From Neptunomonas concharum (lineage in GTDB: Bacteria; Pseudomonadota; Gammaproteobacteria; Pseudomonadales; Balneatricaceae): a stretch of DNA of 64,000 nt. A model generated the notes under the pieces. That model did not search any database. It saw only the letters and a list, made by a program, of their open reading frames with translations, and was not told the origin of the DNA. A program made the position numbers and the translations under genes. Position 1 is the stretch's first letter, and every line of letters begins with the position of its first letter. Where the stretch lies: the NCBI RefSeq assembly GCF_008630635.1, contig NZ_CP043869.1, forward strand, positions 1,302,001 through 1,366,000. The letters run 5' to 3'. This document shows, one piece after another, positions 1-64,000 of this stretch.

Positions 1-380
1 ATGACTTCCTTGTTGGCTTCAAAGATTTCGGTGTATTTAGCACCGTTGCCCAAGTGCTTCTGTGCGATCCCCCAAAGTGTATCTCCCGATTCGATGGTGT
101 AGTAGGTTACTTCTGCAGTAGCGGGTTCTGTGATTTGGAGAGTGTCTGCCTTGACCTCTTCAATACCCTGAACATTACCTGCCATCAAAATAGCTTTTTC
201 AAAAGCGGCTTGATCTTTGGCTGTGCCTGATACGGTTGCAACGCCATTATCTACTGTAATTTTTAGGTCATCTACGCCGGGGTTATCAGCAACGATGTGC
301 TCTTGGATTTTTTCAGCTGGATCGTCATTAGATCCAAATAATTTCTTGCCAAGGTTTGCTGCAAAGTCGAACAGTCCCAT
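1..380 (-). CDS. kbp: Kbp/YgaU-like BON-LysM protein (3' part beyond window)
   Basis: The minus-strand frame starts at ATG 378-380 and runs off the left edge, so only about 126 N-terminal residues are visible. It opens MGLFDFAANLGKKLFG, like E. coli Kbp (YgaU), which binds K+ and is a small soluble protein. A BON domain spans roughly residues 20-75 (VDNGVATVSGTAKD, GNVQGIEEV) and a LysM motif begins near residue 92 (YYTIESGDTLWGIAQKHLG). A GAGGGT ribosome site lies about 8 nt upstream. A 7-bp-arm palindrome (426-442) lies in its promoter region. Family assignment is strong; K+ binding is inferred from the family. Confidence 0.88.
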   Translation of the reverse strand, partial: MGLFDFAANLGKKLFGSNDDPAEKIQEHIVADNPGVDDLKITVDNGVATVSGTAKDQAAFEKAILMAGNVQGIEEVKADTLQITEPATAEVTYYTIESGDTLWGIAQKHLGNGAKYTEIFEANKEV

Positions 381-425
381 CGGGTTACCCTCAGTTTTAC
401 TCAGTTATAATAGGTGTTTGATCTT

Positions 426-442
426 TTCATACTAAGTATGAA
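426..442. promoter_or_regulatory. Palindrome upstream of kbp
   Basis: TTCATAC-TAA-GTATGAA is a perfect 7-bp-arm inverted repeat 46 bp upstream of the kbp start codon. On the minus strand an AT-rich -10-like stretch (TATTATAA) follows it. Placement suggests an operator for an unknown dimeric regulator. No T-run follows, so it is not a terminator. Confidence 0.4.
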
Positions 443-470
443 TGGAACCTTGATCGTAGCTTTTTGGCAT

Positions 471-499
471 CAAAAAAAAGCCCCTGAAGATCAGGGGCT
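471..499 (-). terminator. Rho-independent terminator
   Basis: AGCCCCTGA-TCT-TCAGGGGCT read on the minus strand is a 9-bp GC-rich stem with a 3-nt loop, followed by eight T. The plus strand has no T-run. It would end transcripts coming from pheA or from the sRNA-like unit just upstream, and it separates both from kbp. Confidence 0.85.
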
Positions 500-620
500 G
501 GAAAAATACAACTCAAATAGCCAGAGTTGAAAAGTAGGGATGTGATAGATACGTGGTACAGCGAACAAACAACATTCACGAATGTCTCTATCACGTATAC
601 TATTGAATTTTATTGTGCAC
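471..620 (-). ncRNA. Candidate small RNA between pheA and kbp
   Basis: The 340-bp pheA-kbp gap contains what looks like a separate noncoding unit. Read on the minus strand there is a perfect TATAAT (+ strand 627-632). After it come an outer stem GTGATAGA/TCTATCAC (594-587 with 549-542) enclosing a small hairpin ACATTC-GT-GAATGT (85-72 of the 500s), then a stem CAACTC/GAGTTG (529-524 with 514-509), then the strong terminator at 499-471. A frame opening at GTG 594 stays open through the terminator and has no ribosome site, so a peptide is unlikely. Stacked stem-loops ending in an intrinsic terminator are typical of bacterial sRNAs. It could instead be only the structured 3' UTR of pheA. I do not recognise a known family. 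Confidence 0.45.
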
Positions 621-632
621 TGCACAATTATA
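612..632 (-). promoter_or_regulatory. Promoter with overlapping operator for the sRNA-like unit
   Basis: The minus strand carries a consensus -10 TATAAT (627-632) with only a weak -35 (TAGTTA about 16 bp upstream). A perfect palindrome, ATTGTGCA-C-TGCACAAT (612-628), overlaps the end of the -10 and the expected start site near 619. That is where a repressor site would sit. A second small dyad, TATAC-TTTA-GTATA (629-642), lies next to it. The binding protein is unknown. Confidence 0.4.
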
Positions 633-721
633 CTTTAGTATAACGTTTTAACTATTTGATTATATTGTATTTTTTTGTATTAAGTATTATTTTCTTGGTT
701 TTGCGCTGCATTAATGTGGTG

Positions 722-1585
722 TTAATAATCAATGCTGTTTTCCTGCTTAAAACGAAATGGATGTGCTGGATAAGTTCCAATGATGCGTACTTCTTTAGCA
801 AAAAAGTCTAATTCCTGAAGTGCGTACTGCATGGACTTTTGATGAGGGTGGCCTTCGACATCCAGATGAAAACTTGCTGCTTGCATTGTATCAGACGCCA
901 TATAGCTTTCGAGCTTCACCATGTTAACGCTATTGGTCGCAAAGCCACCTAATGCTTTATACAGCGCAGCAGGCATGTTTCTTACGGTAAACATAATGGT
1001 TGTCATAAAGGTAATGCCAGCTTCAAGTACAGGCATGTGGCCCTCTTTCGAGAGAATAATGAAACGGGTTGTATTTCCTTGCTTGTCTTGGAAGTTATCC
1101 TTTAAAACGTCTAACCCGTACAGCTCTGCTGCCAGGCTTGATGCAATCGCTGCGTGCCCAAGCTCTGAGCTGTTAGCCAGTGCTTCAGCAGCTCCTGCGG
1201 TGTCAAGACTAGCGATAGGCGTCATCCCCAACGCTTTAATGTTACCATCGCATTGAGCCAGTGCTTGAGGGTGAGAGGAGACGGTTTTAAGGTCGCTCAG
1301 TTGCGTACCGGGTTTAGCGAGCAAGCAGTGATTAACGGGTTCGAAGTGCTCACTGATGATATGCAACTGGGTTTTGGGCATGAGCCGATAGATCTCTTCG
1401 ACACGGCCTGCTGTGGAGTTCTCTAATGGAATCATTGCAAGTTGCGCTTCACCGCGCTCGACCATAAACATGGCATCCGCAAAACTCTTGCAGGCAAATG
1501 CATCCATTTCTGGATGGACATGTCGACAGGAAAGATGGGAATAAGCGCCTTGGTGGCCTTGGTAAGCAATGATATTTGTGCTCAT
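722..1585 (-). CDS. pheA: Prephenate dehydratase, monofunctional
   Basis: 287 residues. Converts prephenate to phenylpyruvate in cytosolic phenylalanine synthesis. The catalytic prephenate dehydratase domain covers about residues 4-180 and includes the TRF motif at 173-175. An ACT regulatory domain follows (about 195-270) with KLESYM at 224-229 where enteric P-proteins carry ESRP. There is no N-terminal chorismate mutase, unlike the usual gammaproteobacterial PheA of about 360-390 residues. The C-terminus (EVRIIGTYPAHPF) and the KLESYM version recall alphaproteobacterial monofunctional enzymes. It stands alone, divergent from the sensor kinase gene, so a second bifunctional pheA may exist elsewhere. 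Confidence 0.93.
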   Translation of the reverse strand: MSTNIIAYQGHQGAYSHLSCRHVHPEMDAFACKSFADAMFMVERGEAQLAMIPLENSTAGRVEEIYRLMPKTQLHIISEHFEPVNHCLLAKPGTQLSDLKTVSSHPQALAQCDGNIKALGMTPIASLDTAGAAEALANSSELGHAAIASSLAAELYGLDVLKDNFQDKQGNTTRFIILSKEGHMPVLEAGITFMTTIMFTVRNMPAALYKALGGFATNSVNMVKLESYMASDTMQAASFHLDVEGHPHQKSMQYALQELDFFAKEVRIIGTYPAHPFRFKQENSIDY

Positions 1586-1703
1586 GATAGTGTTAATTCC
1601 AACAAGAGGTTGTTGTTTAATTGGTCAGCTATTATGTCACAGGGATGCGTCAGGTTAGAAGAATAAGGCGATAATGCTTACATATTTACAGATATAAGGT
1701 GGA

Positions 1704-3776
1704 ATGCCCTTGAGGGTAAAACGTTCAATTGCATTGCTGGTTTTAGTTGTATTGTTGGGCATGCTAATGACAAGGCAGGTCTATGTTTATACCCGTGATC
1801 GAAGTTTTTATGAAGCGCATCAAGAAACCGGACAGCGCTTATTAGATGTCATTGGCTCTATTCGTGTCACGATAGATCAATATCGCTACCTCCCTTTTTT
1901 GTTAACGCAAAACCGAGATGTAAAAGATCTGTTGATTCAACCTAACCCGGATAAAATTATTCGTGTGAGTCGCTACCTTGAGCAAACAAACTTAATTGCT
2001 GGGTCTGCTGCACTCATCATTCTTGATACCCAAGGTGATGTGGTCGCTTACAGTAATTGGCGGGAGTCAAAGAAAGCGCCTAGATCTTATCGTAGCAGTG
2101 AGTTTTTTCGGCAAGCGATATCGGGGGAGCAGGGCCGTGCTTTTGCTACGCAGTCCTCCTCTTATTATCTTTCAGCCCCTATTTACCATCGCCAAACTTT
2201 AATAGGCGTGTCAGTGATGAAGCTGGATATGGAAGGGCTTAAGGAGCAGTTGTCTTTAGAGTCAGCGTTTTTTGTAACGGATGAGAAGGGACAAACACTT
2301 TTTGCCAGCCGTCTATTGGAAGCATCCTCTTTGCTGCCGTTAAGCTCTACTCCTTTGAAGCAGGAGATACTGCACAATGGCACGCTACTTAAAATGAAAG
2401 TTGATAACGATAAAGCCTATCTTGTTCATGATGTCCTTCTGGATGATTTACGCTGGCGTGTTGGGGTGGTTGAGCCTACGAAGCCACTGGAGCAAAAAGC
2501 GATCGTTGCAGCACTTATTGTTGCCGGTGGTTTTTTAGCACTGCTTCTGTTGGGCTTATATCTGAGAGAGTTTCGTCTCAAAAGGCGCTCTCAACAGGAG
2601 GTACTCAATGCTCATATGGAAAGCGAACAACGACAACGGCATATTATTAATACCGCCCAAGTGGGGTTAGTAACGGTCGATAAGTTTGGAAAAATTCTCT
2701 CTGTTAATCAGATGGTGATGCAGCAGTTTGGTGTCTCTTTAACGCTGATTGAAGGGCAATCATTACACATCTTATTTGCTGATATTGAGCTATTTGCTCC
2801 CTTAAAGCGCTGGCTAGATGGTCTGCAGAAGGGAGAGTTCACCCCGATCACAGGCTATGAAGTCGTAGGTCAGCGCTCGGATGGTTCAACGTTTCCACTG
2901 TTATTTTCTATGCGTTTAATGACGGTAACTCCTGAACCTTCCTACCTTGTTACGATCATTGATATCTCCAGAAGAAAGCGTTTGGAGTACGCGTTACGCG
3001 AAGCTAATGAGTCGTTAGAGCAAAAAGTTGAAGAACGAACCTTAGCGCTGGCATCGGCACAACATGAGCTGATTCAAGCAGAGAAACTGGCCGCACTAGG
3101 TAGAATGTCAGCGGCCATGGTGCATGAATTGAACCAACCCCTGACGGCTATGCGCAATTACCTTGCGATTTTTAGACAGGTCATTGATCGTCCCGATCTC
3201 CTTAAAGAAAACCTGCCTTTAATGAATACGTTGGTTGACAGGATGGCCGGTATGACAGGGCAGCTAAAAACCTTTGCGTATAAAACACCTGACAATATGG
3301 AGATGCAAAGAGGCAGTGCTGATCTGCAAGGGTGTGTCCGTAATGTGCTATGCCACTATGAAGATAGAATCCGAAGTGAGCAGATAGATGTGAGTTTGGA
3401 GTGCCAACGACCGACTATTCTCATCAGAGGAGATGATGTGGCTGTCGAACAGATTATCAATAACTTGGTGTCTAATGCTTTGGATGCTATAGCAGCAACC
3501 GGCTCGAGTGAAAGGCAACTGTCTTTTCACCTTTATGTACAAGATCAATTGGGTTGTTTAGATATATCAGATAATGGCGCTGGGGTGTCGAAGGAGCAGT
3601 TAAAAACGCTTTTCGAACCTTTTTATACGACTAAAAAAATTGGAACCGGCTTGGGGCTAGGATTAGCTATTGTGCAAGGAATTGTGAGAGATTTAGGTGG
3701 GGTTATTACGGTTAAGACTAACCATCCAGCAGAAGGCTTATGCTTCTCTGTTAAGCTGCCTTTGCATGGGGAATGA
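1704..3776 (+). CDS. DctB-like sensor histidine kinase
   Basis: 690 residues. Membrane kinase for an extracellular carboxylate signal. It has an N-terminal membrane segment (about 8-24), a periplasmic Cache-type sensor region (about 30-262), a second membrane segment (about 268-288), a PAS domain (about 308-425), a short coiled coil and a HisKA domain with phosphoacceptor His474 in MVHELNQPLTAM. The HATPase domain shows the N box (NNLVSNALDAI, about 585), DISDNGAGV and GTGLGLGLAI. The HELNQPL version of the H box is typical of DctB/NtrB-type partners of sigma54 activators. It overlaps the next gene by 4 bp (ATGA), so the two are co-translated. Its ligand is inferred from the TRAP genes downstream. 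Confidence 0.9.
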   Translation: MPLRVKRSIALLVLVVLLGMLMTRQVYVYTRDRSFYEAHQETGQRLLDVIGSIRVTIDQYRYLPFLLTQNRDVKDLLIQPNPDKIIRVSRYLEQTNLIAGSAALIILDTQGDVVAYSNWRESKKAPRSYRSSEFFRQAISGEQGRAFATQSSSYYLSAPIYHRQTLIGVSVMKLDMEGLKEQLSLESAFFVTDEKGQTLFASRLLEASSLLPLSSTPLKQEILHNGTLLKMKVDNDKAYLVHDVLLDDLRWRVGVVEPTKPLEQKAIVAALIVAGGFLALLLLGLYLREFRLKRRSQQEVLNAHMESEQRQRHIINTAQVGLVTVDKFGKILSVNQMVMQQFGVSLTLIEGQSLHILFADIELFAPLKRWLDGLQKGEFTPITGYEVVGQRSDGSTFPLLFSMRLMTVTPEPSYLVTIIDISRRKRLEYALREANESLEQKVEERTLALASAQHELIQAEKLAALGRMSAAMVHELNQPLTAMRNYLAIFRQVIDRPDLLKENLPLMNTLVDRMAGMTGQLKTFAYKTPDNMEMQRGSADLQGCVRNVLCHYEDRIRSEQIDVSLECQRPTILIRGDDVAVEQIINNLVSNALDAIAATGSSERQLSFHLYVQDQLGCLDISDNGAGVSKEQLKTLFEPFYTTKKIGTGLGLGLAIVQGIVRDLGGVITVKTNHPAEGLCFSVKLPLHGE

Positions 3777-5155
3777 ATAGAACAATGAGCGATAGAGATA
3801 AAGGCCATATTTTATTGGTTGATGATGAGGATATGGTGCGTCAGTCAACGGCGCAATGGCTGAAATTATCAGGCTTTCAAGTTGATAGCTATGCCACTGC
3901 AGAAGAAGCGTTAGCGATTTTGGATAACACCTTTTCGGGGGTTATCGTTACAGATGTCAGAATGCCGGGTATGGACGGTCTGACGTTGATGTCTGAGGCA
4001 TTGGTCAAAGTGCCTAAGCTTCCGGTGATTTTATTGACGGCCCATGGCGATGTGGATATGGCTATTAAAGCGATGCGCGATGGTGCCTATGATTTTATTG
4101 AAAAGCCTTTTGTACCAGAGCGTTTGGTTGAAACCGTGTATCGTGCCTGTGAAAAAAGGCGCCTGGTTATCGAAAATGAAAAGCTACAACAAAATATCGC
4201 TTCTCAATCGGGCATCGATGCGAAACTAATCGGTATTTCACCTGCGATTCAGCGCTTGAAACGTGAGATTCTTAAACTGGCTGAGCTAGATACGAATGTC
4301 ATCGTCTATGGAGAAACAGGGACTGGAAAAGAGCTGGTTGCTCAATGTTTGCATGAATATAGTTTCCGCCATCGAAACCATTTTGTTCCAATCAATTGTG
4401 GAGGTATACCGGAATCATTAATAGAGAGCGAGCTCTTTGGTCACGAAGCCGGTGCGTTTACCAGTGCGGCTAAGCGTCGAATCGGTAAATTTGAGTATGC
4501 AGATAAAGGTACGCTGTTTCTGGATGAAATTGAGAGTATGCCAACGCATCTTCAGATCAAGCTGTTGCGAGCGCTACAAGAAGGGGTGATAGAGCGACTG
4601 GGATCGAATCAACCGCTGAATGTTGACCTGCGAGTGGTGGCCGCAGCGAAAGTGGATCTTCGGGAAGATGCAAATTTTCGTGAGGATTTATTTTATCGCT
4701 TAAATGTATCCCAGCTGCATATTCCGCCACTGAGAGATCGTCCTGAGGACGCGCCGTTGCTATTTCAGCATTATCTGCGCTGTGCAGCGGGTGATCATGA
4801 GCGAGCGTTAAGGGTGTTATCTGAACACGATTTAGCTACCTTGTCTGCGTACCATTGGCCGGGAAATGTGAGGGAGTTAAAAAATATTGCTGTTCGTTAC
4901 TCGTTAGATACCGAGCTATCGGTGGCTGATATTTTAGCGTCGGGTGAATGGAACACTCCTTCAAAGCCCAGTTATGGCAGGCCACTACCGCTAGCTGTGC
5001 AGGTGGCGAGCTTTGAAGCGGATATTATTAAAGGAGCGTTGCAAAGGCACCGAGGTAACATGTTAGCCGTAATGGGTGAGTTGGATCTTCCGCGGCGAAC
5101 GTTAAATCAAAAAATGACCAAGTATGGGCTTGTTCGTGGTGATTTTGTGCAGTGA
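3773..5155 (+). CDS. DctD-like sigma54-dependent response regulator
   Basis: 460 residues. Receiver domain with phosphoacceptor Asp61 (VIVTDVRMPGMDG), then a sigma54-interacting AAA+ domain with Walker A GETGTGKE at 180-187 and Walker B GTLFLDEI, then a Fis-type helix-turn-helix at the C-terminus (NMLAVMGELDLPRRTLNQKM). The sigma54-contact loop reads GAFTSA (227-232) instead of the common GAFTGA. The start overlaps the kinase stop; an alternative ATG at 3785 has no better ribosome site. It should bind the three palindromes at 5169-5309 and activate the promoter at 5371-5386. Confidence 0.92.
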   Translation: MNRTMSDRDKGHILLVDDEDMVRQSTAQWLKLSGFQVDSYATAEEALAILDNTFSGVIVTDVRMPGMDGLTLMSEALVKVPKLPVILLTAHGDVDMAIKAMRDGAYDFIEKPFVPERLVETVYRACEKRRLVIENEKLQQNIASQSGIDAKLIGISPAIQRLKREILKLAELDTNVIVYGETGTGKELVAQCLHEYSFRHRNHFVPINCGGIPESLIESELFGHEAGAFTSAAKRRIGKFEYADKGTLFLDEIESMPTHLQIKLLRALQEGVIERLGSNQPLNVDLRVVAAAKVDLREDANFREDLFYRLNVSQLHIPPLRDRPEDAPLLFQHYLRCAAGDHERALRVLSEHDLATLSAYHWPGNVRELKNIAVRYSLDTELSVADILASGEWNTPSKPSYGRPLPLAVQVASFEADIIKGALQRHRGNMLAVMGELDLPRRTLNQKMTKYGLVRGDFVQ

Positions 5156-5168
5156 CGGTGGCAAGCAG

Positions 5169-5188
5169 ATGAGCAAAATTGTGCTTAT
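5169..5188. promoter_or_regulatory. Upstream activator site 1 for the DctD-like regulator
   Basis: ATGAGCA-N6-TGCTTAT, an inverted repeat with 7-bp arms (one G:T-type mismatch) just after the regulator stop codon. It shares arm sequence and 6-bp spacing with the sites at 5258 and 5290. It sits about 200 bp upstream of the sigma54 promoter, a normal enhancer distance. Confidence 0.7.
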
Positions 5189-5257
5189 CTGTTGGGTCTT
5201 TAATGGCTTTTCATCAGAAATGCCCATTGAATAGGCTATCTGAGTGTGTTTGTGGAT

Positions 5258-5277
5258 ATGAGCATGATTTTGCCTAC
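5258..5277. promoter_or_regulatory. Upstream activator site 2 (weaker)
   Basis: ATGAGCA-N6-TGCCTAC keeps the left arm exactly and matches the right arm at 5 of 7 positions. It lies 32 bp, about three helical turns, from site 3, so both would face the same side of the DNA for cooperative binding. Confidence 0.6.
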
Positions 5278-5289
5278 TAAAACCCTTGA

Positions 5290-5309
5290 ATAAGCAATTT
5301 CTTGCTTAT
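5290..5309. promoter_or_regulatory. Upstream activator site 3 (perfect palindrome)
   Basis: ATAAGCA-N6-TGCTTAT is the perfect form of the shared palindrome and lies about 60-80 bp upstream of the sigma54 promoter. It is probably the highest-affinity site for the DctD-like activator. Confidence 0.72.
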
Positions 5310-5370
5310 CCGTGCTTGTTTTTATCGTCCATTTATATTTTATCATTTAAAAACAATGGGTTGTTTTTTT

Positions 5371-5386
5371 TGGCCCAATCCCTGCT
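5371..5386 (+). promoter_or_regulatory. Sigma54 promoter of the TAXI-TRAP operon
   Basis: TGGCCC-AATCC-CTGCT has the -24 GG (5372-5373) and -12 GC (5384-5385) at the required 12-bp spacing and agrees with TGGCAC-N5-TTGCW at all but two bases. The predicted start near 5397 leaves a leader of about 35 nt before the binding-protein ATG at 5432. A sigma54 activator gene lies immediately upstream, which supports the call. Confidence 0.85.
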
Positions 5387-5431
5387 ATACCTATTCTGTT
5401 TTCCTACAACAATCACAAGAAAGGTGACAGA

Positions 5432-6460
5432 ATGAAAATCAGTAAACGCACGCTTCTGAAATCTATTTCAATGGCGGTAGCAATGAGCAGTTTAGTGGGT
5501 GTCAGTGGTCTTGCTCAGGCAGATGAGAAGCGCTCTTATATTCTTGCAACGGCGTCAACGGGGGGTACGTACTATCCGGTAGGCGTAGCATTAGCGACAC
5601 TGGCTAAAGTAAAACTGGAGCCTTCTCACAAAATCTCAATGTCGGCTATTAACTCAGCGGGTTCTGGTGAGAACGTTAAGCTGCTGGGAGAAAATGAAGC
5701 ACAGTTTGCAATCCTGCAAGGTCTATATGGCGCTTGGGCTTGGGAAGGGGAAGGTAAGCTGGCTAACAGCGGCCCTCAAAAGAACCTTCGCTCGGTGTCC
5801 ATGCTTTGGCAGAACGTTGAACAGTTTGTTGTTAAAAGTAAGTTCGCAAAAAGTGGCTCGATTGATGATCTGAAATCGATGAAGGGTGAAAAATTCTCTA
5901 TCGGTAAGAAAAATTCTGGAACAGAAGGCTCTGGCCGAACAATTTTGGGTAACTTAGGTATTGATGCAGACGGCTTTAATCTGGCTTATATGGGCTATGG
6001 CTCGTCTGCTGATGCGTTGCAGAACGGTACAATTGAGGGCATGAATATCCCTTCAGGGGTTCCGACGTCTGCGATTACTCGGGCCTATGCAGCCATGGGT
6101 AGTGATATCACGGTACTCGATTTTACGGATGAGCAGATTCAACGTGCTAACGGTAATTATAAACTGTGGACGCGTTACACCATCCCTGCCAATACTTATC
6201 CTGGGCAAACCAAAGATATCAACACCATGGCGCAGCCAAACTTCTTAGCCGTTCGTGATGATATCTCTGAAGAGGATGTATATCTGCTAACCAAAACCAT
6301 TTATGAGAACCTGCCTTTCCTAAATGGTATTCATAAGGCAACCAAAGCGATGGCATTAGAAAAAGCAATTGCTGGCTTGCCTCTGCCTTTGCACCCTGGT
6401 GCTGCGCGCTATTACAAAGAAGCGGGTATTCAAATTCCAGATCATTTGATGGCGAATTGA
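5432..6460 (+). CDS. TRAP transporter solute-binding protein, TAXI family
   Basis: 342 residues, periplasmic. A signal peptide ends at AQA (residue 30). The mature protein opens with the TAXI hallmark ATASTGGTYYPVGVALATL, followed by an SGSGENV-type segment and GKKNSGTEGSGRTIL in the ligand-binding fold. It delivers a substrate, probably an acidic carboxylate, to the membrane subunit encoded next. An AAGGTG ribosome site precedes the ATG. Expression should depend on the sigma54 promoter upstream. The exact ligand is not readable, but the adjacent L-2-hydroxyglutarate oxidase suggests a C5 dicarboxylate. Confidence 0.93.
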   Translation: MKISKRTLLKSISMAVAMSSLVGVSGLAQADEKRSYILATASTGGTYYPVGVALATLAKVKLEPSHKISMSAINSAGSGENVKLLGENEAQFAILQGLYGAWAWEGEGKLANSGPQKNLRSVSMLWQNVEQFVVKSKFAKSGSIDDLKSMKGEKFSIGKKNSGTEGSGRTILGNLGIDADGFNLAYMGYGSSADALQNGTIEGMNIPSGVPTSAITRAYAAMGSDITVLDFTDEQIQRANGNYKLWTRYTIPANTYPGQTKDINTMAQPNFLAVRDDISEEDVYLLTKTIYENLPFLNGIHKATKAMALEKAIAGLPLPLHPGAARYYKEAGIQIPDHLMAN

Positions 6461-6466
6461 TGCTGC

Positions 6467-6491
6467 TGTGCGGCCTCTAAGGGGCCGCACA
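6467..6491 (+). promoter_or_regulatory. Intercistronic hairpin between binding protein and permease
   Basis: TGTGCGGCC...GGCCGCACA is a perfect 9-bp GC-rich stem 6 bp after the stop codon. No immediate T-run follows (the next T-rich stretch is about 20 nt away). Such hairpins often protect the upstream mRNA 3' end or cause partial termination. This would give more binding protein than permease, as transporters with a periplasmic receptor need. Confidence 0.65.
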
Positions 6492-6535
6492 ACTGATCTT
6501 CATCTCTTTTTTGTAGTCAATCTTCCGGTATTATT

Positions 6536-8695
6536 ATGACTAACTCCCTCGATACATCATCCTCTGCCATTGAGCAGGAAACCCAGGAAAAACTGAAGAG
6601 CCTCGAGATTGCCCAACGGGATGACGCAAGTCATGTTGGTCGGTTTATCTACTGGGGTGGTGTAGTTTTTGCGATTGCTCATATCTACTTCAACACGTTG
6701 GGGACGCTCTCTGAGCTTTGGGTTTCTGCTATCCATTTTGGCGGCTTTGCGCTCTTGTGTGCGCTCATGTTTCCCATGGTTAAAGGCCCATTAGGAAATG
6801 GGAAACTGGTTCTTCTGGGTGATGTGCTCTTAGGGGTGGCGGGTGTGCTTTGTACACTCTACTTGATCGGTTTTGAAGATGCTTTGTACGAAAGGGGAGT
6901 CAAGTTTTCTAGCAGTGATTGGGTTTTTTCCATACTGGCGATAGGGATTGCGCTGGAGCTTGCTAGAAGAACAACAGGGTGGTTTATCCCTTGTATGATT
7001 TTGGTCGCGCTCACGTATGTATTTTGGTGGGGGCCCTATATTGATGGTTTATTTGGCTTTGCCGGCTTAAGTCTGGAAACCGTGCTTTATCGAAGCTATT
7101 TCTCCTCTGAAGGGATGTTCGGCCAGATTGCCCGTATCTCTTGGACGTATGTTTTCATGTTTATCTTGTTTGGCGCGTTCTTGGTCAAATCAGGAGCAGG
7201 TGACTTTATTATTGAACTGTCCCGCTGTGCAGCGGGGCGTTTCGTCGGTGGCCCGGGCTTTGTGGCTGTCTTAGGTTCGGGGCTGATGGGGTCTGTATCT
7301 GGATCGTCTGTTGCTAACACGGTATCAACGGGTGTAATTACGATTCCCCTGATGCAAAAAGCGGGTTTCCCAGCACGATTTGCCGCAGGTGTTGAGGCTG
7401 CTGCATCAACCGGTGGGCAGTTGATGCCACCTGTGATGGGTGCCGGTGCCTTTATTATGGCGTCTTATACGCAAATTCCTTATGTGGACATTATTGCTAT
7501 AGCTGCCTTACCTGCGTTGCTCTATTTCATGTCAGTGGGCTTCTATGTGCGTGTTGAAGCGAAGCGAAGCCATGCCCATGCGGTTGAATTGGACTCCAGA
7601 CCTATCAAGACCGTCTTAAAAGAGGGATGGCATTTCTTGTTGCCCTTAGTGGTGTTGGTCAGCTTACTGATTTACGGTTTCACGCCTACGTATGCCGCGG
7701 GTATATCGATCATTTCGGTGATCGTGGCATCATGGTTATCGAAAAAGCCGATGGGTATAAAAGATATTCTTGATGCGCTTTCTCAAGGCTCGAAAAATAT
7801 GGCGACCACCTCGATTTTATTGATATCGGTTGGCTTGGTGGTCAATGTGGTTGCTATGACAGGCATTGGTAATACCTTCTCACTGATGGTGACAGAATGG
7901 GCAGGGGGTAGCTTATTTATTACGTTGCTTCTCGTTGCATTAGCTTCACTTGTACTGGGGATGGGGTTGCCGGTAACCGCGGCATATATCGTGTTAGCGA
8001 CTTTATCGGCTCCCGCTTTATACAATCTGATTGCTGAGATGCAGTTGATCGAGATCATTACTCAGGGTTCCTTACCCGAGGCTGCCAAAATGATCTTCAT
8101 GTTGGTTGATCCCGATAAGATAGCGTTACTGTCGGCACCTATGTCAGAAATGGACGCCAAAGCATTGGTTGCTTTGGTGCCCAGTGATTTTAAAGGGCAG
8201 CTGTTAGAGCAGGCGATGGATCCCACGGTGTTAGCAATGATGTTGCTATCGGCTCATATGATTATTTTTTGGCTATCACAAGACTCCAATGTAACGCCGC
8301 CTGTTTGTCTGACAGCCTTTGCGGCGGCGGCTATTGCTAAAACCCCCCCTATGGCAACAGGTTTTACGGCTTGGAAAATTGCTAAAGGGATGTATGTGGT
8401 GCCGGTGCTATTTGCCTACACCAACTTTATCGGTGGTACAGCCACAGAAGTGCTGAGCATCTTTATTTTTGCATTGTTTGGTATGTATGCCTTTGTCGGT
8501 TTTATGGAAGGATATTTGGAAGGTAAGTTAAATATCGTGTTAAGGATACTTTCTGGTGTATTGGCACTAGGCTTATTGTGGCCACATCATCAGCTATGGA
8601 TCAGTCTGTTATCTTTGGTGTTATTTATTGGTTTGTTTATCTATAGTCGACGGATAAAAACTCCTGAAGACAATGCGGTAATTGAAGGAGCATAG
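6536..8695 (+). CDS. TRAP transporter fused 4TM/12TM permease
   Basis: 719 residues, inner membrane. TAXI-type TRAP systems usually use a single fused Q-M permease of about 650-850 residues, and this fits. The N-terminal part holds a cytoplasmic lead and about four membrane helices (small subunit). The rest is the DctM-like 12-helix domain with SGSSVANTVSTG and the repeat-like GLPVTAAYIVLA. It catalyses Na+-coupled uptake of the substrate delivered by the preceding protein (family knowledge). The 3' end is 10 bp from the ATG chosen for the oxidase, so the genes are co-transcribed. Confidence 0.93.
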   Translation: MTNSLDTSSSAIEQETQEKLKSLEIAQRDDASHVGRFIYWGGVVFAIAHIYFNTLGTLSELWVSAIHFGGFALLCALMFPMVKGPLGNGKLVLLGDVLLGVAGVLCTLYLIGFEDALYERGVKFSSSDWVFSILAIGIALELARRTTGWFIPCMILVALTYVFWWGPYIDGLFGFAGLSLETVLYRSYFSSEGMFGQIARISWTYVFMFILFGAFLVKSGAGDFIIELSRCAAGRFVGGPGFVAVLGSGLMGSVSGSSVANTVSTGVITIPLMQKAGFPARFAAGVEAAASTGGQLMPPVMGAGAFIMASYTQIPYVDIIAIAALPALLYFMSVGFYVRVEAKRSHAHAVELDSRPIKTVLKEGWHFLLPLVVLVSLLIYGFTPTYAAGISIISVIVASWLSKKPMGIKDILDALSQGSKNMATTSILLISVGLVVNVVAMTGIGNTFSLMVTEWAGGSLFITLLLVALASLVLGMGLPVTAAYIVLATLSAPALYNLIAEMQLIEIITQGSLPEAAKMIFMLVDPDKIALLSAPMSEMDAKALVALVPSDFKGQLLEQAMDPTVLAMMLLSAHMIIFWLSQDSNVTPPVCLTAFAAAAIAKTPPMATGFTAWKIAKGMYVVPVLFAYTNFIGGTATEVLSIFIFALFGMYAFVGFMEGYLEGKLNIVLRILSGVLALGLLWPHHQLWISLLSLVLFIGLFIYSRRIKTPEDNAVIEGA

Positions 8696-8705
8696 AGAGC
8701 AGGTT

Positions 8706-9908
8706 ATGTCGGAGCTATTTGATTATATTGTGATCGGTGGTGGCATTCTGGGTGCATCAACCGCTATGCAACTACAGCAACGTTATCCATCAGCCAAGGT
8801 ATTGGTTCTGGAAAAAGAGGCCTCTCCAGCCGCCCACCAAACAGGGCATAACTCCGGTGTTATTCATGCTGGCGTTTATTACAAACCGGGTAGCTTGAAG
8901 GCAAAGTTCTGTAAATTAGGTAATGCAGCAACCAAAGCTTTCTGTGAAGCAGAAGGTATTCCTTATGACCAATGTGGAAAGCTGTTAGTAGCGACCAACC
9001 CTGTTGAGCTTGAGAGAATGCAAGCTCTGATCGGACGTTGTGCAGAAAATGACCTGCCTATTGAAGTGCTTGATCAACAAGCCCTTTGTGAAAGAGAGCC
9101 TAATATCGAAGGGCTTGGAGCTATTTTTGTCCCCTCTACAGGGATTGTCAGCTATACCCAGATTACAGAAAAAATGTTGCAAAAAGTTGTTAATCTCGGT
9201 GGTGAGGTACGCTTATCTACTGAAGTGACCGGCGTTAAGGAGTCACCCGAAGAGGTGACGGTGACAACCCATTCTGGAGTCTTTAAAGGGCGCCACCTAA
9301 TTGTCTGTGCCGGTCTTATGGCGGACCGAGTCGTACGGATGCTTGGGGTCGAGCCTAAGTTCAAAATCATCCCCTTTCGGGGGGAGTACTTTTTGTTGCC
9401 CTCAAAACATAATCAGATAGTTAACCATCTTATCTATCCGATACCTGATCCAGATTTGCCATTTTTGGGTGTTCACTTAACGCGTATGGTTGATGGAACA
9501 GTCACCGTAGGCCCGAATGCGGTACTTGCCTTTAAACGCGAAGGGTATCGCAAAACCGATATCAGTCTTAAAGACTGTTGGGAGATGTTGACTTACCCGG
9601 GTTTAAGAAAGGTTGTCTGGAAAAACCTTAAGCCTAGCTTGGCTGAGATGAAAAATAGCTTATCTAAGCGTGGTTATTTAGGGTTGGTGCAAAAATATTG
9701 CCCAATAATCACTTTGGATGATTTAAAACCTTACCCTGCGGGTATTCGGGCACAAGCGATTACACCTGACGGTGATTTAGTTGATGATTTTTTGTTCGTG
9801 AAAACCCAGCGTGCACTGGTGGTTTGCAATGCACCTTCACCGGCAGCAACATCGGCTATACCCATTGGTGAACATATTATTGATCAATTAGATGTGAGCA
9901 GTACATGA
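8706..9908 (+). CDS. lhgO: L-2-hydroxyglutarate oxidase/dehydrogenase
   Basis: 400 residues. FAD enzyme that oxidises L-2-hydroxyglutarate to 2-oxoglutarate and passes electrons to the membrane quinone pool. An N-terminal Rossmann motif GGGILGAS is followed by HQTGHNSGVIHAGVYY, the signature stretch of the LhgO/L2HGDH branch of the DAO superfamily, with matching length (about 400-420). The ATG at 8706 has an AGG ribosome site. A TTG at 8682 would extend the frame into the permease gene and is rejected. Being last in the TRAP operon suggests the transporter feeds this enzyme. Confidence 0.9.
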   Translation: MSELFDYIVIGGGILGASTAMQLQQRYPSAKVLVLEKEASPAAHQTGHNSGVIHAGVYYKPGSLKAKFCKLGNAATKAFCEAEGIPYDQCGKLLVATNPVELERMQALIGRCAENDLPIEVLDQQALCEREPNIEGLGAIFVPSTGIVSYTQITEKMLQKVVNLGGEVRLSTEVTGVKESPEEVTVTTHSGVFKGRHLIVCAGLMADRVVRMLGVEPKFKIIPFRGEYFLLPSKHNQIVNHLIYPIPDPDLPFLGVHLTRMVDGTVTVGPNAVLAFKREGYRKTDISLKDCWEMLTYPGLRKVVWKNLKPSLAEMKNSLSKRGYLGLVQKYCPIITLDDLKPYPAGIRAQAITPDGDLVDDFLFVKTQRALVVCNAPSPAATSAIPIGEHIIDQLDVSST

Positions 9909-9928
9909 GCGCAGGTTGGTGATAGCCA

Positions 9929-11176
9929 TCAGCTGGCTTTCATCATTGCTCGGTAGTCGTGTGCCAGTAATTTCCAATGGTGCAGAGAGGATAGGTAGCC
10001 TATCTTCTCTAAGTATGCTTCAGACAGCTGGTTATTCATCTTCGTATGCTTATGTTGCCATACTGGTGGAATTAAGGCATCAGCTACATGAACAGCGGTA
10101 AGAGGCTGAAAATCCGTGTCCGTGGATAGATGGGGGGCAGGGTGTAAAAGAATTGCCTCGACTACGCGGGGCGGAATGTTCCATAAAGCCATCAGCGCTG
10201 CGCCGACTTCACCGTGATAAAGCCCAGTGATCTTTTTCTCAGCTAAATGTAATGGCTTTTTCTCTTTAACGGCATACTGAAGTACCTTCAGATAATCTGA
10301 TGGGTTCTGGGAGGCCATGACCAGAATACCTATATCTTGCAGCAACCCTGCAAGAAAAGCCTGCTCTGCTATACCAGGGCTAACTTTGGCTTGTTGACAG
10401 ATATCTTTAGCGAGTCTGGCGACTAAGAGTGCTCTTTGGTTTATCCGCTCAAAAGAGAAATACTTCCAGCGCTTGTGGGGTGGATAGGTGCTGGAAATAC
10501 GACTGGATAAAGCGAGGCCTCTCAGAGTACGAATCCCTAAAATAGATACCGCCTCAGGTATTTGGCTGATCTCTCTAGGCATACCAAAATAGGAAGAGTT
10601 CACCAGCTGGATCAGCTTAGCGGCTAGTGCCGGGTCTTGTTGAATAATCGAAGCGATGTTCTTAGCGTTTGTCGTGTCAGAGTTGAGCGCGTGGGTTAAT
10701 TCCAAGTATACGCCTGGGACGGCAGGTAACTGATGCTGATTACTGATAAATTGTCTGATAGCAGGGCGCTTGACCAGCTGCGTTATTTTAAGCAGATATT
10801 TGATTGTTGTGCAGATGGTTTCAATATCGTTGGGTTGAGCAAAAACCCGATGGGTCAGCTCAAGCCTCTGAGTAATACTCTGATTACTATGAATACTTGG
10901 CCCTAGCTGAAAGCGAAGAAGATCAGGTTTCAGCTCAATCATACGGTTTAATACATTGAGCTCTGCATAGCCCCTGATTGAGCTGGATAAAAACACTGCA
11001 TCAGGAGCTTTAAGTTCAAACCGAGCCAGTAGCATTTGCGGATCGTCAAAACGATCAACCTGCCAATGTGGTTCTGCCTTTGAGAGTTGGTGTGTCCATG
11101 ACAAAAAGTCTCCGCCCGGATCGAGCAGCATCAGATTGATTGCTTTTTGCGAAGTAGCGGCTACTTCCGTCATCAC
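9929..11176 (-). CDS. HDOD-domain protein with degenerate receiver
   Basis: 415 residues, probably cytosolic signalling. Residues about 12-120 look like a receiver fold (INLMLLDPGGDF, then PDAVFLSSSIRG), but the usual phosphoacceptor Asp after beta-3 is replaced in the LSSS stretch. An HDOD domain follows (about 145-345): LPAVPGVYLELTHAL, IASIIQQDPALAAKLIQLVNSSYFG, ISQIPEAVSILGIRTLRGLAL. HDOD proteins resemble HD phosphohydrolases but normally lack catalytic metal ligands and act in signalling networks. It converges on lhgO with a 20-bp gap. The specific role is unknown. A small dyad, GCCTAA-CA-TTAGGC, lies upstream at 11202-11215. Confidence 0.85.
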   Translation of the reverse strand: MMTEVAATSQKAINLMLLDPGGDFLSWTHQLSKAEPHWQVDRFDDPQMLLARFELKAPDAVFLSSSIRGYAELNVLNRMIELKPDLLRFQLGPSIHSNQSITQRLELTHRVFAQPNDIETICTTIKYLLKITQLVKRPAIRQFISNQHQLPAVPGVYLELTHALNSDTTNAKNIASIIQQDPALAAKLIQLVNSSYFGMPREISQIPEAVSILGIRTLRGLALSSRISSTYPPHKRWKYFSFERINQRALLVARLAKDICQQAKVSPGIAEQAFLAGLLQDIGILVMASQNPSDYLKVLQYAVKEKKPLHLAEKKITGLYHGEVGAALMALWNIPPRVVEAILLHPAPHLSTDTDFQPLTAVHVADALIPPVWQHKHTKMNNQLSEAYLEKIGYLSSLHHWKLLAHDYRAMMKAS

Positions 11177-11249
11177 GGTTATCCATTTGTGTAGAACTCA
11201 TGCCTAACATTAGGCGCCTGTCTCGAAATGAATAATAGGTCAAACCAGA

Positions 11250-11275
11250 TAAAACAGAAACCCCTGTTAGGGGTT
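11250..11275 (-). terminator. Terminator overlapping the YciC-like stop codon
   Basis: AACCCC-TAACA-GGGGTT on the minus strand (11275-11259 region), followed after a few bases by TTTT. The stem covers the stop codon of the membrane protein gene. It is modest in strength but well placed. Confidence 0.6.
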
Positions 11276-11989
11276 CTGATCGTCAATGGCTTTGGGTCGG
11301 TCATTATTAGATTCGGGGCGAATCTCTTCCCGCATGACGCAATAGATGCGAAAGCCATATACGGTGATCAAAGCACTGAGTAAATCCAAAAAGACCACAA
11401 TGGGGAGTTCAAGCAACATGCTGCGGTCTTCTTGGTTGGTGAAGTATTGGGTGATAGGAATTTCTACCAACTGTAAAGTAGGATAAAGAATCAATAAACC
11501 TTGCAGTAATACCCAGAAGTAATCATCGGTTTCCTCCCAGCTTTGTTTTAAACTGGCCCATGCGCTTTTGCCTTCGACAACCCCAATATAGTCCGCAAAG
11601 GATAGGCGAATTCCAATATAGATGCCTGGAATGATGAGTAAAAGCAAGCCGCCGGAGATAGCCAATGCCGTCAGGATAAAGATGAACAGTAAGGTTCTCC
11701 AGTACTTAAAGCTGAGGCTGATTGCTTGAAAAGGCTGTAACGGCCGGTTTTCAAGCTTTGACTGCATATACAAAATCGTGGCAGCCCAATAGATGGGCAT
11801 CAGTACTAAGCTCAATAGTGATATGGATAAGGCAGTTTGGCGAAAGTCTTCGGTCTCGGATGCGTTCATATCGAGCCAAAGCGCCAAAGCATTCAAAAGA
11901 ATTAAAAAAGGAAGCTGAATCGTAGCGATATCCCGAAAGTTCTGCCTAAAAAAGAAAAAGCTCTGTTTTAAATAGTCAAAAGTCTTCAT
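11267..11989 (-). CDS. YciC/UPF0259-like membrane protein
   Basis: 240 residues from the ATG at 11989 (MKTFDYLKQSFFFFRQNFRDI). The longer frame from 12079 would overlap riboflavin synthase by 71 bp with an unconvincing lead, so it is rejected. It shows five to six hydrophobic segments, including FLILLNALALWL, ISLLSLVLMPIYWAATILYM, LLFIFILTALAISGGLLLLIIPGIYIGIRLSF and the C-terminal VFLDLLSALITVYGFRIY. The LLIIPGIYIGIRLSFA block is characteristic of the YciC family of inner-membrane proteins of unknown function. It sits 19 bp after ribE and is probably co-transcribed. The ribosome site is weak. Confidence 0.75.
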   Translation of the reverse strand: MKTFDYLKQSFFFFRQNFRDIATIQLPFLILLNALALWLDMNASETEDFRQTALSISLLSLVLMPIYWAATILYMQSKLENRPLQPFQAISLSFKYWRTLLFIFILTALAISGGLLLLIIPGIYIGIRLSFADYIGVVEGKSAWASLKQSWEETDDYFWVLLQGLLILYPTLQLVEIPITQYFTNQEDRSMLLELPIVVFLDLLSALITVYGFRIYCVMREEIRPESNNDRPKAIDDQNP

Positions 11990-12008
11990 AAAATTAACAA
12001 TAACAGCC

Positions 12009-12620
12009 TTATATGGAGGATTGATCGAGATAACGTTGGACAGTATCAACGATGGCTTGAGTTTGAGGGTCAACCTCAAGATTAATACGGTCGCCTACAT
12101 TTGCGCTACCAAAGGTGGTTACATTCAGTGTTTCTGGGATCAAAAAGATATTAAACAAGTTTCCTTTTACCTCAGCAATGGTCAAGCTGCACCCATTCAG
12201 GGAGACAAAGCCCTTCGGAAGAAGATATTGGCTTAGGTGGTCAGGTGCTTTCAGCCAGATTTCACAGTTATCCGGCGTTTTGCGGATTGAGTCAATGGTA
12301 GCCACAGAGGATACATGGCCCGAAAGAAGGTGCCCGCCTATCTCGTCTCCGAACTTTGCCGCACGTTCAAAATTAACGTGATCACCCACAGTGATATCCC
12401 CGAGGTTAGTCACGCGCAGTGTTTCTTCTATAAGGTCAAAGCGAACATTGCATGAATCAAAACTGGCAATCGTCAAGCAGGTACCATTTATCGCAATACT
12501 CGCACCGATTTGCAAGTTGCCTGCTCGACTGGATGGAAGCCTGACTGTCAGTTGCATAAAGTCATCCCGCCGCTCTATGAGGGTTACTTCGGCTTGCCCC
12601 TGAACAATGCCTGTAAACAT
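12009..12620 (-). CDS. ribE: Riboflavin synthase alpha subunit
   Basis: 203 residues from MFTGIVQG (ATG 12620), preceded by GGAAAGGT. An upstream in-frame ATG at 12638 adds six residues that families lack. Dismutates two 6,7-dimethyl-8-ribityllumazine molecules to riboflavin. Two tandem lumazine-binding domains are visible: residues about 1-97 (TGIVQG, INGTCLTI, NFERAA, GGHLLSGHV) and 98-197 (LNGCSLTIAEV, NLEVD). Most bacteria keep it near ribBA/ribH; here it stands apart from other rib genes. No FMN riboswitch is visible in the 86-bp gap upstream. Confidence 0.95.
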   Translation of the reverse strand: MFTGIVQGQAEVTLIERRDDFMQLTVRLPSSRAGNLQIGASIAINGTCLTIASFDSCNVRFDLIEETLRVTNLGDITVGDHVNFERAAKFGDEIGGHLLSGHVSSVATIDSIRKTPDNCEIWLKAPDHLSQYLLPKGFVSLNGCSLTIAEVKGNLFNIFLIPETLNVTTFGSANVGDRINLEVDPQTQAIVDTVQRYLDQSSI

Positions 12621-12706
12621 CTTTACCTTTCCTGTCATTAACGATTAATCTGAAGGGCAGAGAATAACGTAAAAAGGAACAAATTACTTGCTCCAAGGAG
12701 TCTAAG

Positions 12707-13621
12707 ATGCACTACGTTGTTACGGGCGGAACTGGCTTTATTGGTACTCGGCTGGTCGAGTCCCTGTTAGCAGACGGGCATGATATTACAGTGATTTCTC
12801 GAAAGCCTGCTAACGTTACTGTTGGCTCAAAAGCTCATCAACCTAAGCTTGAGTCTATCACAATCGATGAACTACAAAAGCTGACAAAACCGGTGGATGG
12901 TGTTGTTAATCTGGCAGGTGCTCCGATTGTCGATAAGCGTTGGACTGATGCGCGAAAAAAACTATTGAGACACAGTCGTATTGATCTTACCCAGACGCTA
13001 ATAGCGAGTTTGGAAAAGGCTGGTGCTCAACCGGATGTATTCATCAGTGGGTCAGCAATTGGTTATTATGGTAGTCACGATCATGACCTACCATTAAATG
13101 AGCAGGCGACGGTCACCAAAGGGTTTACTCATGACTTGTGTCGTGACTGGGAGAATGCTGCTCTGGGTGCTGAAAAACGCTTGAATTCGCGAGTCTGCTT
13201 GATTCGAACCGGAGTGGTCTTAGGAGAAGGCGGAGCACTTAAAAAGATGTTACCTCCTTTTCGTTTTGGCTTAGGAGGCCCTATCGGAGATGGAAGGCAA
13301 TGGATGTCGTGGTTGCATCTTGATGATGAGGTGGCGGCTATCCGCTTTTTATTAGCACACGATACCCTCAGCGGCCCTTTTAATCTTACCGCGCCGGGTT
13401 CGGTTACCAACCAAGAGTTCAGTGATACCCTCGGTGCTGTCTTAGGTAAGCCTGCGAAATTTCGAGTCCCCCCTCTCATGATGAAGCTCATGTTAGGAGA
13501 GGCTAGTGAACTCCTTTTGGAAGGGCAGCGTATATACCCAGAAAAACTACTGAAAGCAGGGTTTACCTTTAAATATCCTGATCTTTCAACCGCGTTACGG
13601 ACTGTTCTGGGCTCTGAGTAG
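12707..13621 (+). CDS. TIGR01777-family epimerase-like SDR (YfcH type)
   Basis: 304 residues. NAD(P)-binding extended SDR with the N-terminal glycine motif VVTGGTGFIGTRLVES (residues 4-19), the VVNLAGAPI segment, SGSAIGYYG with the SDR tyrosine region, and a C-terminal DUF1731-like end (LGKPAKFRVPPLMMKLMLGE...LL.GQRIYPEKLLKAGF). The family (E. coli YfcH, human SDR39U1) is conserved but its substrate is unknown. An AAGGAG ribosome site sits 8 bp before the ATG. The end overlaps the convergent potassium channel gene by 53 bp. Confidence 0.9.
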   Translation: MHYVVTGGTGFIGTRLVESLLADGHDITVISRKPANVTVGSKAHQPKLESITIDELQKLTKPVDGVVNLAGAPIVDKRWTDARKKLLRHSRIDLTQTLIASLEKAGAQPDVFISGSAIGYYGSHDHDLPLNEQATVTKGFTHDLCRDWENAALGAEKRLNSRVCLIRTGVVLGEGGALKKMLPPFRFGLGGPIGDGRQWMSWLHLDDEVAAIRFLLAHDTLSGPFNLTAPGSVTNQEFSDTLGAVLGKPAKFRVPPLMMKLMLGEASELLLEGQRIYPEKLLKAGFTFKYPDLSTALRTVLGSE

Positions 13622-14444
13622 GGGGATTGTTTTGATGGCTGCTTTCTAAGTGCCGCAATGTTTGTTGCAGTTGTGCCTCAATGCGTTCTAGTTGAGATTC
13701 AATTTTAGCGATCCTATCGATATTTTGGTTCTCCTTTTCGAGCATATCTTTTTCATCCTGCTCTATAAAAAAAACGGAGAAGCTGGCTGTTAGCATGGAA
13801 AAAAGGCCTATGCCCATTAGGATAAGCAGTGCGCCAAAGAGCCTTCCTGCTGTAGTAACAGGAACGAGATCTCCATAGCCAACCGTCGTCACCGTCACCC
13901 ATGCCCACCAGATGCCATCAACAGGTGTTTTGAACGCTGGATCAATGCCGGAAATAAGAAAGCCCGAAAACAGCATGATTAAAAAGCAGATGAACAGGGT
14001 CATCCCCAAATTGTGACGGGCGAGCACGGTGCGTACATCGGTGGATATGCGTAGCAAAATACCTACCATGATCAGTAGCCGCAGTGTTCTGAGCACTCCC
14101 GCATAAAAGATCTGCATCCCCCAAATCACTGGAAGGCCGGCAAGAATGATCAAGATGTTCATCCAGTTATGCTTGAGATACAGTGCTTTATTATCCACTA
14201 AAAAGAGTAAAATTCCGGTTTCTGCAACAAAGCAAAGCCAAATAAACCGATCCGTGAAAAGCGTTAACTCTGGGGTCGATAGCCCTTTTTCGGCCAAATA
14301 CCAATCCACGATAATCCATAAAGCCGCAATCATCATTGGGGCTTCTAGTCTGCGGGACCAACGGCGGGCGGTAGGATTTTCATCAGGAGAAACGCCACCA
14401 AAACCTAGGCGACTCAGAAATGCTTGGTGACGATCAAAGCCCAT
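13569..14444 (-). CDS. Voltage-gated-type potassium channel
   Basis: 291 residues, inner membrane. Six-helix Kv-like layout: hydrophobic segments from about residue 35, an arginine-bearing S4-like stretch (FYAGVLRTLRLLIMVGILLRI), and a pore loop with the selectivity filter TTVGYGD around residue 189, then S6. The C-terminus is a short coiled coil (IDRIAKIESQLERIEAQLQQTLRHL) that probably aids tetramerisation. No RCK/TrkA_N domain is present, unlike E. coli Kch. It conducts K+ out of or into the cell depending on voltage (family knowledge). It lies 11 bp after batD on the same strand, so may be co-transcribed with it. Confidence 0.9.
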   Translation of the reverse strand: MGFDRHQAFLSRLGFGGVSPDENPTARRWSRRLEAPMMIAALWIIVDWYLAEKGLSTPELTLFTDRFIWLCFVAETGILLFLVDNKALYLKHNWMNILIILAGLPVIWGMQIFYAGVLRTLRLLIMVGILLRISTDVRTVLARHNLGMTLFICFLIMLFSGFLISGIDPAFKTPVDGIWWAWVTVTTVGYGDLVPVTTAGRLFGALLILMGIGLFSMLTASFSVFFIEQDEKDMLEKENQNIDRIAKIESQLERIEAQLQQTLRHLESSHQNNPPTQSPEQSVTRLKDQDI

Positions 14445-14455
14445 ACGCTACCTAT

Positions 14456-16183
14456 TTATGAATGGGTGGATTTTAAGCGGCGTTGTCGCAGCGCATCGAC
14501 AGCCTGAAGTAATAAGTCCCCTTGCCAGAGCGCTGCTTCACCATTATAGATATGCTGCTCTAAGTCGATAATTAAAAAGTCTAGTGTTTGATTCGAGGCA
14601 GCGGCACTAATATCTTCACAGCTGTCTATATCACTATCGGGCCAAAAGTGTTGTGCCCACTCGATAAGACGAAGTTTAGCAAACTCCACATTATTTTGCT
14701 GACAGGCCATAGTTAATGCCTGAAAGGTGTTATTCTCAGCTAACAGATGGGTACGCTCTCGCTTTTGTTTTTGCCGTTCACTCACGATGCTGCGTTTTTT
14801 AATTTGATGCTGTTTAAAATGTCTGAGTTTATTGTAGGTGTATAGCCAACCCAGAGACGTGGCTGTACTTAACGTGAGTAAGAATATGATTACGACGATG
14901 TAACCATCTGATGTATTACGTTTTGTCAGCACATCTGAGGCTTCTTGAGGTTCAGGGGCCGTTGTTTCTGCACTGATAGTCGTCGCCGATTTGGCTTGAG
15001 GGTCAGATGAGTTCAGTCCGTTCGCTGATTTGGCATCTACACGAATAATAACGGGTGGGCGTGAAGCAATCTTTGCTCTGTCCTCGTAGGTATCCCACCA
15101 ATGGATGTCAATTGGCGGTAGGGTGATCTCTCCCCGCTCTTTGGGCGTTATACGCAGTGTTTCTGTTCTTGTGCCTATCAACCCCTGTTCTGATATGGCT
15201 TCTGATAGTGTCACATCAAGTAGTTCAATTGTGGCGAGCTCATTTTGCAGCACAGCCAAAGAGGGTAGCCGGGCAGTGGGTAGTCCGGTTGCTGTTAGCG
15301 ACAGCTTTCTGATAATGGCAACACCCGGCTCTACCTTATCTGGAGCCTCTAAGGTTTCGGTAAGCAGCATATCATTGGCGGGTAGCCAGTAGCCTTGGGA
15401 GTTAGTATTGGCACGGGGAATGATTGCTACTTCCAGCTCGCTACCTACGGTCTCAAGAGGGTTGCCCGAAACGGTTGTGCCTGAGAACAAGGGAGGCTCG
15501 ATATCATAAGTTCCAGGCTCATCGGCAAAAATAGCGTAGCGTTGTTCTTTAACGAAGTAGCGTTGGCCCTGATAGAGGGTTTCCTCCTCTTGAGCGTCAC
15601 CTAGCGGTACAATCAGCGCCCGATTCAGGAAAGGATCGGTTAGCCCTACGTTCTTGCTGAGGGGGTCCTTATGATACAAGCGGACACTATAAATTAGCTG
15701 GCTGCTTTCGTAGGCTTCGGTGTAGTCAAGCTCGTTTTCAATAAACAATGGGCGTGGAATGTTTTGCAATGGTGTTGTCGGCAATATGCCGGAAGGTGCT
15801 TGCGTTTGGGTGGCCGTATAACTAGGAATGCCGCTAGGGCCTGAGACATTCACTGTGATAGGTAGTGAACGGTCGTTTTGGATCGTAAACGCAGGAATCG
15901 TTAATGCACCTGAACGTTTAGGGCGTATTAAAACCTGCCATCGGGTAGTGGCGACCCGTGTCTTCCCCTGTAAGCTGGAGATTGTCATCTTCTTGCTACC
16001 AAGCAGTTGAAAATCCTGAGTGAGCGTTGATAAGTCAGGGCGTTGTGCTTGTCCAGGTTGAGTCACTTCAATCGTTAAACGAACGGTGTCCTGAAGAGAT
16101 ATGTTGTAGCGGCTCAGGTAGGTACTCACTTCTGCATGAGCTAGGCTGGGTAGTAAAACGAGTAAAAAAAAGAAACGGCGCAT
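14456..16183 (-). CDS. BatD-family protein (oxygen tolerance)
   Basis: 575 residues. A signal peptide (MRRFFFLLVLLPSLAHA) is followed by a long periplasmic region of beta-rich repeats typical of BatD (TIEVTQPGQAQRPDLSTL, FQLLGSKKM, LIRPKRSGALTIPAF, RYAIFADEPGTYDIEPP). A membrane helix (YIVVIIFLLTLSTATSLGWLYTY) lies near residue 430-450, before a cytosolic C-terminal domain. BatD is normally encoded with MoxR ATPase and von Willebrand BatA/BatB proteins, but none of these flanks it within the window. The molecular role is poorly defined in the family. Confidence 0.85.
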   Translation of the reverse strand: MRRFFFLLVLLPSLAHAEVSTYLSRYNISLQDTVRLTIEVTQPGQAQRPDLSTLTQDFQLLGSKKMTISSLQGKTRVATTRWQVLIRPKRSGALTIPAFTIQNDRSLPITVNVSGPSGIPSYTATQTQAPSGILPTTPLQNIPRPLFIENELDYTEAYESSQLIYSVRLYHKDPLSKNVGLTDPFLNRALIVPLGDAQEEETLYQGQRYFVKEQRYAIFADEPGTYDIEPPLFSGTTVSGNPLETVGSELEVAIIPRANTNSQGYWLPANDMLLTETLEAPDKVEPGVAIIRKLSLTATGLPTARLPSLAVLQNELATIELLDVTLSEAISEQGLIGTRTETLRITPKERGEITLPPIDIHWWDTYEDRAKIASRPPVIIRVDAKSANGLNSSDPQAKSATTISAETTAPEPQEASDVLTKRNTSDGYIVVIIFLLTLSTATSLGWLYTYNKLRHFKQHQIKKRSIVSERQKQKRERTHLLAENNTFQALTMACQQNNVEFAKLRLIEWAQHFWPDSDIDSCEDISAAASNQTLDFLIIDLEQHIYNGEAALWQGDLLLQAVDALRQRRLKSTHS

Positions 16184-16321
16184 TCTGTTATATGAGTCTC
16201 AGGATAGAAAACCTATTTGGTTCATTATTCAGTAAGCTTCAAATGATATCAATGAGTTGATGATTCCATTGCTCGTGGGTTTCGCTAGAATGGTTAGGCC
16301 ATATGCTAAAGATCAGTTGAA

Positions 16322-16543
16322 ATGAACGAAATTATTATCAATATCAGTATTTCTACGAAGGAGTACCTAAAGCAATATCAGGCACCTAACTGCCAGGTTT
16401 CAACACTCTCTTCAGATGGGCGGCGAGTCAGGTTTCCTGCCTCAATCCTGAGACCTTTTTTGCTACATGATGGAATCAAAGGGCGCTTTCGCATCAGCTT
16501 CGATTCCGGCGGCAAATTTAAAAGTATCCAGCGAATTAATTAG
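16322..16543 (+). CDS. DUF2835 family protein
   Basis: 73 residues. Small conserved gammaproteobacterial protein; the pattern [11 protein letters not shown], then [28 protein letters not shown], then FKSIQRI matches DUF2835. No signal peptide or membrane helix. It lies 68 bp upstream of pyrD on the same strand. Function unknown. The length matches the family. Confidence 0.85.
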
Positions 16544-16611
16544 CTCAGGATGTAAAACTCCTTCAGCACGGCTATAATGCCCGCTTTGTTAACTCTCGGA
16601 AATGGTTCGCT

Positions 16612-17643
16612 ATGCTTTATTCATTGGCTAAATCCCTGATGTTCCGTATGGATGCTGAACGCTCTCACAACTTGGCACTGGGTGGTATGAATGTCGCTGC
16701 AGCGATGGGCTTACCTACTATTTTAGGTGCTGAGACGCTGGAAGCGCCGGTAGAAGTGATGGGGATTCGTTTTCCTAATCCAGTTGGCTTAGCTGCAGGG
16801 TTGGATAAAAATGGCACTGCAATTGATGGACTAGCGGCGATGGGGTTTGGTTTTGTAGAGGTCGGTACGGTTACGCCTCGCCCACAGTTGGGTAATCCTA
16901 AACCACGTCTTTTCAGAATACCTGAACATAACGCGATTATTAATCGTATGGGCTTCAATAATGCAGGCGTCGATGCTTTGCTTGTTAATATTGATCGGGC
17001 TCGTTACGACGGCATATTAGGTATCAATATTGGCAAAAACAAAGATACACCGAATGAAAAAGCCAATGATGATTACCTGCTTTGCATGAGAAAAGTGTAT
17101 TCAAGAGCTTCTTATATTACGGTTAATGTATCCTCACCTAATACGCCGGGGCTACGCACTTTGCAATTTGGCGAGTCATTAGAGAACCTGCTTGAGGCGT
17201 TGAAGAATGAACAGGCTCGCCAAGCCAATTTACACGATCGTTATGTACCGATTGCTGTCAAAATTGCACCTGATATGACAGAAGAAGAGATCGAGATGGT
17301 TGCAGCATCCCTCAAAACCTACGAAATGGATGGCGTCATCGCGACCAATACGACGCTTTCTCGTGAGGGAGTAGAGGACTCACCGTTGCAAAGTGAAGCC
17401 GGTGGCTTAAGCGGTGCTCCTGTCCGTAACAAGTCAACTAAAGTGATTCGTGTATTATCGAAATCGCTAGGTGGGTCTGTACCGATTATTGGTGTGGGTG
17501 GTATTACCGAAGGGTTCGATGCGGCAGAAAAAATAGAAGCTGGGGCTAGTTTGGTGCAAATTTACTCAGGTTTTATATTTAAAGGCCCGTCACTTGTTAG
17601 CGATTCGGTTCGAGCGATTCAGGCATTACCCGATAGCTTTTAG
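16612..17643 (+). CDS. pyrD: Dihydroorotate dehydrogenase (quinone), class 2
   Basis: 343 residues. Membrane-associated FMN enzyme oxidising dihydroorotate to orotate in pyrimidine synthesis, with quinone as acceptor. The amphipathic N-terminal helix ([23 protein letters not shown]) is the class 2 membrane anchor. Visible motifs: [40 protein letters not shown], the catalytic-serine stretch [12 protein letters not shown], and IIGVGGI near the phosphate-binding end. A strong terminator follows at 17656. The neighbouring rmf and rlmL genes match an order seen in pseudomonads. Confidence 0.97.
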
Positions 17644-17655
17644 CATGTGCTACGT

Positions 17656-17680
17656 AGGCTCCTCAAGCGAGGAGCCTTTT
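17656..17680 (+). terminator. pyrD terminator
   Basis: AGGCTCCTC-AAGC-GAGGAGCCT, a perfect 9-bp stem followed by TTTT, 12 bp after the pyrD stop. The minus strand lacks a matching T-run, so it serves pyrD rather than rmf. Confidence 0.85.
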
Positions 17681-17694
17681 GTGTTTGAAGGGCA

Positions 17695-17901
17695 TCAATG
17701 TAATGAAGGGTGGGCTTGAATGGCGGATACGCCTGCCATTCCGCTCCAATGGGCTTCTCGGCCTTGGCGCCAGCCACTCATCCACTGACTACGTAGGTCC
17801 GTGGTGGTAACTGGACAGGTGTCTCGCGACTTGCCTCCTAGTCCTGCTTGGAAGCCGCGATTAAATAGGGTTGCTGACTTATCTCGTTTCTGTCTCTTCA
17901 T
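17695..17901 (-). CDS. rmf: Ribosome modulation factor
   Basis: 68 residues. Begins MKRQKRDKSATLFNRGFQAGLGGKS and has the family core CPVTTTDLRSQWMSGWRQGRE. RMF binds 30S subunits in stationary phase and drives 100S ribosome dimers, silencing translation. It is slightly longer than the E. coli protein (55). The Shine-Dalgarno AGAGG (minus strand 17915-17911) is part of a palindrome with CCTCT (17908-17904) that lies next to the ATG and could mask it. It converges with pyrD. Confidence 0.95.
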   Translation of the reverse strand: MKRQKRDKSATLFNRGFQAGLGGKSRDTCPVTTTDLRSQWMSGWRQGREAHWSGMAGVSAIQAHPSLH

Positions 17902-18246
17902 ATAGAGGTGCCTCTCATACGTTGTTTTTAGAAAACGTGAATATCTGAGACTGAATATTCATCCTGAGCTGTGGTTCGTCCATTCTTGGATCATCACAGT
18001 GACTATTATAGATAGCGGAAAAAACGATTGAGTTCGATTAATTAAAACAATCATTTTTTTTGAGTCGATAGTGAGCGGCTGCAAAAACACCATGCTTTCA
18101 GTTAGTTAAGTGACGGCTAAGGTGCTTAAATAAAACATGAAAAATAATCATGACGCATTTATGACAGCTTAATTGCTATTTTTGTATGTGATGATGTGCT
18201 TAATACACGGTTATACCGCGCTCCAACTAACTTACGTGGATAAATA
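17902..18246. other. 345-bp gap between divergent rmf and rlmL
   Basis: No convincing gene. It must contain both promoters. It includes a repeated TGAATAT (17938-17944 and 17952-17958) and a weak bidirectional terminator-like hairpin at about 18019-18061 (GATTG...CAATC with A-tract before and T-tract after). No RNA family was recognised. Confidence 0.5.
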
Positions 18247-20388
18247 ATGAAATTTTTTGCGACCTGTCCGAAAGGGCTTGAAACACTCCTTCTTGATGAA
18301 CTGACCGGATTTGGTGCAGAAAGTGTGAAATCCACAGCGACGGGTGCCGAATTTAGCGGTGATCTGGCACTGGCTTACTTTGTATGTCTATGGTCTCGTT
18401 TAGCTAACCGTGTGTTACTGCCCTTGGCCGAAGCGCCTGTCGAAACAGCGGAACAGCTTTATGATGCGGTGAAAAGTGTTGATTGGCTTGATCATATGGA
18501 AGCGTCTGGTTCCCTAAGTGTAGCTTTTACCGGAAGAACGGAATCGATCAACCACACCCATTTTGGTGCTTTAAAGGTCAAAGATGCGATTGTCGACCAG
18601 ATCAGAGAAAAAACCGGTGAGCGTCCTAGTGTTGATCGTGACAACCCTGACCTAAAAATACATGCTCATATCTATCGTGGCCGATTGAATCTATCCCTTG
18701 ACCTTTCAGGGGAAAGCTTGCACCGCAGAGGCTATAGAACGCAGGCTGGCGCCGCGCCTCTAAAAGAGAACTTAGCAGCGGCTATCTTAATGCGCTGCCA
18801 ATGGCCACAGCTTGCGGATGAGCGTCCTGTGGTGTTTGACCCTATGTGTGGTTCAGGAACGCTACTGATTGAAGCGGCGATGATGTCTGCTGATATTGCG
18901 CCAGGCATCTATCGTGAACGATTTGGTTTTGAAGGCTGGAAGCAGCATCAACCTGATATATGGAGTCGACTTAAAGAGGAAGCTGAAGTACGGCGAGCTA
19001 AAGGGCTAGAACAATCATCGGTTCGCTTTTTTGGTGGTGATCAAGATCCCCGTATGCTGTCAATTGCCCGTAGCAATGCTGAAAGAGCTGGTGTTGAAGC
19101 GCTTATCGAGCTTAAGCAAGCTTCTGTTGAGCAAATGACGTGTCCTGTTGCTGATCAAGGTGGTTTGATGGTGACAAACCCGCCATACGGTGAACGGCTA
19201 GGTGAAGGGTCAGAGTTGATGTTCTTATATCGCCAGTTAGGTGATGCGCTAAAACAAGATTTTGCAGGCTGGAAAGCGGCTATTTTTACGGGAAACCCCG
19301 ATCTTTGCCAAGTGGTCGGCCTGAAGGCAGACAAATCCTACCGTTTGAATAACGGCCCGATCGATAGCCGCTTGTTCCTTTATACGTTGTACGAAAAAGC
19401 GGCTGTGACTGAAACACACGAGCAACCAAGTACTCCCGCTGAGTTTAGTGAAACGGCACAAATGTTTGCTAATCGCTTGAAGAAAAATCTTAAAGCGCTA
19501 AAAAAATGGCAAAAGCAGAATGATATTGAATGCTACCGCCTCTACGATGCAGATATCCCAGAATATTCAGTGGCCGTTGATATCTATAAAGATTGGGTGC
19601 ATGTACAGGAATACGCTGCCCCTGCCTCTATTGATAAGGTGAAGGCATTTGAGCGCCTGAAGGACGTTCTTGCGGTTATTCCGTCGGTACTTGAGGTGGA
19701 GCCCCGTAAAGTCGTTCTCAAACAACGTAAGCGACAGTCAGGTAGTGACCAATACGAAAAGCAAGCGAGCGTGGGCCGTTTTTTTGAAGTGACGGAGCAC
19801 AACTGTCGTTTAAGGGTTAACTTACATGACTATTTAGATACCGGGTTATTCTTAGATCATCGTCCTGTTCGGCAGAAAATCCAGAAGATCTCTCAAGGGA
19901 AAGACTTCCTTAACTTATTCTGTTACACCGCTTCTGCCAGTGTTCATGCAGGTGTGGGGGGGGCTAAAACCACCACGAGCGTTGATATGTCTGCGACATA
20001 TTTACAGTGGGCCATGAAAAACCTAGCGTTAAACGGTTTCAACGATAAGCACCACCGGTTTATTCAATCAGATTGTATTGTATGGTTGAAAAAACAGCGT
20101 AAGCCGGAATTTGATCTTATTTTTATGGATCCGCCGACGTTCTCTAACTCTAAACGTATGCAGGATGTATTGGATGTTCAACGTGATCACGTTGAGTTGA
20201 TTCGTTTGGCGATGCGCCTGTTGCGAAAAGATGGAGTGCTAATCTTTTCTAACAACTACCGTAAGTTCAAACTCGATTACGACCTTTTATCGGGATTTGA
20301 TATCAAGGATATCTCAACATCTACTATTGATCCCGATTTTAAGCGTAATAGTAAGATCCACACTTGCTTTGAGATCCGCTGGCCATAA
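18247..20388 (+). CDS. rlmL: Bifunctional 23S rRNA methyltransferase RlmKL
   Basis: 713 residues. Makes m2G2445 (RlmL half) and m7G2069 (RlmK half) in 23S rRNA (E. coli numbering, family knowledge). Order: N-terminal ferredoxin-like and THUMP region (about 1-155), RlmL Rossmann domain with FDPMCGSGTLLIEAAMM and catalytic VTNPPYGERLG near residue 310, then a linker, then the RlmK domain with LNLFCYTASASVHAG and LIFMDPPTFSNSKRM near residue 627. Length matches the fused form of gammaproteobacteria. A stem-loop terminator follows at 20434. Confidence 0.96.
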   Translation: MKFFATCPKGLETLLLDELTGFGAESVKSTATGAEFSGDLALAYFVCLWSRLANRVLLPLAEAPVETAEQLYDAVKSVDWLDHMEASGSLSVAFTGRTESINHTHFGALKVKDAIVDQIREKTGERPSVDRDNPDLKIHAHIYRGRLNLSLDLSGESLHRRGYRTQAGAAPLKENLAAAILMRCQWPQLADERPVVFDPMCGSGTLLIEAAMMSADIAPGIYRERFGFEGWKQHQPDIWSRLKEEAEVRRAKGLEQSSVRFFGGDQDPRMLSIARSNAERAGVEALIELKQASVEQMTCPVADQGGLMVTNPPYGERLGEGSELMFLYRQLGDALKQDFAGWKAAIFTGNPDLCQVVGLKADKSYRLNNGPIDSRLFLYTLYEKAAVTETHEQPSTPAEFSETAQMFANRLKKNLKALKKWQKQNDIECYRLYDADIPEYSVAVDIYKDWVHVQEYAAPASIDKVKAFERLKDVLAVIPSVLEVEPRKVVLKQRKRQSGSDQYEKQASVGRFFEVTEHNCRLRVNLHDYLDTGLFLDHRPVRQKIQKISQGKDFLNLFCYTASASVHAGVGGAKTTTSVDMSATYLQWAMKNLALNGFNDKHHRFIQSDCIVWLKKQRKPEFDLIFMDPPTFSNSKRMQDVLDVQRDHVELIRLAMRLLRKDGVLIFSNNYRKFKLDYDLLSGFDIKDISTSTIDPDFKRNSKIHTCFEIRWP

Positions 20389-20433
20389 TTTGGTGCAACG
20401 CTTCCATTTGGCACATTTTGTGCTTTTTCTTAG

Positions 20434-20474
20434 TGCGCAGTCTTGAGACGATTAAAGCTCAATCTGCGCATTTT
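20434..20474 (+). terminator. rlmL terminator
   Basis: Two-step stem TGCGCAG..TTGAG with CTCAA..CTGCGCA, closing a 10-nt loop and followed by TTTTC. It lies 46 bp past the rlmL stop and separates it from the ammonium transporter. Confidence 0.7.
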
Positions 20475-20557
20475 CATTATTTTCCTTTTTAAATTAATGG
20501 CTTAGTAAGCTTTTAATAAATTGCTTATTTGATTGATCGATATAAAAGGAAACCTAA

Positions 20558-20604
20558 TGCACCCATTTGGGAATATTAATAAGAAATCGCACCATATTGG
20601 TGCA
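20558..20604. promoter_or_regulatory. Tandem NtrC-like operator sites upstream of amt
   Basis: CGCACCATATTGGTGCA (20588-20604) is almost a textbook NtrC site (TGCACC-N5-GGTGCA). TGCACCCATTTGGGAAT (20558-20574) has one perfect half. They start exactly 30 bp apart, close to three helical turns. Placement upstream of an ammonium transporter fits nitrogen control. I could not identify a correctly spaced sigma54 promoter between these sites and the start codon 41 bp downstream, so the mode of action is open. Confidence 0.6.
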
Positions 20605-20644
20605 AATGTGGCCGAGGCAGCTTGCTTGAACGTGGGAGATTTGT

Positions 20645-21853
20645 GTGGAAAGTGTAAATAGTGCGGTTGAGACGTTAGTACAAAGTTCGAATACTTTGTT
20701 TATTTTAATGGGGGCTATCATGGTATTTGCCATGCATGCCGGCTTTGCATTCCTCGAAGTTGGGACGGTGCGCCATAAAAACCAAGTGAATGCTTTGGTA
20801 AAAATTATGACGGACTTTGGTTTTTCGGCGGTCGCTTACTTCTTTGTTGGTTATTGGGTTGCTTATGGTATTACCTTCTTTCAGGATGCCGAAACCTTAG
20901 CGGCGGGTAATGGCTACGAGCTGGTTAAGTTCTTCTTTTTAATGACCTTTGCTGCTGCAATCCCTGCTATCGTATCTGGGGGTATTGCAGAACGCGCTAA
21001 GTTTTGGCCCATTCTGATCGCATCTACATTAACGGTTGCTTTTGTTTATCCATTTTTTGAGGGCATTATCTGGAATGGTAATTTTGGCTTTCAAGCGTGG
21101 TTAGAAGCGTCTTTTGGTGCATCATTCCATGACTTTGCAGGTTCTGTTGTCGTACATGGTGTCGGTGGCTGGATTGGATTGGTTGCAGTGCTCTTACTAG
21201 GTATTCGTAAGGGACGTTATCGTGGGGGGCGTCTTGTTGCCTTTCCACCATCCAATATTCCATTTCTGGCGTTAGGCGCTTGGATCTTATCGATTGGCTG
21301 GTTCGGATTTAATGTAATGTCTGCCCAAACCCTAGACGGTATTTCCGGGCTGGTGGCTGTTAACTCCTTAATGGCGATGGTGGGCGGTATTATTGCTGCA
21401 TTGATCGTAGGTAAGAATGACCCTGGCTTTATTCATAACGGTCCGCTAGCGGGACTTGTTGCGATTTGTGCAGGCTCTGATGTTGTGCACCCGATTGGTG
21501 CGCTTGCGATTGGTGCGATTGCTGGTGTGATATTCGTGTGGTTGTTCACGGTTCAGCAAAACCGCTGGAAAATTGATGATGTCTTAGGCGTGTGGCCTTT
21601 GCACGGTCTATGTGGTGCTTGGGGCGGTATTGCAGCAGGTATTTTCGGTAGTGAAGCGCTGGGTGGTCTTGGCGGTGTCAGCTTTATGTCCCAATTGATA
21701 GGGACAGTTGCTGGTATATTAGTCGCCGTTATTGGTGCTGGTATCGTATATGGTGGTATTAAGGCGATCTCCGGAATTCGCCTTAGCGAAGAGGACGAAT
21801 TCAATGGTGCTGATTTGAGTATTCACAAGATTGAATCTACTTGTGAAAACTGA
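20645..21853 (+). CDS. amt: Ammonium transporter (Amt/MEP family)
   Basis: 402 residues, inner membrane. Starts at GTG with GGGAGA upstream. Eleven helices are expected; visible landmarks are GAIMVFAMHAGFAFLEVGTVRHKN, FHDFAGSVVVHG with His171 and PLHGLCGAWGG with His320, the twin pore histidines, plus the GGI.AERAKFWP stretch. Moves ammonium into the cell. No glnK gene is adjacent in the window, unlike in many bacteria. Nitrogen control is suggested by the two NtrC-like sites upstream. Confidence 0.95.
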   Translation: MESVNSAVETLVQSSNTLFILMGAIMVFAMHAGFAFLEVGTVRHKNQVNALVKIMTDFGFSAVAYFFVGYWVAYGITFFQDAETLAAGNGYELVKFFFLMTFAAAIPAIVSGGIAERAKFWPILIASTLTVAFVYPFFEGIIWNGNFGFQAWLEASFGASFHDFAGSVVVHGVGGWIGLVAVLLLGIRKGRYRGGRLVAFPPSNIPFLALGAWILSIGWFGFNVMSAQTLDGISGLVAVNSLMAMVGGIIAALIVGKNDPGFIHNGPLAGLVAICAGSDVVHPIGALAIGAIAGVIFVWLFTVQQNRWKIDDVLGVWPLHGLCGAWGGIAAGIFGSEALGGLGGVSFMSQLIGTVAGILVAVIGAGIVYGGIKAISGIRLSEEDEFNGADLSIHKIESTCEN

Positions 21854-21882
21854 TTGTCAGTGTAAGGAATAACTTCCTGTTT

Positions 21883-21918
21883 AGCCCTCAAATAGCTTTT
21901 GCTGCTGAGGGCTTTTTT
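21883..21918 (+). terminator. amt terminator
   Basis: AGCCCTCA/TGAGGGCT, an 8-bp stem with a 15-nt loop followed by six T, 30 bp after the amt stop. Confidence 0.85.
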
Positions 21919-21940
21919 CTGCCCTATATAAACCGCTTTA

Positions 21941-22255
21941 TTAGGCAATTATACCCCGTTCTTGCAGAGCAGTAAGGACTTCCATGGTAATACTTCCTTC
22001 CTCAATTAGGGATATGAGCTCTGAGAATTCCGGTGTGCCCGCAACAAGATCATTAGAATCATGGGCCTGTTGTTCCGTCTCCCAAAAGTACACACACACC
22101 CATGTCTCGTCTCTTCGTTTATAGAGTGATTGGTGGAGAAAACCAGGGAGTGTCGACACTAAGTTACCGAAACGACTCATGCTATCAATCATATTTTTTT
22201 CGGTGACGTTTGGTGCAGATTTCCAAGTAAGGATTTCAAATATAGGGGGTTGCAT
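21941..22255 (-). CDS. Small monooxygenase-like (ABM/dimeric ferredoxin-fold) protein
   Basis: 104 residues. IFEILTWKSAPNVTEKNMIDSM, then LPGFLHQSLYKRRDETWVCVYFWETEQQAHDSN resembles antibiotic-biosynthesis-monooxygenase-type ferredoxin-like folds, which form dimers and bind small hydrophobic or haem-like ligands. No cofactor motif is expected. A good AGGAAGGA ribosome site precedes the ATG. It is divergent from a LysR regulator 98 bp away and so is its likely target. The catalytic function is unknown. Confidence 0.6.
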   Translation of the reverse strand: MQPPIFEILTWKSAPNVTEKNMIDSMSRFGNLVSTLPGFLHQSLYKRRDETWVCVYFWETEQQAHDSNDLVAGTPEFSELISLIEEGSITMEVLTALQERGIIA

Positions 22256-22322
22256 AGTTTCCTTCCTTATAAGTTAAAAATTTAGCTTAACAAATGCCTT
22301 AAAGGATATAATCGATCTAATA

Positions 22323-22339
22323 GGACTTTCTAAATGTCC
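22323..22339. promoter_or_regulatory. Possible LysR binding dyad
   Basis: GGAC-N9-GTCC in the 98-bp gap between the divergent ABM-like gene and the LysR gene, with imperfectly symmetric TAATA/ATTA flanks. The position, 14 bp before the regulator start, suits autorepression. This is inference from symmetry and position only. Confidence 0.35.
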
Positions 22340-22353
22340 ATTAGGGAATTATT

Positions 22354-23235
22354 GTGAGTCAGTTTGAATGGTCGCTAACGTTTAAAGCTATTGTCGATAA
22401 CCAGTCTCTTGTTAAGGCTGCAGATCAGATTGGTGTTAATGCTTCAGCAGTGAGCAAACAACTGACTAAGCTAGAAGAGTCGTTAGGCGTACAGTTACTG
22501 AACCGTACAACTAGGCGCATTGCTCTGACTGAAGCAGGGAAAGGCTTTTACGAAAAAGTGACACGGTTAGAATATGAATGGCGGTCGACTTTAGATGAGG
22601 CGTCGAATTTGGCGGCGGATGTAAAGGGTATCATTCGTATTGCCGCACCACAGCCTTTGTTTAGCCGTTTCCTTATGCCTGTTCTCGCTGACTTTCAACG
22701 CCAGTATCCTGAGATATCGTATGAGTTACTGCATCATCAGATTGATCAACTTCCGTCAATTCATGCTGATTTATCAATCTGTCGAGAGATAGAAGACTAT
22801 GACTCAAACTCTATTGTCATGGTGCCGTTTTACTCTTATCACAATCAACTTTTTGCATCTGCTGAGTATGTAGAAAAGCACTCATCTCTCAACGAAATAG
22901 CTCAGTTACGGCATCAACGCTGCTTGGTTTACAGTGATAAGAAGTATCCGTTGGAGTGGGTGTTTGAAAGGCAGACAGTAGCTTTAAACCGTGTGTTATA
23001 CGTCAATAGTGCGGAAATTATGATCAGTGCTGCTAAAAACAGCTTAGGGATCGTATATCTACCTAAAGAAATTTTGCTCGAAGAACTGGACAATAAAACG
23101 TTAGTTCATGTGCTGCCTGAATTACAGAGTCCTAGACACAGGGCTTGTGTTTATTATCCAAAGGCCGATTTTGTTCCCAAAAAAGTAAGGGCATTAATCG
23201 ATTTTTTGAAAAAGAATCGATTAATGAGCTCATAA
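22354..23235 (+). CDS. LysR-family transcriptional regulator
   Basis: 293 residues, GTG start with AGGGAA upstream. N-terminal winged helix-turn-helix (SLVKAADQIGVNASAVSKQLTKLEESLGVQLLNRTTRRIALTEAG), then a substrate-binding domain from about residue 90 (IIRIAAPQPLFSRFLMPVLADFQRQYPEI). It belongs to the group that keeps LNRTTR at the end of the DNA-binding domain. The likely target is the divergently read ABM-like gene. The effector is unknown. Confidence 0.92.
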   Translation: MSQFEWSLTFKAIVDNQSLVKAADQIGVNASAVSKQLTKLEESLGVQLLNRTTRRIALTEAGKGFYEKVTRLEYEWRSTLDEASNLAADVKGIIRIAAPQPLFSRFLMPVLADFQRQYPEISYELLHHQIDQLPSIHADLSICREIEDYDSNSIVMVPFYSYHNQLFASAEYVEKHSSLNEIAQLRHQRCLVYSDKKYPLEWVFERQTVALNRVLYVNSAEIMISAAKNSLGIVYLPKEILLEELDNKTLVHVLPELQSPRHRACVYYPKADFVPKKVRALIDFLKKNRLMSS

Positions 23236-23414
23236 ATGTTTTGTTTGAAATGCCAGTAAGGTGTTGAGATGAGCCGATCCTACCTGCTTAGAATGCTCCA
23301 AATATCCAATATCCACTTTTTTGTCTTAGCTACCTAAGCTAGAATCCTCGTTTGAACTTTCATTTGCTGTTGCCTAACAGAGTGCAATTAACCTAGATTC
23401 GTATTGGATGATGA

Positions 23415-24809
23415 ATGCTTTTTAATAAGCTCCCCGACGACTTATTTCTGCCCCTATCAGGTAAAAATCGGTATATATATCAGGCCGTTTTACTGCAACT
23501 GGCTGATCTCTTCTTCGACGAAGACCTGATTGACCCTTTCATTCCGAAAGATTTGGTTCGCTCCTCCATCGAAGACGCCGTGGTTCGTTTAGGTGTGCGT
23601 CGTTGGGAGCCGGAAGAGGATGATACAGACGATGCTGAACTCCCACGATCTAGCGCAGAATATACCAACCGGATTTACCGGCGTTTAGTGCAAACCGGCT
23701 GGATAGAGGAAGAGCAAAGGATTTATCGAACCTTTGTGTTGATGTCGCCTTCCATCAGTTATTTGTTAAGGTCGCTGGTATCCATCTCTACGTTGGAAAA
23801 ACGCTCATATGGTGGTGCGGTTCTCAACGTTTTAAGCTCGTTAGAGTCGGCAGTTAATGATCCTGCGGGGCGCGGGATTACGCTATCAGAAGCTGCTCAA
23901 ACAGCGGCTGAGTTCAGTGCTCATCTAACCGATATGATGCTGGGCTTGCGAGAGCTAAAGATTAGCCTAGCTAACTCCGAAAGCCCGCAAGAAGTGGTTC
24001 GAGGCTTTTTTGACCGCTTCGTTGAACATATCTTGGTATCCGATTATAAAACACTGAAAACCAAGAATAATCCGTTTCGCTTTCGTCGTCAGATTTTATC
24101 CCTGTTGCGTGATCTACAGTTTGATATGGTGAAGTTAGATAAGCTGGTTCGCCACTATCAGGAGCAGTTTGAATCGAACTATGAAGATGCTGAAGCGATG
24201 GTGCATCAGCATATCAATCGTATTATTCGGATTTTTGAATCAGTGGATAAACGTTTAGATACCATTGATGATTTCCGTTATCGCTTAGAAAAACGTGTTG
24301 CAGATACTGTCCGGTATATGGACAAAACGACGCCTGGGATGGCCTCGCGCCTTTCCCGTTTGATCACCGAAGTAGCCAAGCGCACCGATTTACCGGAGAT
24401 TGATACCTTGGAGTCTGTTGGTTTTATCTCGCCCTCCAGCGTACGCTCGCCTATTCGCCGACGAATTCAAGCTGAGCCTCGTGTGATCAGACAGCAGGTT
24501 ATAGATCCGAAAGTGATTGAATTACGTCAGCTATTCAAAGCCTTTAAAGAACGGCGTGAAGTGCGTATCGATCGAATAGAAAGTTACCTGGATGATCATC
24601 TGGCGAACAAAGAAAGCCTGCGCGCTAATGAGTTTCGTATCAACACCATTGAAGACTACATCTGCTTTAGTTATATCCGCCACCTTGCTTCGTTGGGCAA
24701 GAAAGCGAAAGCAACCGCAGACCGCTTTAATATCCAGTTTAATGATGATTACACTCAAGTTGCTGAGATGGTTGAGTGTCGTGATTTTGTAATTTATAGG
24801 AAACGCTAA
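23415..24809 (+). CDS. jetA: JetA-family kleisin subunit of an SMC complex
   Basis: 464 residues. Opens [33 protein letters not shown], the N-terminal pattern of the Wadjet JetA (DUF5716-like) family. It is helix-rich with winged-helix-like N- and C-terminal parts, as expected for a kleisin bridging the SMC heads, and has an arginine/glutamate-rich coiled region about 250-330. The stop overlaps the jetB ATG by one base (TAATG). JetA/JetB/JetC together form an SMC motor. In full Wadjet systems JetD is the nuclease, and none is found here. MksF-like condensin function is the alternative reading. Confidence 0.78.
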
Positions 24810-25444
24810 TGCTTGGGGATCTGCAAAAAATTATCAGTCGCAGTGATCAGTATGATGCCGGTGATTTTACCCGTGCAGCTAACTTATTGCTGACCAGTCA
24901 GTTTTTATATGCTGATCGCTCCTCGCATCGTGAGAGCTACTTTTTGGTGGCATCCCATGTTGATTACTTTACCAATTTGTTTGAAGCAATTGGCTGGTCA
25001 TTTATCTATCAGCCAGACGAAGCTTATATGGGTATCTTGCCTAAAGGTGAGGAGCGCAATCTTAAGCTGCGCCTTGATGAATCCTTGCTCATGCTGTGTA
25101 TGCGACAGCAGTATGAAACGAAGCTAGAGCAGTTTGAGGTGGAAAGTGGAAAAGCGTTTACAACCACTGACGAACTCCTGTCGCTCTATGAAAATCTGAC
25201 AGGTAAAGAGTTACCTAATGAAACGCGTATGAAGGAGATTCTTTCTCTGTTTAGCCGGCACGGCGTCATTGAGCGTGGTCGTCCTAATGAGACAGACCCG
25301 AAGAATGTCCCTTTTAGTATTTTGCCAACGATTCGCCAAGTGGTAATAGAAGATTATATAGGTCAGTTAGAAGCTCTGTGCGATACCGATACCCGCGATG
25401 CGCTGACAGAAGCAGAGGAGGCGATCGCCGATGAAACAGCTTAA
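24809..25444 (+). CDS. jetB: JetB-family KITE subunit (DUF4194-like)
   Basis: 211 residues. The pattern of MksE/JetB proteins is visible: an N-terminal [43 protein letters not shown], then [15 protein letters not shown] and a winged-helix-like [34 protein letters not shown]. These proteins dimerise and bind the kleisin next to the SMC heads. It is translationally coupled to both neighbours: 1-bp overlap with jetA and 14-bp overlap with jetC, whose AGGAGG ribosome site lies inside this frame. The acidic tail ([12 protein letters not shown]) is poorly conserved in the family. Confidence 0.8.
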
Positions 25445-28400
25445 TCGTATTGTATTGGTTAACTGGTATGTGCTTGGAGCAGTAGAAGTTCCTATTAAGG
25501 GTAATGTGGCTATTGTGGGTCCAAATGGCTCAGGTAAATCATCTTTACTGGATGCGATCCAAACCGTGCTGATGGGTGGGCATAAACGCAATCTTAGCTT
25601 CAACGCCTCAGCCGGACAAAAAAGCGAGCGCTCGTTGCGCACTTACTGTCTTGGTTTTATGGATGATGGCGGTAAAAAGGCGACGGCGCGAGAAGACTCC
25701 ATTACTTATATGGCATTAAGCTTCTTTGATACAGAGACAGCGAAGGAAACGTGTATAGGCATTGCGATCAGCGCATCGACTTCTTCCCCTGAAGAGGAGA
25801 TCTTAGGGCGTTTTATCTTGCCAAATTTCTCTGTGGCTTTGGACGACTTTTCTATCAAAGAAGGGGATGGGCGTTTACCTAAACCGTGGGCACAGGTGAA
25901 AACAGAACTGTTAAAACAGTGCCCTGATATGGTCTTAGAAAAACGGGCGAGTAAATTCGTAAAAGAGGTCACCAGTGCGCTAAGTCATGATCCATTGATG
26001 CCTAATGATGATGAAAAGTTCGTCAAAAACTTCAAGAATGCGCTCCGTTTTGTTCCGATCGATAGCCCGACAAAGTTCGTTCGTGAGTTTGTACTAGACG
26101 AGAATATCGTTCACGTTGGCGCTTTTCGAAAATCTTTGGATGAATATCGCGCGATGGAACAAAAAACGCGCGAAGTATTTAATCGCATAGAAGAGTTGGA
26201 AAAAGTTCAGGAGCTTTGCAAAGGGATCCAGCGCAATGTGAAGAATGCGGTGGAGTATGAGTGGGTTGTTCATGAGACTCGCTTTGAAAACGCAGATCTT
26301 AAGAAAGAAGATGCTCAGGAGCGTCTAGAGTCTAATCAAGAGAAAGAAACTCAGGTTCAGACCGAGCTGGAAGCTCATGCGGCCGAGATGAGCGATCTCA
26401 TGCAAAACTTGGCCAATGCCCGTGCTCAGCTGAACAACTCAGATGCGGCCCACCAAATCAAAGCGCTGGAGAACTCTATTGCAGCACGTCTGCATGAAGA
26501 GGGTGTGGTCAAAGACAAAATCCAGAATGTTTATGGTTTATTCCGAACTACCGTGGGTTTTGCAAACTATGAGAACCTGCTTCCAGAAAGTTTCACCCCC
26601 TTAGTAAAGCGCTCGGTTGATTTATGGCGCTCAGGTGAAGACATGATGGCGGATGTGTGGCCACCAGAACCTGTTGAAGTCGACAATACCTTAGATGAGC
26701 TAAAGAAAAGTGTAGACTCGGTACGCCGTGATATTGGCCGTAAATTTGAAGAGTCAGTAATACGGATTAATGAATTACGTACGAGCATTCAGAATCAGAA
26801 AGGTGCTGTTGAGCAGTTAAAGCAAGGCCGTGCGCCTGTTCGCCACAACACCCGTGAGCTCATGGAGCTATTGTCTGAATATGGTATTGAGTCCACGCCG
26901 ATATGTGAATTGGTCGATATTAATGAAGATAAATGGCGTATTGCGATTGAGTCTTTTCTAGGGGCTCGTCGTGAGGCTTTGATTGTTGACCCTGATCGTG
27001 TGAAAGAAGCGGTTACACTGTATCGTCGTAAGGGTCGACATCTCAAAGGTTGTCGTATTGTGAATACGGCAAAATCCCATGAGTGGATGAACCGCTCCAA
27101 GCCGCAGTCGCTTGCACAGTTTATCGATACAGATAATGAACATGCTCAAGCTTATATGAATCGTGCGTTAGGCGGAGTGATGGCGGTAGAAACAGAAGCC
27201 GAATTGTTACGTCAAGAGCGTGCTTTAACCTATGACTGTATGCTGCAGACGGAAGGCTCAACCACCTCTATTAATGAGCTATCGCCTATCATGGGTATAC
27301 GCCGTCGTGGTGATCAGTTAGCAACCCAAGGTAAACAAGTTGATCAGATGATGGTTGAGTTTACTGAGATGGGCAAACGCCATGAAGCGTTGGAAAAGCT
27401 GCGTGATAACCTTATTAACTTGACCACAAGCTTGGCGGGTGCTGGCGAAAAAGTATTCGATCTTGTGCGTCAGCGTGAACAGTTAGGTACAGAGATAGAA
27501 GGCTATCGCCAAGCGATTACGGACCTTCGTAATCATGATGATACGGGGATTCAACAGCGTATTGCAGATCTTGCGGATAATTTGAAGGCGGCTGAAGAGA
27601 AGAACAAAGTGCTGATGGATAAGTTGCAACGTATCCGTACCAGCATGATTAAAGACTCAGCGGCATTAGAGGTGTTGGATCAAGAGTTATCTGAGCATGC
27701 AGAAGCCCGCAACACCTGTGAATCGAATAAAGATTTTGATGCCCAATCCGCTCAGGAGAAACGCGACTATTTAGATGAAAGTTGCGGTGGCGAGCTAGAG
27801 CGCGTCATTTTTGAAGCGGCCAAAAAAGCACAGTCTGAGCTGACACTGCATGAGAAGAAAAAATATTCAGTGCGTGATGCGGTAGCGAATTACAAAGCCA
27901 AATTTCATGGTGGCGGTATGAGTCATCAAGGGCTGGATAAGATCGGTCCTGATTCCTCTCATGAAGAGCTGGAACAGTATGTCGATGAGACCGTTCAAGC
28001 GCTCAAAGATTCTGAACTTGCGCTTTATACCCAAAAAGCAGAGCGTGCACGCTTAGAAGCAGAAACGGCGTTCCGTTCAGATTTTGTGGCGCATTTGAAT
28101 GATCAAATCAACAAAATCAAAGACCTGATTCGTGAGCTGAACAATCACCTCAAACACCGTCCTTTCCATAAAGAGATGTATAGTTTTGAGATGTCTCCCA
28201 ATCCTGAGCTGAAAGATATTTTAGAGTTGGTTGAGGCATACACGCGATTAGATCAAGCAAATGTCGGTTCTCTATTTGACCTGAAATATGATGAAGATAA
28301 GCCTCATCAAGACGCATTGGCTAAAATCCACGACGTACTCAAAGATGAGGGTGAAAGCAGCCTCCTGCAAGATTATCGTAACTTCTACAACTTTGAATTA

Positions 28401-28859
28401 GTTGTAAAAGACCTTAATGGTAACCGTAAAACAACCCTGACTCAGCGTATCAAAACCGGTTCTGGTGGTGAGCACCAAGTGCCTTTCTATGTGGCAATGG
28501 CTGCTGCAATGGGGGCTGCTTACCGGTTAAAAGAGGGGCCAGATGGTAAAGCGGTTGGCGGTATGAGCCTGTCGGTATTCGATGAAGCCTTCAATAAACT
28601 CGACTCGGAAAATACCATCACCTCCCTCGGTTTTATGACCGATCTGGGATTGCAGACGATTATCGCGGCACCGGATGAAAAATACTCACTGTTGTCGTCT
28701 TGTATGGATACGATTATTAACGTTTGCCGTGATGGTCGTGTTGTTGATATCGATGTGGAGTTCCCAACCCCAAAAGGCAAAGCTCTGCTAAATTCTGATA
28801 ACCCCCGTAAGATGCTTGAGGCATCAGGGCTGTCAGAAGAGATGCTAGAAACGGTTTAA
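25431..28859 (+). CDS. jetC: JetC-family SMC-like ATPase
   Basis: 1,142 residues. Walker [12 protein letters not shown] at residues 28-38, directly after a short N-terminal strand ([16 protein letters not shown]). Two long coiled-coil arms (about 240-480 and 640-960) flank a hinge-like globular region with [17 protein letters not shown] and [21 protein letters not shown]. The C-terminal head has the signature [21 protein letters not shown] (SGGEH at 1011-1015) and Walker [14 protein letters not shown] (Asp1051, Glu1052). The arrangement is that of JetC/MksB. It moves along DNA by ATP-driven loop extrusion with JetA and JetB (family knowledge). The 3' end overlaps the convergent unknown gene by 15 bp. 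Confidence 0.88.
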
Positions 28860-29537
28860 CGACCAAAGTGTGCTTGTGTCCTCTTTTAAACGAGGCGCAG
28901 GCACCGTGTAAGTTGGCGTGAAGCTTAAAATCGCTTTGTCTTGATATCGTAACAGCAAGGTATTATCGATTTCCTGAATAGACCAGCCTGCGGGGGTGTC
29001 CAGTAACCGCAATAGGATGCTTTTTATTGGTGCTTCTTTTAGGGGAGCAGGTATAAAGCAGGGGTCGCTTAGTTGCTGGTGACTAAGTAAACAGCAAATA
29101 TGATGCAAATCCCAAGTATAGGGTTTGGCTACTATCGGTGCTAGTGGCCTGACAAGCGTTGGAGCGATCAAGGTTTTATCTTTAGCAAAGTACTTTCTGA
29201 CAGATAAATCAGAATGGACACCTAAAAAGCTGTTGTCACGAACATTACTTTTGAAATCCAGATCGCTTAATCCCTTGGTCACAGCAGATAGTTGCCAGTC
29301 ACACGCTTTAATGAGCTGCCACGCAGGTTCCATACTGGTTTTGGAGCCTAGGCTGTATTTAATTGCCTGACGGCCGTCTAACATCACTTCATCGAGCAAC
29401 GTCAGGTGTAAAAAAGTAGTTTGAAAATCGACTAAGCATAATGGTGATAGGGTATAAGCATAGGAACGCTCCCTACGAAAGAAGGAGACCCATTCGGTAC
29501 GTGTTTCTAATTGATTAAGAACAGGTATATGCATCAT
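28845..29537 (-). CDS. Unknown protein convergent with jetC
   Basis: About 230 residues from MMHIPVLNQLETRTEWVSFFRRERSY; the frame could start earlier (29591) but that would run into the divergent small gene. I do not recognise it. No signal peptide, membrane helix or nuclease motif is visible. It is not JetD, since it has neither the length (about 400) nor Toprim-like acidic motifs. The middle part carries SFLGVHSDLSVRKYF and KPYTWDLHHICCLLSHQ. Codon use resembles the neighbours. The ribosome site is weak, so the exact start is uncertain. Confidence 0.55.
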   Translation of the reverse strand: MMHIPVLNQLETRTEWVSFFRRERSYAYTLSPLCLVDFQTTFLHLTLLDEVMLDGRQAIKYSLGSKTSMEPAWQLIKACDWQLSAVTKGLSDLDFKSNVRDNSFLGVHSDLSVRKYFAKDKTLIAPTLVRPLAPIVAKPYTWDLHHICCLLSHQQLSDPCFIPAPLKEAPIKSILLRLLDTPAGWSIQEIDNTLLLRYQDKAILSFTPTYTVPAPRLKEDTSTLWSLNRF

Positions 29538-29591
29538 GATAGTTCGTAGTCGCTTTGCCCAGAGTATAAATAGATTAGGTTGATAACGCAC

Positions 29592-29960
29592 ATGAAACTC
29601 TTAAATCGCTCCTCCCTTACCTTATTAGCGAAAGCACCCTTTGCGGAATGGGTTGCAACCTTGCCTGTTGACGAATTTGGATCCAGTGATATTTCTTTGG
29701 GTAGTTTACAAAAAGAGGGCAATGTCTACTTGATCGGAGAGGTTGAGTCCGAGGATGATTTTAGACGTGAGATCGGGCAGCACTGGCGCGCTATCTTTGA
29801 AAATGAGCTGGCAGCTTGGGATGAAATGGGCGATTTCTGGCCAAGTGACCTATCCCTAGAACTATTCAATCAATGGTTTACCGTTGGTCATCAGCTGATG
29901 GTATTTGATCTAACGGAAGAGACCTTACTAGTTGCACCGTTAGATAATCTATCTTTTTAG
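29592..29960 (+). CDS. Unknown small protein upstream of DUF3422 gene
   Basis: 122 residues from the ATG at 29592; a TTG at 29580 would add four residues. Acidic and soluble, with FAEWVATLPVDEFGSSDISLGSLQKEGNVYLIGEVESEDDF and a tryptophan-rich middle (HWRAIFENELAAWDEMGDFWPSDLS). The NVYLI/DDF..EI..HW..IFE.EL..W pattern looks like a conserved gammaproteobacterial hypothetical family, but I cannot name it. It lies 20 bp upstream of the DUF3422 gene and is likely co-transcribed with it and bolA. Confidence 0.7.
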   Translation: MKLLNRSSLTLLAKAPFAEWVATLPVDEFGSSDISLGSLQKEGNVYLIGEVESEDDFRREIGQHWRAIFENELAAWDEMGDFWPSDLSLELFNQWFTVGHQLMVFDLTEETLLVAPLDNLSF

Positions 29961-29980
29961 TACGTATTTGAGAATTAGCA

Positions 29981-31348
29981 ATGATCAACGACGATATCAC
30001 GGGTTTGCAGTTTCATCCTTTGCGAGACTCATTGTATGAAGAGATGCACTCACGCCCTTTTCAGGTCATACCGAGTCCTGCCAGAGTCAGTCATTTAGCG
30101 TTGATGGCTGATGATATTCAGAGAGTTTCACAATTTGAGCATCTTCAGGAGCTGTTTGAAATTTTAGGGGCTACTCCGCCCACGACTGATGAGGTGTGCG
30201 CTGAATATGATCTAGGGGCATTTCGGATTCGTCGTGAGAAACACTTGGAGTTTACCACCTACACCTTTATCCATTTTGATGCGCCTCCACGAAGCGACCC
30301 ATTTGCCAGTACGGGTGTCACGCCTTTGCCGTCCGGGTGGTTAGAACGGTTACCCGGCCAGGTTGTGACGGCATTTCATCTTTCTGTTGAAGACTCCGGC
30401 AAAAGTGAAGATGAAAAACTCATGCTACCTAGGGTGAAAAGCTATTTTGAAGGAATGCGGCTGGTGGGTAGTAGCCCGCAGCAAGGTGATGCGCGTGTAT
30501 GGACAAGCTTTAGGCTCCATAGTGACCATTTTGGCCGATTCCTCATTTGTAATAAACGGATGAGTGATAGTCAATTAGGGCGTCTGGCGCAGCGGCTTAT
30601 GGAGATCGAGACCTACCGTTTAATGACCCTGATTGCTTTACCTCTAGCAAGAGCTTGTGCGCCGGATTTAGCAAAGATGGATCGCCAATTAGCAGCCCTA
30701 ACACAGCGTTTATCAGAAGGCGGTGTGATTGATGAGCAGGCTATTCTGGGGGAATTAACGGATATGGCAGCTCGCGTAGAGGATTACCGTGCTAAAACGA
30801 CTTTTCGTTTTACTGCGACTCAGGCATACCATGAATTGGTGCTCAAGCGTCTCGCAGAGCTTCGCGAGGATGAGGTGTCCGGTCACTTAACGGTTACTGA
30901 GTTTATGACCCGACGGTTAACACCCGCTGTGAGAACATGCCAGTCGGTTGGTGAGCGTTTGGAGGATATGTCTAAACGCATCGATCGGGTATCTGATATG
31001 ATGCGAACTCGCGTTGAATTATCAATACAGGCGCAGAACCAACAATTATTGGCTTCAATGGATCGCCGTTCCAAGATCCAACTGATGATGCAGCATACCG
31101 TTGAAGGGTTGTCTGTTGCTGCCATCAGTTATTACTCTGTCGGGCTGATTAAATTGGTCATGGATGCTATTTATGACAGCGGTGTATCCTTTAATAAACA
31201 TCTGGCACTGGGGGTTGCGGTCCCTGTTGTGATCAGTAGTGTTTGGTTGGCGACGCGTAAAATACATAAACATTTTCTCGCATTAGCTAAAGAGCAAAGG
31301 GATGCCGATTTAGCCGATGAGAAAGCAAGAAAAGAGGTATCAAAATGA
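29981..31348 (+). CDS. DUF3422 family membrane protein
   Basis: 455 residues. The N-terminus HPLRDSLYEEMHSRPFQVIPSPARVSHLAL is the DUF3422 signature. A long soluble part is followed by coiled-coil segments (about 220-360) and two hydrophobic helices near the C-terminus (LSVAAISYYSVGLIKLVMDAIY and LALGVAVPVVISSVWLATRKI), so it is probably anchored in the inner membrane with a large cytosolic domain. Function unknown in the family. It overlaps bolA by 4 bp (ATGA), implying translational coupling. Confidence 0.9.
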   Translation: MINDDITGLQFHPLRDSLYEEMHSRPFQVIPSPARVSHLALMADDIQRVSQFEHLQELFEILGATPPTTDEVCAEYDLGAFRIRREKHLEFTTYTFIHFDAPPRSDPFASTGVTPLPSGWLERLPGQVVTAFHLSVEDSGKSEDEKLMLPRVKSYFEGMRLVGSSPQQGDARVWTSFRLHSDHFGRFLICNKRMSDSQLGRLAQRLMEIETYRLMTLIALPLARACAPDLAKMDRQLAALTQRLSEGGVIDEQAILGELTDMAARVEDYRAKTTFRFTATQAYHELVLKRLAELREDEVSGHLTVTEFMTRRLTPAVRTCQSVGERLEDMSKRIDRVSDMMRTRVELSIQAQNQQLLASMDRRSKIQLMMQHTVEGLSVAAISYYSVGLIKLVMDAIYDSGVSFNKHLALGVAVPVVISSVWLATRKIHKHFLALAKEQRDADLADEKARKEVSK

Positions 31349-31653
31349 GTGTAGCTCAGGTCATGGAGAGTAAACTGCGGGAAGCCTTAGCCGTTGAAGA
31401 GATCCAAATAGAAAATGAAAGCCATATGCACTCTGGTCCGGCAACGGAGAGCCATTTTAAACTATTGTTGGTTTCAGAAGCGTTTGCAGGGAAGCGCCTT
31501 GTGCAACGGCACCAGACGATCTATAAAATTCTGGCGGATGAAATGCAAAACCCAATTCATGCACTAGCGATGCACCTCTATACTCGAGAGGAATGGGCGG
31601 CTAAGAAGGGCGTTGTGATGCCATCTCCAACGTGTAGGGGCGGCTCAAAATAA
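31345..31653 (+). CDS. bolA: BolA-family protein
   Basis: 102 residues. Contains the BolA fold pattern: VMESKLREALAVEEIQIENESHMHSG, SHFKLLLVSEAFAGKRLVQRHQTIYKILADEM, and PIHALAMHLYTREEW. BolA proteins pair with monothiol glutaredoxins to handle [2Fe-2S] clusters and affect morphology and biofilm regulators (family knowledge). It is the last gene of the DUF3422 cluster; a bidirectional terminator follows. Confidence 0.93.
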   Translation: MSVAQVMESKLREALAVEEIQIENESHMHSGPATESHFKLLLVSEAFAGKRLVQRHQTIYKILADEMQNPIHALAMHLYTREEWAAKKGVVMPSPTCRGGSK

Positions 31654-31664
31654 AAGGCGAAAGC

Positions 31665-31692
31665 AAAGTGCCAGTGTGATCTCTGGCACTTT
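31665..31692. terminator. Bidirectional terminator between bolA and aroA
   Basis: AAAGTGCCAG-N8-CTGGCACTTT, a perfect 10-bp stem in the 48-bp convergent gap. T-rich bases follow on the plus strand (TTTGGTATTTT) and on the minus strand (TTTGC, then TTTT further on). It serves both genes. Confidence 0.75.
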
Positions 31693-31701
31693 GGTATTTT
31701 G

Positions 31702-32982
31702 CTATTTACAGATCTGTTTAAAGAGATCGAAGTATTCAGGGAAAGTCTTGCGAGTGCAGCCAGGATCATTAATGGTGACAGGGGTGTCACTTAAACATAC
31801 CAGGGAAAAGCACATCGCCATTCTATGATCGTCATAGGTGTCGATGGCAGCATGAGTGAGTTGTGCCGGCGGTGTGACTTCAATAAAGTCGTCACCTTCG
31901 ACAACAGTAGCCCCCACCTTCTTCAACTCCGTCGCCATGGCGGATAATCGATCTGTTTCTTTGACGCGCCAGTTGTAAATGTTTCGGATAGCCGTAGTGC
32001 CTTCTGCAAACAGAGCTGTGGTAGCGATTGTCATTGCGGCATCAGGTATATGGTTCATGTCCATATCCACTGCTTTTAACGTTGATCCTCGGGTCACTTC
32101 AATATACGTAGGGCCGTACATTACAGACGCCCCCATCGCTTCAAGCACTTCGGCAAATCGTTTATCGCCTTGTACACTGTCAGCGCCAACGCCGTACACT
32201 CTTACCGTACCGCCAGCAATTGCCGCAGCAGCAAGGAAGTAAGATGCTGAAGACGCATCGCCCTCAACCATGACTTCGCCAGGAGAGCGATAAGTCTGCC
32301 CCGATTTGATGGTGAAACGCTCATAATTGTCATTGATAACATTGACACCAAACAGCGCCATGGTGTGTAAGGTGATATCAATATAGGGCTTGGATACCAA
32401 CTCACCATCTACGTTGATGACCAAATCTTCTGACGCCATGGGAGCAGACATCAGTAAGGCTGTTAAAAATTGGCTGGAAATATTGCCTTTAATGCTGACT
32501 TCGCCGCCGTTCAGTCCATTCGCTTTGATAAGTAAAGGAGGGAAATTTTCATCTCCCAGATAGGTAATATCAGCACCCAGCTCTCTTAGCGCGTCGACCA
32601 GATCGCCGATGGGGCGCTCATACATCCTCGGTTCGCCAGTGAGGTGATATTCGCCTTCTCCTAAGCAGAGTGCTGCACAGAGGGGGCGCATAGCCGTACC
32701 TGCGTTACCTAAAAAAAGCTCGGATACCGTAGCTCCTAAGGCTTGTCCTGCACCCTGAAGAACGCACTCCGTTCTGTCTTCAGATAGCTCATAACGAATA
32801 CCGAGCTTGGATAGTGCGTTCAGCATATGCTTAACGTCATCACTATCAAGAAGATTGGTGATCGTTGTTGTGCCTTCAGCTAATGCAGCAAGTAAGAGGA
32901 TGCGATTAGAGAGGCTTTTGGAGCCCGGGATTCGGACTTCACCGGCAACCGCTTTGACGGGTTGGAGTGTCAGGCTTTCCAT
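31702..32982 (-). CDS. aroA: 3-phosphoshikimate 1-carboxyvinyltransferase (EPSP synthase)
   Basis: 426 residues, the length of the E. coli-type class I enzyme. Joins shikimate-3-phosphate and PEP in the shikimate pathway. Visible: the N-terminal [26 protein letters not shown], the [13 protein letters not shown] loop that binds PEP, and the C-terminal [12 protein letters not shown]. It is a separate gene, not fused to tyrA as in pseudomonads. A 7-bp-arm palindrome, ATTATTG-G-CAATAAT (32995-33009), lies 12 bp upstream of the ATG. Confidence 0.97.
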
Positions 32983-33209
32983 GGGTAGAACTCTATTATT
33001 GGCAATAATTCAGGGGGGTATAAACTACCTTGTGTTGCGGGTCAGGTCGAGTCTTTAAGCATAAAAATAGTTAGACGATTGGTTAATACATTAATTTGCA
33101 CCTATTCCTATAAAAATCAGTGATATGGTCGATACAAGCAGGGAGTATGAAATTTAATAACCCATCGAATACGTATAAGTACTGTACGTCAGGTTTCGGA
33201 AGATAAAAA

Positions 33210-34766
33210 ATGAAGAAAAACCTTCCCGTAAATGCTAAAGAATATACTTTCCAAAATGAAACACCGCTGATATCGACCACTGACCTTAAAGGACAAATCA
33301 CATTTGTTAACGATGCTTTTGTGGAGATCTCAGGTTTTTCCCGCGATGAGTTAATCGGCAGCCCGCATAATATGGTAAGGCATCCTGATGTTCCCCCAGC
33401 CGTATTTGCAGATATGTGGTCCAAACTTAAGGCAAATAAGCCTTGGATAGGCGTTGTGAAGAACCGCTGTAAAGATGGTGGTTATTACTGGGTTAATGCC
33501 TATGTCACACCGATTGTAGAGCATGGGCAGACGCTCGGTTACCAATCTGTTCGGACGTTGCCAACAGCATCGCAGAAAAAGCGCGCGCAGGCGGTTTATG
33601 ATCGCATCAACCAGAACAAAACTCGTTTTTCTTTTCATGATGTGAGTATTAATACGAAGGTTGCGCTGCTACCTTGGTTCGCTGCTTTGCTTCCTATTCT
33701 TGCTCTATATTTTTCAGGGGAAGCAGTGATCGTCCCCTCTATCGTAGCTATTGCTGGAGCTGCAATATGTTCAGGTCTGGCGTTGTACAGTATGAAGCCT
33801 ATCAGGATGTTAGTGTCCCGCTCGCATGATGTTATTCAAAGTCAGGTGTTAGAGGAGATGTATGCCAACTCAGTATCGGAGGCAGGTTCTATCTATTTAG
33901 CTGCATTGACGAATAAAGCGCGCATACGTTCTGCGAATGTGCGGGTCAGTCACTCGGCACGGGCGTTAGATAACCAAGGGCGAGAAACGATTGATATTGC
34001 ACACCAAGCTGAGGCCGCCATCACTAGACAGGTTCAGGACTTAGAGAAAATCTCACAAAGCATCAACGAGTTTACAGCCGCAATAGAGGAAGTCGCACAG
34101 TCAGCTAATGACGCATCGGCAAATACTCAGGAAGCTAATGAAAAAGCGAGGGCGGGAAAAGATGCGGTGAGTGAGACTATTCAGGCAATTTCTGGGTTAG
34201 ATAGTAATGTTAGTCAGGCAGCGAAACAATTAGAGCTGCTTCAAGCGGCGACAGATGAAATTCACAATGCTACCCAAGTTATCAGTGAGATAGCTGATCA
34301 GACAAACTTATTGGCTTTGAATGCTGCAATAGAAGCGGCAAGGGCGGGAGATCAAGGGCGAGGTTTTGCTGTTGTTGCTGATGAAGTCAGGGCATTAGCG
34401 CAGCGCACGCAGCAATCGACACGAGATATTGATGAGGCGATTAATCGTTTAAGTGAAGAATCAGGGCAAGTCATCTCCGTCATGGAGAAAGGACAGCAGC
34501 AGGCGGCCGCCTGCGTTGATAAAGCTAACTATGCAGGAGCGGCGTTAGAAGACATTCGAGGACGTGTAGAGGTCATTGCTAATATGAACGCAATGATGGC
34601 CTCTGCATCTAGTGCGCAGAGTCATGCAGCGGAAGCTTTAATGATCGATATCGAATCGGTGAAACAGTCTGCAGAGGTGGCTTTGGAGGCTTCAAGAAAT
34701 ACAGAAAAAGCAAGCATTGGTTTAGCTAAGACCTCACGAGAGATCATACAGAGTGTCAATATTTAG
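33210..34766 (+). CDS. Aer-like PAS methyl-accepting chemotaxis protein
   Basis: 518 residues. An N-terminal PAS domain (about 13-115: [46 protein letters not shown]) matches Aer-type FAD-binding redox sensors. A pair of hydrophobic segments near 155-200 anchors it in the membrane without a periplasmic domain. The signalling domain ends with the MCP hairpin tip around [29 protein letters not shown]. It reports energy or redox state to CheA/CheW. No C-terminal CheR-binding pentapeptide is seen. It stands alone, with no che genes nearby. Confidence 0.92.
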
Positions 34767-34882
34767 CGGGATTAGATTCATTTATAGCTATCTTTGATAG
34801 GCGTCAATGAACCGGATGCTTGGTCGGGTGATACTACAATCGAAAAGCAATTAGAAATGTAACCCACAAGGAAATACCCCTC

Positions 34883-35125
34883 ATGAGCATTGAACATCAT
34901 GATTTAGTACATGAACTTCCTGAATACCGCGAACAGATTCACTCACTGAAAATGAGTGATGCGCATTTCTCTAAACTGTTCGACGAGTATCATGATGTAA
35001 CAAAACAAGTAGAAAAAATGGAGGCGGAGATCGAGCCTGCTTCTACAAAAACCGAAGAAGAGCTAAAAGTTAAGCGACTGCATTTGAAAGATCAATTGTA
35101 TGCTATGTTACGTGCTGCAAAGTAA
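34883..35125 (+). CDS. DUF465 (YdcH-like) small protein
   Basis: 80 residues. Helical: HHDLVHELPEYREQIHSLKMSDAHFSKLFDEYHDVTKQVEKME, then KTEEELKVKRLHLKDQLYAML. The match to DUF465/YdcH is clear in length and pattern. Likely an antiparallel coiled coil. Function unknown in the family. A terminator follows at once. Confidence 0.9.
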   Translation: MSIEHHDLVHELPEYREQIHSLKMSDAHFSKLFDEYHDVTKQVEKMEAEIEPASTKTEEELKVKRLHLKDQLYAMLRAAK

Positions 35126-35144
35126 GCCGTAACCGCTCTAAAAG

Positions 35145-35168
35145 CACCCGCATCTGCGGGTGTTTTTA
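35145..35168 (+). terminator. DUF465 gene terminator
   Basis: CACCCGCA-TC-TGCGGGTG followed by TTTTT. The loop would open by one pair in RNA, leaving a 7-bp GC-rich stem. Confidence 0.8.
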
Positions 35169-35250
35169 TTTGTCATCGTAGTGATTTCGATGCGATAGGA
35201 CGACGAGTGTGGTATATATGCGGGCACAGAGATATAGGGATTGAGGTGCT

Positions 35251-37029
35251 ATGCAACCAACCACTTTTAGTTGGAACTACATTCTTAATATTGCGCTTGA
35301 GCATAAAAAAGAGCTGGTTTTAGCTAACATTGTCGCCATTTTAGCAACGGTTGCTTCCGTACCGTTGCCTCTGTTAATGCCATTGCTGGTCGATGAGGTT
35401 CTGCTCAATCAACCCGGCGTATTGATAAATTCACTGCAGCCTTTCTTTCCAGAGCATTGGCATGGGCCAATACTTTACATCATGGCAATTCTTGTCATCA
35501 CTGTTTTATTGAGGGGAATTGCATTAGTACTCAATGTTTGGCAATCGCGCCAGTTTACGATTATTTCTAAAGATATTATTTTCAGAATGCGATCATTAAT
35601 GCTCAATCGTTTAGGGCGGATCGCTATGGCGGAATACGAAACCATTGGCAGTGGGGCGGTAAGCTCTCACTTTGTTACCGATCTGGATACGGTAGATCGT
35701 TTTGTTGGGAGCTCCGTTAGCCGATTGCTGGTAGCGTCGCTGTCGATTATAGGTACAGCGATTATCCTTTTATGGATGCATTGGCAGCTGGCTTTATTCA
35801 TCATGTTTCTCAACCCGGCGGTGATCTACTTTACAACCGTAATTGGTAAGCGAGTCAAAGAGTTAAAACGACGGGAAAATCGTGCTTATGAGTTGTTTCA
35901 AGACGCCTTGACTGAAACATTGGATGCTATACAACAGATACGAGCAAGTAATCGAGAGCAGCATTACCTTTCTAGTTTGATGCACTCGGCAAAGCAGGTA
36001 AGGGATGATTCCAGTGCCTTCGAGTGGAAGAGTGAAGCTGCAGGGCGCTTTAGTTTTCTGATTTTTCTGGTGGGTTTTGACCTGTTCCGAGCCGTATCTA
36101 TGTTGATGGTTGTCTTTTCCGATCTTTCTATCGGACAGATGATGGCCGTGTTTGGATATTTATGGTTCATGATGGGGCCTGTGCAAGAAGTACTGGGCAT
36201 GCAGTATTCCTATTATGGTGCTAAGGCCGCGCTAAAACGACTTAATCGTATACTCGCATTGCAGCAAGAACCCAACTACTCTGCCTTAGAAAACCCCTTT
36301 AAGGGCCAGGAACGTATTGCAATTGATATTGAGGATGTGCATTTTGGCTACGAAGATGGCACTGAAGTCTTAAAGGGTATCTCTTTGAGTATTGAGGCGG
36401 GGCAGAAAATTGCGCTGGTTGGGGCAAGTGGTGGCGGTAAATCGACACTCGTTCAAGTGTTGCTAGGTCTCTATACGCCACAGTCGGGGCAAATACGTTT
36501 TAATGGTGTCCCTGTTGAGCGAATCGGGTTATCGGTTGTACGTGATAATGTAGCTACTGTTTTACAACATCCCGCATTATTTAATGGCAGTATTCGCAGT
36601 AATCTTTGTATGGGGCGAGCGTTCAGCGACGAGCAGCTTTGGGATGCTTTAACAACCGCGCAATTAGCTGAATTTATTAAAACGCTGGATGGAGAACTGG
36701 ATGCAGTTGTGGGGCGCCAAGGTGTTAAGCTTTCCGGAGGTCAGCGCCAGCGTATTGCCGTTGCCAGAATGGTGCTCTCAGAGCCTAAAGTAGTGATTTT
36801 AGATGAGGCGACGTCTGCTCTGGATACGCAGACAGAACGCGCATTACACGGGGCGCTGACAACCTTTCTTGCAAATAGAACTACGATTATCGTTGCTCAT
36901 CGGTTATCGGCAGTAAAGCAGGCCGACCATGTCTATGTGTTTGAAGATGGACAAGTAGCGGAAGAGGGTGATCATCAAGAACTTATCAAGCAAGACGGTT
37001 TATATTCTCGATTGTATGGTCAGCATTGA
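35251..37029 (+). CDS. ABC exporter, fused permease-ATPase
   Basis: 592 residues. Type IV (B-type) half-exporter: an N-terminal six-helix domain (about 20-320) with VSSHFVTDLDTVDRFVG, then a nucleotide-binding domain with Walker A VGASGGGKST from residue 390, signature LSGGQRQRIAVARM near 494 and Walker B VVILDEATSALD, plus the H-loop IIVAHRLS. The MsbA/multidrug class is likely but the substrate cannot be read. It works as a homodimer or with an unseen partner. It stands alone between terminators and the lipoprotein gene. Confidence 0.92.
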   Translation: MQPTTFSWNYILNIALEHKKELVLANIVAILATVASVPLPLLMPLLVDEVLLNQPGVLINSLQPFFPEHWHGPILYIMAILVITVLLRGIALVLNVWQSRQFTIISKDIIFRMRSLMLNRLGRIAMAEYETIGSGAVSSHFVTDLDTVDRFVGSSVSRLLVASLSIIGTAIILLWMHWQLALFIMFLNPAVIYFTTVIGKRVKELKRRENRAYELFQDALTETLDAIQQIRASNREQHYLSSLMHSAKQVRDDSSAFEWKSEAAGRFSFLIFLVGFDLFRAVSMLMVVFSDLSIGQMMAVFGYLWFMMGPVQEVLGMQYSYYGAKAALKRLNRILALQQEPNYSALENPFKGQERIAIDIEDVHFGYEDGTEVLKGISLSIEAGQKIALVGASGGGKSTLVQVLLGLYTPQSGQIRFNGVPVERIGLSVVRDNVATVLQHPALFNGSIRSNLCMGRAFSDEQLWDALTTAQLAEFIKTLDGELDAVVGRQGVKLSGGQRQRIAVARMVLSEPKVVILDEATSALDTQTERALHGALTTFLANRTTIIVAHRLSAVKQADHVYVFEDGQVAEEGDHQELIKQDGLYSRLYGQH

Positions 37030-37114
37030 TTCACTTAACTGAAATTATTCTTTGGAGAAGGTGTCAAAATATAGGCTTTATAAGGCTACTCGGTAAATAA
37101 CAGGGATTAATACA

Positions 37115-37582
37115 ATGAAGACTTTAAACACAATAACGTCAGCGATCGTCATGGGTGTGTTGTTAACGGGTTGCGCATCCCCCAGTTTGACGGGTACTAC
37201 CTATAGCCGTAGCGAAGCACGGCAAGTCCAACATATTAAATATGGCACAGTTCTATCGGTTACTCCTGTTGTGATTGAGGGGCGCTCTGATGGCATTGTA
37301 GGCACGGGTGCGGGTGCAATTATCGGCGGTATTGCAGGTAGTACAATTGGCGGAGGCAAAGGTAGTAGCATTGCATCGGTTATTGGAGCTGTGGCTGGCG
37401 GTATGGCAGGTCAGGCAATTGAAGAAAATGCTACGCGCAAGCAAGGTCAAGAGGTAACGGTTCGGTTAACAAACGGAGAAGAGCTATCGGTTGTGCAAGA
37501 AGTCACTGATCAGCGATTTTTTAATGTTGGTGAGCAGGTAAGGCTCTTGCAAAGAGGTGGAGTTATCCGCGTTACTTACTAA
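37115..37582 (+). CDS. slyB: SlyB-like outer membrane lipoprotein (glycine zipper)
   Basis: 155 residues. Lipoprotein signal peptide with lipobox LLTGC (Cys20). A glycine-zipper stretch runs about 65-105 (GIVGTGAGAIIGGIAGSTIGGGKGSSIASVIGAVAGGMAGQA), a hydrophobic hairpin typical of SlyB/Pcp proteins, followed by a small beta-rich domain (EVTVRLTNGEELSVVQ). SlyB forms oligomeric rings around outer-membrane proteins in stressed enterobacteria (family knowledge). The residue after Cys is Ala, so outer-membrane sorting is expected. Confidence 0.85.
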   Translation: MKTLNTITSAIVMGVLLTGCASPSLTGTTYSRSEARQVQHIKYGTVLSVTPVVIEGRSDGIVGTGAGAIIGGIAGSTIGGGKGSSIASVIGAVAGGMAGQAIEENATRKQGQEVTVRLTNGEELSVVQEVTDQRFFNVGEQVRLLQRGGVIRVTY

Positions 37583-37615
37583 TCTACGTATCAACAAACT
37601 AAGGAATTTGTAAAC

Positions 37616-38404
37616 ATGCGTTGCCATGAAGTCGACTATGAAATTTTTGGATCTGAGATGCAGCTGGTGGAGATCGAGCTTGATCCTGGTGAAACAGTGG
37701 TAGCTGAAGCTGGCGCTATGACCTACATGGAAGAAGGCATTTCGTTTGAGACTAAAATGGGCGATGGCTCTGAACCGGATCAAGGGCTCATGGGTAAGCT
37801 GTTTTCTGCGGGTAAGCGTATGGTGACAGGGGAGTCTGTATTTACCACCCATTTTACGAATCAAGGACGTGGCAAGCAGCGTGTCTCTTTTGCTGCCCCT
37901 TACCCAGGTAATATCGTTGCGCTAAATATGGCTCAACTTGGAGAGCGAGTAACGTGTCAAAAGGATGCTTTTCTATGCGCTGCTTTAGGAACAAAGATTG
38001 ATATTGCCTTTAACCGAAAATTAGGCACGGGTTTGTTTGGAGGGGAAGGCTTTATTCTCCAAACATTGGAAGGCGACGGTATGGCTTTCATTCAAGCCGG
38101 GGGAACGGTGATTCGCAAAGAGCTAAATGGTGAAACGCTTCGTGTTGATACCGGATGTCTTGTTGGTTTTACGGATGGGATTGACTATGACATCGAACGT
38201 GCGGGAAGCCTGAAATCGATGGTATTTGGCGGCGAAGGGTTATTTTTAGCGACATTAAAAGGAACTGGCACCGTATGGTTACAGAGCTTACCTTTCTCAC
38301 GTATGGCAGATAGGATTATTGCCAGTGCTCCTTCTGCCGGAGGCGGCTCTAAAGGAGAAGGCTCGGTATTAGGTGGTTTGGGTCGAATGATAGATGGAGA
38401 CTAA
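37616..38404 (+). CDS. TIGR00266/AIM24-like family protein
   Basis: 262 residues, no signal peptide. Beta-helix-like fold with [35 protein letters not shown], then [25 protein letters not shown], and a C-terminal [19 protein letters not shown]. Matches the TIGR00266 (DUF124) family. Function unknown. It starts 33 bp after the SlyB-like gene, so it may share its transcript. Confidence 0.9.
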
Positions 38405-38430
38405 GTAACTCTGTAAGAAAGGATATATAA

Positions 38431-38462
38431 AAAAAGCACCTTAGTATAAAGGTGCTTTTTTA
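38431..38462. terminator. Bidirectional terminator between TIGR00266 gene and deaD
   Basis: AAAAAGCACCTT-AGTATA-AAGGTGCTTTTT, a perfect stem with A- and T-tracts on both sides, in the 65-bp convergent gap. Confidence 0.88.
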
Positions 38463-38469
38463 GGGTAGA

Positions 38470-40197
38470 TCAATCCTTTTTGCGCGGCTTCTTAGTGCGA
38501 GGCCCCTTATTGGATGGGCGACTACTTCGAGACGGTTTAGATGCGCCATCGACTTTCTTGATGCTCAGTCGTTGGCCACAGACCATCGCTTTCTGGAGTA
38601 GGGCTTCAACCTCTTTAGGAAGTCCTGCAGGAAGATCTACAAAGGTTGCTTTTTCTCGAATGTCGATATGACCAATATAGCGACTTTCGATATCAGCCTC
38701 ATTTGCAATCGCCCCCACTATGTTACCTGGTTTAACACCGTGTTCACGGCCTACTGACAGGCAATAGCGTTGCATTTCAATATCAGATTCAGGGCCCTCT
38801 CGACGCTTACGTGCTGGACGTTCGCCTTTTTCGCGAGGAGGGCGATCTTCAAAACCTTTAGGGCTTCGAATCTCTTTCTCATTGATCAGCAATGGCGTCT
38901 GGCCTTGCAATAATGCGGCAAGTGCTGCTGCAATGTGCATCGGGTCAGTATCGTGTTCATGTTGATACTCAGTTAAAAGGTCTAAGAACTGAGAGATATC
39001 TTTATTATCCAAAACATCGCTGATTTGTTGTTTGAAGCGATCAATACGTTTTGTATTGATATCAGCGGCAGATGGAAGATCCATTGGTTCAATTTTTTGG
39101 CGCGTCGCTTGTTCGATCATGCGCAACATGCGCTGTTCACGAGGCGACACGAAAAGGATAGCTTCCCCTTCACGGCCAGCACGGCCTGTTCGACCGATAC
39201 GGTGGACATAGGACTCAGTATCATATGGTATGTCGTAGTTTAAGACATGGCTGATACGTTCAACATCTAATCCTCGGGCAACGACATCAGTAGCCACTAG
39301 GATATCGAGTTTTCCTTGCTTCAGTCGTTCAACCGTACGCTCTCGAAGTTGCTGAGATACATCGCCGTTAAGTGCTTCACAAGCGTAGCCTCGTGCTGTC
39401 AGCTTTTCGGCCAGTTCGATAGTTGCTGATTTCGTACGAACAAAAACAAGCATGGCGTCGAACTGTTGCATCTCTAAAATACGAGTCAGAGCATCCAACT
39501 TGTGGAGACCGCTAACGCGCCAGTAGCGTTGCTTGATAGTCGTGGCTGTTGCAGTCTTGCTGGCAATCTTAATTTCTTCAGGGTTTTTAAGATGCTGTAG
39601 GGCAAGGCGGCGAATAGCTGATGGCATTGTTGCCGAAAATAATGCAATTTGTCGTGTTGCAGGTGTGTGCTCTAAAATCCAGTCAACGTCGTCAATGAAG
39701 CCCATGCGTAGCATTTCGTCGGCTTCATCCAGTACTAATGCCTGCAGGTCGTCCAGAACTAGGGAACCGCGACGGATGTGATCCATAACGCGACCCGGTG
39801 TGCCAACAATAACATGTACACCACGACGCAATTGTCTTAACTGTCCGTCATATGCCTGACCGCCATAAATAGGCAGTACATGAAAGTTTTTGATATGACG
39901 GGCATAAGTTTGAAAGGCTTCCGCGACTTGAATAGCCAATTCTCGTGTCGGTGCTAGCACGAGTAGTTGTGGCGTCGTTTTTTTAATGTCGATACGTGAC
40001 ATTAATGGTAATGCAAATGCAGCCGTTTTTCCGGTACCTGTCTGTGCTTGTCCTAGCAGGTCTCTACCTTCCAAAAGGTGTGGAATACTGGCAGCCTGAA
40101 TTGGCGAAGGTGTTTCGTAGCCGATCTCTTGAAGCACTTGCAACAAAGGAGCGGCCAAGCCCAATTCTGAAAAAGCGGGCTGGTCGTCTAGTGACAT
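38470..40197 (-). CDS. deaD: ATP-dependent RNA helicase DeaD/CsdA
   Basis: 575 residues. DEAD-box core: Q motif SPIQAASIPHL, motif I AQTGTGKT, motif Ia PTRELAIQ, DEAD (motif II), SAT, and the C-terminal RecA domain with HRIGRTGRAGREG. A DbpA-like RNA-binding domain (about 480-550, YCLSVGREHGVKPGNIVGAIANEADIESRYIGHIDI) and a basic tail mark the CsdA group, which assists 50S assembly and mRNA turnover at low temperature. It is shorter than E. coli DeaD (629) because the tail is shorter. Confidence 0.94.
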   Translation of the reverse strand: MSLDDQPAFSELGLAAPLLQVLQEIGYETPSPIQAASIPHLLEGRDLLGQAQTGTGKTAAFALPLMSRIDIKKTTPQLLVLAPTRELAIQVAEAFQTYARHIKNFHVLPIYGGQAYDGQLRQLRRGVHVIVGTPGRVMDHIRRGSLVLDDLQALVLDEADEMLRMGFIDDVDWILEHTPATRQIALFSATMPSAIRRLALQHLKNPEEIKIASKTATATTIKQRYWRVSGLHKLDALTRILEMQQFDAMLVFVRTKSATIELAEKLTARGYACEALNGDVSQQLRERTVERLKQGKLDILVATDVVARGLDVERISHVLNYDIPYDTESYVHRIGRTGRAGREGEAILFVSPREQRMLRMIEQATRQKIEPMDLPSAADINTKRIDRFKQQISDVLDNKDISQFLDLLTEYQHEHDTDPMHIAAALAALLQGQTPLLINEKEIRSPKGFEDRPPREKGERPARKRREGPESDIEMQRYCLSVGREHGVKPGNIVGAIANEADIESRYIGHIDIREKATFVDLPAGLPKEVEALLQKAMVCGQRLSIKKVDGASKPSRSSRPSNKGPRTKKPRKKD

Positions 40198-40322
40198 CTA
40201 ATTGAACCTGTGTAAATCGTAGTTGCGTCAATCGCAACCGAGATGGGATGATATGACATATAATCGAGCATTATAAAATATATGGCCGATTTAGTACAGA
40301 ATGGTTTTGCGTTGCGAGCGGT

Positions 40323-40685
40323 TTATTTGAACATTTTTTGATCGATCCATCTTTGAGTGGATGATGCGTTTATGTCAGGTAGGTGAAGCGATTCCGCGAG
40401 CAAAGTAATAAATTGCTGGTCGATCAATGACTCACCTTTTAGTTCTTTGCTTAAGTAGCAAGAAGTGTTCTTGCTATTCTTATATTCCACATACACAAAG
40501 AGCCTATCATGGGGGATGCCTCTCTGGTCTTTTCTTTTGCCTTTTGCAGTCCATACCCACGTGTGGCATAAATGCTGTTTGTTGTATAAGGGAAGCTCGA
40601 TGAGTCGCTCATCCCCTGATTGAAAGGATGGGGGGTGATCAGTGCTCGCAGATAGATCAGCTGTTGGTAAATGTGCTTCGAACAT
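40323..40685 (-). CDS. Unknown 120-residue protein
   Basis: 120 residues, no signal peptide or membrane helix. The middle part, LPLYNKQHLCHTWVWTAKGKRKDQRGIPHDRLFVYVEYKNSKN, is basic and beta-like; the end is helical (DQQFITLLAESLHLPDINASS). I do not recognise a family. It lies alone between deaD and the XRE-cupin gene. A real gene is likely because of length and normal composition, but an unsupported frame cannot be excluded. Confidence 0.45.
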   Translation of the reverse strand: MFEAHLPTADLSASTDHPPSFQSGDERLIELPLYNKQHLCHTWVWTAKGKRKDQRGIPHDRLFVYVEYKNSKNTSCYLSKELKGESLIDQQFITLLAESLHLPDINASSTQRWIDQKMFK

Positions 40686-40874
40686 GAGAAGTCGCTCCAG
40701 ATTTAATAAAAACCGAGAGCTGACGGATTTGACGGGCCACCTGTATATTTGTCAATTGACCACATCACCGATATCGGTAACCACCTTGCCCAGGAAGGCA
40801 GGTTGGCGAGGACGTCAGCCCTACTCAGGATGTAGGGTTAATTTAACATCAGGTCTAAAGTGAGGCAATACTTG

Positions 40875-41510
40875 TCAGGCGGTAACCCATAAAATTTCAG
40901 CGTCTTGCTTGCTGGTTGAGATGACCGCATGACCCATTTCGCAATCGTAATAGGCACTATCTCCCTCTTCCATGGGGACGGGTTCGTAAAACTCTGAATA
41001 AAAGATAATACTGCCGCTGATTACATACAGTAGCTCTTCACCTTCGTGTCTTACCCATTCGCCAAATTCCTCAAAAGAGCGTGCTCGAACGGTGGTTTTG
41101 TAGGGTAGCATTTTTTTGCTAGTGAGTTGGTTGGCAAGTAACTCGTGCTCGTAAGTAGGTGTTGGGTGGGGTTTGCCTTCCCCGGAGCGAGTAATATCTC
41201 GTCTGCCTCCTGCGCCAGCTGTTTTGGAAGGCTGGGTAAATAGTTGCGGAATATCAATTCCTAAACCTTTTACTAGTTTAGATACGGCGCTGAAAGTGGG
41301 GGATATTTGCTCGTTCTCAATTTTTGAGAGCGTTGATCTGGCAAGGCCGGTTAATTTGCTCGCTTCTTCAAGAGTAAGGTTTTGGCTAAGACGAATCTCT
41401 TTCACACGTTTACCTAGCTGAAGCGGTTCAACCATTGTCTCACTACTGGTATGCCGAGTAACCTCGAATGCAGGGTTTTCGCTTTTTTGTGGCAGTAGTT
41501 GATCAGACAT
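40875..41510 (-). CDS. XRE-family regulator with cupin domain
   Basis: 211 residues from ATG 41510, whose GGAGAG ribosome site is clear; the in-frame ATG at 41522 contains that site and is rejected. An N-terminal helix-turn-helix (about 33-88: LGKRVKEIRLSQNLTLEEASKLTGLARSTLSKIENEQISPTFSAVSKLVKGL) precedes a C-terminal cupin (about 140-211: HEGEELLYVISGSIIFYSEFYEPVPMEEGDSAYYD). This architecture is shared with PuuR-type regulators of polyamine or amino-acid catabolism, with a small ligand in the cupin. The target is unknown; no enzyme gene is adjacent. Confidence 0.9.
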   Translation of the reverse strand: MSDQLLPQKSENPAFEVTRHTSSETMVEPLQLGKRVKEIRLSQNLTLEEASKLTGLARSTLSKIENEQISPTFSAVSKLVKGLGIDIPQLFTQPSKTAGAGGRRDITRSGEGKPHPTPTYEHELLANQLTSKKMLPYKTTVRARSFEEFGEWVRHEGEELLYVISGSIIFYSEFYEPVPMEEGDSAYYDCEMGHAVISTSKQDAEILWVTA

Positions 41511-41647
41511 TGGGCTCTCCATAATGCATGGCTCATATTATTCTTTTCAATAGGTGTCTTTAGTGGCCAAAGAAAAAGAGTATCAGCTATTATAGTAAAC
41601 TTCGCGGCAAATGTTTCTTATCTGAAAGTTTTAAACGAGGCGATTGC

Positions 41648-41724
<77 letters not shown>

Positions 41725-41760
41725 ATGAAGTGTGCTATTCGAGATAACTTATGAAGATAG

Positions 41761-41837
<77 letters not shown>

Positions 41838-41874
41838 ATGAAGTGTGCTATTCGAGATAACTTATTGAAGATAG

Positions 41875-41951
<77 letters not shown>

Positions 41952-41987
41952 ATGAAGTGTGCTATTCGAGATAACTTATGAAGATAG

Positions 41988-42064
<77 letters not shown>

Positions 42065-42101
42065 ATGAAGTGTGCTATTCGAGATAACTTATTGAAGATA
42101 G

Positions 42102-42178
<77 letters not shown>

Positions 42179-42188
42179 AACTACAGGT

Positions 42189-42264
42189 TGGCTCCTCGAG
42201 CTGGACTCGAACCAGCGACCAATAGATTAACAGTCTACTGCTCTACCAACTGAGCTATCGAGGA
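42189..42264 (-). tRNA. tRNA-Asn(GUU)
   Basis: Acceptor TCCTCGA/TCGAGGA, anticodon loop CTGTTAA (anticodon GTT), T arm GGTTCGAGTCC, discriminator G and encoded CCA. 76 nt. First gene of the tRNA operon. Confidence 0.95.
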
Positions 42265-42286
42265 ACGACTTAACCTGTGGGCGCGT

Positions 42287-42315
42287 ATATTAGTGATGGT
42301 GGTTGACTTCGTCAA
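42287..42315 (-). promoter_or_regulatory. Sigma70 promoter of the tRNA operon with GC-rich discriminator
   Basis: On the minus strand TTGACG (-35, 42315-42310) and TAATAT (-10, 42292-42287) are separated by exactly 17 bp. The next eight bases, ACGCGCCC, form a GC-rich discriminator, a hallmark of stringently controlled stable-RNA promoters. The start would be near 42280, 16 nt before tRNA-Asn. Confidence 0.82.
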
Positions 42316-42504
42316 GCATATTTTCAAAAAAAACTAACAGAAAACTCCTTATTTTTAATAACCTTAAGTAGAGCTTATATTTGTATTCTGTATATGTTGG
42401 AATGCATCCTCTGAGTGAGGGTTTGGTTGTTTGCCTCTACATAAGTAACAGCTATTAATAACTAGAAGAATATTCCAGCTACTGGCGCGATTTAGAGATG
42501 TGAT

Positions 42505-44238
42505 ATGACAGTTACGATTGAGCATTCGGCAATCTTGGAAGAAGATGCTATTAAAGTAATGTCGCTTAGGCTTCGACACCTGGGGTTTGAAGTAGAAGAA
42601 GGTGAGTGGCTTAATCCTCTACCTGATATATGGTCCGTGCAGATTAGAGATAAGAGTGTTCCTTGGTTAAGAGCCAGAGGGAAGGGGATGACTCAGTCGG
42701 CAGCCTTAGTCAGTGCTTATGGTGAGTTTTTTGAGCGGTTGAGCTGCAACTATTTTTTTAAAGACCTTTTTCTTGGTCAGACGATAGCGCATTCTAGTTT
42801 TGTTCATTATCCAGATGAGCGTTGGTTTCCTTTTAGCTCTGAGGTTATTCCTGAGGGTTTGCTCGATGAGGCTACTCTCAGTCACTATAATATGGATGAA
42901 GAGCTTACGGCCTCTATGTTGGTTGATACCAATTCTGGAAATGCTGCGAGGGGGATTTGTGCTTTACCTTTTATTAGGCAGAAAACAGGTGAGACGGTCT
43001 GGTTTCCTGTCAATATTCTCAGCAATTTATATGCAAGCAATGGTATGGCTGCAGGAAGCAGCGAGTACGAGGCGAAGGTTAATGCAATTTCGGAAATCTT
43101 CGAGCGCCATATAAAGATCACTATTCTGTCGGCAGGTATTAGTTTACCGAAGATTCCTTATGATGTTCTTCAGGGCTATCCTAAAGTTTTGTCTGTTGTC
43201 GACAGACTGAGGTCTGAGGGGTTTGTAGTCTATGTATTGGATGCTTCACTTGGCGGAAAATTTCCTCTTGTTAATGTAACTTTGCTTAACCCTGAAGACG
43301 GTGGATGTATCGCGTCATTTGGTGCGCATCCAAAGTTTGCAGTTGCATTCGAACGAGCGGTAACAGAGTTATTGCAAAGTAGAAAGTTAAGTCAGTTGTC
43401 TGGATTTGCGGAGCCTTCTTTGGATCTTCAGAGAGTGGCGGATCAACATAATCTCGAGAAACATGTGGCTGATTCAAGTGGTGTTGTTTCTTGGGAGCTA
43501 CTATCGTCTGATGCTGATTACCCTTTTGTTGAATGGAACGTAGAGGGTGGTCCGCGTGAGGAGTTTGAGCATCTGTGTTATCTAATTCATAAAGTGGATA
43601 TGGATATCTATATCGCTGATTACCAGCACCTAGGGGTGCCATGTTGTCGTGTGGTTGTTCCGGGTATGTCAGAAGTCTATCCAGTAGAGAAGCTAATAAA
43701 GGATAACAATAATGCAGGTGCTCCGTTTCGGGTGGAGGTTTTTGAGCTTTCCAGCTTGAATTATTCGGCGCTCGCCGAGCTATCGAGACAGTTAGATCTT
43801 TTAGGGCTTAAGGATGAGTTAGAGGTTGCTAAACTTGTTGGTGTTCAGGTGTCGCGCGGAGAGGTGCTTTATGGTTTCAGAGTTGTTGAATTGAAGCTGT
43901 TATTGTCTTTAGCGCTGAATGAGCGGAAGAAAGCGTTGGAGATTTGTAAAAGAATTCTCTGTATGCAAGATCTTTCGGCGGAGAAGTCTAAGCTATATCG
44001 CTGCTTGTGTAATGTCTTAGCGTTTAAGTGTGTTGTTAATATTGCAGATACTGCTTATGAGTATGTTTTGGATGATCTCTATGGCGCGGACGTTCTAGAA
44101 AAGGCTCGGGCTATGTGCGGGGGTAAAGATGTCTTCGCAGGGTTTAAATCTATCAATATGAACTTAGATGGGCTTAAAGGTCACAAGTCGGTCTTAGAGA
44201 AGTATATGAGTCTCCAGGAGCTTAAAGGCACTAAGTAG
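42505..44238 (+). CDS. ycaO: YcaO, ribosomal protein S12 methylthiolation accessory factor
   Basis: 577 residues, close to E. coli YcaO (586), which shares its N-terminal pattern (LGF..EE..WLNP.P..WSV.IRDK). The ATP-binding YcaO core shows the paired glutamates in SAYGEFFERLSCNYFF (about 73-88) and AKVNAISEIFERH. A C-terminal helical extension (about 430-577), TPR-like in E. coli YcaO, is present. YcaO enzymes activate amide carbonyls with ATP; the enteric protein assists RimO in modifying S12. No RimO or azole-biosynthesis gene is nearby. Confidence 0.9.
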   Translation: MTVTIEHSAILEEDAIKVMSLRLRHLGFEVEEGEWLNPLPDIWSVQIRDKSVPWLRARGKGMTQSAALVSAYGEFFERLSCNYFFKDLFLGQTIAHSSFVHYPDERWFPFSSEVIPEGLLDEATLSHYNMDEELTASMLVDTNSGNAARGICALPFIRQKTGETVWFPVNILSNLYASNGMAAGSSEYEAKVNAISEIFERHIKITILSAGISLPKIPYDVLQGYPKVLSVVDRLRSEGFVVYVLDASLGGKFPLVNVTLLNPEDGGCIASFGAHPKFAVAFERAVTELLQSRKLSQLSGFAEPSLDLQRVADQHNLEKHVADSSGVVSWELLSSDADYPFVEWNVEGGPREEFEHLCYLIHKVDMDIYIADYQHLGVPCCRVVVPGMSEVYPVEKLIKDNNNAGAPFRVEVFELSSLNYSALAELSRQLDLLGLKDELEVAKLVGVQVSRGEVLYGFRVVELKLLLSLALNERKKALEICKRILCMQDLSAEKSKLYRCLCNVLAFKCVVNIADTAYEYVLDDLYGADVLEKARAMCGGKDVFAGFKSINMNLDGLKGHKSVLEKYMSLQELKGTK

Positions 44239-44264
44239 ACAGTGCTGTTGATGTTCTCTAAAGG

Positions 44265-44296
44265 AGGGATAAATTGACCGCTGTCAATTTATCCCT
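44265..44296. promoter_or_regulatory. Perfect 14-bp-arm inverted repeat between ycaO and the adhesin gene
   Basis: AGGGATAAATTGAC-CGCT-GTCAATTTATCCCT lies 26 bp after the ycaO stop and 120 bp before the adhesin ATG. As RNA it makes a long hairpin with a 4-nt loop but no T-run follows (GTTAATTATCC). It may be an atypical terminator, an mRNA-stabilising end or a protein-binding site. TGTAC-TCGG-GTACA (about 44336-44349) is a second small dyad nearby. Confidence 0.6.
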
Positions 44297-44415
44297 GTTA
44301 ATTATCCTGCAAAACCTCAAATTTCTGCCTATCCTGTACTCGGGTACAATTCTTTTTGGAGTTGTAAGCCGTTTAAATAGACGGTAACTAGGTAAAATTT
44401 TTTTGAGGTGCTTCT

Positions 44416-47400
44416 ATGTCAGCGGTCGTCGGTACGGTTAGTTTTTTGTCAGGCATGGTTTATGCTATTCAAGCGGACGGAACACAGCGTTTATTGATGT
44501 TAGGTGATGAGGTCTTTGCTGATGAAGTCATTAAAACCGGACCTGACGCTCAAGTAGGCATTACAATGGCCAATGGGAACCTCGTCAGCCTGTCTGGCGG
44601 GCAAAGTTGGTTTGTTGGTGCTGAGACCTACACCGAGGTTAAGGATTATCCAGTTGAAGATGCTGTAGCAACGGATGATATTGCTTCTGTGGATGCAATA
44701 CAGCAAGCCATCCTTGCTGGCGTAGACCCGACGCAGGTTACTGAAGCGACCGCTGCTGGTAATGCGGCGGCTGCTGGAGGGGCAGATGGTAATGAAGGCA
44801 GTAGCTTTGAAATGATATCTAGAACTGCTGCAGAGGCTGACCCTGAAGCAGGTTATGAAACCATTGGCCTAAATGCTACGCAAAATGAAACAGTCTTCCT
44901 AAGTGAAGATGAATCGGCGGTAAGGCCGCTTCTTCGTATAGCAGATGTAACAGTAGATGAGGATGCTGGTGTGATGACGATGACCATCACGCTGTCATCT
45001 CCTGCTACCGGTGACGTTACCTTTAATTACCAGTCCTCTAATAATAGCGCGTTGTCCGGTTCAGATTATGATTCGGTATTCGGTGAGGCTACAATTCCAG
45101 CAGGCGCTACGTCTGTTACTTTAACTATTCCAATTATTGATGACGCATTTGCAGAAGATCCTGAATCTTTCTTGATGACTATCACAAACGTTTCAGACAA
45201 CGTTATTGTGGAAGATGGAGAAGCTGTTGGTACCATCTTGGATGAAGCTGATGCAAGTGAAGAAGATACCGCTAACTTTACTTTGACGGGCGATGCTCAA
45301 GTTGAAGAGGGAGGCGTTGCTTCCTATACCTTAAGTGTGGATATTGCCCCAGAAACTGATGTCACTGCTACTGTGCAAACTGGCAACATTACGACAGATG
45401 ATGGTGATTATGTCCCCGTATTTACCACTGTTACTATTCCAGCTGGGTCTACATCAGTAGACTTTACAGTTAATACCAATCTAGATGACGAAGTGGAGGG
45501 TAATGAAACCTTCTCTGTTACTGTGTCGTCTATTACTGGTGGTGGCTTTGAAAATATCGCTATAGACACTCCTCAAGTAGAAACCGTAATTGTTGAGCCT
45601 GTTGCGCCGCCTCCAACACCAACTACAGCGGTTGTGAGTATTACAGGTCCGGGAAGTGTAATCGAAGGCGAGACAACAACAGATTACACCGTAACGATCA
45701 GTGAGCCTCCTACAGCCCCCGTCATTGTTAACTTCAGCTATACGACAACCGATGCTGATGGTAATGATTATGTCGCGGTTAACTCAGTTGTTATTCCAGC
45801 CGGCCAAACCAGTGTTACGTTCACAATTGATACCATAGATGACGCAATTGCCGAAGGTAGTGAGGATTTCACTGTTGCTATTCAAAATGTTGTTGGCGGC
45901 GGATCAGTGGACCTCTCAGTTTCAGGCTCAGCCGGTGAAGTAACGACTAGTATTGTTGATGAAACAGTTTCTGGACCTGAAGATACAGCTTTAGTTTCTA
46001 TCACCGGTGCCCAGTCTATTACGGAAGGTGATACGTCGGCTCCTTTTACTGTCAGTGTTAATCAGCCTGCAGGCGATGTTACTTCACCAATTACGGTATC
46101 GCTTGTTTATACTGGAGTGGCAGTCGATGGTACGGACTTTACAGGTGTGGCCGAAGTAACTATTCCAGCTGGAAGTAATAGTATTGATTTTACTGTTGAT
46201 ACGCTTGCTGACTCGTTAGTGGAGGGTAGTGAAAGCCTCATTATTACTATTGGGTCTATCAACGACACTAACTTTGAAAACATTGAGGCAGACCCGTCTG
46301 CTGAGAGCGTTAGCAGCAGTATCGTTGAAAGCAGTGGTGTTCAGATTTCAGTTAACGATGTTACCGTTAATGAAGATGCCGGTAGCATGACCTTCACGGT
46401 CACCCTGAGTAATCCAAGCACCTCACCGGTTACGGTGGATTATGCAACCCAAGATGGCACTGCAACGGCAGGGTTTGACTATGGTGCGGTATCCGGTACC
46501 CTGACCTTTGCACCAGGTGTGACGAGCCTGACGGTCACGATCCCCGTGGCGGATGACTTCATTGCCGAAGGGGGCGAGACACTGGATCTGGTGTTAAGTA
46601 ACCCAACGAACGCTACGATCACAGATGATGTAGGCTTAGGTATCATCCAAGATGAACCAACCCCAGGCCCAGCGGATACCATCAATGTCACCTTAAGTGG
46701 CCCAGCGACGGTTGCCGAAGGCGCGACAGCGACGTACACCGTCACCTTAAGTGCAGCAGCGATCACCGACATGGTGGTTGATGTTGTGACCGGCCATGTC
46801 ACCACCGATAATGGCGACTTGGTGCCAGTGACACAGCAAGTGACGATCGCGGCAGGTACAACCACGGCAACACTGGATGTTACCAACATCGATGATGCCT
46901 ATGCTGAAGGTGCTGAAGACTACACCGTTACCTTAACCGGCTCCTTCGGTGGCGGCGGTTTTGAAGCGGTGAATATCGACACCACACCGGTGACGACCAC
47001 CATCAATGACAACAGCCCAACCAATCCGGGTGTTGAGCCGGATGCTGAAGTGATCAACATCACCCTGACAGGGGACAGCGATGTTGCCGAAGGGGGAACA
47101 GCGACATACACCATCCACTTCGATCAGCCGACGGCAACGCCAATGGACATCGAAGTAGTCACCGGCCATATCACCACCGAAGATGGCGACCTGGTACCGA
47201 CGACGTTCACCGTAACGGTACCGGCGGGGGTCACCAGCCACGACTTCACGGTGAGTAATAACGATGATAACTTGGAAGAAGGTGATGAAGACTACAGCGT
47301 AGCGCTGACTGGTGTGACCAGCGGCGGTGGTTTTGAAACTGTTAATGTGGATACAACACCTGCATCATCAACAATAGTTGATGATGAAACCTTGTCGATT

Positions 47401-50400
47401 CGTGTGAACGACGTCACCGTTAACGAAGATGCGGGTATCCTGACCTTCACGGTAAGCTTAAGCGTACCGACGACGGCGGATGTCACCTTCGACTACGCGA
47501 CAGCGGATAACGGCAGTGCGTTAGCCGGCAGTGACTACACAGCGGTCAGCGGCAGTGCAACGATCCCGGCAGGCAGCACGCAAGTCACGATCGACGTACC
47601 GATCACCGACGACGTGTATCTGGAAAACCCAGAGACCTTCCTGATCAACCTGACCAACATCAGCAGTGGTGTGGTGGTGAGCGATGCGCAAGGCCAAGGA
47701 GCCATCCTAGACGATAGCAGCACTTCACCGGAGACCAGCACCCTAACGCTCACCTCAACACCGAGCGTCCAAGAAGGTGGCACGATCACCTACACGGTTG
47801 ACGTTGACAATGCACCGGTTGGCAGCCCCTTAGTGGTGACACTGGATAATGGCGCCATCATTACGATCCCTGTCGGTGCGACCACTGGCAGCGTTGATGT
47901 GACCGCACCGGATGATGTCTATGTAGACCCGGATACCGATATTGTTGTGGGTATTACCAGTGCGACGGGCGGTGAATACGAAGCCCTGGATACCAGTGAT
48001 ACTACGACAACCGTGCTAAGCGACGACAGCGACACCACCACGGTGACGTTGGAAGCGACGCCTGCGGTTGAAGAGGGCGGCACCATCACGTACACCGCGA
48101 CAGTAGACAATGCCCCAGAAGACACCCCACTGGTGATCACGCTGGACAACGGCGCGACCATCACCATCCCGGTGGGCGGTACGACCGGCAGTGTAGACGT
48201 AACAGCACCGGATGACGTCTATGTCGACCCGGATAGCGATATTGTTGTGGGCATCAGCAGCACGACCGGTGGCAACTACGAGAACGTAGATATCACCGAT
48301 ACTGCAACCACGGTACTCAGTGATGACAGCGACCTCACCACGTTGAGCCTCAGCGGCGCGACCACGGTGGCAGAAGGTGGCGATGCGACCTACACCCTAA
48401 CCCTGAGCAACCCGGCTGAAACCGACATGACGGTTGACGTGGTCACCGGCCATATCACCACAGACGATGGCGACCTGATACCGACGACCATCACGGTTAA
48501 TGTACCGGCTGGTGCGAGCACGGTTGACTTCACGGTGAGCAACAACCAAGACACCTTAGCCGAAGGCAACGAGAACTACAGCGTCGCCCTAACCGGCACG
48601 TTCACGGGCGGTAACTTCGAAAACCTCAGTGTAGATACCACCCCGGTAACGACCACGATCATCGATGACGAAGGCACGCCATCGCTGACGATCAACGACG
48701 TCACCGTCGATGAATCGGCAGGCACGATGACCTTCACCGTCACCCTCAGCACCGCCTCCAGTGGCGATGTAAGCTTCAGCTACGCCTCTGCTGATAATGG
48801 CAGTGCGTTGGCGGGCGACGACTACACGGCGGTAAGTGGAACCGGCACAATCACAGCGGGTCAGACCACGACCACCATCACGGTGCCGATCCTGGATGAC
48901 AACATTGATGAAACGGCCGAGACCTTCCAGCTGAACCTAACGGCGGTAACGTCAGGAGATGCCCAGATCGCCGATGGTCAAGGTATCGGTACCATCACCG
49001 ACGAACCGACCCCAGGACCAGAAGACACGGTTCTGGTATCGATCAGTGGCGACACCTCGGTAGAAGAAGGTGAAGCGCCCGCGGCGTATGTAATTACTGT
49101 GAGCGAAGCGCCACTGGTCGACATGACGGTCGACATCACCTACAGCTACCTCAGTGCAGAGACAGGTGACATCGTAGCGGCGACCACGCAGGTAACGATC
49201 CCAGCGGGCAGCACCAGCGTACCGTTTACGGTAGCAACGGTGGATGATGCGTATGCTGAAGGCGCGGAAGACTTTGCGGTGACGATCAGCAACCCAAGCA
49301 GCGGCGGCTTTGAAGCAGCGGCGGTGAACCCCGCGGCTGCGAGTGTCACGACCACGATCAACGACGAAAGCTCACCGACCTCCGAAGACACGGCAACGAT
49401 CAGCCTTGCGGGAGATAACAGTGTAATCGAAGGTAATGTAGCGACCTACACAGTTAGCGTAGACCGTATACCGTTAACGGATATGGTGGTGAGTGTCCAA
49501 ACGGGCCATGTCACGACAGAAGATGGCGACTATGTACCGTTGCTGACGACGGTAACGATCCCGGCGGGCCAGCAAACGGTCAGCTTCACAGTTACGACGA
49601 CAGACGACAACTTAGCGGAAGCGACAGAGAGCTACACGGTAACGATGACGAATGTCACGGGCGGTGGGTTCGAGAACACGGTGCTGGGTGTAAGTCAGGT
49701 GACGACGGTGATTACGGATGAGCCTGTACCAACGGATCCGGATGCAGACACCGCGATCGTGAGCCTAGTCGGCCCGGGCAGTGTTGTGGAAGGCGAAGTG
49801 ACCACGGACTACACCGTGAGCATCACCGAAGCACCGACGGAAGACCTAGTGGTGACGTTTGATTACACCACCACGGATGCGGATGGTAACGACTACGTGG
49901 CCGTGGGATCTGTGACGATCCTAGCGGGTCAGACCAGCGCGACCTTCCCGATCAGCACGATTGACGACAACTTGGCCGAAGGCAGTGAAGACTTCACCGT
50001 CTCCATCGCCAGCGTCGGCAACGGCGGTCTGGAAGATGTGCGCATCTCCACGACCGAGAACAGCGTCACGACCACCATTACCGATGAAACCGTACCAACG
50101 GATCCGGATGCAGACACCGCGATCGTGAGCCTAGTCGGCCCGGGCAGTGTTGTGGAAGGCGAAGTGACCACGGACTACACCGTGAGCATCACCGAAGCAC
50201 CGACGGAAGACTTAGTGGTGACGTTTGATTACACCACCACGGATGCGGATGGTAACGACTACGTGGCCGTGGGATCTGTGACGATCCTAGCGGGTCAGAC
50301 CAGCGCGACCTTCCCGATCAGCACGATTGACGACAACTTGGCCGAAGGCAGTGAAGACTTCACCGTCTCCATCGCCAGCGTCGGTAACGGCGGTCTGGAA

Positions 50401-53400
50401 GATGTGCGCATCTCCACGACCGAGAACAGCGTCACGACCACCATTACCGATGAAACCGTACCAACGGATCCGGATGCAGACACCGCGATCGTGAGCCTGG
50501 TTGGCCCGGGCAGTGTTGTGGAAGGCGAAGTGACCACGGACTACACCGTGAGCATCACCGAAGCACCGACGGAAGACTTAGTGGTGACGTTTGATTACAC
50601 CACCACGGATGCGGATGGTAACGACTACGTGGCCGTGGGATCTGTGACGATCCTAGCGGGTCAGACCAGCGCGACCTTCCCGATCAGCACGATTGACGAC
50701 AACTTGGCCGAAGGCAGTGAAGACTTCACCGTCTCCATCGCCAGCGTCGGCAACGGCGGTCTGGAAGATGTGCGCATCTCCACGACCGAGAACAGCGTCA
50801 CGACCACCATTACCGATGAAACCGTACCAACGGATCCGGATGCAGACACCGCGATCGTGAGCCTGGTTGGCCCAGGTAGTGTTGTGGAAGGCGAAGTGAC
50901 CACGGACTACACCGTGAGCATCACCGAAGCACCGACGGAAGACCTAGTGGTGACGTTTGATTACACCACCACGGATGCGGATGGTAACGACTACGTGGCC
51001 GTGGGATCTGTGACGATCCTAGCGGGTCAGACCAGCGCGACCTTCCCGATCAGCACGATTGACGACAACTTGGCCGAAGGCAGTGAAGACTTCACCGTCT
51101 CCATCGCCAGCGTCGGCAACGGCGGTCTGGAAGATGTGCGCATCTCCACGACCGAGAACAGCGTCACGACCACCATTACCGATGAAACCGTACCAACGGA
51201 TCCGGATGCAGACACCGCGATCGTGAGCCTGGTTGGCCCGGGCAGTGTTGTGGAAGGCGAAGTGACCACGGACTACACCGTGAGCATCACCGAAGCACCG
51301 ACGGAAGACCTAGTGGTGACGTTTGATTACACCACCACGGATGCGGATGGTAACGACTACGTGGCCGTGGGATCTGTGACGATCCTAGCGGGTCAGACCA
51401 GCGCGACCTTCCCGATCAGCACGATTGACGACAACTTGGCCGAAGGCAGTGAAGACTTCACCGTCTCCATCGCCAGCGTCGGTAACGGCGGTCTGGAAGA
51501 TGTGCGCATCTCCACGACCGAGAACAGCGTCACGACCACCATTACCGATGAAACCGTACCAACGGATCCGGATGCAGACACCGCGATCGTGAGCCTGGTT
51601 GGCCCAGGCAGTGTTGTGGAAGGCGAAGTGACCACGGACTACACCGTGAGCATCACCGAAGCACCGACGGAAGACCTGGTGGTGACGTTTAGCTATACCG
51701 TAACGGATGCCGATGGCACAGACTACGATCAAGTGGGTTCCGTGACGATCTTAGCCGGTACGACCAGCACGACTTTCACGATTAACACCATCGATGACAA
51801 CATTGCCGAAGGTGATGAAGACTTCACGGTCAGCATTGACACCTTAACGAACGGTGGCTTAGAAGATGTACGTGCTTCAACCACCGAGAACAGCGTCACG
51901 ACGACCATCAGTGACGAGCCGGTACCGACGGATCCGGATGCTGATACAGCCATCGTGCGTTTAGTCGGCCCGTTAAATGTTGTAGAAGGCTCGACCACTA
52001 CAGACTACTCTGTGAGCATTACGCAAGCGCCAGAAACCGACTTGGAAGTCACCTTTAGCTACACGACTACCGATGCGGATGGTAACGACTACGTGGCCGT
52101 GGGATCTGTGACGATCCCAGCAGGTCAAACGACAGCGACCTTTGCGATCGATACGCTCGATGATAACGTAGTAGAAGGTGATGAAGACTTCACCGTCTCT
52201 ATCAATACCATCCAGAATGGTGGCTTGGAAGATGTTCGCATCTCCACCACACAGAACAGCGTTACCACGACGATCGAAGACAATGATACGGTTGGCATCA
52301 GTGTTAACGACGTTACCGTTAATGAAGATGACGGTAGCATGACCTTCACGGTCACCCTGAGTAATCCAAGCACCTTGCCGGTTACGGTGGATTATGCGAC
52401 TCAGGATGGCACCGCAACGGCGGGTCTGGATTATACGGCCGTTTCTGACACCCTGACCTTTGCACCAGGTGTGACGAGCCTGACGGTCACGATTCCTGTG
52501 GCGGATGACTTCATTGCCGAAGGTGGCGAGACACTGGATCTGGTGTTAAGTAACCCAACGAACGCTACGATCACAGATGATGTGGGCTTAGGTATCATCC
52601 AAGATGAACCAACCCCAGGCCCAGCGGATACCATCAATGTCACTTTAAGTGGCCCAGCGACGGTTGCCGAAGGCGCGACAGCGACGTACACCGTCACCTT
52701 AAGTGCAGCAGCGATCACCGATATGGTGGTTGATGTTGTGACCGGCCATGTCACCACCGATAATGGCGACTTGGTGCCGGTGACACAGCAAGTGACGATC
52801 GCGGCAGGTACAACCACCGCGACACTGGATGTGACAAATACCGATGACGCCTATGCAGAAGGCGCCGAAGACTACACCGTTACCTTAACCGGCTCCTTCG
52901 GTGGCGGCGGTTTTGAAGCGGTAAATATCGACACCACACCGGTGACGACCACCATCAATGACAACAGCCCAACCAACCCGGGTGTTGAGCCGGATGCGGA
53001 AGTGATCAATATCACCCTGACAGGGGCCAGCGATGTTGCCGAAGGGGGTACAGCGACGTACACCATCCACTTCGATCAGCCGACGGCAACGCCAATGGAC
53101 ATCGAAGTGGTCACCGGCCATATCACCACCGAAGATGGCGACCTGGTACCGACGACGTTCACCGTAACGGTGCCGGCGGGGGTCACCAGCCACGACTTCA
53201 CGGTGAGTAACAATGACGACAACCTCTCAGAAGGTGATGAAGACTACAGCGTAGCGCTAACTGGCGTGACCAGCGGCGGTGGTTTTGAAACCATCAATGT
53301 GAATACCGGTGCCGTGACTACCACCATCACCGATGATGAAGTGCTATCAATCAGCGTGAACGACGTCACCGTTAACGAAGATGCGGGTATCCTGACCTTC

Positions 53401-56400
53401 ACGGTAAGCTTAAGCGTACCGACGACGGCGGATGTCACCTTCGACTACGCGACAGCGGATAACGGCAGTGCGTTAGCCGGCAGTGACTACACCGCGGTCA
53501 GCGGCAGTGCAACGATCCCGGCAGGCAGCACACAAGTCACGATCGACGTACCGATCACCGACGACGTGTATCTGGAAAACCCAGAGACCTTCCTGATCAA
53601 CCTGACCAACATCAGCAGTGGTGTGGTGGTGAGTGACGCGCAAGGCCAAGGAACCATCCTAGACGATAGCAGCACTTCACCGGAGACCAGTACTCTGACG
53701 CTTACTTCAACGCCGAGCGTCCAAGAAGGTGGCACGATCACCTACACGGTTGACGTTGACAATGCACCGGTTGGCAGCCCCTTAGTGGTGACACTGGACA
53801 ATGGCGCCATCATTACGATCCCTGTCGGTGCGACCACTGGCAGCGTTGATGTGACCGCACCGGATGATGTCTATGTAGACCCAGATACCGACATTGTTGT
53901 GGGTATTACCAGTGCGACGGGCGGTGAATACGAAGCCCTGGATACCAGTGATACCACGACAACCGTGCTAAGCGACGACAGCGACACCACCACGGTGACG
54001 TTGGAAGCGACGCCTGCGGTTGAAGAGGGCGGCACCATCACGTACACCGCGACAGTAGACAATGCCCCAGAAGACACCCCACTGGTGATCACGCTGGACA
54101 ACGGCGCGACCATCACTATCCCGGTGGGCGGTACGACCGGCAGTGTAGACGTAACAGCACCGGATGACGTCTATGTCGACCCGGATAGCGATATTGTTGT
54201 GGGCATCAGCAGCACGACCGGTGGCAACTACGAGAACTTAGACACTACTGACACAGCCACTACGGTACTCAGTGATGACAGTGACCTCACCACGTTGAGC
54301 CTCAGCGGCGCGACCACGGTGGCAGAAGGTGGCGATGCGACCTACACCCTAACCCTGAGCAACCCGGCTGAAACCGACATGACGGTTGACGTGGTCACCG
54401 GCCATATCACCACAGACGATGGCGACCTGATACCGACGACCATCACGGTTAATGTACCGGCTGGTGCGAGCACGGTTGACTTCACGGTGAGCAACAACCA
54501 AGACACCTTAGCCGAAGGCAACGAGAACTACAGCGTCGCCCTAACCGGCACGTTCACGGGCGGTAACTTCGAAAACCTCAGTGTAGATACCACCCCGGTA
54601 ACGACCACGATCATCGATGACGAAGGCACGCCATCGCTGACGATCAACGACGTCACCGTCGATGAATCGGCAGGCACGATGACCTTCACCGTCACCCTCA
54701 GCACCGCCTCCAGTGGCGATGTAAGCTTCAGCTACGCCTCTGCTGATAATGGCAGTGCGTTGGCGGGCGACGACTACACGGCGGTAAGTGGAACCGGCAC
54801 AATCACAGCGGGTCAGACCACGACCACCATCACGGTGCCGATCCTGGATGACAACATTGATGAAACGGCCGAGACCTTCCAGCTGAACCTAACGGCGGTA
54901 ACGTCAGGAGATGCCCAGATCGCCGATGGTCAAGGTATCGGTACCATCACCGACGAACCGACCCCAGGACCAGAAGACACGGTTCTGGTATCGATCAGTG
55001 GTGACACCTCGGTAGAAGAAGGTGAAGCGCCCGCGGCGTATGTTGTCACTGTGAGTGAAGCGCCACTGGTCGACATGACGGTCGACATCACCTACAGCTA
55101 CCTCAGTGCAGAGACAGGGGACATCGTAGCGGCGACCACGCAGGTAACGATCCCGGCGGGCAGCACCAGCGTACCGTTCACGGTCGAAACGGTGGACGAT
55201 GCGTATGCTGAAGGTGCGGAAGACTTTGCGGTGACGATCAGTAACCCAAGCAGCGGCGGCTTTGAAGCAGCGGCGGTGAACCCCGCGGCTGCGAGTGTCA
55301 CGACCACGATCAACGACGAAAGCTCACCGACCTCCGAAGACACGGCAACGATCAGCCTTGCGGGAGATAACAGTGTAATCGAAGGTAATGTAGCGACCTA
55401 CACAGTTAGCGTAGACCGTATACCGTTAACGGATATGGTGGTGAGTGTCCAAACGGGCCATGTCACGACAGAAGATGGCGACTATGTACCGTTGCTGACG
55501 ACGGTAACGATCCCGGCGGGCCAGCAAACGGTCAGCTTCACAGTTACGACGACAGACGACAACTTAGCGGAAGCGACAGAGAGCTACACGGTAACGATGA
55601 CGAATGTCACGGGCGGTGGGTTCGAGAACACGGTGCTGGGCGTAAGTCAGGTGACGACGGTGATTACGGATGAGCCTGTACCAACGGATCCGGATGCAGA
55701 CACCGCGATCGTGAGCCTAGTCGGCCCGGGCAGTGTTGTGGAAGGCGAAGTGACCACGGACTACACCGTGAGCATCACCGAAGCACCGACGGAAGACCTA
55801 GTGGTGACGTTTGATTACACCACCACGGATGCGGATGGTAACGACTACGTGGCCGTGGGATCTGTGACGATCCTAGCGGGTCAGACCAGCGCGACCTTCC
55901 CGATCAGCACGATTGACGACAACTTGGCCGAAGGCAGTGAAGACTTCACCGTCTCCATCGCCAGCGTCGGTAACGGCGGTCTGGAAGATGTGCGCATCTC
56001 CACGACCGAGAACAGCGTCACGACCACCATTACCGATGAAACCGTACCAACGGATCCGGATGCAGACACCGCGATCGTGAGCCTGGTTGGCCCGGGCAGT
56101 GTTGTGGAAGGCGAAGTGACCACGGACTACACCGTGAGCATCACCGAAGCACCGACGGAAGACCTAGTGGTGACGTTTGATTACACCACCACGGATGCGG
56201 ATGGTAACGACTACGTGGCCGTGGGATCTGTGACGATCCTAGCGGGTCAGACCAGCGCGACCTTCCCGATCAGCACGATTGACGACAACTTGGCCGAAGG
56301 CAGTGAAGACTTCACCGTCTCCATCGCCAGCGTCGGTAACGGCGGTCTGGAAGATGTGCGCATCTCCACGACCGAGAACAGCGTCACGACCACCATTACC

Positions 56401-59400
56401 GATGAAACCGTACCAACGGATCCGGATGCAGACACCGCGATCGTGAGCCTGGTTGGCCCAGGCAGTGTTGTGGAAGGCGAAGTGACCACGGACTACACCG
56501 TGAGCATCACCGAAGCACCGACGGAAGACCTGGTGGTGACGTTTAGCTATACCGTAACGGATGCCGATGGCACAGACTACGATCAAGTGGGTTCCGTGAC
56601 GATCTTAGCCGGTACGACCAGCACGACTTTCACGATTAACACCATCGATGACAACATTGCCGAAGGTGATGAAGACTTCACGGTCAGCATTGACACCTTA
56701 ACGAACGGTGGCTTAGAAGATGTACGTGCTTCAACCACCGAGAACAGCGTCACGACGACCATCAGTGACGAGCCGGTACCGACGGATCCGGATGCTGATA
56801 CAGCCATCGTGCGTTTAGTCGGCCCGTTAAATGTTGTAGAAGGCTCGACCACTACAGACTACTCTGTGAGCATTACGCAAGCGCCAGAAACCGACTTGGA
56901 AGTCACCTTTAGCTACACGACTACCGATGCGGATGGTAACGACTACGTGGCCGTGGGATCTGTGACGATCCCAGCAGGTCAAACGACAGCGACCTTTGCG
57001 ATCGATACGCTCGATGATAACGTAGTAGAAGGTGATGAAGACTTCACCGTCTCTATCAATACCATCCAGAATGGTGGCTTGGAAGATGTTCGCATCTCCA
57101 CCACACAGAACAGCGTTACCACGACGATCGAAGACAATGATACGGTTGGCATCAGTGTTAACGACGTTACCGTTAATGAAGATGACGGTAGCATGACCTT
57201 CACGGTCACCCTGAGTAATCCAAGCACCTTGCCGGTTACGGTGGATTATGCGACTCAGGATGGCACCGCAACGGCGGGTCTGGATTATACGGCCGTTTCT
57301 GACACCCTGACCTTTGCACCAGGTGTGACGAGCCTGACGGTCACGATTCCTGTGGCGGATGACTTCATTGCCGAAGGTGGCGAGACACTGGATCTGGTGT
57401 TAAGTAACCCAACGAACGCTACGATCACAGATGATGTGGGCTTAGGTATCATCCAAGATGAACCAACCCCAGGCCCAGCGGATACCATCAATGTCACTTT
57501 AAGTGGCCCAGCGACGGTTGCCGAAGGCGCGACAGCGACGTACACCGTCACCTTAAGTGCAGCAGCGATCACCGATATGGTGGTTGATGTTGTGACCGGC
57601 CATGTCACCACCGATAATGGCGACTTGGTGCCGGTGACACAGCAAGTGACGATCGCGGCAGGTACAACCACCGCGACACTGGATGTGACAAATACCGATG
57701 ACGCCTATGCAGAAGGCGCCGAAGACTACACCGTTACCTTAACCGGCTCCTTCGGTGGCGGCGGTTTTGAAGCGGTAAATATCGACACCACACCGGTGAC
57801 GACCACCATCAATGACAACAGCCCAACCAACCCGGGTGTTGAGCCGGATGCGGAAGTGATCAATATCACCCTGACAGGGGCCAGCGATGTTGCCGAAGGG
57901 GGTACAGCGACGTACACCATCCACTTCGATCAGCCGACGGCAACGCCAATGGACATCGAAGTGGTCACCGGCCATATCACCACCGAAGATGGCGACCTGG
58001 TACCGACGACGTTCACCGTAACGGTGCCGGCGGGGGTCACCAGCCACGACTTCACGGTGAGTAACAATGACGACAACCTCTCAGAAGGTGATGAAGACTA
58101 CAGCGTAGCGCTAACTGGCGTGACCAGCGGCGGTGGTTTTGAAACCATCAATGTGAATACCGGTGCCGTGACTACCACCATCACCGATGATGAAGTGCTA
58201 TCAATCAGCGTGAACGACGTCACCGTTAACGAAGATGCGGGTATCCTGACCTTCACGGTAAGCTTAAGCGTACCGACGACGGCGGATGTCACCTTCGACT
58301 ACGCGACAGCGGATAACGGCAGTGCGTTAGCCGGCAGTGACTACACCGCGGTCAGCGGCAGTGCAACGATCCCGGCAGGCAGCACACAAGTCACGATCGA
58401 CGTACCGATCACCGACGACGTGTATCTGGAAAACCCAGAGACCTTCCTGATCAACCTGACCAACATCAGCAGTGGTGTGGTGGTGAGTGACGCGCAAGGC
58501 CAAGGAACCATCCTAGACGATAGCAGCACTTCACCGGAGACCAGTACTCTGACGCTTACTTCAACGCCGAGCGTCCAAGAAGGTGGCACGATCACCTACA
58601 CGGTTGACGTTGACAATGCACCGGTTGGCAGCCCCTTAGTGGTGACACTGGACAATGGCGCCATCATTACGATCCCTGTCGGTGCGACCACTGGCAGCGT
58701 TGATGTGACCGCACCGGATGATGTCTATGTAGACCCAGATACCGACATTGTTGTGGGTATTACCAGTGCGACGGGCGGTGAATACGAAGCCCTGGATACC
58801 AGTGATACCACGACAACCGTGCTAAGCGACGACAGCGACACCACCACGGTGACGTTGGAAGCGACGCCTGCGGTTGAAGAGGGCGGCACCATCACGTACA
58901 CCGCGACAGTAGACAATGCCCCAGAAGACACCCCACTGGTGATCACGCTGGACAACGGCGCGACCATCACTATCCCGGTGGGCGGTACGACCGGCAGTGT
59001 AGACGTAACAGCACCGGATGACGTCTATGTCGACCCGGATAGCGATATTGTTGTGGGCATCAGCAGCACGACCGGTGGCAACTACGAGAACTTAGACACT
59101 ACTGACACAGCCACTACGGTACTCAGTGATGACAGTGACCTCACCACGTTGAGCCTCAGCGGCGCGACCACGGTGGCAGAAGGTGGCGATGCGACCTACA
59201 CCCTAACCCTGAGCAACCCGGCTGAAACCGACATGACGGTTGACGTGGTCACCGGCCATATCACCACAGACGATGGCGACCTGATACCGACGACCATCAC
59301 GGTTAATGTACCGGCTGGTGCGAGCACGGTTGACTTCACGGTGAGCAACAACCAAGACACCTTAGCCGAAGGCAACGAGAACTACAGCGTCGCCCTAACC

Positions 59401-62400
59401 GGCACGTTCACGGGCGGTAACTTCGAAAACCTCAGTGTAGATACCACCCCGGTAACGACCACGATCATCGATGACGAAGGCACGCCATCGCTGACGATCA
59501 ACGACGTCACCGTCGATGAATCGGCAGGCACGATGACCTTCACCGTCACCCTCAGCACCGCCTCCAGTGGCGATGTAAGCTTCAGCTACGCCTCTGCTGA
59601 TAATGGCAGTGCGTTGGCGGGCGACGACTACACGGCGGTAAGTGGAACCGGCACAATCACAGCGGGTCAGACCACGACCACCATCACGGTGCCGATCCTG
59701 GATGACAACATTGATGAAACGGCCGAGACCTTCCAGCTGAACCTAACGGCGGTAACGTCAGGAGATGCCCAGATCGCCGATGGTCAAGGTATCGGTACCA
59801 TCACCGACGAACCGACCCCAGGACCAGAAGACACGGTTCTGGTATCGATCAGTGGTGACACCTCGGTAGAAGAAGGTGAAGCGCCCGCGGCGTATGTTGT
59901 CACTGTGAGTGAAGCGCCACTGGTCGACATGACGGTCGACATCACCTACAGCTACCTCAGTGCAGAGACAGGGGACATCGTAGCGGCGACCACGCAGGTA
60001 ACGATCCCGGCGGGCAGCACCAGCGTACCGTTCACGGTCGAAACGGTGGACGATGCGTATGCTGAAGGTGCGGAAGACTTTGCGGTGACGATCAGTAACC
60101 CAAGCAGCGGCGGCTTTGAAGCAGCGGCGGTGAACCCCGCGGCTGCGAGTGTCACGACCACGATCAACGACGAAAGCTCACCGACCTCCGAAGACACGGC
60201 AACGATCAGCCTTGCGGGAGATAACAGTGTAATCGAAGGTAATGTAGCGACCTACACAGTTAGCGTAGACCGTATACCGTTAACGGATATGGTGGTGAGT
60301 GTCCAAACGGGCCATGTCACGACAGAAGATGGCGACTATGTACCGTTGCTGACGACGGTAACGATCCCGGCGGGCCAGCAAACGGTCAGCTTCACAGTTA
60401 CGACGACAGACGACAACTTAGCGGAAGCGACAGAGAGCTACACGGTAACGATGACGAATGTCACGGGCGGTGGGTTCGAGAACACGGTGCTGGGCGTAAG
60501 TCAGGTGACGACGGTGATTACGGATGAGCCTGTACCAACGGATCCGGATGCAGACACCGCGATCGTGAGCCTAGTCGGCCCGGGCAGTGTTGTGGAAGGC
60601 GAAGTGACCACGGACTACACCGTGAGCATCACCGAAGCACCGACGGAAGACCTAGTGGTGACGTTTGATTACACCACCACGGATGCGGATGGTAACGACT
60701 ACGTGGCCGTGGGATCTGTGACGATCCTAGCGGGTCAGACCAGCGCGACCTTCCCGATCAGCACGATTGACGACAACTTGGCCGAAGGCAGTGAAGACTT
60801 CACCGTCTCCATCGCCAGCGTCGGTAACGGCGGTCTGGAAGATGTGCGCATCTCCACGACCGAGAACAGCGTCACGACCACCATTACCGATGAAACCGTA
60901 CCAACGGATCCGGATGCAGACACCGCGATCGTGAGCCTGGTTGGCCCGGGCAGTGTTGTGGAAGGCGAAGTGACCACGGACTACACCGTGAGCATCACCG
61001 AAGCACCGACGGAAGACCTAGTGGTGACGTTTGATTACACCACCACGGATGCGGATGGTAACGACTACGTGGCCGTGGGATCTGTGACGATCCTAGCGGG
61101 TCAGACCAGCGCGACCTTCCCGATCAGCACGATTGACGACAACTTGGCCGAAGGCAGTGAAGACTTCACCGTCTCCATCGCCAGCGTCGGTAACGGCGGT
61201 CTGGAAGATGTGCGCATCTCCACGACCGAGAACAGCGTCACGACCACCATTACCGATGAAACCGTACCAACGGATCCGGATGCAGACACCGCGATCGTGA
61301 GCCTGGTTGGCCCAGGCAGTGTTGTGGAAGGCGAAGTGACCACGGACTACACCGTGAGCATCACCGAAGCACCGACGGAAGACCTGGTGGTGACGTTTAG
61401 CTATACCGTAACGGATGCCGATGGCACAGACTACGATCAAGTGGGTTCCGTGACGATCTTAGCCGGTACGACCAGCACGACTTTCACGATTAACACCATC
61501 GATGACAACATTGCCGAAGGTGATGAAGACTTCACGGTCAGCATTGACACCTTAACGAACGGTGGCTTAGAAGATGTACGTGCTTCAACCACCGAGAACA
61601 GCGTCACGACGACCATCAGTGACGAGCCGGTACCGACGGATCCGGATGCTGATACAGCCATCGTGCGTTTAGTCGGCCCGTTAAATGTTGTAGAAGGCTC
61701 GACCACTACAGACTACTCTGTGAGCATTACGCAAGCGCCAGAAACCGACTTGGAAGTCACCTTTAGCTACACGACTACCGATGCGGATGGTAACGACTAC
61801 GTGGCCGTGGGATCTGTGACGATCCCAGCAGGTCAAACGACAGCGACCTTTGCGATCGATACGCTCGATGATAACGTAGTAGAAGGTGATGAAGACTTCA
61901 CCGTCTCTATCAATACCATCCAGAATGGTGGCTTGGAAGATGTTCGCATCTCCACCACACAGAACAGCGTTACCACGACGATCGAAGACAATGATACGGT
62001 TGGCATCAGTGTTAACGACGTTACCGTTAATGAAGATGACGGTAGCATGACCTTCACGGTCACCCTGAGTAATCCAAGCACCTTGCCGGTTACGGTGGAT
62101 TATGCGACTCAGGATGGCACCGCAACGGCGGGTCTGGATTATACGGCCGTTTCTGACACCCTGACCTTTGCACCAGGTGTGACGAGCCTGACGGTCACGA
62201 TTCCTGTGGCGGATGACTTCATTGCCGAAGGTGGCGAGACACTGGATCTGGTGTTAAGTAACCCAACGAACGCTACGATCACAGATGATGTGGGCTTAGG
62301 TATCATCCAAGATGAACCAACCCCAGGCCCAGCGGATACCATCAATGTCACTTTAAGTGGCCCAGCGACGGTTGCCGAAGGCGCGACAGCGACGTACACC

Positions 62401-64000
62401 GTCACCTTAAGTGCAGCAGCGATCACCGATATGGTGGTTGATGTTGTGACCGGCCATGTCACCACCGATAATGGCGACTTGGTGCCGGTGACACAGCAAG
62501 TGACGATCGCGGCAGGTACAACCACCGCGACACTGGATGTGACAAATACCGATGACGCCTATGCAGAAGGCGCCGAAGACTACACCGTTACCTTAACCGG
62601 CTCCTTCGGTGGCGGCGGTTTTGAAGCGGTAAATATCGACACCACACCGGTGACGACCACCATCAATGACAACAGCCCAACCAACCCGGGTGTTGAGCCG
62701 GATGCGGAAGTGATCAATATCACCCTGACAGGGGCCAGCGATGTTGCCGAAGGGGGTACAGCGACGTACACCATCCACTTCGATCAGCCGACGGCAACGC
62801 CAATGGACATCGAAGTGGTCACCGGCCATATCACCACCGAAGATGGCGACCTGGTACCGACGACGTTCACCGTAACGGTGCCGGCGGGGGTCACCAGCCA
62901 CGACTTCACGGTGAGTAACAATGACGACAACCTCTCAGAAGGTGATGAAGACTACAGCGTAGCGCTAACTGGCGTGACCAGCGGCGGTGGTTTTGAAACC
63001 ATCAATGTGAATACCGGTGCCGTGACTACCACCATCACCGATGATGAAGTGCTATCAATCAGCGTGAACGACGTCACCGTTAACGAAGATGCGGGTATCC
63101 TGACCTTCACGGTAAGCTTAAGCGTACCGACGACGGCGGATGTCACCTTCGACTACGCGACAGCGGATAACGGCAGTGCGTTAGCCGGCAGTGACTACAC
63201 CGCGGTCAGCGGCAGTGCAACGATCCCGGCAGGCAGCACACAAGTCACGATCGACGTACCGATCACCGACGACGTGTATCTGGAAAACCCAGAGACCTTC
63301 CTGATCAACCTGACCAACATCAGCAGTGGTGTGGTGGTGAGTGACGCGCAAGGCCAAGGAACCATCCTAGACGATAGCAGCACTTCACCGGAGACCAGTA
63401 CTCTGACGCTTACTTCAACGCCGAGCGTCCAAGAAGGTGGCACGATCACCTACACGGTTGACGTTGACAATGCACCGGTTGGCAGCCCCTTAGTGGTGAC
63501 ACTGGACAATGGCGCCATCATTACGATCCCTGTCGGTGCGACCACTGGCAGCGTTGATGTGACCGCACCGGATGATGTCTATGTAGACCCAGATACCGAC
63601 ATTGTTGTGGGTATTACCAGTGCGACGGGCGGTGAATACGAAGCCCTGGATACCAGTGATACCACGACAACCGTGCTAAGCGACGACAGCGACACCACCA
63701 CGGTGACGTTGGAAGCGACGCCTGCGGTTGAAGAGGGCGGCACCATCACGTACACCGCGACAGTAGACAATGCCCCAGAAGACACCCCACTGGTGATCAC
63801 GCTGGACAACGGCGCGACCATCACTATCCCGGTGGGCGGTACGACCGGCAGTGTAGACGTAACAGCACCGGATGACGTCTATGTCGACCCGGATAGCGAT
63901 ATTGTTGTGGGCATCAGCAGCACGACCGGTGGCAACTACGAGAACTTAGACACTACTGACACAGCCACTACGGTACTCAGTGATGACAGTGACCTCACCA
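44416..64000 (+). CDS. LapA-like giant repeat adhesin (3' end beyond window)
   Basis: An open frame of 6,528 codons without a stop, continuing past the window. ATG 44416 follows GAGGTG. Residues about 1-105 match the retention module of LapA-type adhesins (GTVSFLSGMVYAIQADGTQRLLMLGDEVFADEVIKTG). TAAG at 112-115 is a LapG-type cleavage motif, followed by an AAAAG stretch. From about residue 175, Calx-beta-like domains repeat every 100-120 residues, each ending in a DD..AEG.EDF-type strand with acidic Ca2+ ligands. That gives roughly 50 or more domains. Such proteins are secreted by a type I system, held in the outer membrane by the retention module and released by LapG. The C-terminal RTX/secretion signal, LapBCE and LapD/LapG are not in the window. 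Confidence 0.9.
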   Translation, partial: MSAVVGTVSFLSGMVYAIQADGTQRLLMLGDEVFADEVIKTGPDAQVGITMANGNLVSLSGGQSWFVGAETYTEVKDYPVEDAVATDDIASVDAIQQAILAGVDPTQVTEATAAGNAAAAGGADGNEGSSFEMISRTAAEADPEAGYETIGLNATQNETVFLSEDESAVRPLLRIADVTVDEDAGVMTMTITLSSPATGDVTFNYQSSNNSALSGSDYDSVFGEATIPAGATSVTLTIPIIDDAFAEDPESFLMTITNVSDNVIVEDGEAVGTILDEADASEEDTANFTLTGDAQVEEGGVASYTLSVDIAPETDVTATVQTGNITTDDGDYVPVFTTVTIPAGSTSVDFTVNTNLDDEVEGNETFSVTVSSITGGGFENIAIDTPQVETVIVEPVAPPPTPTTAVVSITGPGSVIEGETTTDYTVTISEPPTAPVIVNFSYTTTDADGNDYVAVNSVVIPAGQTSVTFTIDTIDDAIAEGSEDFTVAIQNVVGGGSVDLSVSGSAGEVTTSIVDETVSGPEDTALVSITGAQSITEGDTSAPFTVSVNQPAGDVTSPITVSLVYTGVAVDGTDFTGVAEVTIPAGSNSIDFTVDTLADSLVEGSESLIITIGSINDTNFENIEADPSAESVSSSIVESSGVQISVNDVTVNEDAGSMTFTVTLSNPSTSPVTVDYATQDGTATAGFDYGAVSGTLTFAPGVTSLTVTIPVADDFIAEGGETLDLVLSNPTNATITDDVGLGIIQDEPTPGPADTINVTLSGPATVAEGATATYTVTLSAAAITDMVVDVVTGHVTTDNGDLVPVTQQVTIAAGTTTATLDVTNIDDAYAEGAEDYTVTLTGSFGGGGFEAVNIDTTPVTTTINDNSPTNPGVEPDAEVINITLTGDSDVAEGGTATYTIHFDQPTATPMDIEVVTGHITTEDGDLVPTTFTVTVPAGVTSHDFTVSNNDDNLEEGDEDYSVALTGVTSGGGFETVNVDTTPASSTIVDDETLSIRVNDVTVNEDAGILTFTVSLSVPTTADVTFDYATADNGSALAGSDYTAVSGSATIPAGSTQVTIDVPITDDVYLENPETFLINLTNISSGVVVSDAQGQGAILDDSSTSPETSTLTLTSTPSVQEGGTITYTVDVDNAPVGSPLVVTLDNGAIITIPVGATTGSVDVTAPDDVYVDPDTDIVVGITSATGGEYEALDTSDTTTTVLSDDSDTTTVTLEATPAVEEGGTITYTATVDNAPEDTPLVITLDNGATITIPVGGTTGSVDVTAPDDVYVDPDSDIVVGISSTTGGNYENVDITDTATTVLSDDSDLTTLSLSGATTVAEGGDATYTLTLSNPAETDMTVDVVTGHITTDDGDLIPTTITVNVPAGASTVDFTVSNNQDTLAEGNENYSVALTGTFTGGNFENLSVDTTPVTTTIIDDEGTPSLTINDVTVDESAGTMTFTVTLSTASSGDVSFSYASADNGSALAGDDYTAVSGTGTITAGQTTTTITVPILDDNIDETAETFQLNLTAVTSGDAQIADGQGIGTITDEPTPGPEDTVLVSISGDTSVEEGEAPAAYVITVSEAPLVDMTVDITYSYLSAETGDIVAATTQVTIPAGSTSVPFTVATVDDAYAEGAEDFAVTISNPSSGGFEAAAVNPAAASVTTTINDESSPTSEDTATISLAGDNSVIEGNVATYTVSVDRIPLTDMVVSVQTGHVTTEDGDYVPLLTTVTIPAGQQTVSFTVTTTDDNLAEATESYTVTMTNVTGGGFENTVLGVSQVTTVITDEPVPTDPDADTAIVSLVGPGSVVEGEVTTDYTVSITEAPTEDLVVTFDYTTTDADGNDYVAVGSVTILAGQTSATFPISTIDDNLAEGSEDFTVSIASVGNGGLEDVRISTTENSVTTTITDETVPTDPDADTAIVSLVGPGSVVEGEVTTDYTVSITEAPTEDLVVTFDYTTTDADGNDYVAVGSVTILAGQTSATFPISTIDDNLAEGSEDFTVSIASVGNGGLEDVRISTTENSVTTTITDETVPTDPDADTAIVSLVGPGSVVEGEVTTDYTVSITEAPTEDLVVTFDYTTTDADGNDYVAVGSVTILAGQTSATFPISTIDDNLAEGSEDFTVSIASVGNGGLEDVRISTTENSVTTTITDETVPTDPDADTAIVSLVGPGSVVEGEVTTDYTVSITEAPTEDLVVTFDYTTTDADGNDYVAVGSVTILAGQTSATFPISTIDDNLAEGSEDFTVSIASVGNGGLEDVRISTTENSVTTTITDETVPTDPDADTAIVSLVGPGSVVEGEVTTDYTVSITEAPTEDLVVTFDYTTTDADGNDYVAVGSVTILAGQTSATFPISTIDDNLAEGSEDFTVSIASVGNGGLEDVRISTTENSVTTTITDETVPTDPDADTAIVSLVGPGSVVEGEVTTDYTVSITEAPTEDLVVTFSYTVTDADGTDYDQVGSVTILAGTTSTTFTINTIDDNIAEGDEDFTVSIDTLTNGGLEDVRASTTENSVTTTISDEPVPTDPDADTAIVRLVGPLNVVEGSTTTDYSVSITQAPETDLEVTFSYTTTDADGNDYVAVGSVTIPAGQTTATFAIDTLDDNVVEGDEDFTVSINTIQNGGLEDVRISTTQNSVTTTIEDNDTVGISVNDVTVNEDDGSMTFTVTLSNPSTLPVTVDYATQDGTATAGLDYTAVSDTLTFAPGVTSLTVTIPVADDFIAEGGETLDLVLSNPTNATITDDVGLGIIQDEPTPGPADTINVTLSGPATVAEGATATYTVTLSAAAITDMVVDVVTGHVTTDNGDLVPVTQQVTIAAGTTTATLDVTNTDDAYAEGAEDYTVTLTGSFGGGGFEAVNIDTTPVTTTINDNSPTNPGVEPDAEVINITLTGASDVAEGGTATYTIHFDQPTATPMDIEVVTGHITTEDGDLVPTTFTVTVPAGVTSHDFTVSNNDDNLSEGDEDYSVALTGVTSGGGFETINVNTGAVTTTITDDEVLSISVNDVTVNEDAGILTFTVSLSVPTTADVTFDYATADNGSALAGSDYTAVSGSATIPAGSTQVTIDVPITDDVYLENPETFLINLTNISSGVVVSDAQGQGTILDDSSTSPETSTLTLTSTPSVQEGGTITYTVDVDNAPVGSPLVVTLDNGAIITIPVGATTGSVDVTAPDDVYVDPDTDIVVGITSATGGEYEALDTSDTTTTVLSDDSDTTTVTLEATPAVEEGGTITYTATVDNAPEDTPLVITLDNGATITIPVGGTTGSVDVTAPDDVYVDPDSDIVVGISSTTGGNYENLDTTDTATTVLSDDSDLTTLSLSGATTVAEGGDATYTLTLSNPAETDMTVDVVTGHITTDDGDLIPTTITVNVPAGASTVDFTVSNNQDTLAEGNENYSVALTGTFTGGNFENLSVDTTPVTTTIIDDEGTPSLTINDVTVDESAGTMTFTVTLSTASSGDVSFSYASADNGSALAGDDYTAVSGTGTITAGQTTTTITVPILDDNIDETAETFQLNLTAVTSGDAQIADGQGIGTITDEPTPGPEDTVLVSISGDTSVEEGEAPAAYVVTVSEAPLVDMTVDITYSYLSAETGDIVAATTQVTIPAGSTSVPFTVETVDDAYAEGAEDFAVTISNPSSGGFEAAAVNPAAASVTTTINDESSPTSEDTATISLAGDNSVIEGNVATYTVSVDRIPLTDMVVSVQTGHVTTEDGDYVPLLTTVTIPAGQQTVSFTVTTTDDNLAEATESYTVTMTNVTGGGFENTVLGVSQVTTVITDEPVPTDPDADTAIVSLVGPGSVVEGEVTTDYTVSITEAPTEDLVVTFDYTTTDADGNDYVAVGSVTILAGQTSATFPISTIDDNLAEGSEDFTVSIASVGNGGLEDVRISTTENSVTTTITDETVPTDPDADTAIVSLVGPGSVVEGEVTTDYTVSITEAPTEDLVVTFDYTTTDADGNDYVAVGSVTILAGQTSATFPISTIDDNLAEGSEDFTVSIASVGNGGLEDVRISTTENSVTTTITDETVPTDPDADTAIVSLVGPGSVVEGEVTTDYTVSITEAPTEDLVVTFSYTVTDADGTDYDQVGSVTILAGTTSTTFTINTIDDNIAEGDEDFTVSIDTLTNGGLEDVRASTTENSVTTTISDEPVPTDPDADTAIVRLVGPLNVVEGSTTTDYSVSITQAPETDLEVTFSYTTTDADGNDYVAVGSVTIPAGQTTATFAIDTLDDNVVEGDEDFTVSINTIQNGGLEDVRISTTQNSVTTTIEDNDTVGISVNDVTVNEDDGSMTFTVTLSNPSTLPVTVDYATQDGTATAGLDYTAVSDTLTFAPGVTSLTVTIPVADDFIAEGGETLDLVLSNPTNATITDDVGLGIIQDEPTPGPADTINVTLSGPATVAEGATATYTVTLSAAAITDMVVDVVTGHVTTDNGDLVPVTQQVTIAAGTTTATLDVTNTDDAYAEGAEDYTVTLTGSFGGGGFEAVNIDTTPVTTTINDNSPTNPGVEPDAEVINITLTGASDVAEGGTATYTIHFDQPTATPMDIEVVTGHITTEDGDLVPTTFTVTVPAGVTSHDFTVSNNDDNLSEGDEDYSVALTGVTSGGGFETINVNTGAVTTTITDDEVLSISVNDVTVNEDAGILTFTVSLSVPTTADVTFDYATADNGSALAGSDYTAVSGSATIPAGSTQVTIDVPITDDVYLENPETFLINLTNISSGVVVSDAQGQGTILDDSSTSPETSTLTLTSTPSVQEGGTITYTVDVDNAPVGSPLVVTLDNGAIITIPVGATTGSVDVTAPDDVYVDPDTDIVVGITSATGGEYEALDTSDTTTTVLSDDSDTTTVTLEATPAVEEGGTITYTATVDNAPEDTPLVITLDNGATITIPVGGTTGSVDVTAPDDVYVDPDSDIVVGISSTTGGNYENLDTTDTATTVLSDDSDLTTLSLSGATTVAEGGDATYTLTLSNPAETDMTVDVVTGHITTDDGDLIPTTITVNVPAGASTVDFTVSNNQDTLAEGNENYSVALTGTFTGGNFENLSVDTTPVTTTIIDDEGTPSLTINDVTVDESAGTMTFTVTLSTASSGDVSFSYASADNGSALAGDDYTAVSGTGTITAGQTTTTITVPILDDNIDETAETFQLNLTAVTSGDAQIADGQGIGTITDEPTPGPEDTVLVSISGDTSVEEGEAPAAYVVTVSEAPLVDMTVDITYSYLSAETGDIVAATTQVTIPAGSTSVPFTVETVDDAYAEGAEDFAVTISNPSSGGFEAAAVNPAAASVTTTINDESSPTSEDTATISLAGDNSVIEGNVATYTVSVDRIPLTDMVVSVQTGHVTTEDGDYVPLLTTVTIPAGQQTVSFTVTTTDDNLAEATESYTVTMTNVTGGGFENTVLGVSQVTTVITDEPVPTDPDADTAIVSLVGPGSVVEGEVTTDYTVSITEAPTEDLVVTFDYTTTDADGNDYVAVGSVTILAGQTSATFPISTIDDNLAEGSEDFTVSIASVGNGGLEDVRISTTENSVTTTITDETVPTDPDADTAIVSLVGPGSVVEGEVTTDYTVSITEAPTEDLVVTFDYTTTDADGNDYVAVGSVTILAGQTSATFPISTIDDNLAEGSEDFTVSIASVGNGGLEDVRISTTENSVTTTITDETVPTDPDADTAIVSLVGPGSVVEGEVTTDYTVSITEAPTEDLVVTFSYTVTDADGTDYDQVGSVTILAGTTSTTFTINTIDDNIAEGDEDFTVSIDTLTNGGLEDVRASTTENSVTTTISDEPVPTDPDADTAIVRLVGPLNVVEGSTTTDYSVSITQAPETDLEVTFSYTTTDADGNDYVAVGSVTIPAGQTTATFAIDTLDDNVVEGDEDFTVSINTIQNGGLEDVRISTTQNSVTTTIEDNDTVGISVNDVTVNEDDGSMTFTVTLSNPSTLPVTVDYATQDGTATAGLDYTAVSDTLTFAPGVTSLTVTIPVADDFIAEGGETLDLVLSNPTNATITDDVGLGIIQDEPTPGPADTINVTLSGPATVAEGATATYTVTLSAAAITDMVVDVVTGHVTTDNGDLVPVTQQVTIAAGTTTATLDVTNTDDAYAEGAEDYTVTLTGSFGGGGFEAVNIDTTPVTTTINDNSPTNPGVEPDAEVINITLTGASDVAEGGTATYTIHFDQPTATPMDIEVVTGHITTEDGDLVPTTFTVTVPAGVTSHDFTVSNNDDNLSEGDEDYSVALTGVTSGGGFETINVNTGAVTTTITDDEVLSISVNDVTVNEDAGILTFTVSLSVPTTADVTFDYATADNGSALAGSDYTAVSGSATIPAGSTQVTIDVPITDDVYLENPETFLINLTNISSGVVVSDAQGQGTILDDSSTSPETSTLTLTSTPSVQEGGTITYTVDVDNAPVGSPLVVTLDNGAIITIPVGATTGSVDVTAPDDVYVDPDTDIVVGITSATGGEYEALDTSDTTTTVLSDDSDTTTVTLEATPAVEEGGTITYTATVDNAPEDTPLVITLDNGATITIPVGGTTGSVDVTAPDDVYVDPDSDIVVGISSTTGGNYENLDTTDTATTVLSDDSDLT
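46351..64000 (+). repeat. Long super-repeats inside the adhesin gene (4,854 bp; first copy 5,952 bp)
   Basis: The anchor GTTAACGA(T/C)GTTACCGTTAA starts at 46351, 52303, 57157 and 62011. Copies 2 and 3 are each 4,854 bp (1,618 codons) and agreed wherever I compared them. Copy 1 is 5,952 bp because it has three more 366-bp units, and it carries scattered base changes. Copy 4 is cut by the window end. All lengths are multiples of three, so the frame is kept. Confidence 0.92.
49735..52296 (+). repeat. Tandem 366-bp (122-codon) Calx-beta units, expanded array
   Basis: Units begin with GATCCGGATGC at 49735, 50101, 50467, 50833, 51199, 51565 and 51931. The first five are almost identical, differing at a few synonymous positions such as CTAGTC/CTGGTT; the sixth and seventh diverge in sequence but keep the 366-bp period. 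The matching arrays in super-repeats 2 (55687, 56053, 56419, 56785) and 3 (60541, 60907, 61273, 61639) have only two of the near-identical units. Confidence 0.93.

Follow-up and report, generated by a model that had tools for sequence, protein, structure and literature searches.

Nuclease-less JetABC as the probable chromosome condensin of the Neptunomonas and Marinomonas families

The type I Wadjet system, JetABCD, is also known as EptABCD or MksBEFG, and the MksBEF complex of Pseudomonas aeruginosa accompanies Smc-ScpAB. PMC7617805 and PMC10586767 describe MukBEF of the Enterobacterales as the condensin of the chromosome there, a Wadjet-group complex that has no nuclease and apparently took the place of Smc-ScpAB; the suggestion that both MukBEF and MksBEF began as defence systems is found in PMC10586767. 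Nuclease-less complexes of the Wadjet group, with MksBEF as a product of JetD loss, are already published; replacement of Smc-ScpAB by JetABC in the lineages described here was not found in the open-access literature searched.

The window is the whole stretch of 64,000 nt analysed here, from the complete, one-contig genome of Neptunomonas concharum. It carries an intact JetA-JetB-JetC operon at positions 23415-28859, with all three ORFs on the + strand. The gene jetA (23415..24809) encodes a kleisin subunit of 464 aa (Pfam PF18982, 322 bits; PADLOC JetA1, 731 bits), jetB (24809..25444) encodes a KITE subunit of 211 aa (Pfam DUF4194, PF13835, 72.5 bits; PADLOC JetB1, 334 bits), and jetC (25431..28859) encodes an SMC ATPase of 1142 aa (PADLOC JetC1, 1796 bits). 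JetC was also matched by the Pfam families SbcC_Walker_B (72.9 bits), AAA_29 (61 bits), and SMC_hinge (25.2 bits), and has its Walker A motif at residues 30-37, the signature motif at 1010-1016, and Walker B with the D-loop at 1047-1058. The overlaps are 1 bp between jetA and jetB and 14 bp between jetB and jetC. The tight coupling and the kleisin, KITE, and SMC identities given in a preliminary description are borne out by these coordinates and by the Pfam and PADLOC matches. From PADLOC scores and gene overlaps, JetA, JetB, and JetC stand in one operon as in type I Wadjet; a kleisin-KITE-SMC operon is also characteristic of the MksBEF type, in which the nuclease is optional.

The JetD nuclease of type I Wadjet (DUF3322 plus DUF2220/Toprim) is missing alongside the operon. 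The profiles JetD_C (PF09983) and DUF3322 (PF11795) gave zero matches in the complete genome, while both found the Corynebacterium glutamicum control, so the lack of JetD first noticed in the window extends to the genome. JetD_C was also unmatched in 109 of the 116 genomes of the Neptunomonas family, JetD being present in the other seven, and the earlier suggestion of a nuclease encoded elsewhere is disfavoured for these reasons. JetD was not found with our own JetD profiles in 54 related loci; of the 50 in which the jetC frame is long, 49 include at least 2 kb of downstream sequence. An adjacent JetD in close relatives, which the preliminary description had associated with recent loss, was thus not seen in the related loci, and the loss does not appear recent. 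A weak match in locus L042 (6e-5) was rejected, as it falls on a protein that we take to be KatG.

The convergent neighbour of jetC, h248 (28845..29591, - strand, 248 aa), is not JetD and lies outside the complex. No Pfam, NCBIfam, or PADLOC match was obtained for it, and its AlphaFold model (pLDDT 81, pTM 0.58) had no match in the PDB better than E 0.09. A homologue is present in 39 of the 54 related loci; among the 50 whose jetC frame is long, 32 have it at most 150 bp from jetC. As a replacement nuclease h248 was rejected, having neither a family match nor a PDB fold match; the downstream gene is convergent and unrelated, and no nuclease partner lies nearby, as first described. The PADLOC scan covered 24 (4 + 20) of the 28 window ORFs that are closed and at least 170 aa long; the giant frame at 44416-64000, which is open, lies outside this set. 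Outside JetABC it matched four of the scanned proteins, three of them identified by Pfam as a sigma-54 response regulator, an ABC transporter, and a DEAD-box helicase, and the fourth presumably RlmKL; we read all four as cross-hits of housekeeping folds. No defence island was seen among the scanned ORFs, in agreement with the initial impression.

Searches for other condensins in the same genome were negative. ScpA (PF02616) and full-length Smc (TIGR02168) were not found over cut-off, while their positive controls were, and MukB (PF04310) had no match, while the Escherichia coli control was positive. For Smc, 16 candidates were scored per genome; of 28 genomes, two passed the TIGR02168 cut-off, namely the Smc-bearing controls G094 and G475. 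The absence of Smc-ScpAB and MukBEF is the main point of this analysis and had been missed in the preliminary description.

In the Neptunomonas family, 93 of 116 genomes have JetA, and 12 have ScpA over cut-off. All 12 belong to the 23 JetA-negative genomes, so that ScpA is over cut-off in none (0/93) of the JetA-bearing ones. At the genus level, 14 of 16 have JetA, and the remaining two are the only ones with ScpA over cut-off; one genus (g13) has retained Smc-ScpAB. For the Marinomonas family, the 17 genomes listed gave 17 with JetA and none with ScpA, JetD, or MukB over cut-off. JetABC is the only SMC-kleisin complex found in both families. In the rest of the order sample, ScpA is present in 340 of 355 genomes and is kept in 92 of the 93 that are JetA-positive, from genome lists compared by hand. 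The apparent replacement of Smc-ScpAB is specific to these lineages and almost total within them. Not every genome has the conserved operon, since the sole JetA of G015 (same family, 99% complete) is JetD-linked; this genome has no ScpA. A further 11 of the 116 family genomes, many of them fragmented, have neither JetA nor ScpA over cut-off, and these and G015 are exceptions to the pattern. Against plasmid records, Marinomonas JetC returned 16 records, all below 60% identity.

JetC phylogeny was computed with supports taken as splits from a first tree of 65 sequences (including the window JetC, 15 of the 50 related-locus JetC, and 10 of the 17 from the Marinomonas family), a second tree for which 21 of the 65 were thinned out (among them the contig-cut L151), and a third tree of 29 of the 65 plus MukB. 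JetC proteins of both families group in a single clade (support 100; 100 and 1.0 in the two other trees), which would fit either a single replacement with vertical descent or transfer between the families. This clade groups with JetD-bearing JetC (split support 100), and the node placing it as sister to six of them has a support of 84 (90 and 0.66 in the other trees), so that nesting among JetD-bearing JetC is only moderately supported; the MukB outgroup of the third tree is a very long branch. The preliminary description had counted a position inside the JetD-bearing Wadjets against a condensin role; the grouping holds and the nesting is moderate, and, because the lack of JetD is common to two families and therefore looks old, the grouping does not refute that role. 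The solved Wadjet JetC chains (8as8, 8dk1, 8dk2, and 9qxt) are distant, with E from 1.4e-9 to 4.5e-11 and the best stretch within residues 4-84.

The two families differ from type I Wadjet in that JetD is absent, most genomes carry the operon, and no other SMC-kleisin complex was found, while the subunits match JetA1, JetB1, and JetC1. PADLOC also calls type I the MksB side, our label, set without P. aeruginosa MksB in the trees, for a group of longer SMC proteins of ~1,210 aa. The type I label is broad because the JetC1 model also covers an MksB-side protein. With PADLOC PDLC00503, the window JetC scores 1796 bits, Marinomonas JetC 1854 bits, and five JetD-bearing JetC 364-572 bits.

The locus is conserved in relatives, as the preliminary description had proposed to check: homologues of JetA (median identity 74%) and JetB (74.5%) occur in 51 of 54 related loci each. 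Among 68 aligned JetC proteins, the signature motif and the Walker B motif FDEA are invariant, and Walker A is present in 67, the exception being cut by its contig. In same-locus comparisons, JetC identity is above that of DUF3422 (39/39 loci), BolA (38/38), and a putative RlmKL (5/5), about equal to that of a putative AroA (77.9 against 77.8% as medians, with JetC ahead in 11 of 14 loci), and a little lower than that of AmtB (5/5). Five Neptunomonas comparisons gave a dN of JetC lower than that of RlmKL and similar to that of AmtB; only dN was used, not dN/dS, because synonymous sites were mostly saturated. The JetD-contacting IFDR position of JetB reads mostly SYFL in the Neptunomonas family and HYLL in the Marinomonas family, and the aligned third-place acid is present in 0 of 69 proteins of the two families, 6 of 8 JetD-bearing JetB of the JetC side, and 16 of 16 JetD-less MksE-like proteins. 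This position was dropped as an indicator that JetD docking had been lost, since JetD-less MksE-like proteins keep the acid and the exact motif is in none of the groups compared.

The best reading, to which we give a probability of about 0.78, is that JetABC is the chromosome condensin of these bacteria, derived from a Wadjet-like ancestor that lost JetD and whose motor replaced Smc-ScpAB, which was then lost. A condensin function is inferred because no other condensin was found and JetABC is conserved. An ancestor with a Wadjet-like JetABC(D) would have lost the nuclease, leaving a loop-extruding motor that would have taken over the role of Smc-ScpAB before that complex disappeared. A JetC dimer would be closed by the JetA kleisin together with JetB dimers, JetA probably linking two such units into a dimer of dimers like those of relatives with solved structures, and would load on the chromosome and extrude loops by ATP hydrolysis. 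Lacking JetD, it would complete extrusion without cutting, so that small circles would be tolerated. JetABC would share with Smc-ScpAB the proposed role, and the two are complementary among genomes, but they differ in their SMC and kleisin families.

A decaying, functionless Wadjet remnant left by recent JetD loss would also lack JetD, and broken frames do occur in one assembly, of Aliamphritea (L047/G017). Against this, 50 of the 54 related loci have a jetC frame longer than 1,050 codons, and contig ends truncate three of the four that do not; the catalytic motifs are intact, amino-acid conservation is strong, and the related loci examined lack JetD, which together make decay extremely unlikely. 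JetABC might instead still defend against plasmids by sensing small circles and either recruiting a nuclease other than JetD or silencing or compacting plasmids uncut. Its proteins score best against the Wadjet models of the defence library, and JetC groups with JetD-bearing relatives, but the absence of JetD from the genome, its rarity in the family, and the lack of another condensin to organise the chromosome count against it. The operon also occurs in 93 of the 116 genomes, with unbroken frames and little divergence, in contrast to JetD-bearing JetC, two of which from the same family (L155 and L156) lie far apart in the tree. Tip lengths in the trees are no rate test, because the relatives come from different families. 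We consider plasmid defence distinctly unlikely.

The preliminary description also proposed a condensin of the MksBEF kind. A condensin is the likeliest role, and the analogy is right, but descent from an MksBEF-type accessory condensin rather than a JetD-bearing Wadjet is unsupported. Subunit order, the three subunits, and the lack of a nuclease are the same, P. aeruginosa MksBEF takes part in chromosome segregation according to PMC7485682, and on the MksB side operons without a nuclease are frequent (no JetD match in 16 of the 31 loci examined). However, JetC is separated from the 21 MksB-side sequences (split support 100; no P. aeruginosa MksB included), and wherever an MksB-side operon lacks JetD (16 genomes) ScpA is kept, whereas Smc-ScpAB is gone here, unlike in P. 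aeruginosa. Descent from MksBEF is thus unlikely.

Takeover from Smc-ScpAB by an anciently disarmed Wadjet, parallel to MukBEF, is the best reading of these data. As proposed, JetABC resembles MukBEF in being a nuclease-less Wadjet-group complex that acts as chromosomal condensin in place of Smc-ScpAB, but JetC has no PF04310 match, MukB forms a very long branch apart from the JetC clade, and parS-like sites are kept here, near the origin. ParB was not found by short motifs in ~79 kb of two genomes. It is conceivable, though doubtful, that a single disarming took place in the ancestor of the two marine families, that Smc-ScpAB was fully replaced, and that JetABC is wired into ParB-parS loading; if so, it would be a second, independent MukBEF-like takeover with a readable ancestry. 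The PDLC00503 scores given above are also a warning that housekeeping condensins can be mistaken for defence systems when genomes are annotated with JetABC models. With close JetD-bearing relatives, a near-complete replacement, and a genus that retains Smc-ScpAB, the step from an anti-plasmid system to a chromosome-folding one is therefore directly testable in these bacteria and open to swapping, dissection, and Hi-C.

Gene content and conservation suggest that JetABC of Neptunomonas concharum, a nuclease-less complex related to Wadjet, is most likely the only condensin at work on the chromosome in two marine families, the family of the source genome (116 genomes; which we take to be Nitrincolaceae) and the Marinomonas family (17 genomes). 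Open reading frames confirmed jetA (23415-24809), jetB (24809-25444) and jetC (25431-28859) on the forward strand; their products matched the JetA, DUF4194 and SMC families, and all three gave strong matches to the PADLOC Wadjet type I models, so the three-gene layout in the preliminary description holds. The source genome is a single contig of 3.56 Mb, rated 100% complete, with the window at 1,302,001-1,366,000. GC content resembles that of neighbouring genes.

Among 54 loci in named genomes, the nearest were from Neptunomonas (86-90% JetC identity); those named to genus were Neptunomonas, Marinobacterium, Neptuniibacter, Nitrincola, Amphritea and Aliamphritea, and the remainder were Oceanospirillaceae/Oceanospirillales or Osedax-symbiont records. 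Homologues of h248 (28845-29591, reverse strand; a 248-aa product of unknown family, convergent to jetC), DUF3422 and BolA lay in the same stretch in 39/54, 40/54 and 39/54 loci, respectively, and in 32 of the 50 with a long jetC frame h248 followed jetC at a distance of no more than 150 bp. A PDB search with the fairly confident AlphaFold model of h248 gave no match. At locus L047 (Aliamphritea spongicola, G017; assembly 78% complete), jetA is split across two frames and a long jetC frame is absent, perhaps owing to sequencing errors. Elsewhere in the window, a frame that is still open at the window end spans at least 6528 codons (44416-64000, forward strand); small antisense ORFs repeat inside it every 4854 bases, a spacing that suggests long internal repeats in a giant, possibly surface, protein.

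The missing JetD reported from the sequence was borne out genome-wide, as neither half of the nuclease (JetD_C, PF09983; DUF3322, PF11795) was matched in the source genome. Because Pfam JetD_C scores some operon-linked JetD only partially, two custom profiles were built from 17 and 39 JetD proteins. A JetD gene adjoining jetC in relatives, which had been named as evidence of recent loss, was not found with these profiles in the 54 loci or in 17 loci of the Marinomonas family, the search reaching at least 2 kb past jetC in 49 of the 50 loci with a long jetC frame (L011 ends there) and 4.4-6.6 kb in the Marinomonas family; the lone match was a KatG-like protein. JetD_C was matched in 7/116 genomes of the source family: 670 kb from the JetA match (G022), on a different contig from JetA (G038, G040, G109), adjoining a second, different JetA (G064), without a PF18982 JetA (G045), and in G015 (locus L156; 99% complete), where the sole JetA is JetD-linked and both the conserved JetA and ScpA are absent.

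Among 390 sampled genomes of the order, JetA, ScpA and JetD_C were matched in 127, 341 and 71, respectively. By a manual comparison of the lists, none of the 34 JetA-positive genomes of the two families carried ScpA; outside them ScpA was present in 340/355 genomes and in 92 of 93 JetA-positive ones, the exception (G397) being 84% complete. Within the source family, ScpA exceeded the cut-off in 12/116 genomes, all JetA-negative: 11 of the 15 genomes of the small-genome genus g13 (e.g., G094, which represents this state in the order sample, and G101), which has JetA in none, and G019 (genus g4), with internal stops. The JetA-positive G042 had a weak, stop-containing ScpA match under the cut-off, and 11 genomes had neither protein over it. 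Full Smc, scored on 16 candidates per genome in 28 genomes, exceeded the cut-off in the ScpA-positive G094 and G475; G088 had end pieces on two contigs, and 25 JetABC-only genomes gave at most 69 bits, the top matches being the coiled coil of JetC itself. The MukB N-terminal model gave weak short matches (≤25 bits) in 13 genomes of the source family, and no MukB exceeded the cut-off in the 17 Marinomonas-family genomes.

Supports are given as splits for three trees in order (IQ-TREE of 44 proteins; head-domain IQ-TREE with Escherichia coli MukB, a very long branch; FastTree of 65). JetC of the two families formed one group (100, 100, 1.0). The preliminary description had named nesting of JetC within nuclease-bearing clades as evidence against its own reading; grouping with about nine JetD-side relatives, apart from a group of longer SMC proteins that we call the MksB side, was firm (100, 92, 1.0), and the nesting itself was moderate: the families were sister to six relatives, five JetD-adjoined and one (L152) without a JetD match, with JetD-bearing L148-L150 outside (84, 90, 0.66). 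The alternative, joining the six to L148-L150, appeared in none of the trees; the most economical history would thus be loss of JetD on the stem of the two families, for which support is moderate. JetC from both sides is labelled type I by PADLOC. Sixteen MksB-side operons among the loci examined gave no JetD match in the retrieved stretch (L165-L170, L173-L175, L177-L180, L182, L183, L187) and all 16 genomes carried ScpA; nuclease loss is thus recurrent and Smc-ScpAB loss is not.

Pairwise JetC identity was 68-99.7% (median 76%) within the source family, 86% (median) within the Marinomonas family and 40% between them, with ATPase motifs intact in both. In same-locus comparisons JetC was better conserved than DUF3422 (39/39), BolA (38/38), h248 (38/38), RlmKL (5/5) and AroA (11/14), the last two being products that we recognised ourselves without a family search; AmtB was better conserved than JetC in 5/5 loci. 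Against five Neptunomonas loci, dN was 0.065-0.095 for JetC, 0.18-0.25 for RlmKL and 0.059-0.095 for AmtB. Sites resembling parS (at most one mismatch) occurred in 12/16 JetABC-only and 2/2 g13 genomes tested and were absent from Smc-bearing G475; the pattern read backward, as a control, gave a single match in G000 and another in G396. Those of the source genome lie at 12.9, 18.0 and 25.7 kb, with what we take to be dnaA at base 1. ParB, sought by short motifs in about 79 kb of two genomes, was not located.

No mention of Smc-ScpAB replacement in these families was found in the literature searched; the 2011 paper that reportedly defined MksBEF lay outside it, so a prior mention is possible. 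Several Wadjet-group members are described as lacking the nuclease, with the operons listed in a data file (PMC7617805). For the replacement of Smc-ScpAB, g13 offers a natural outgroup.
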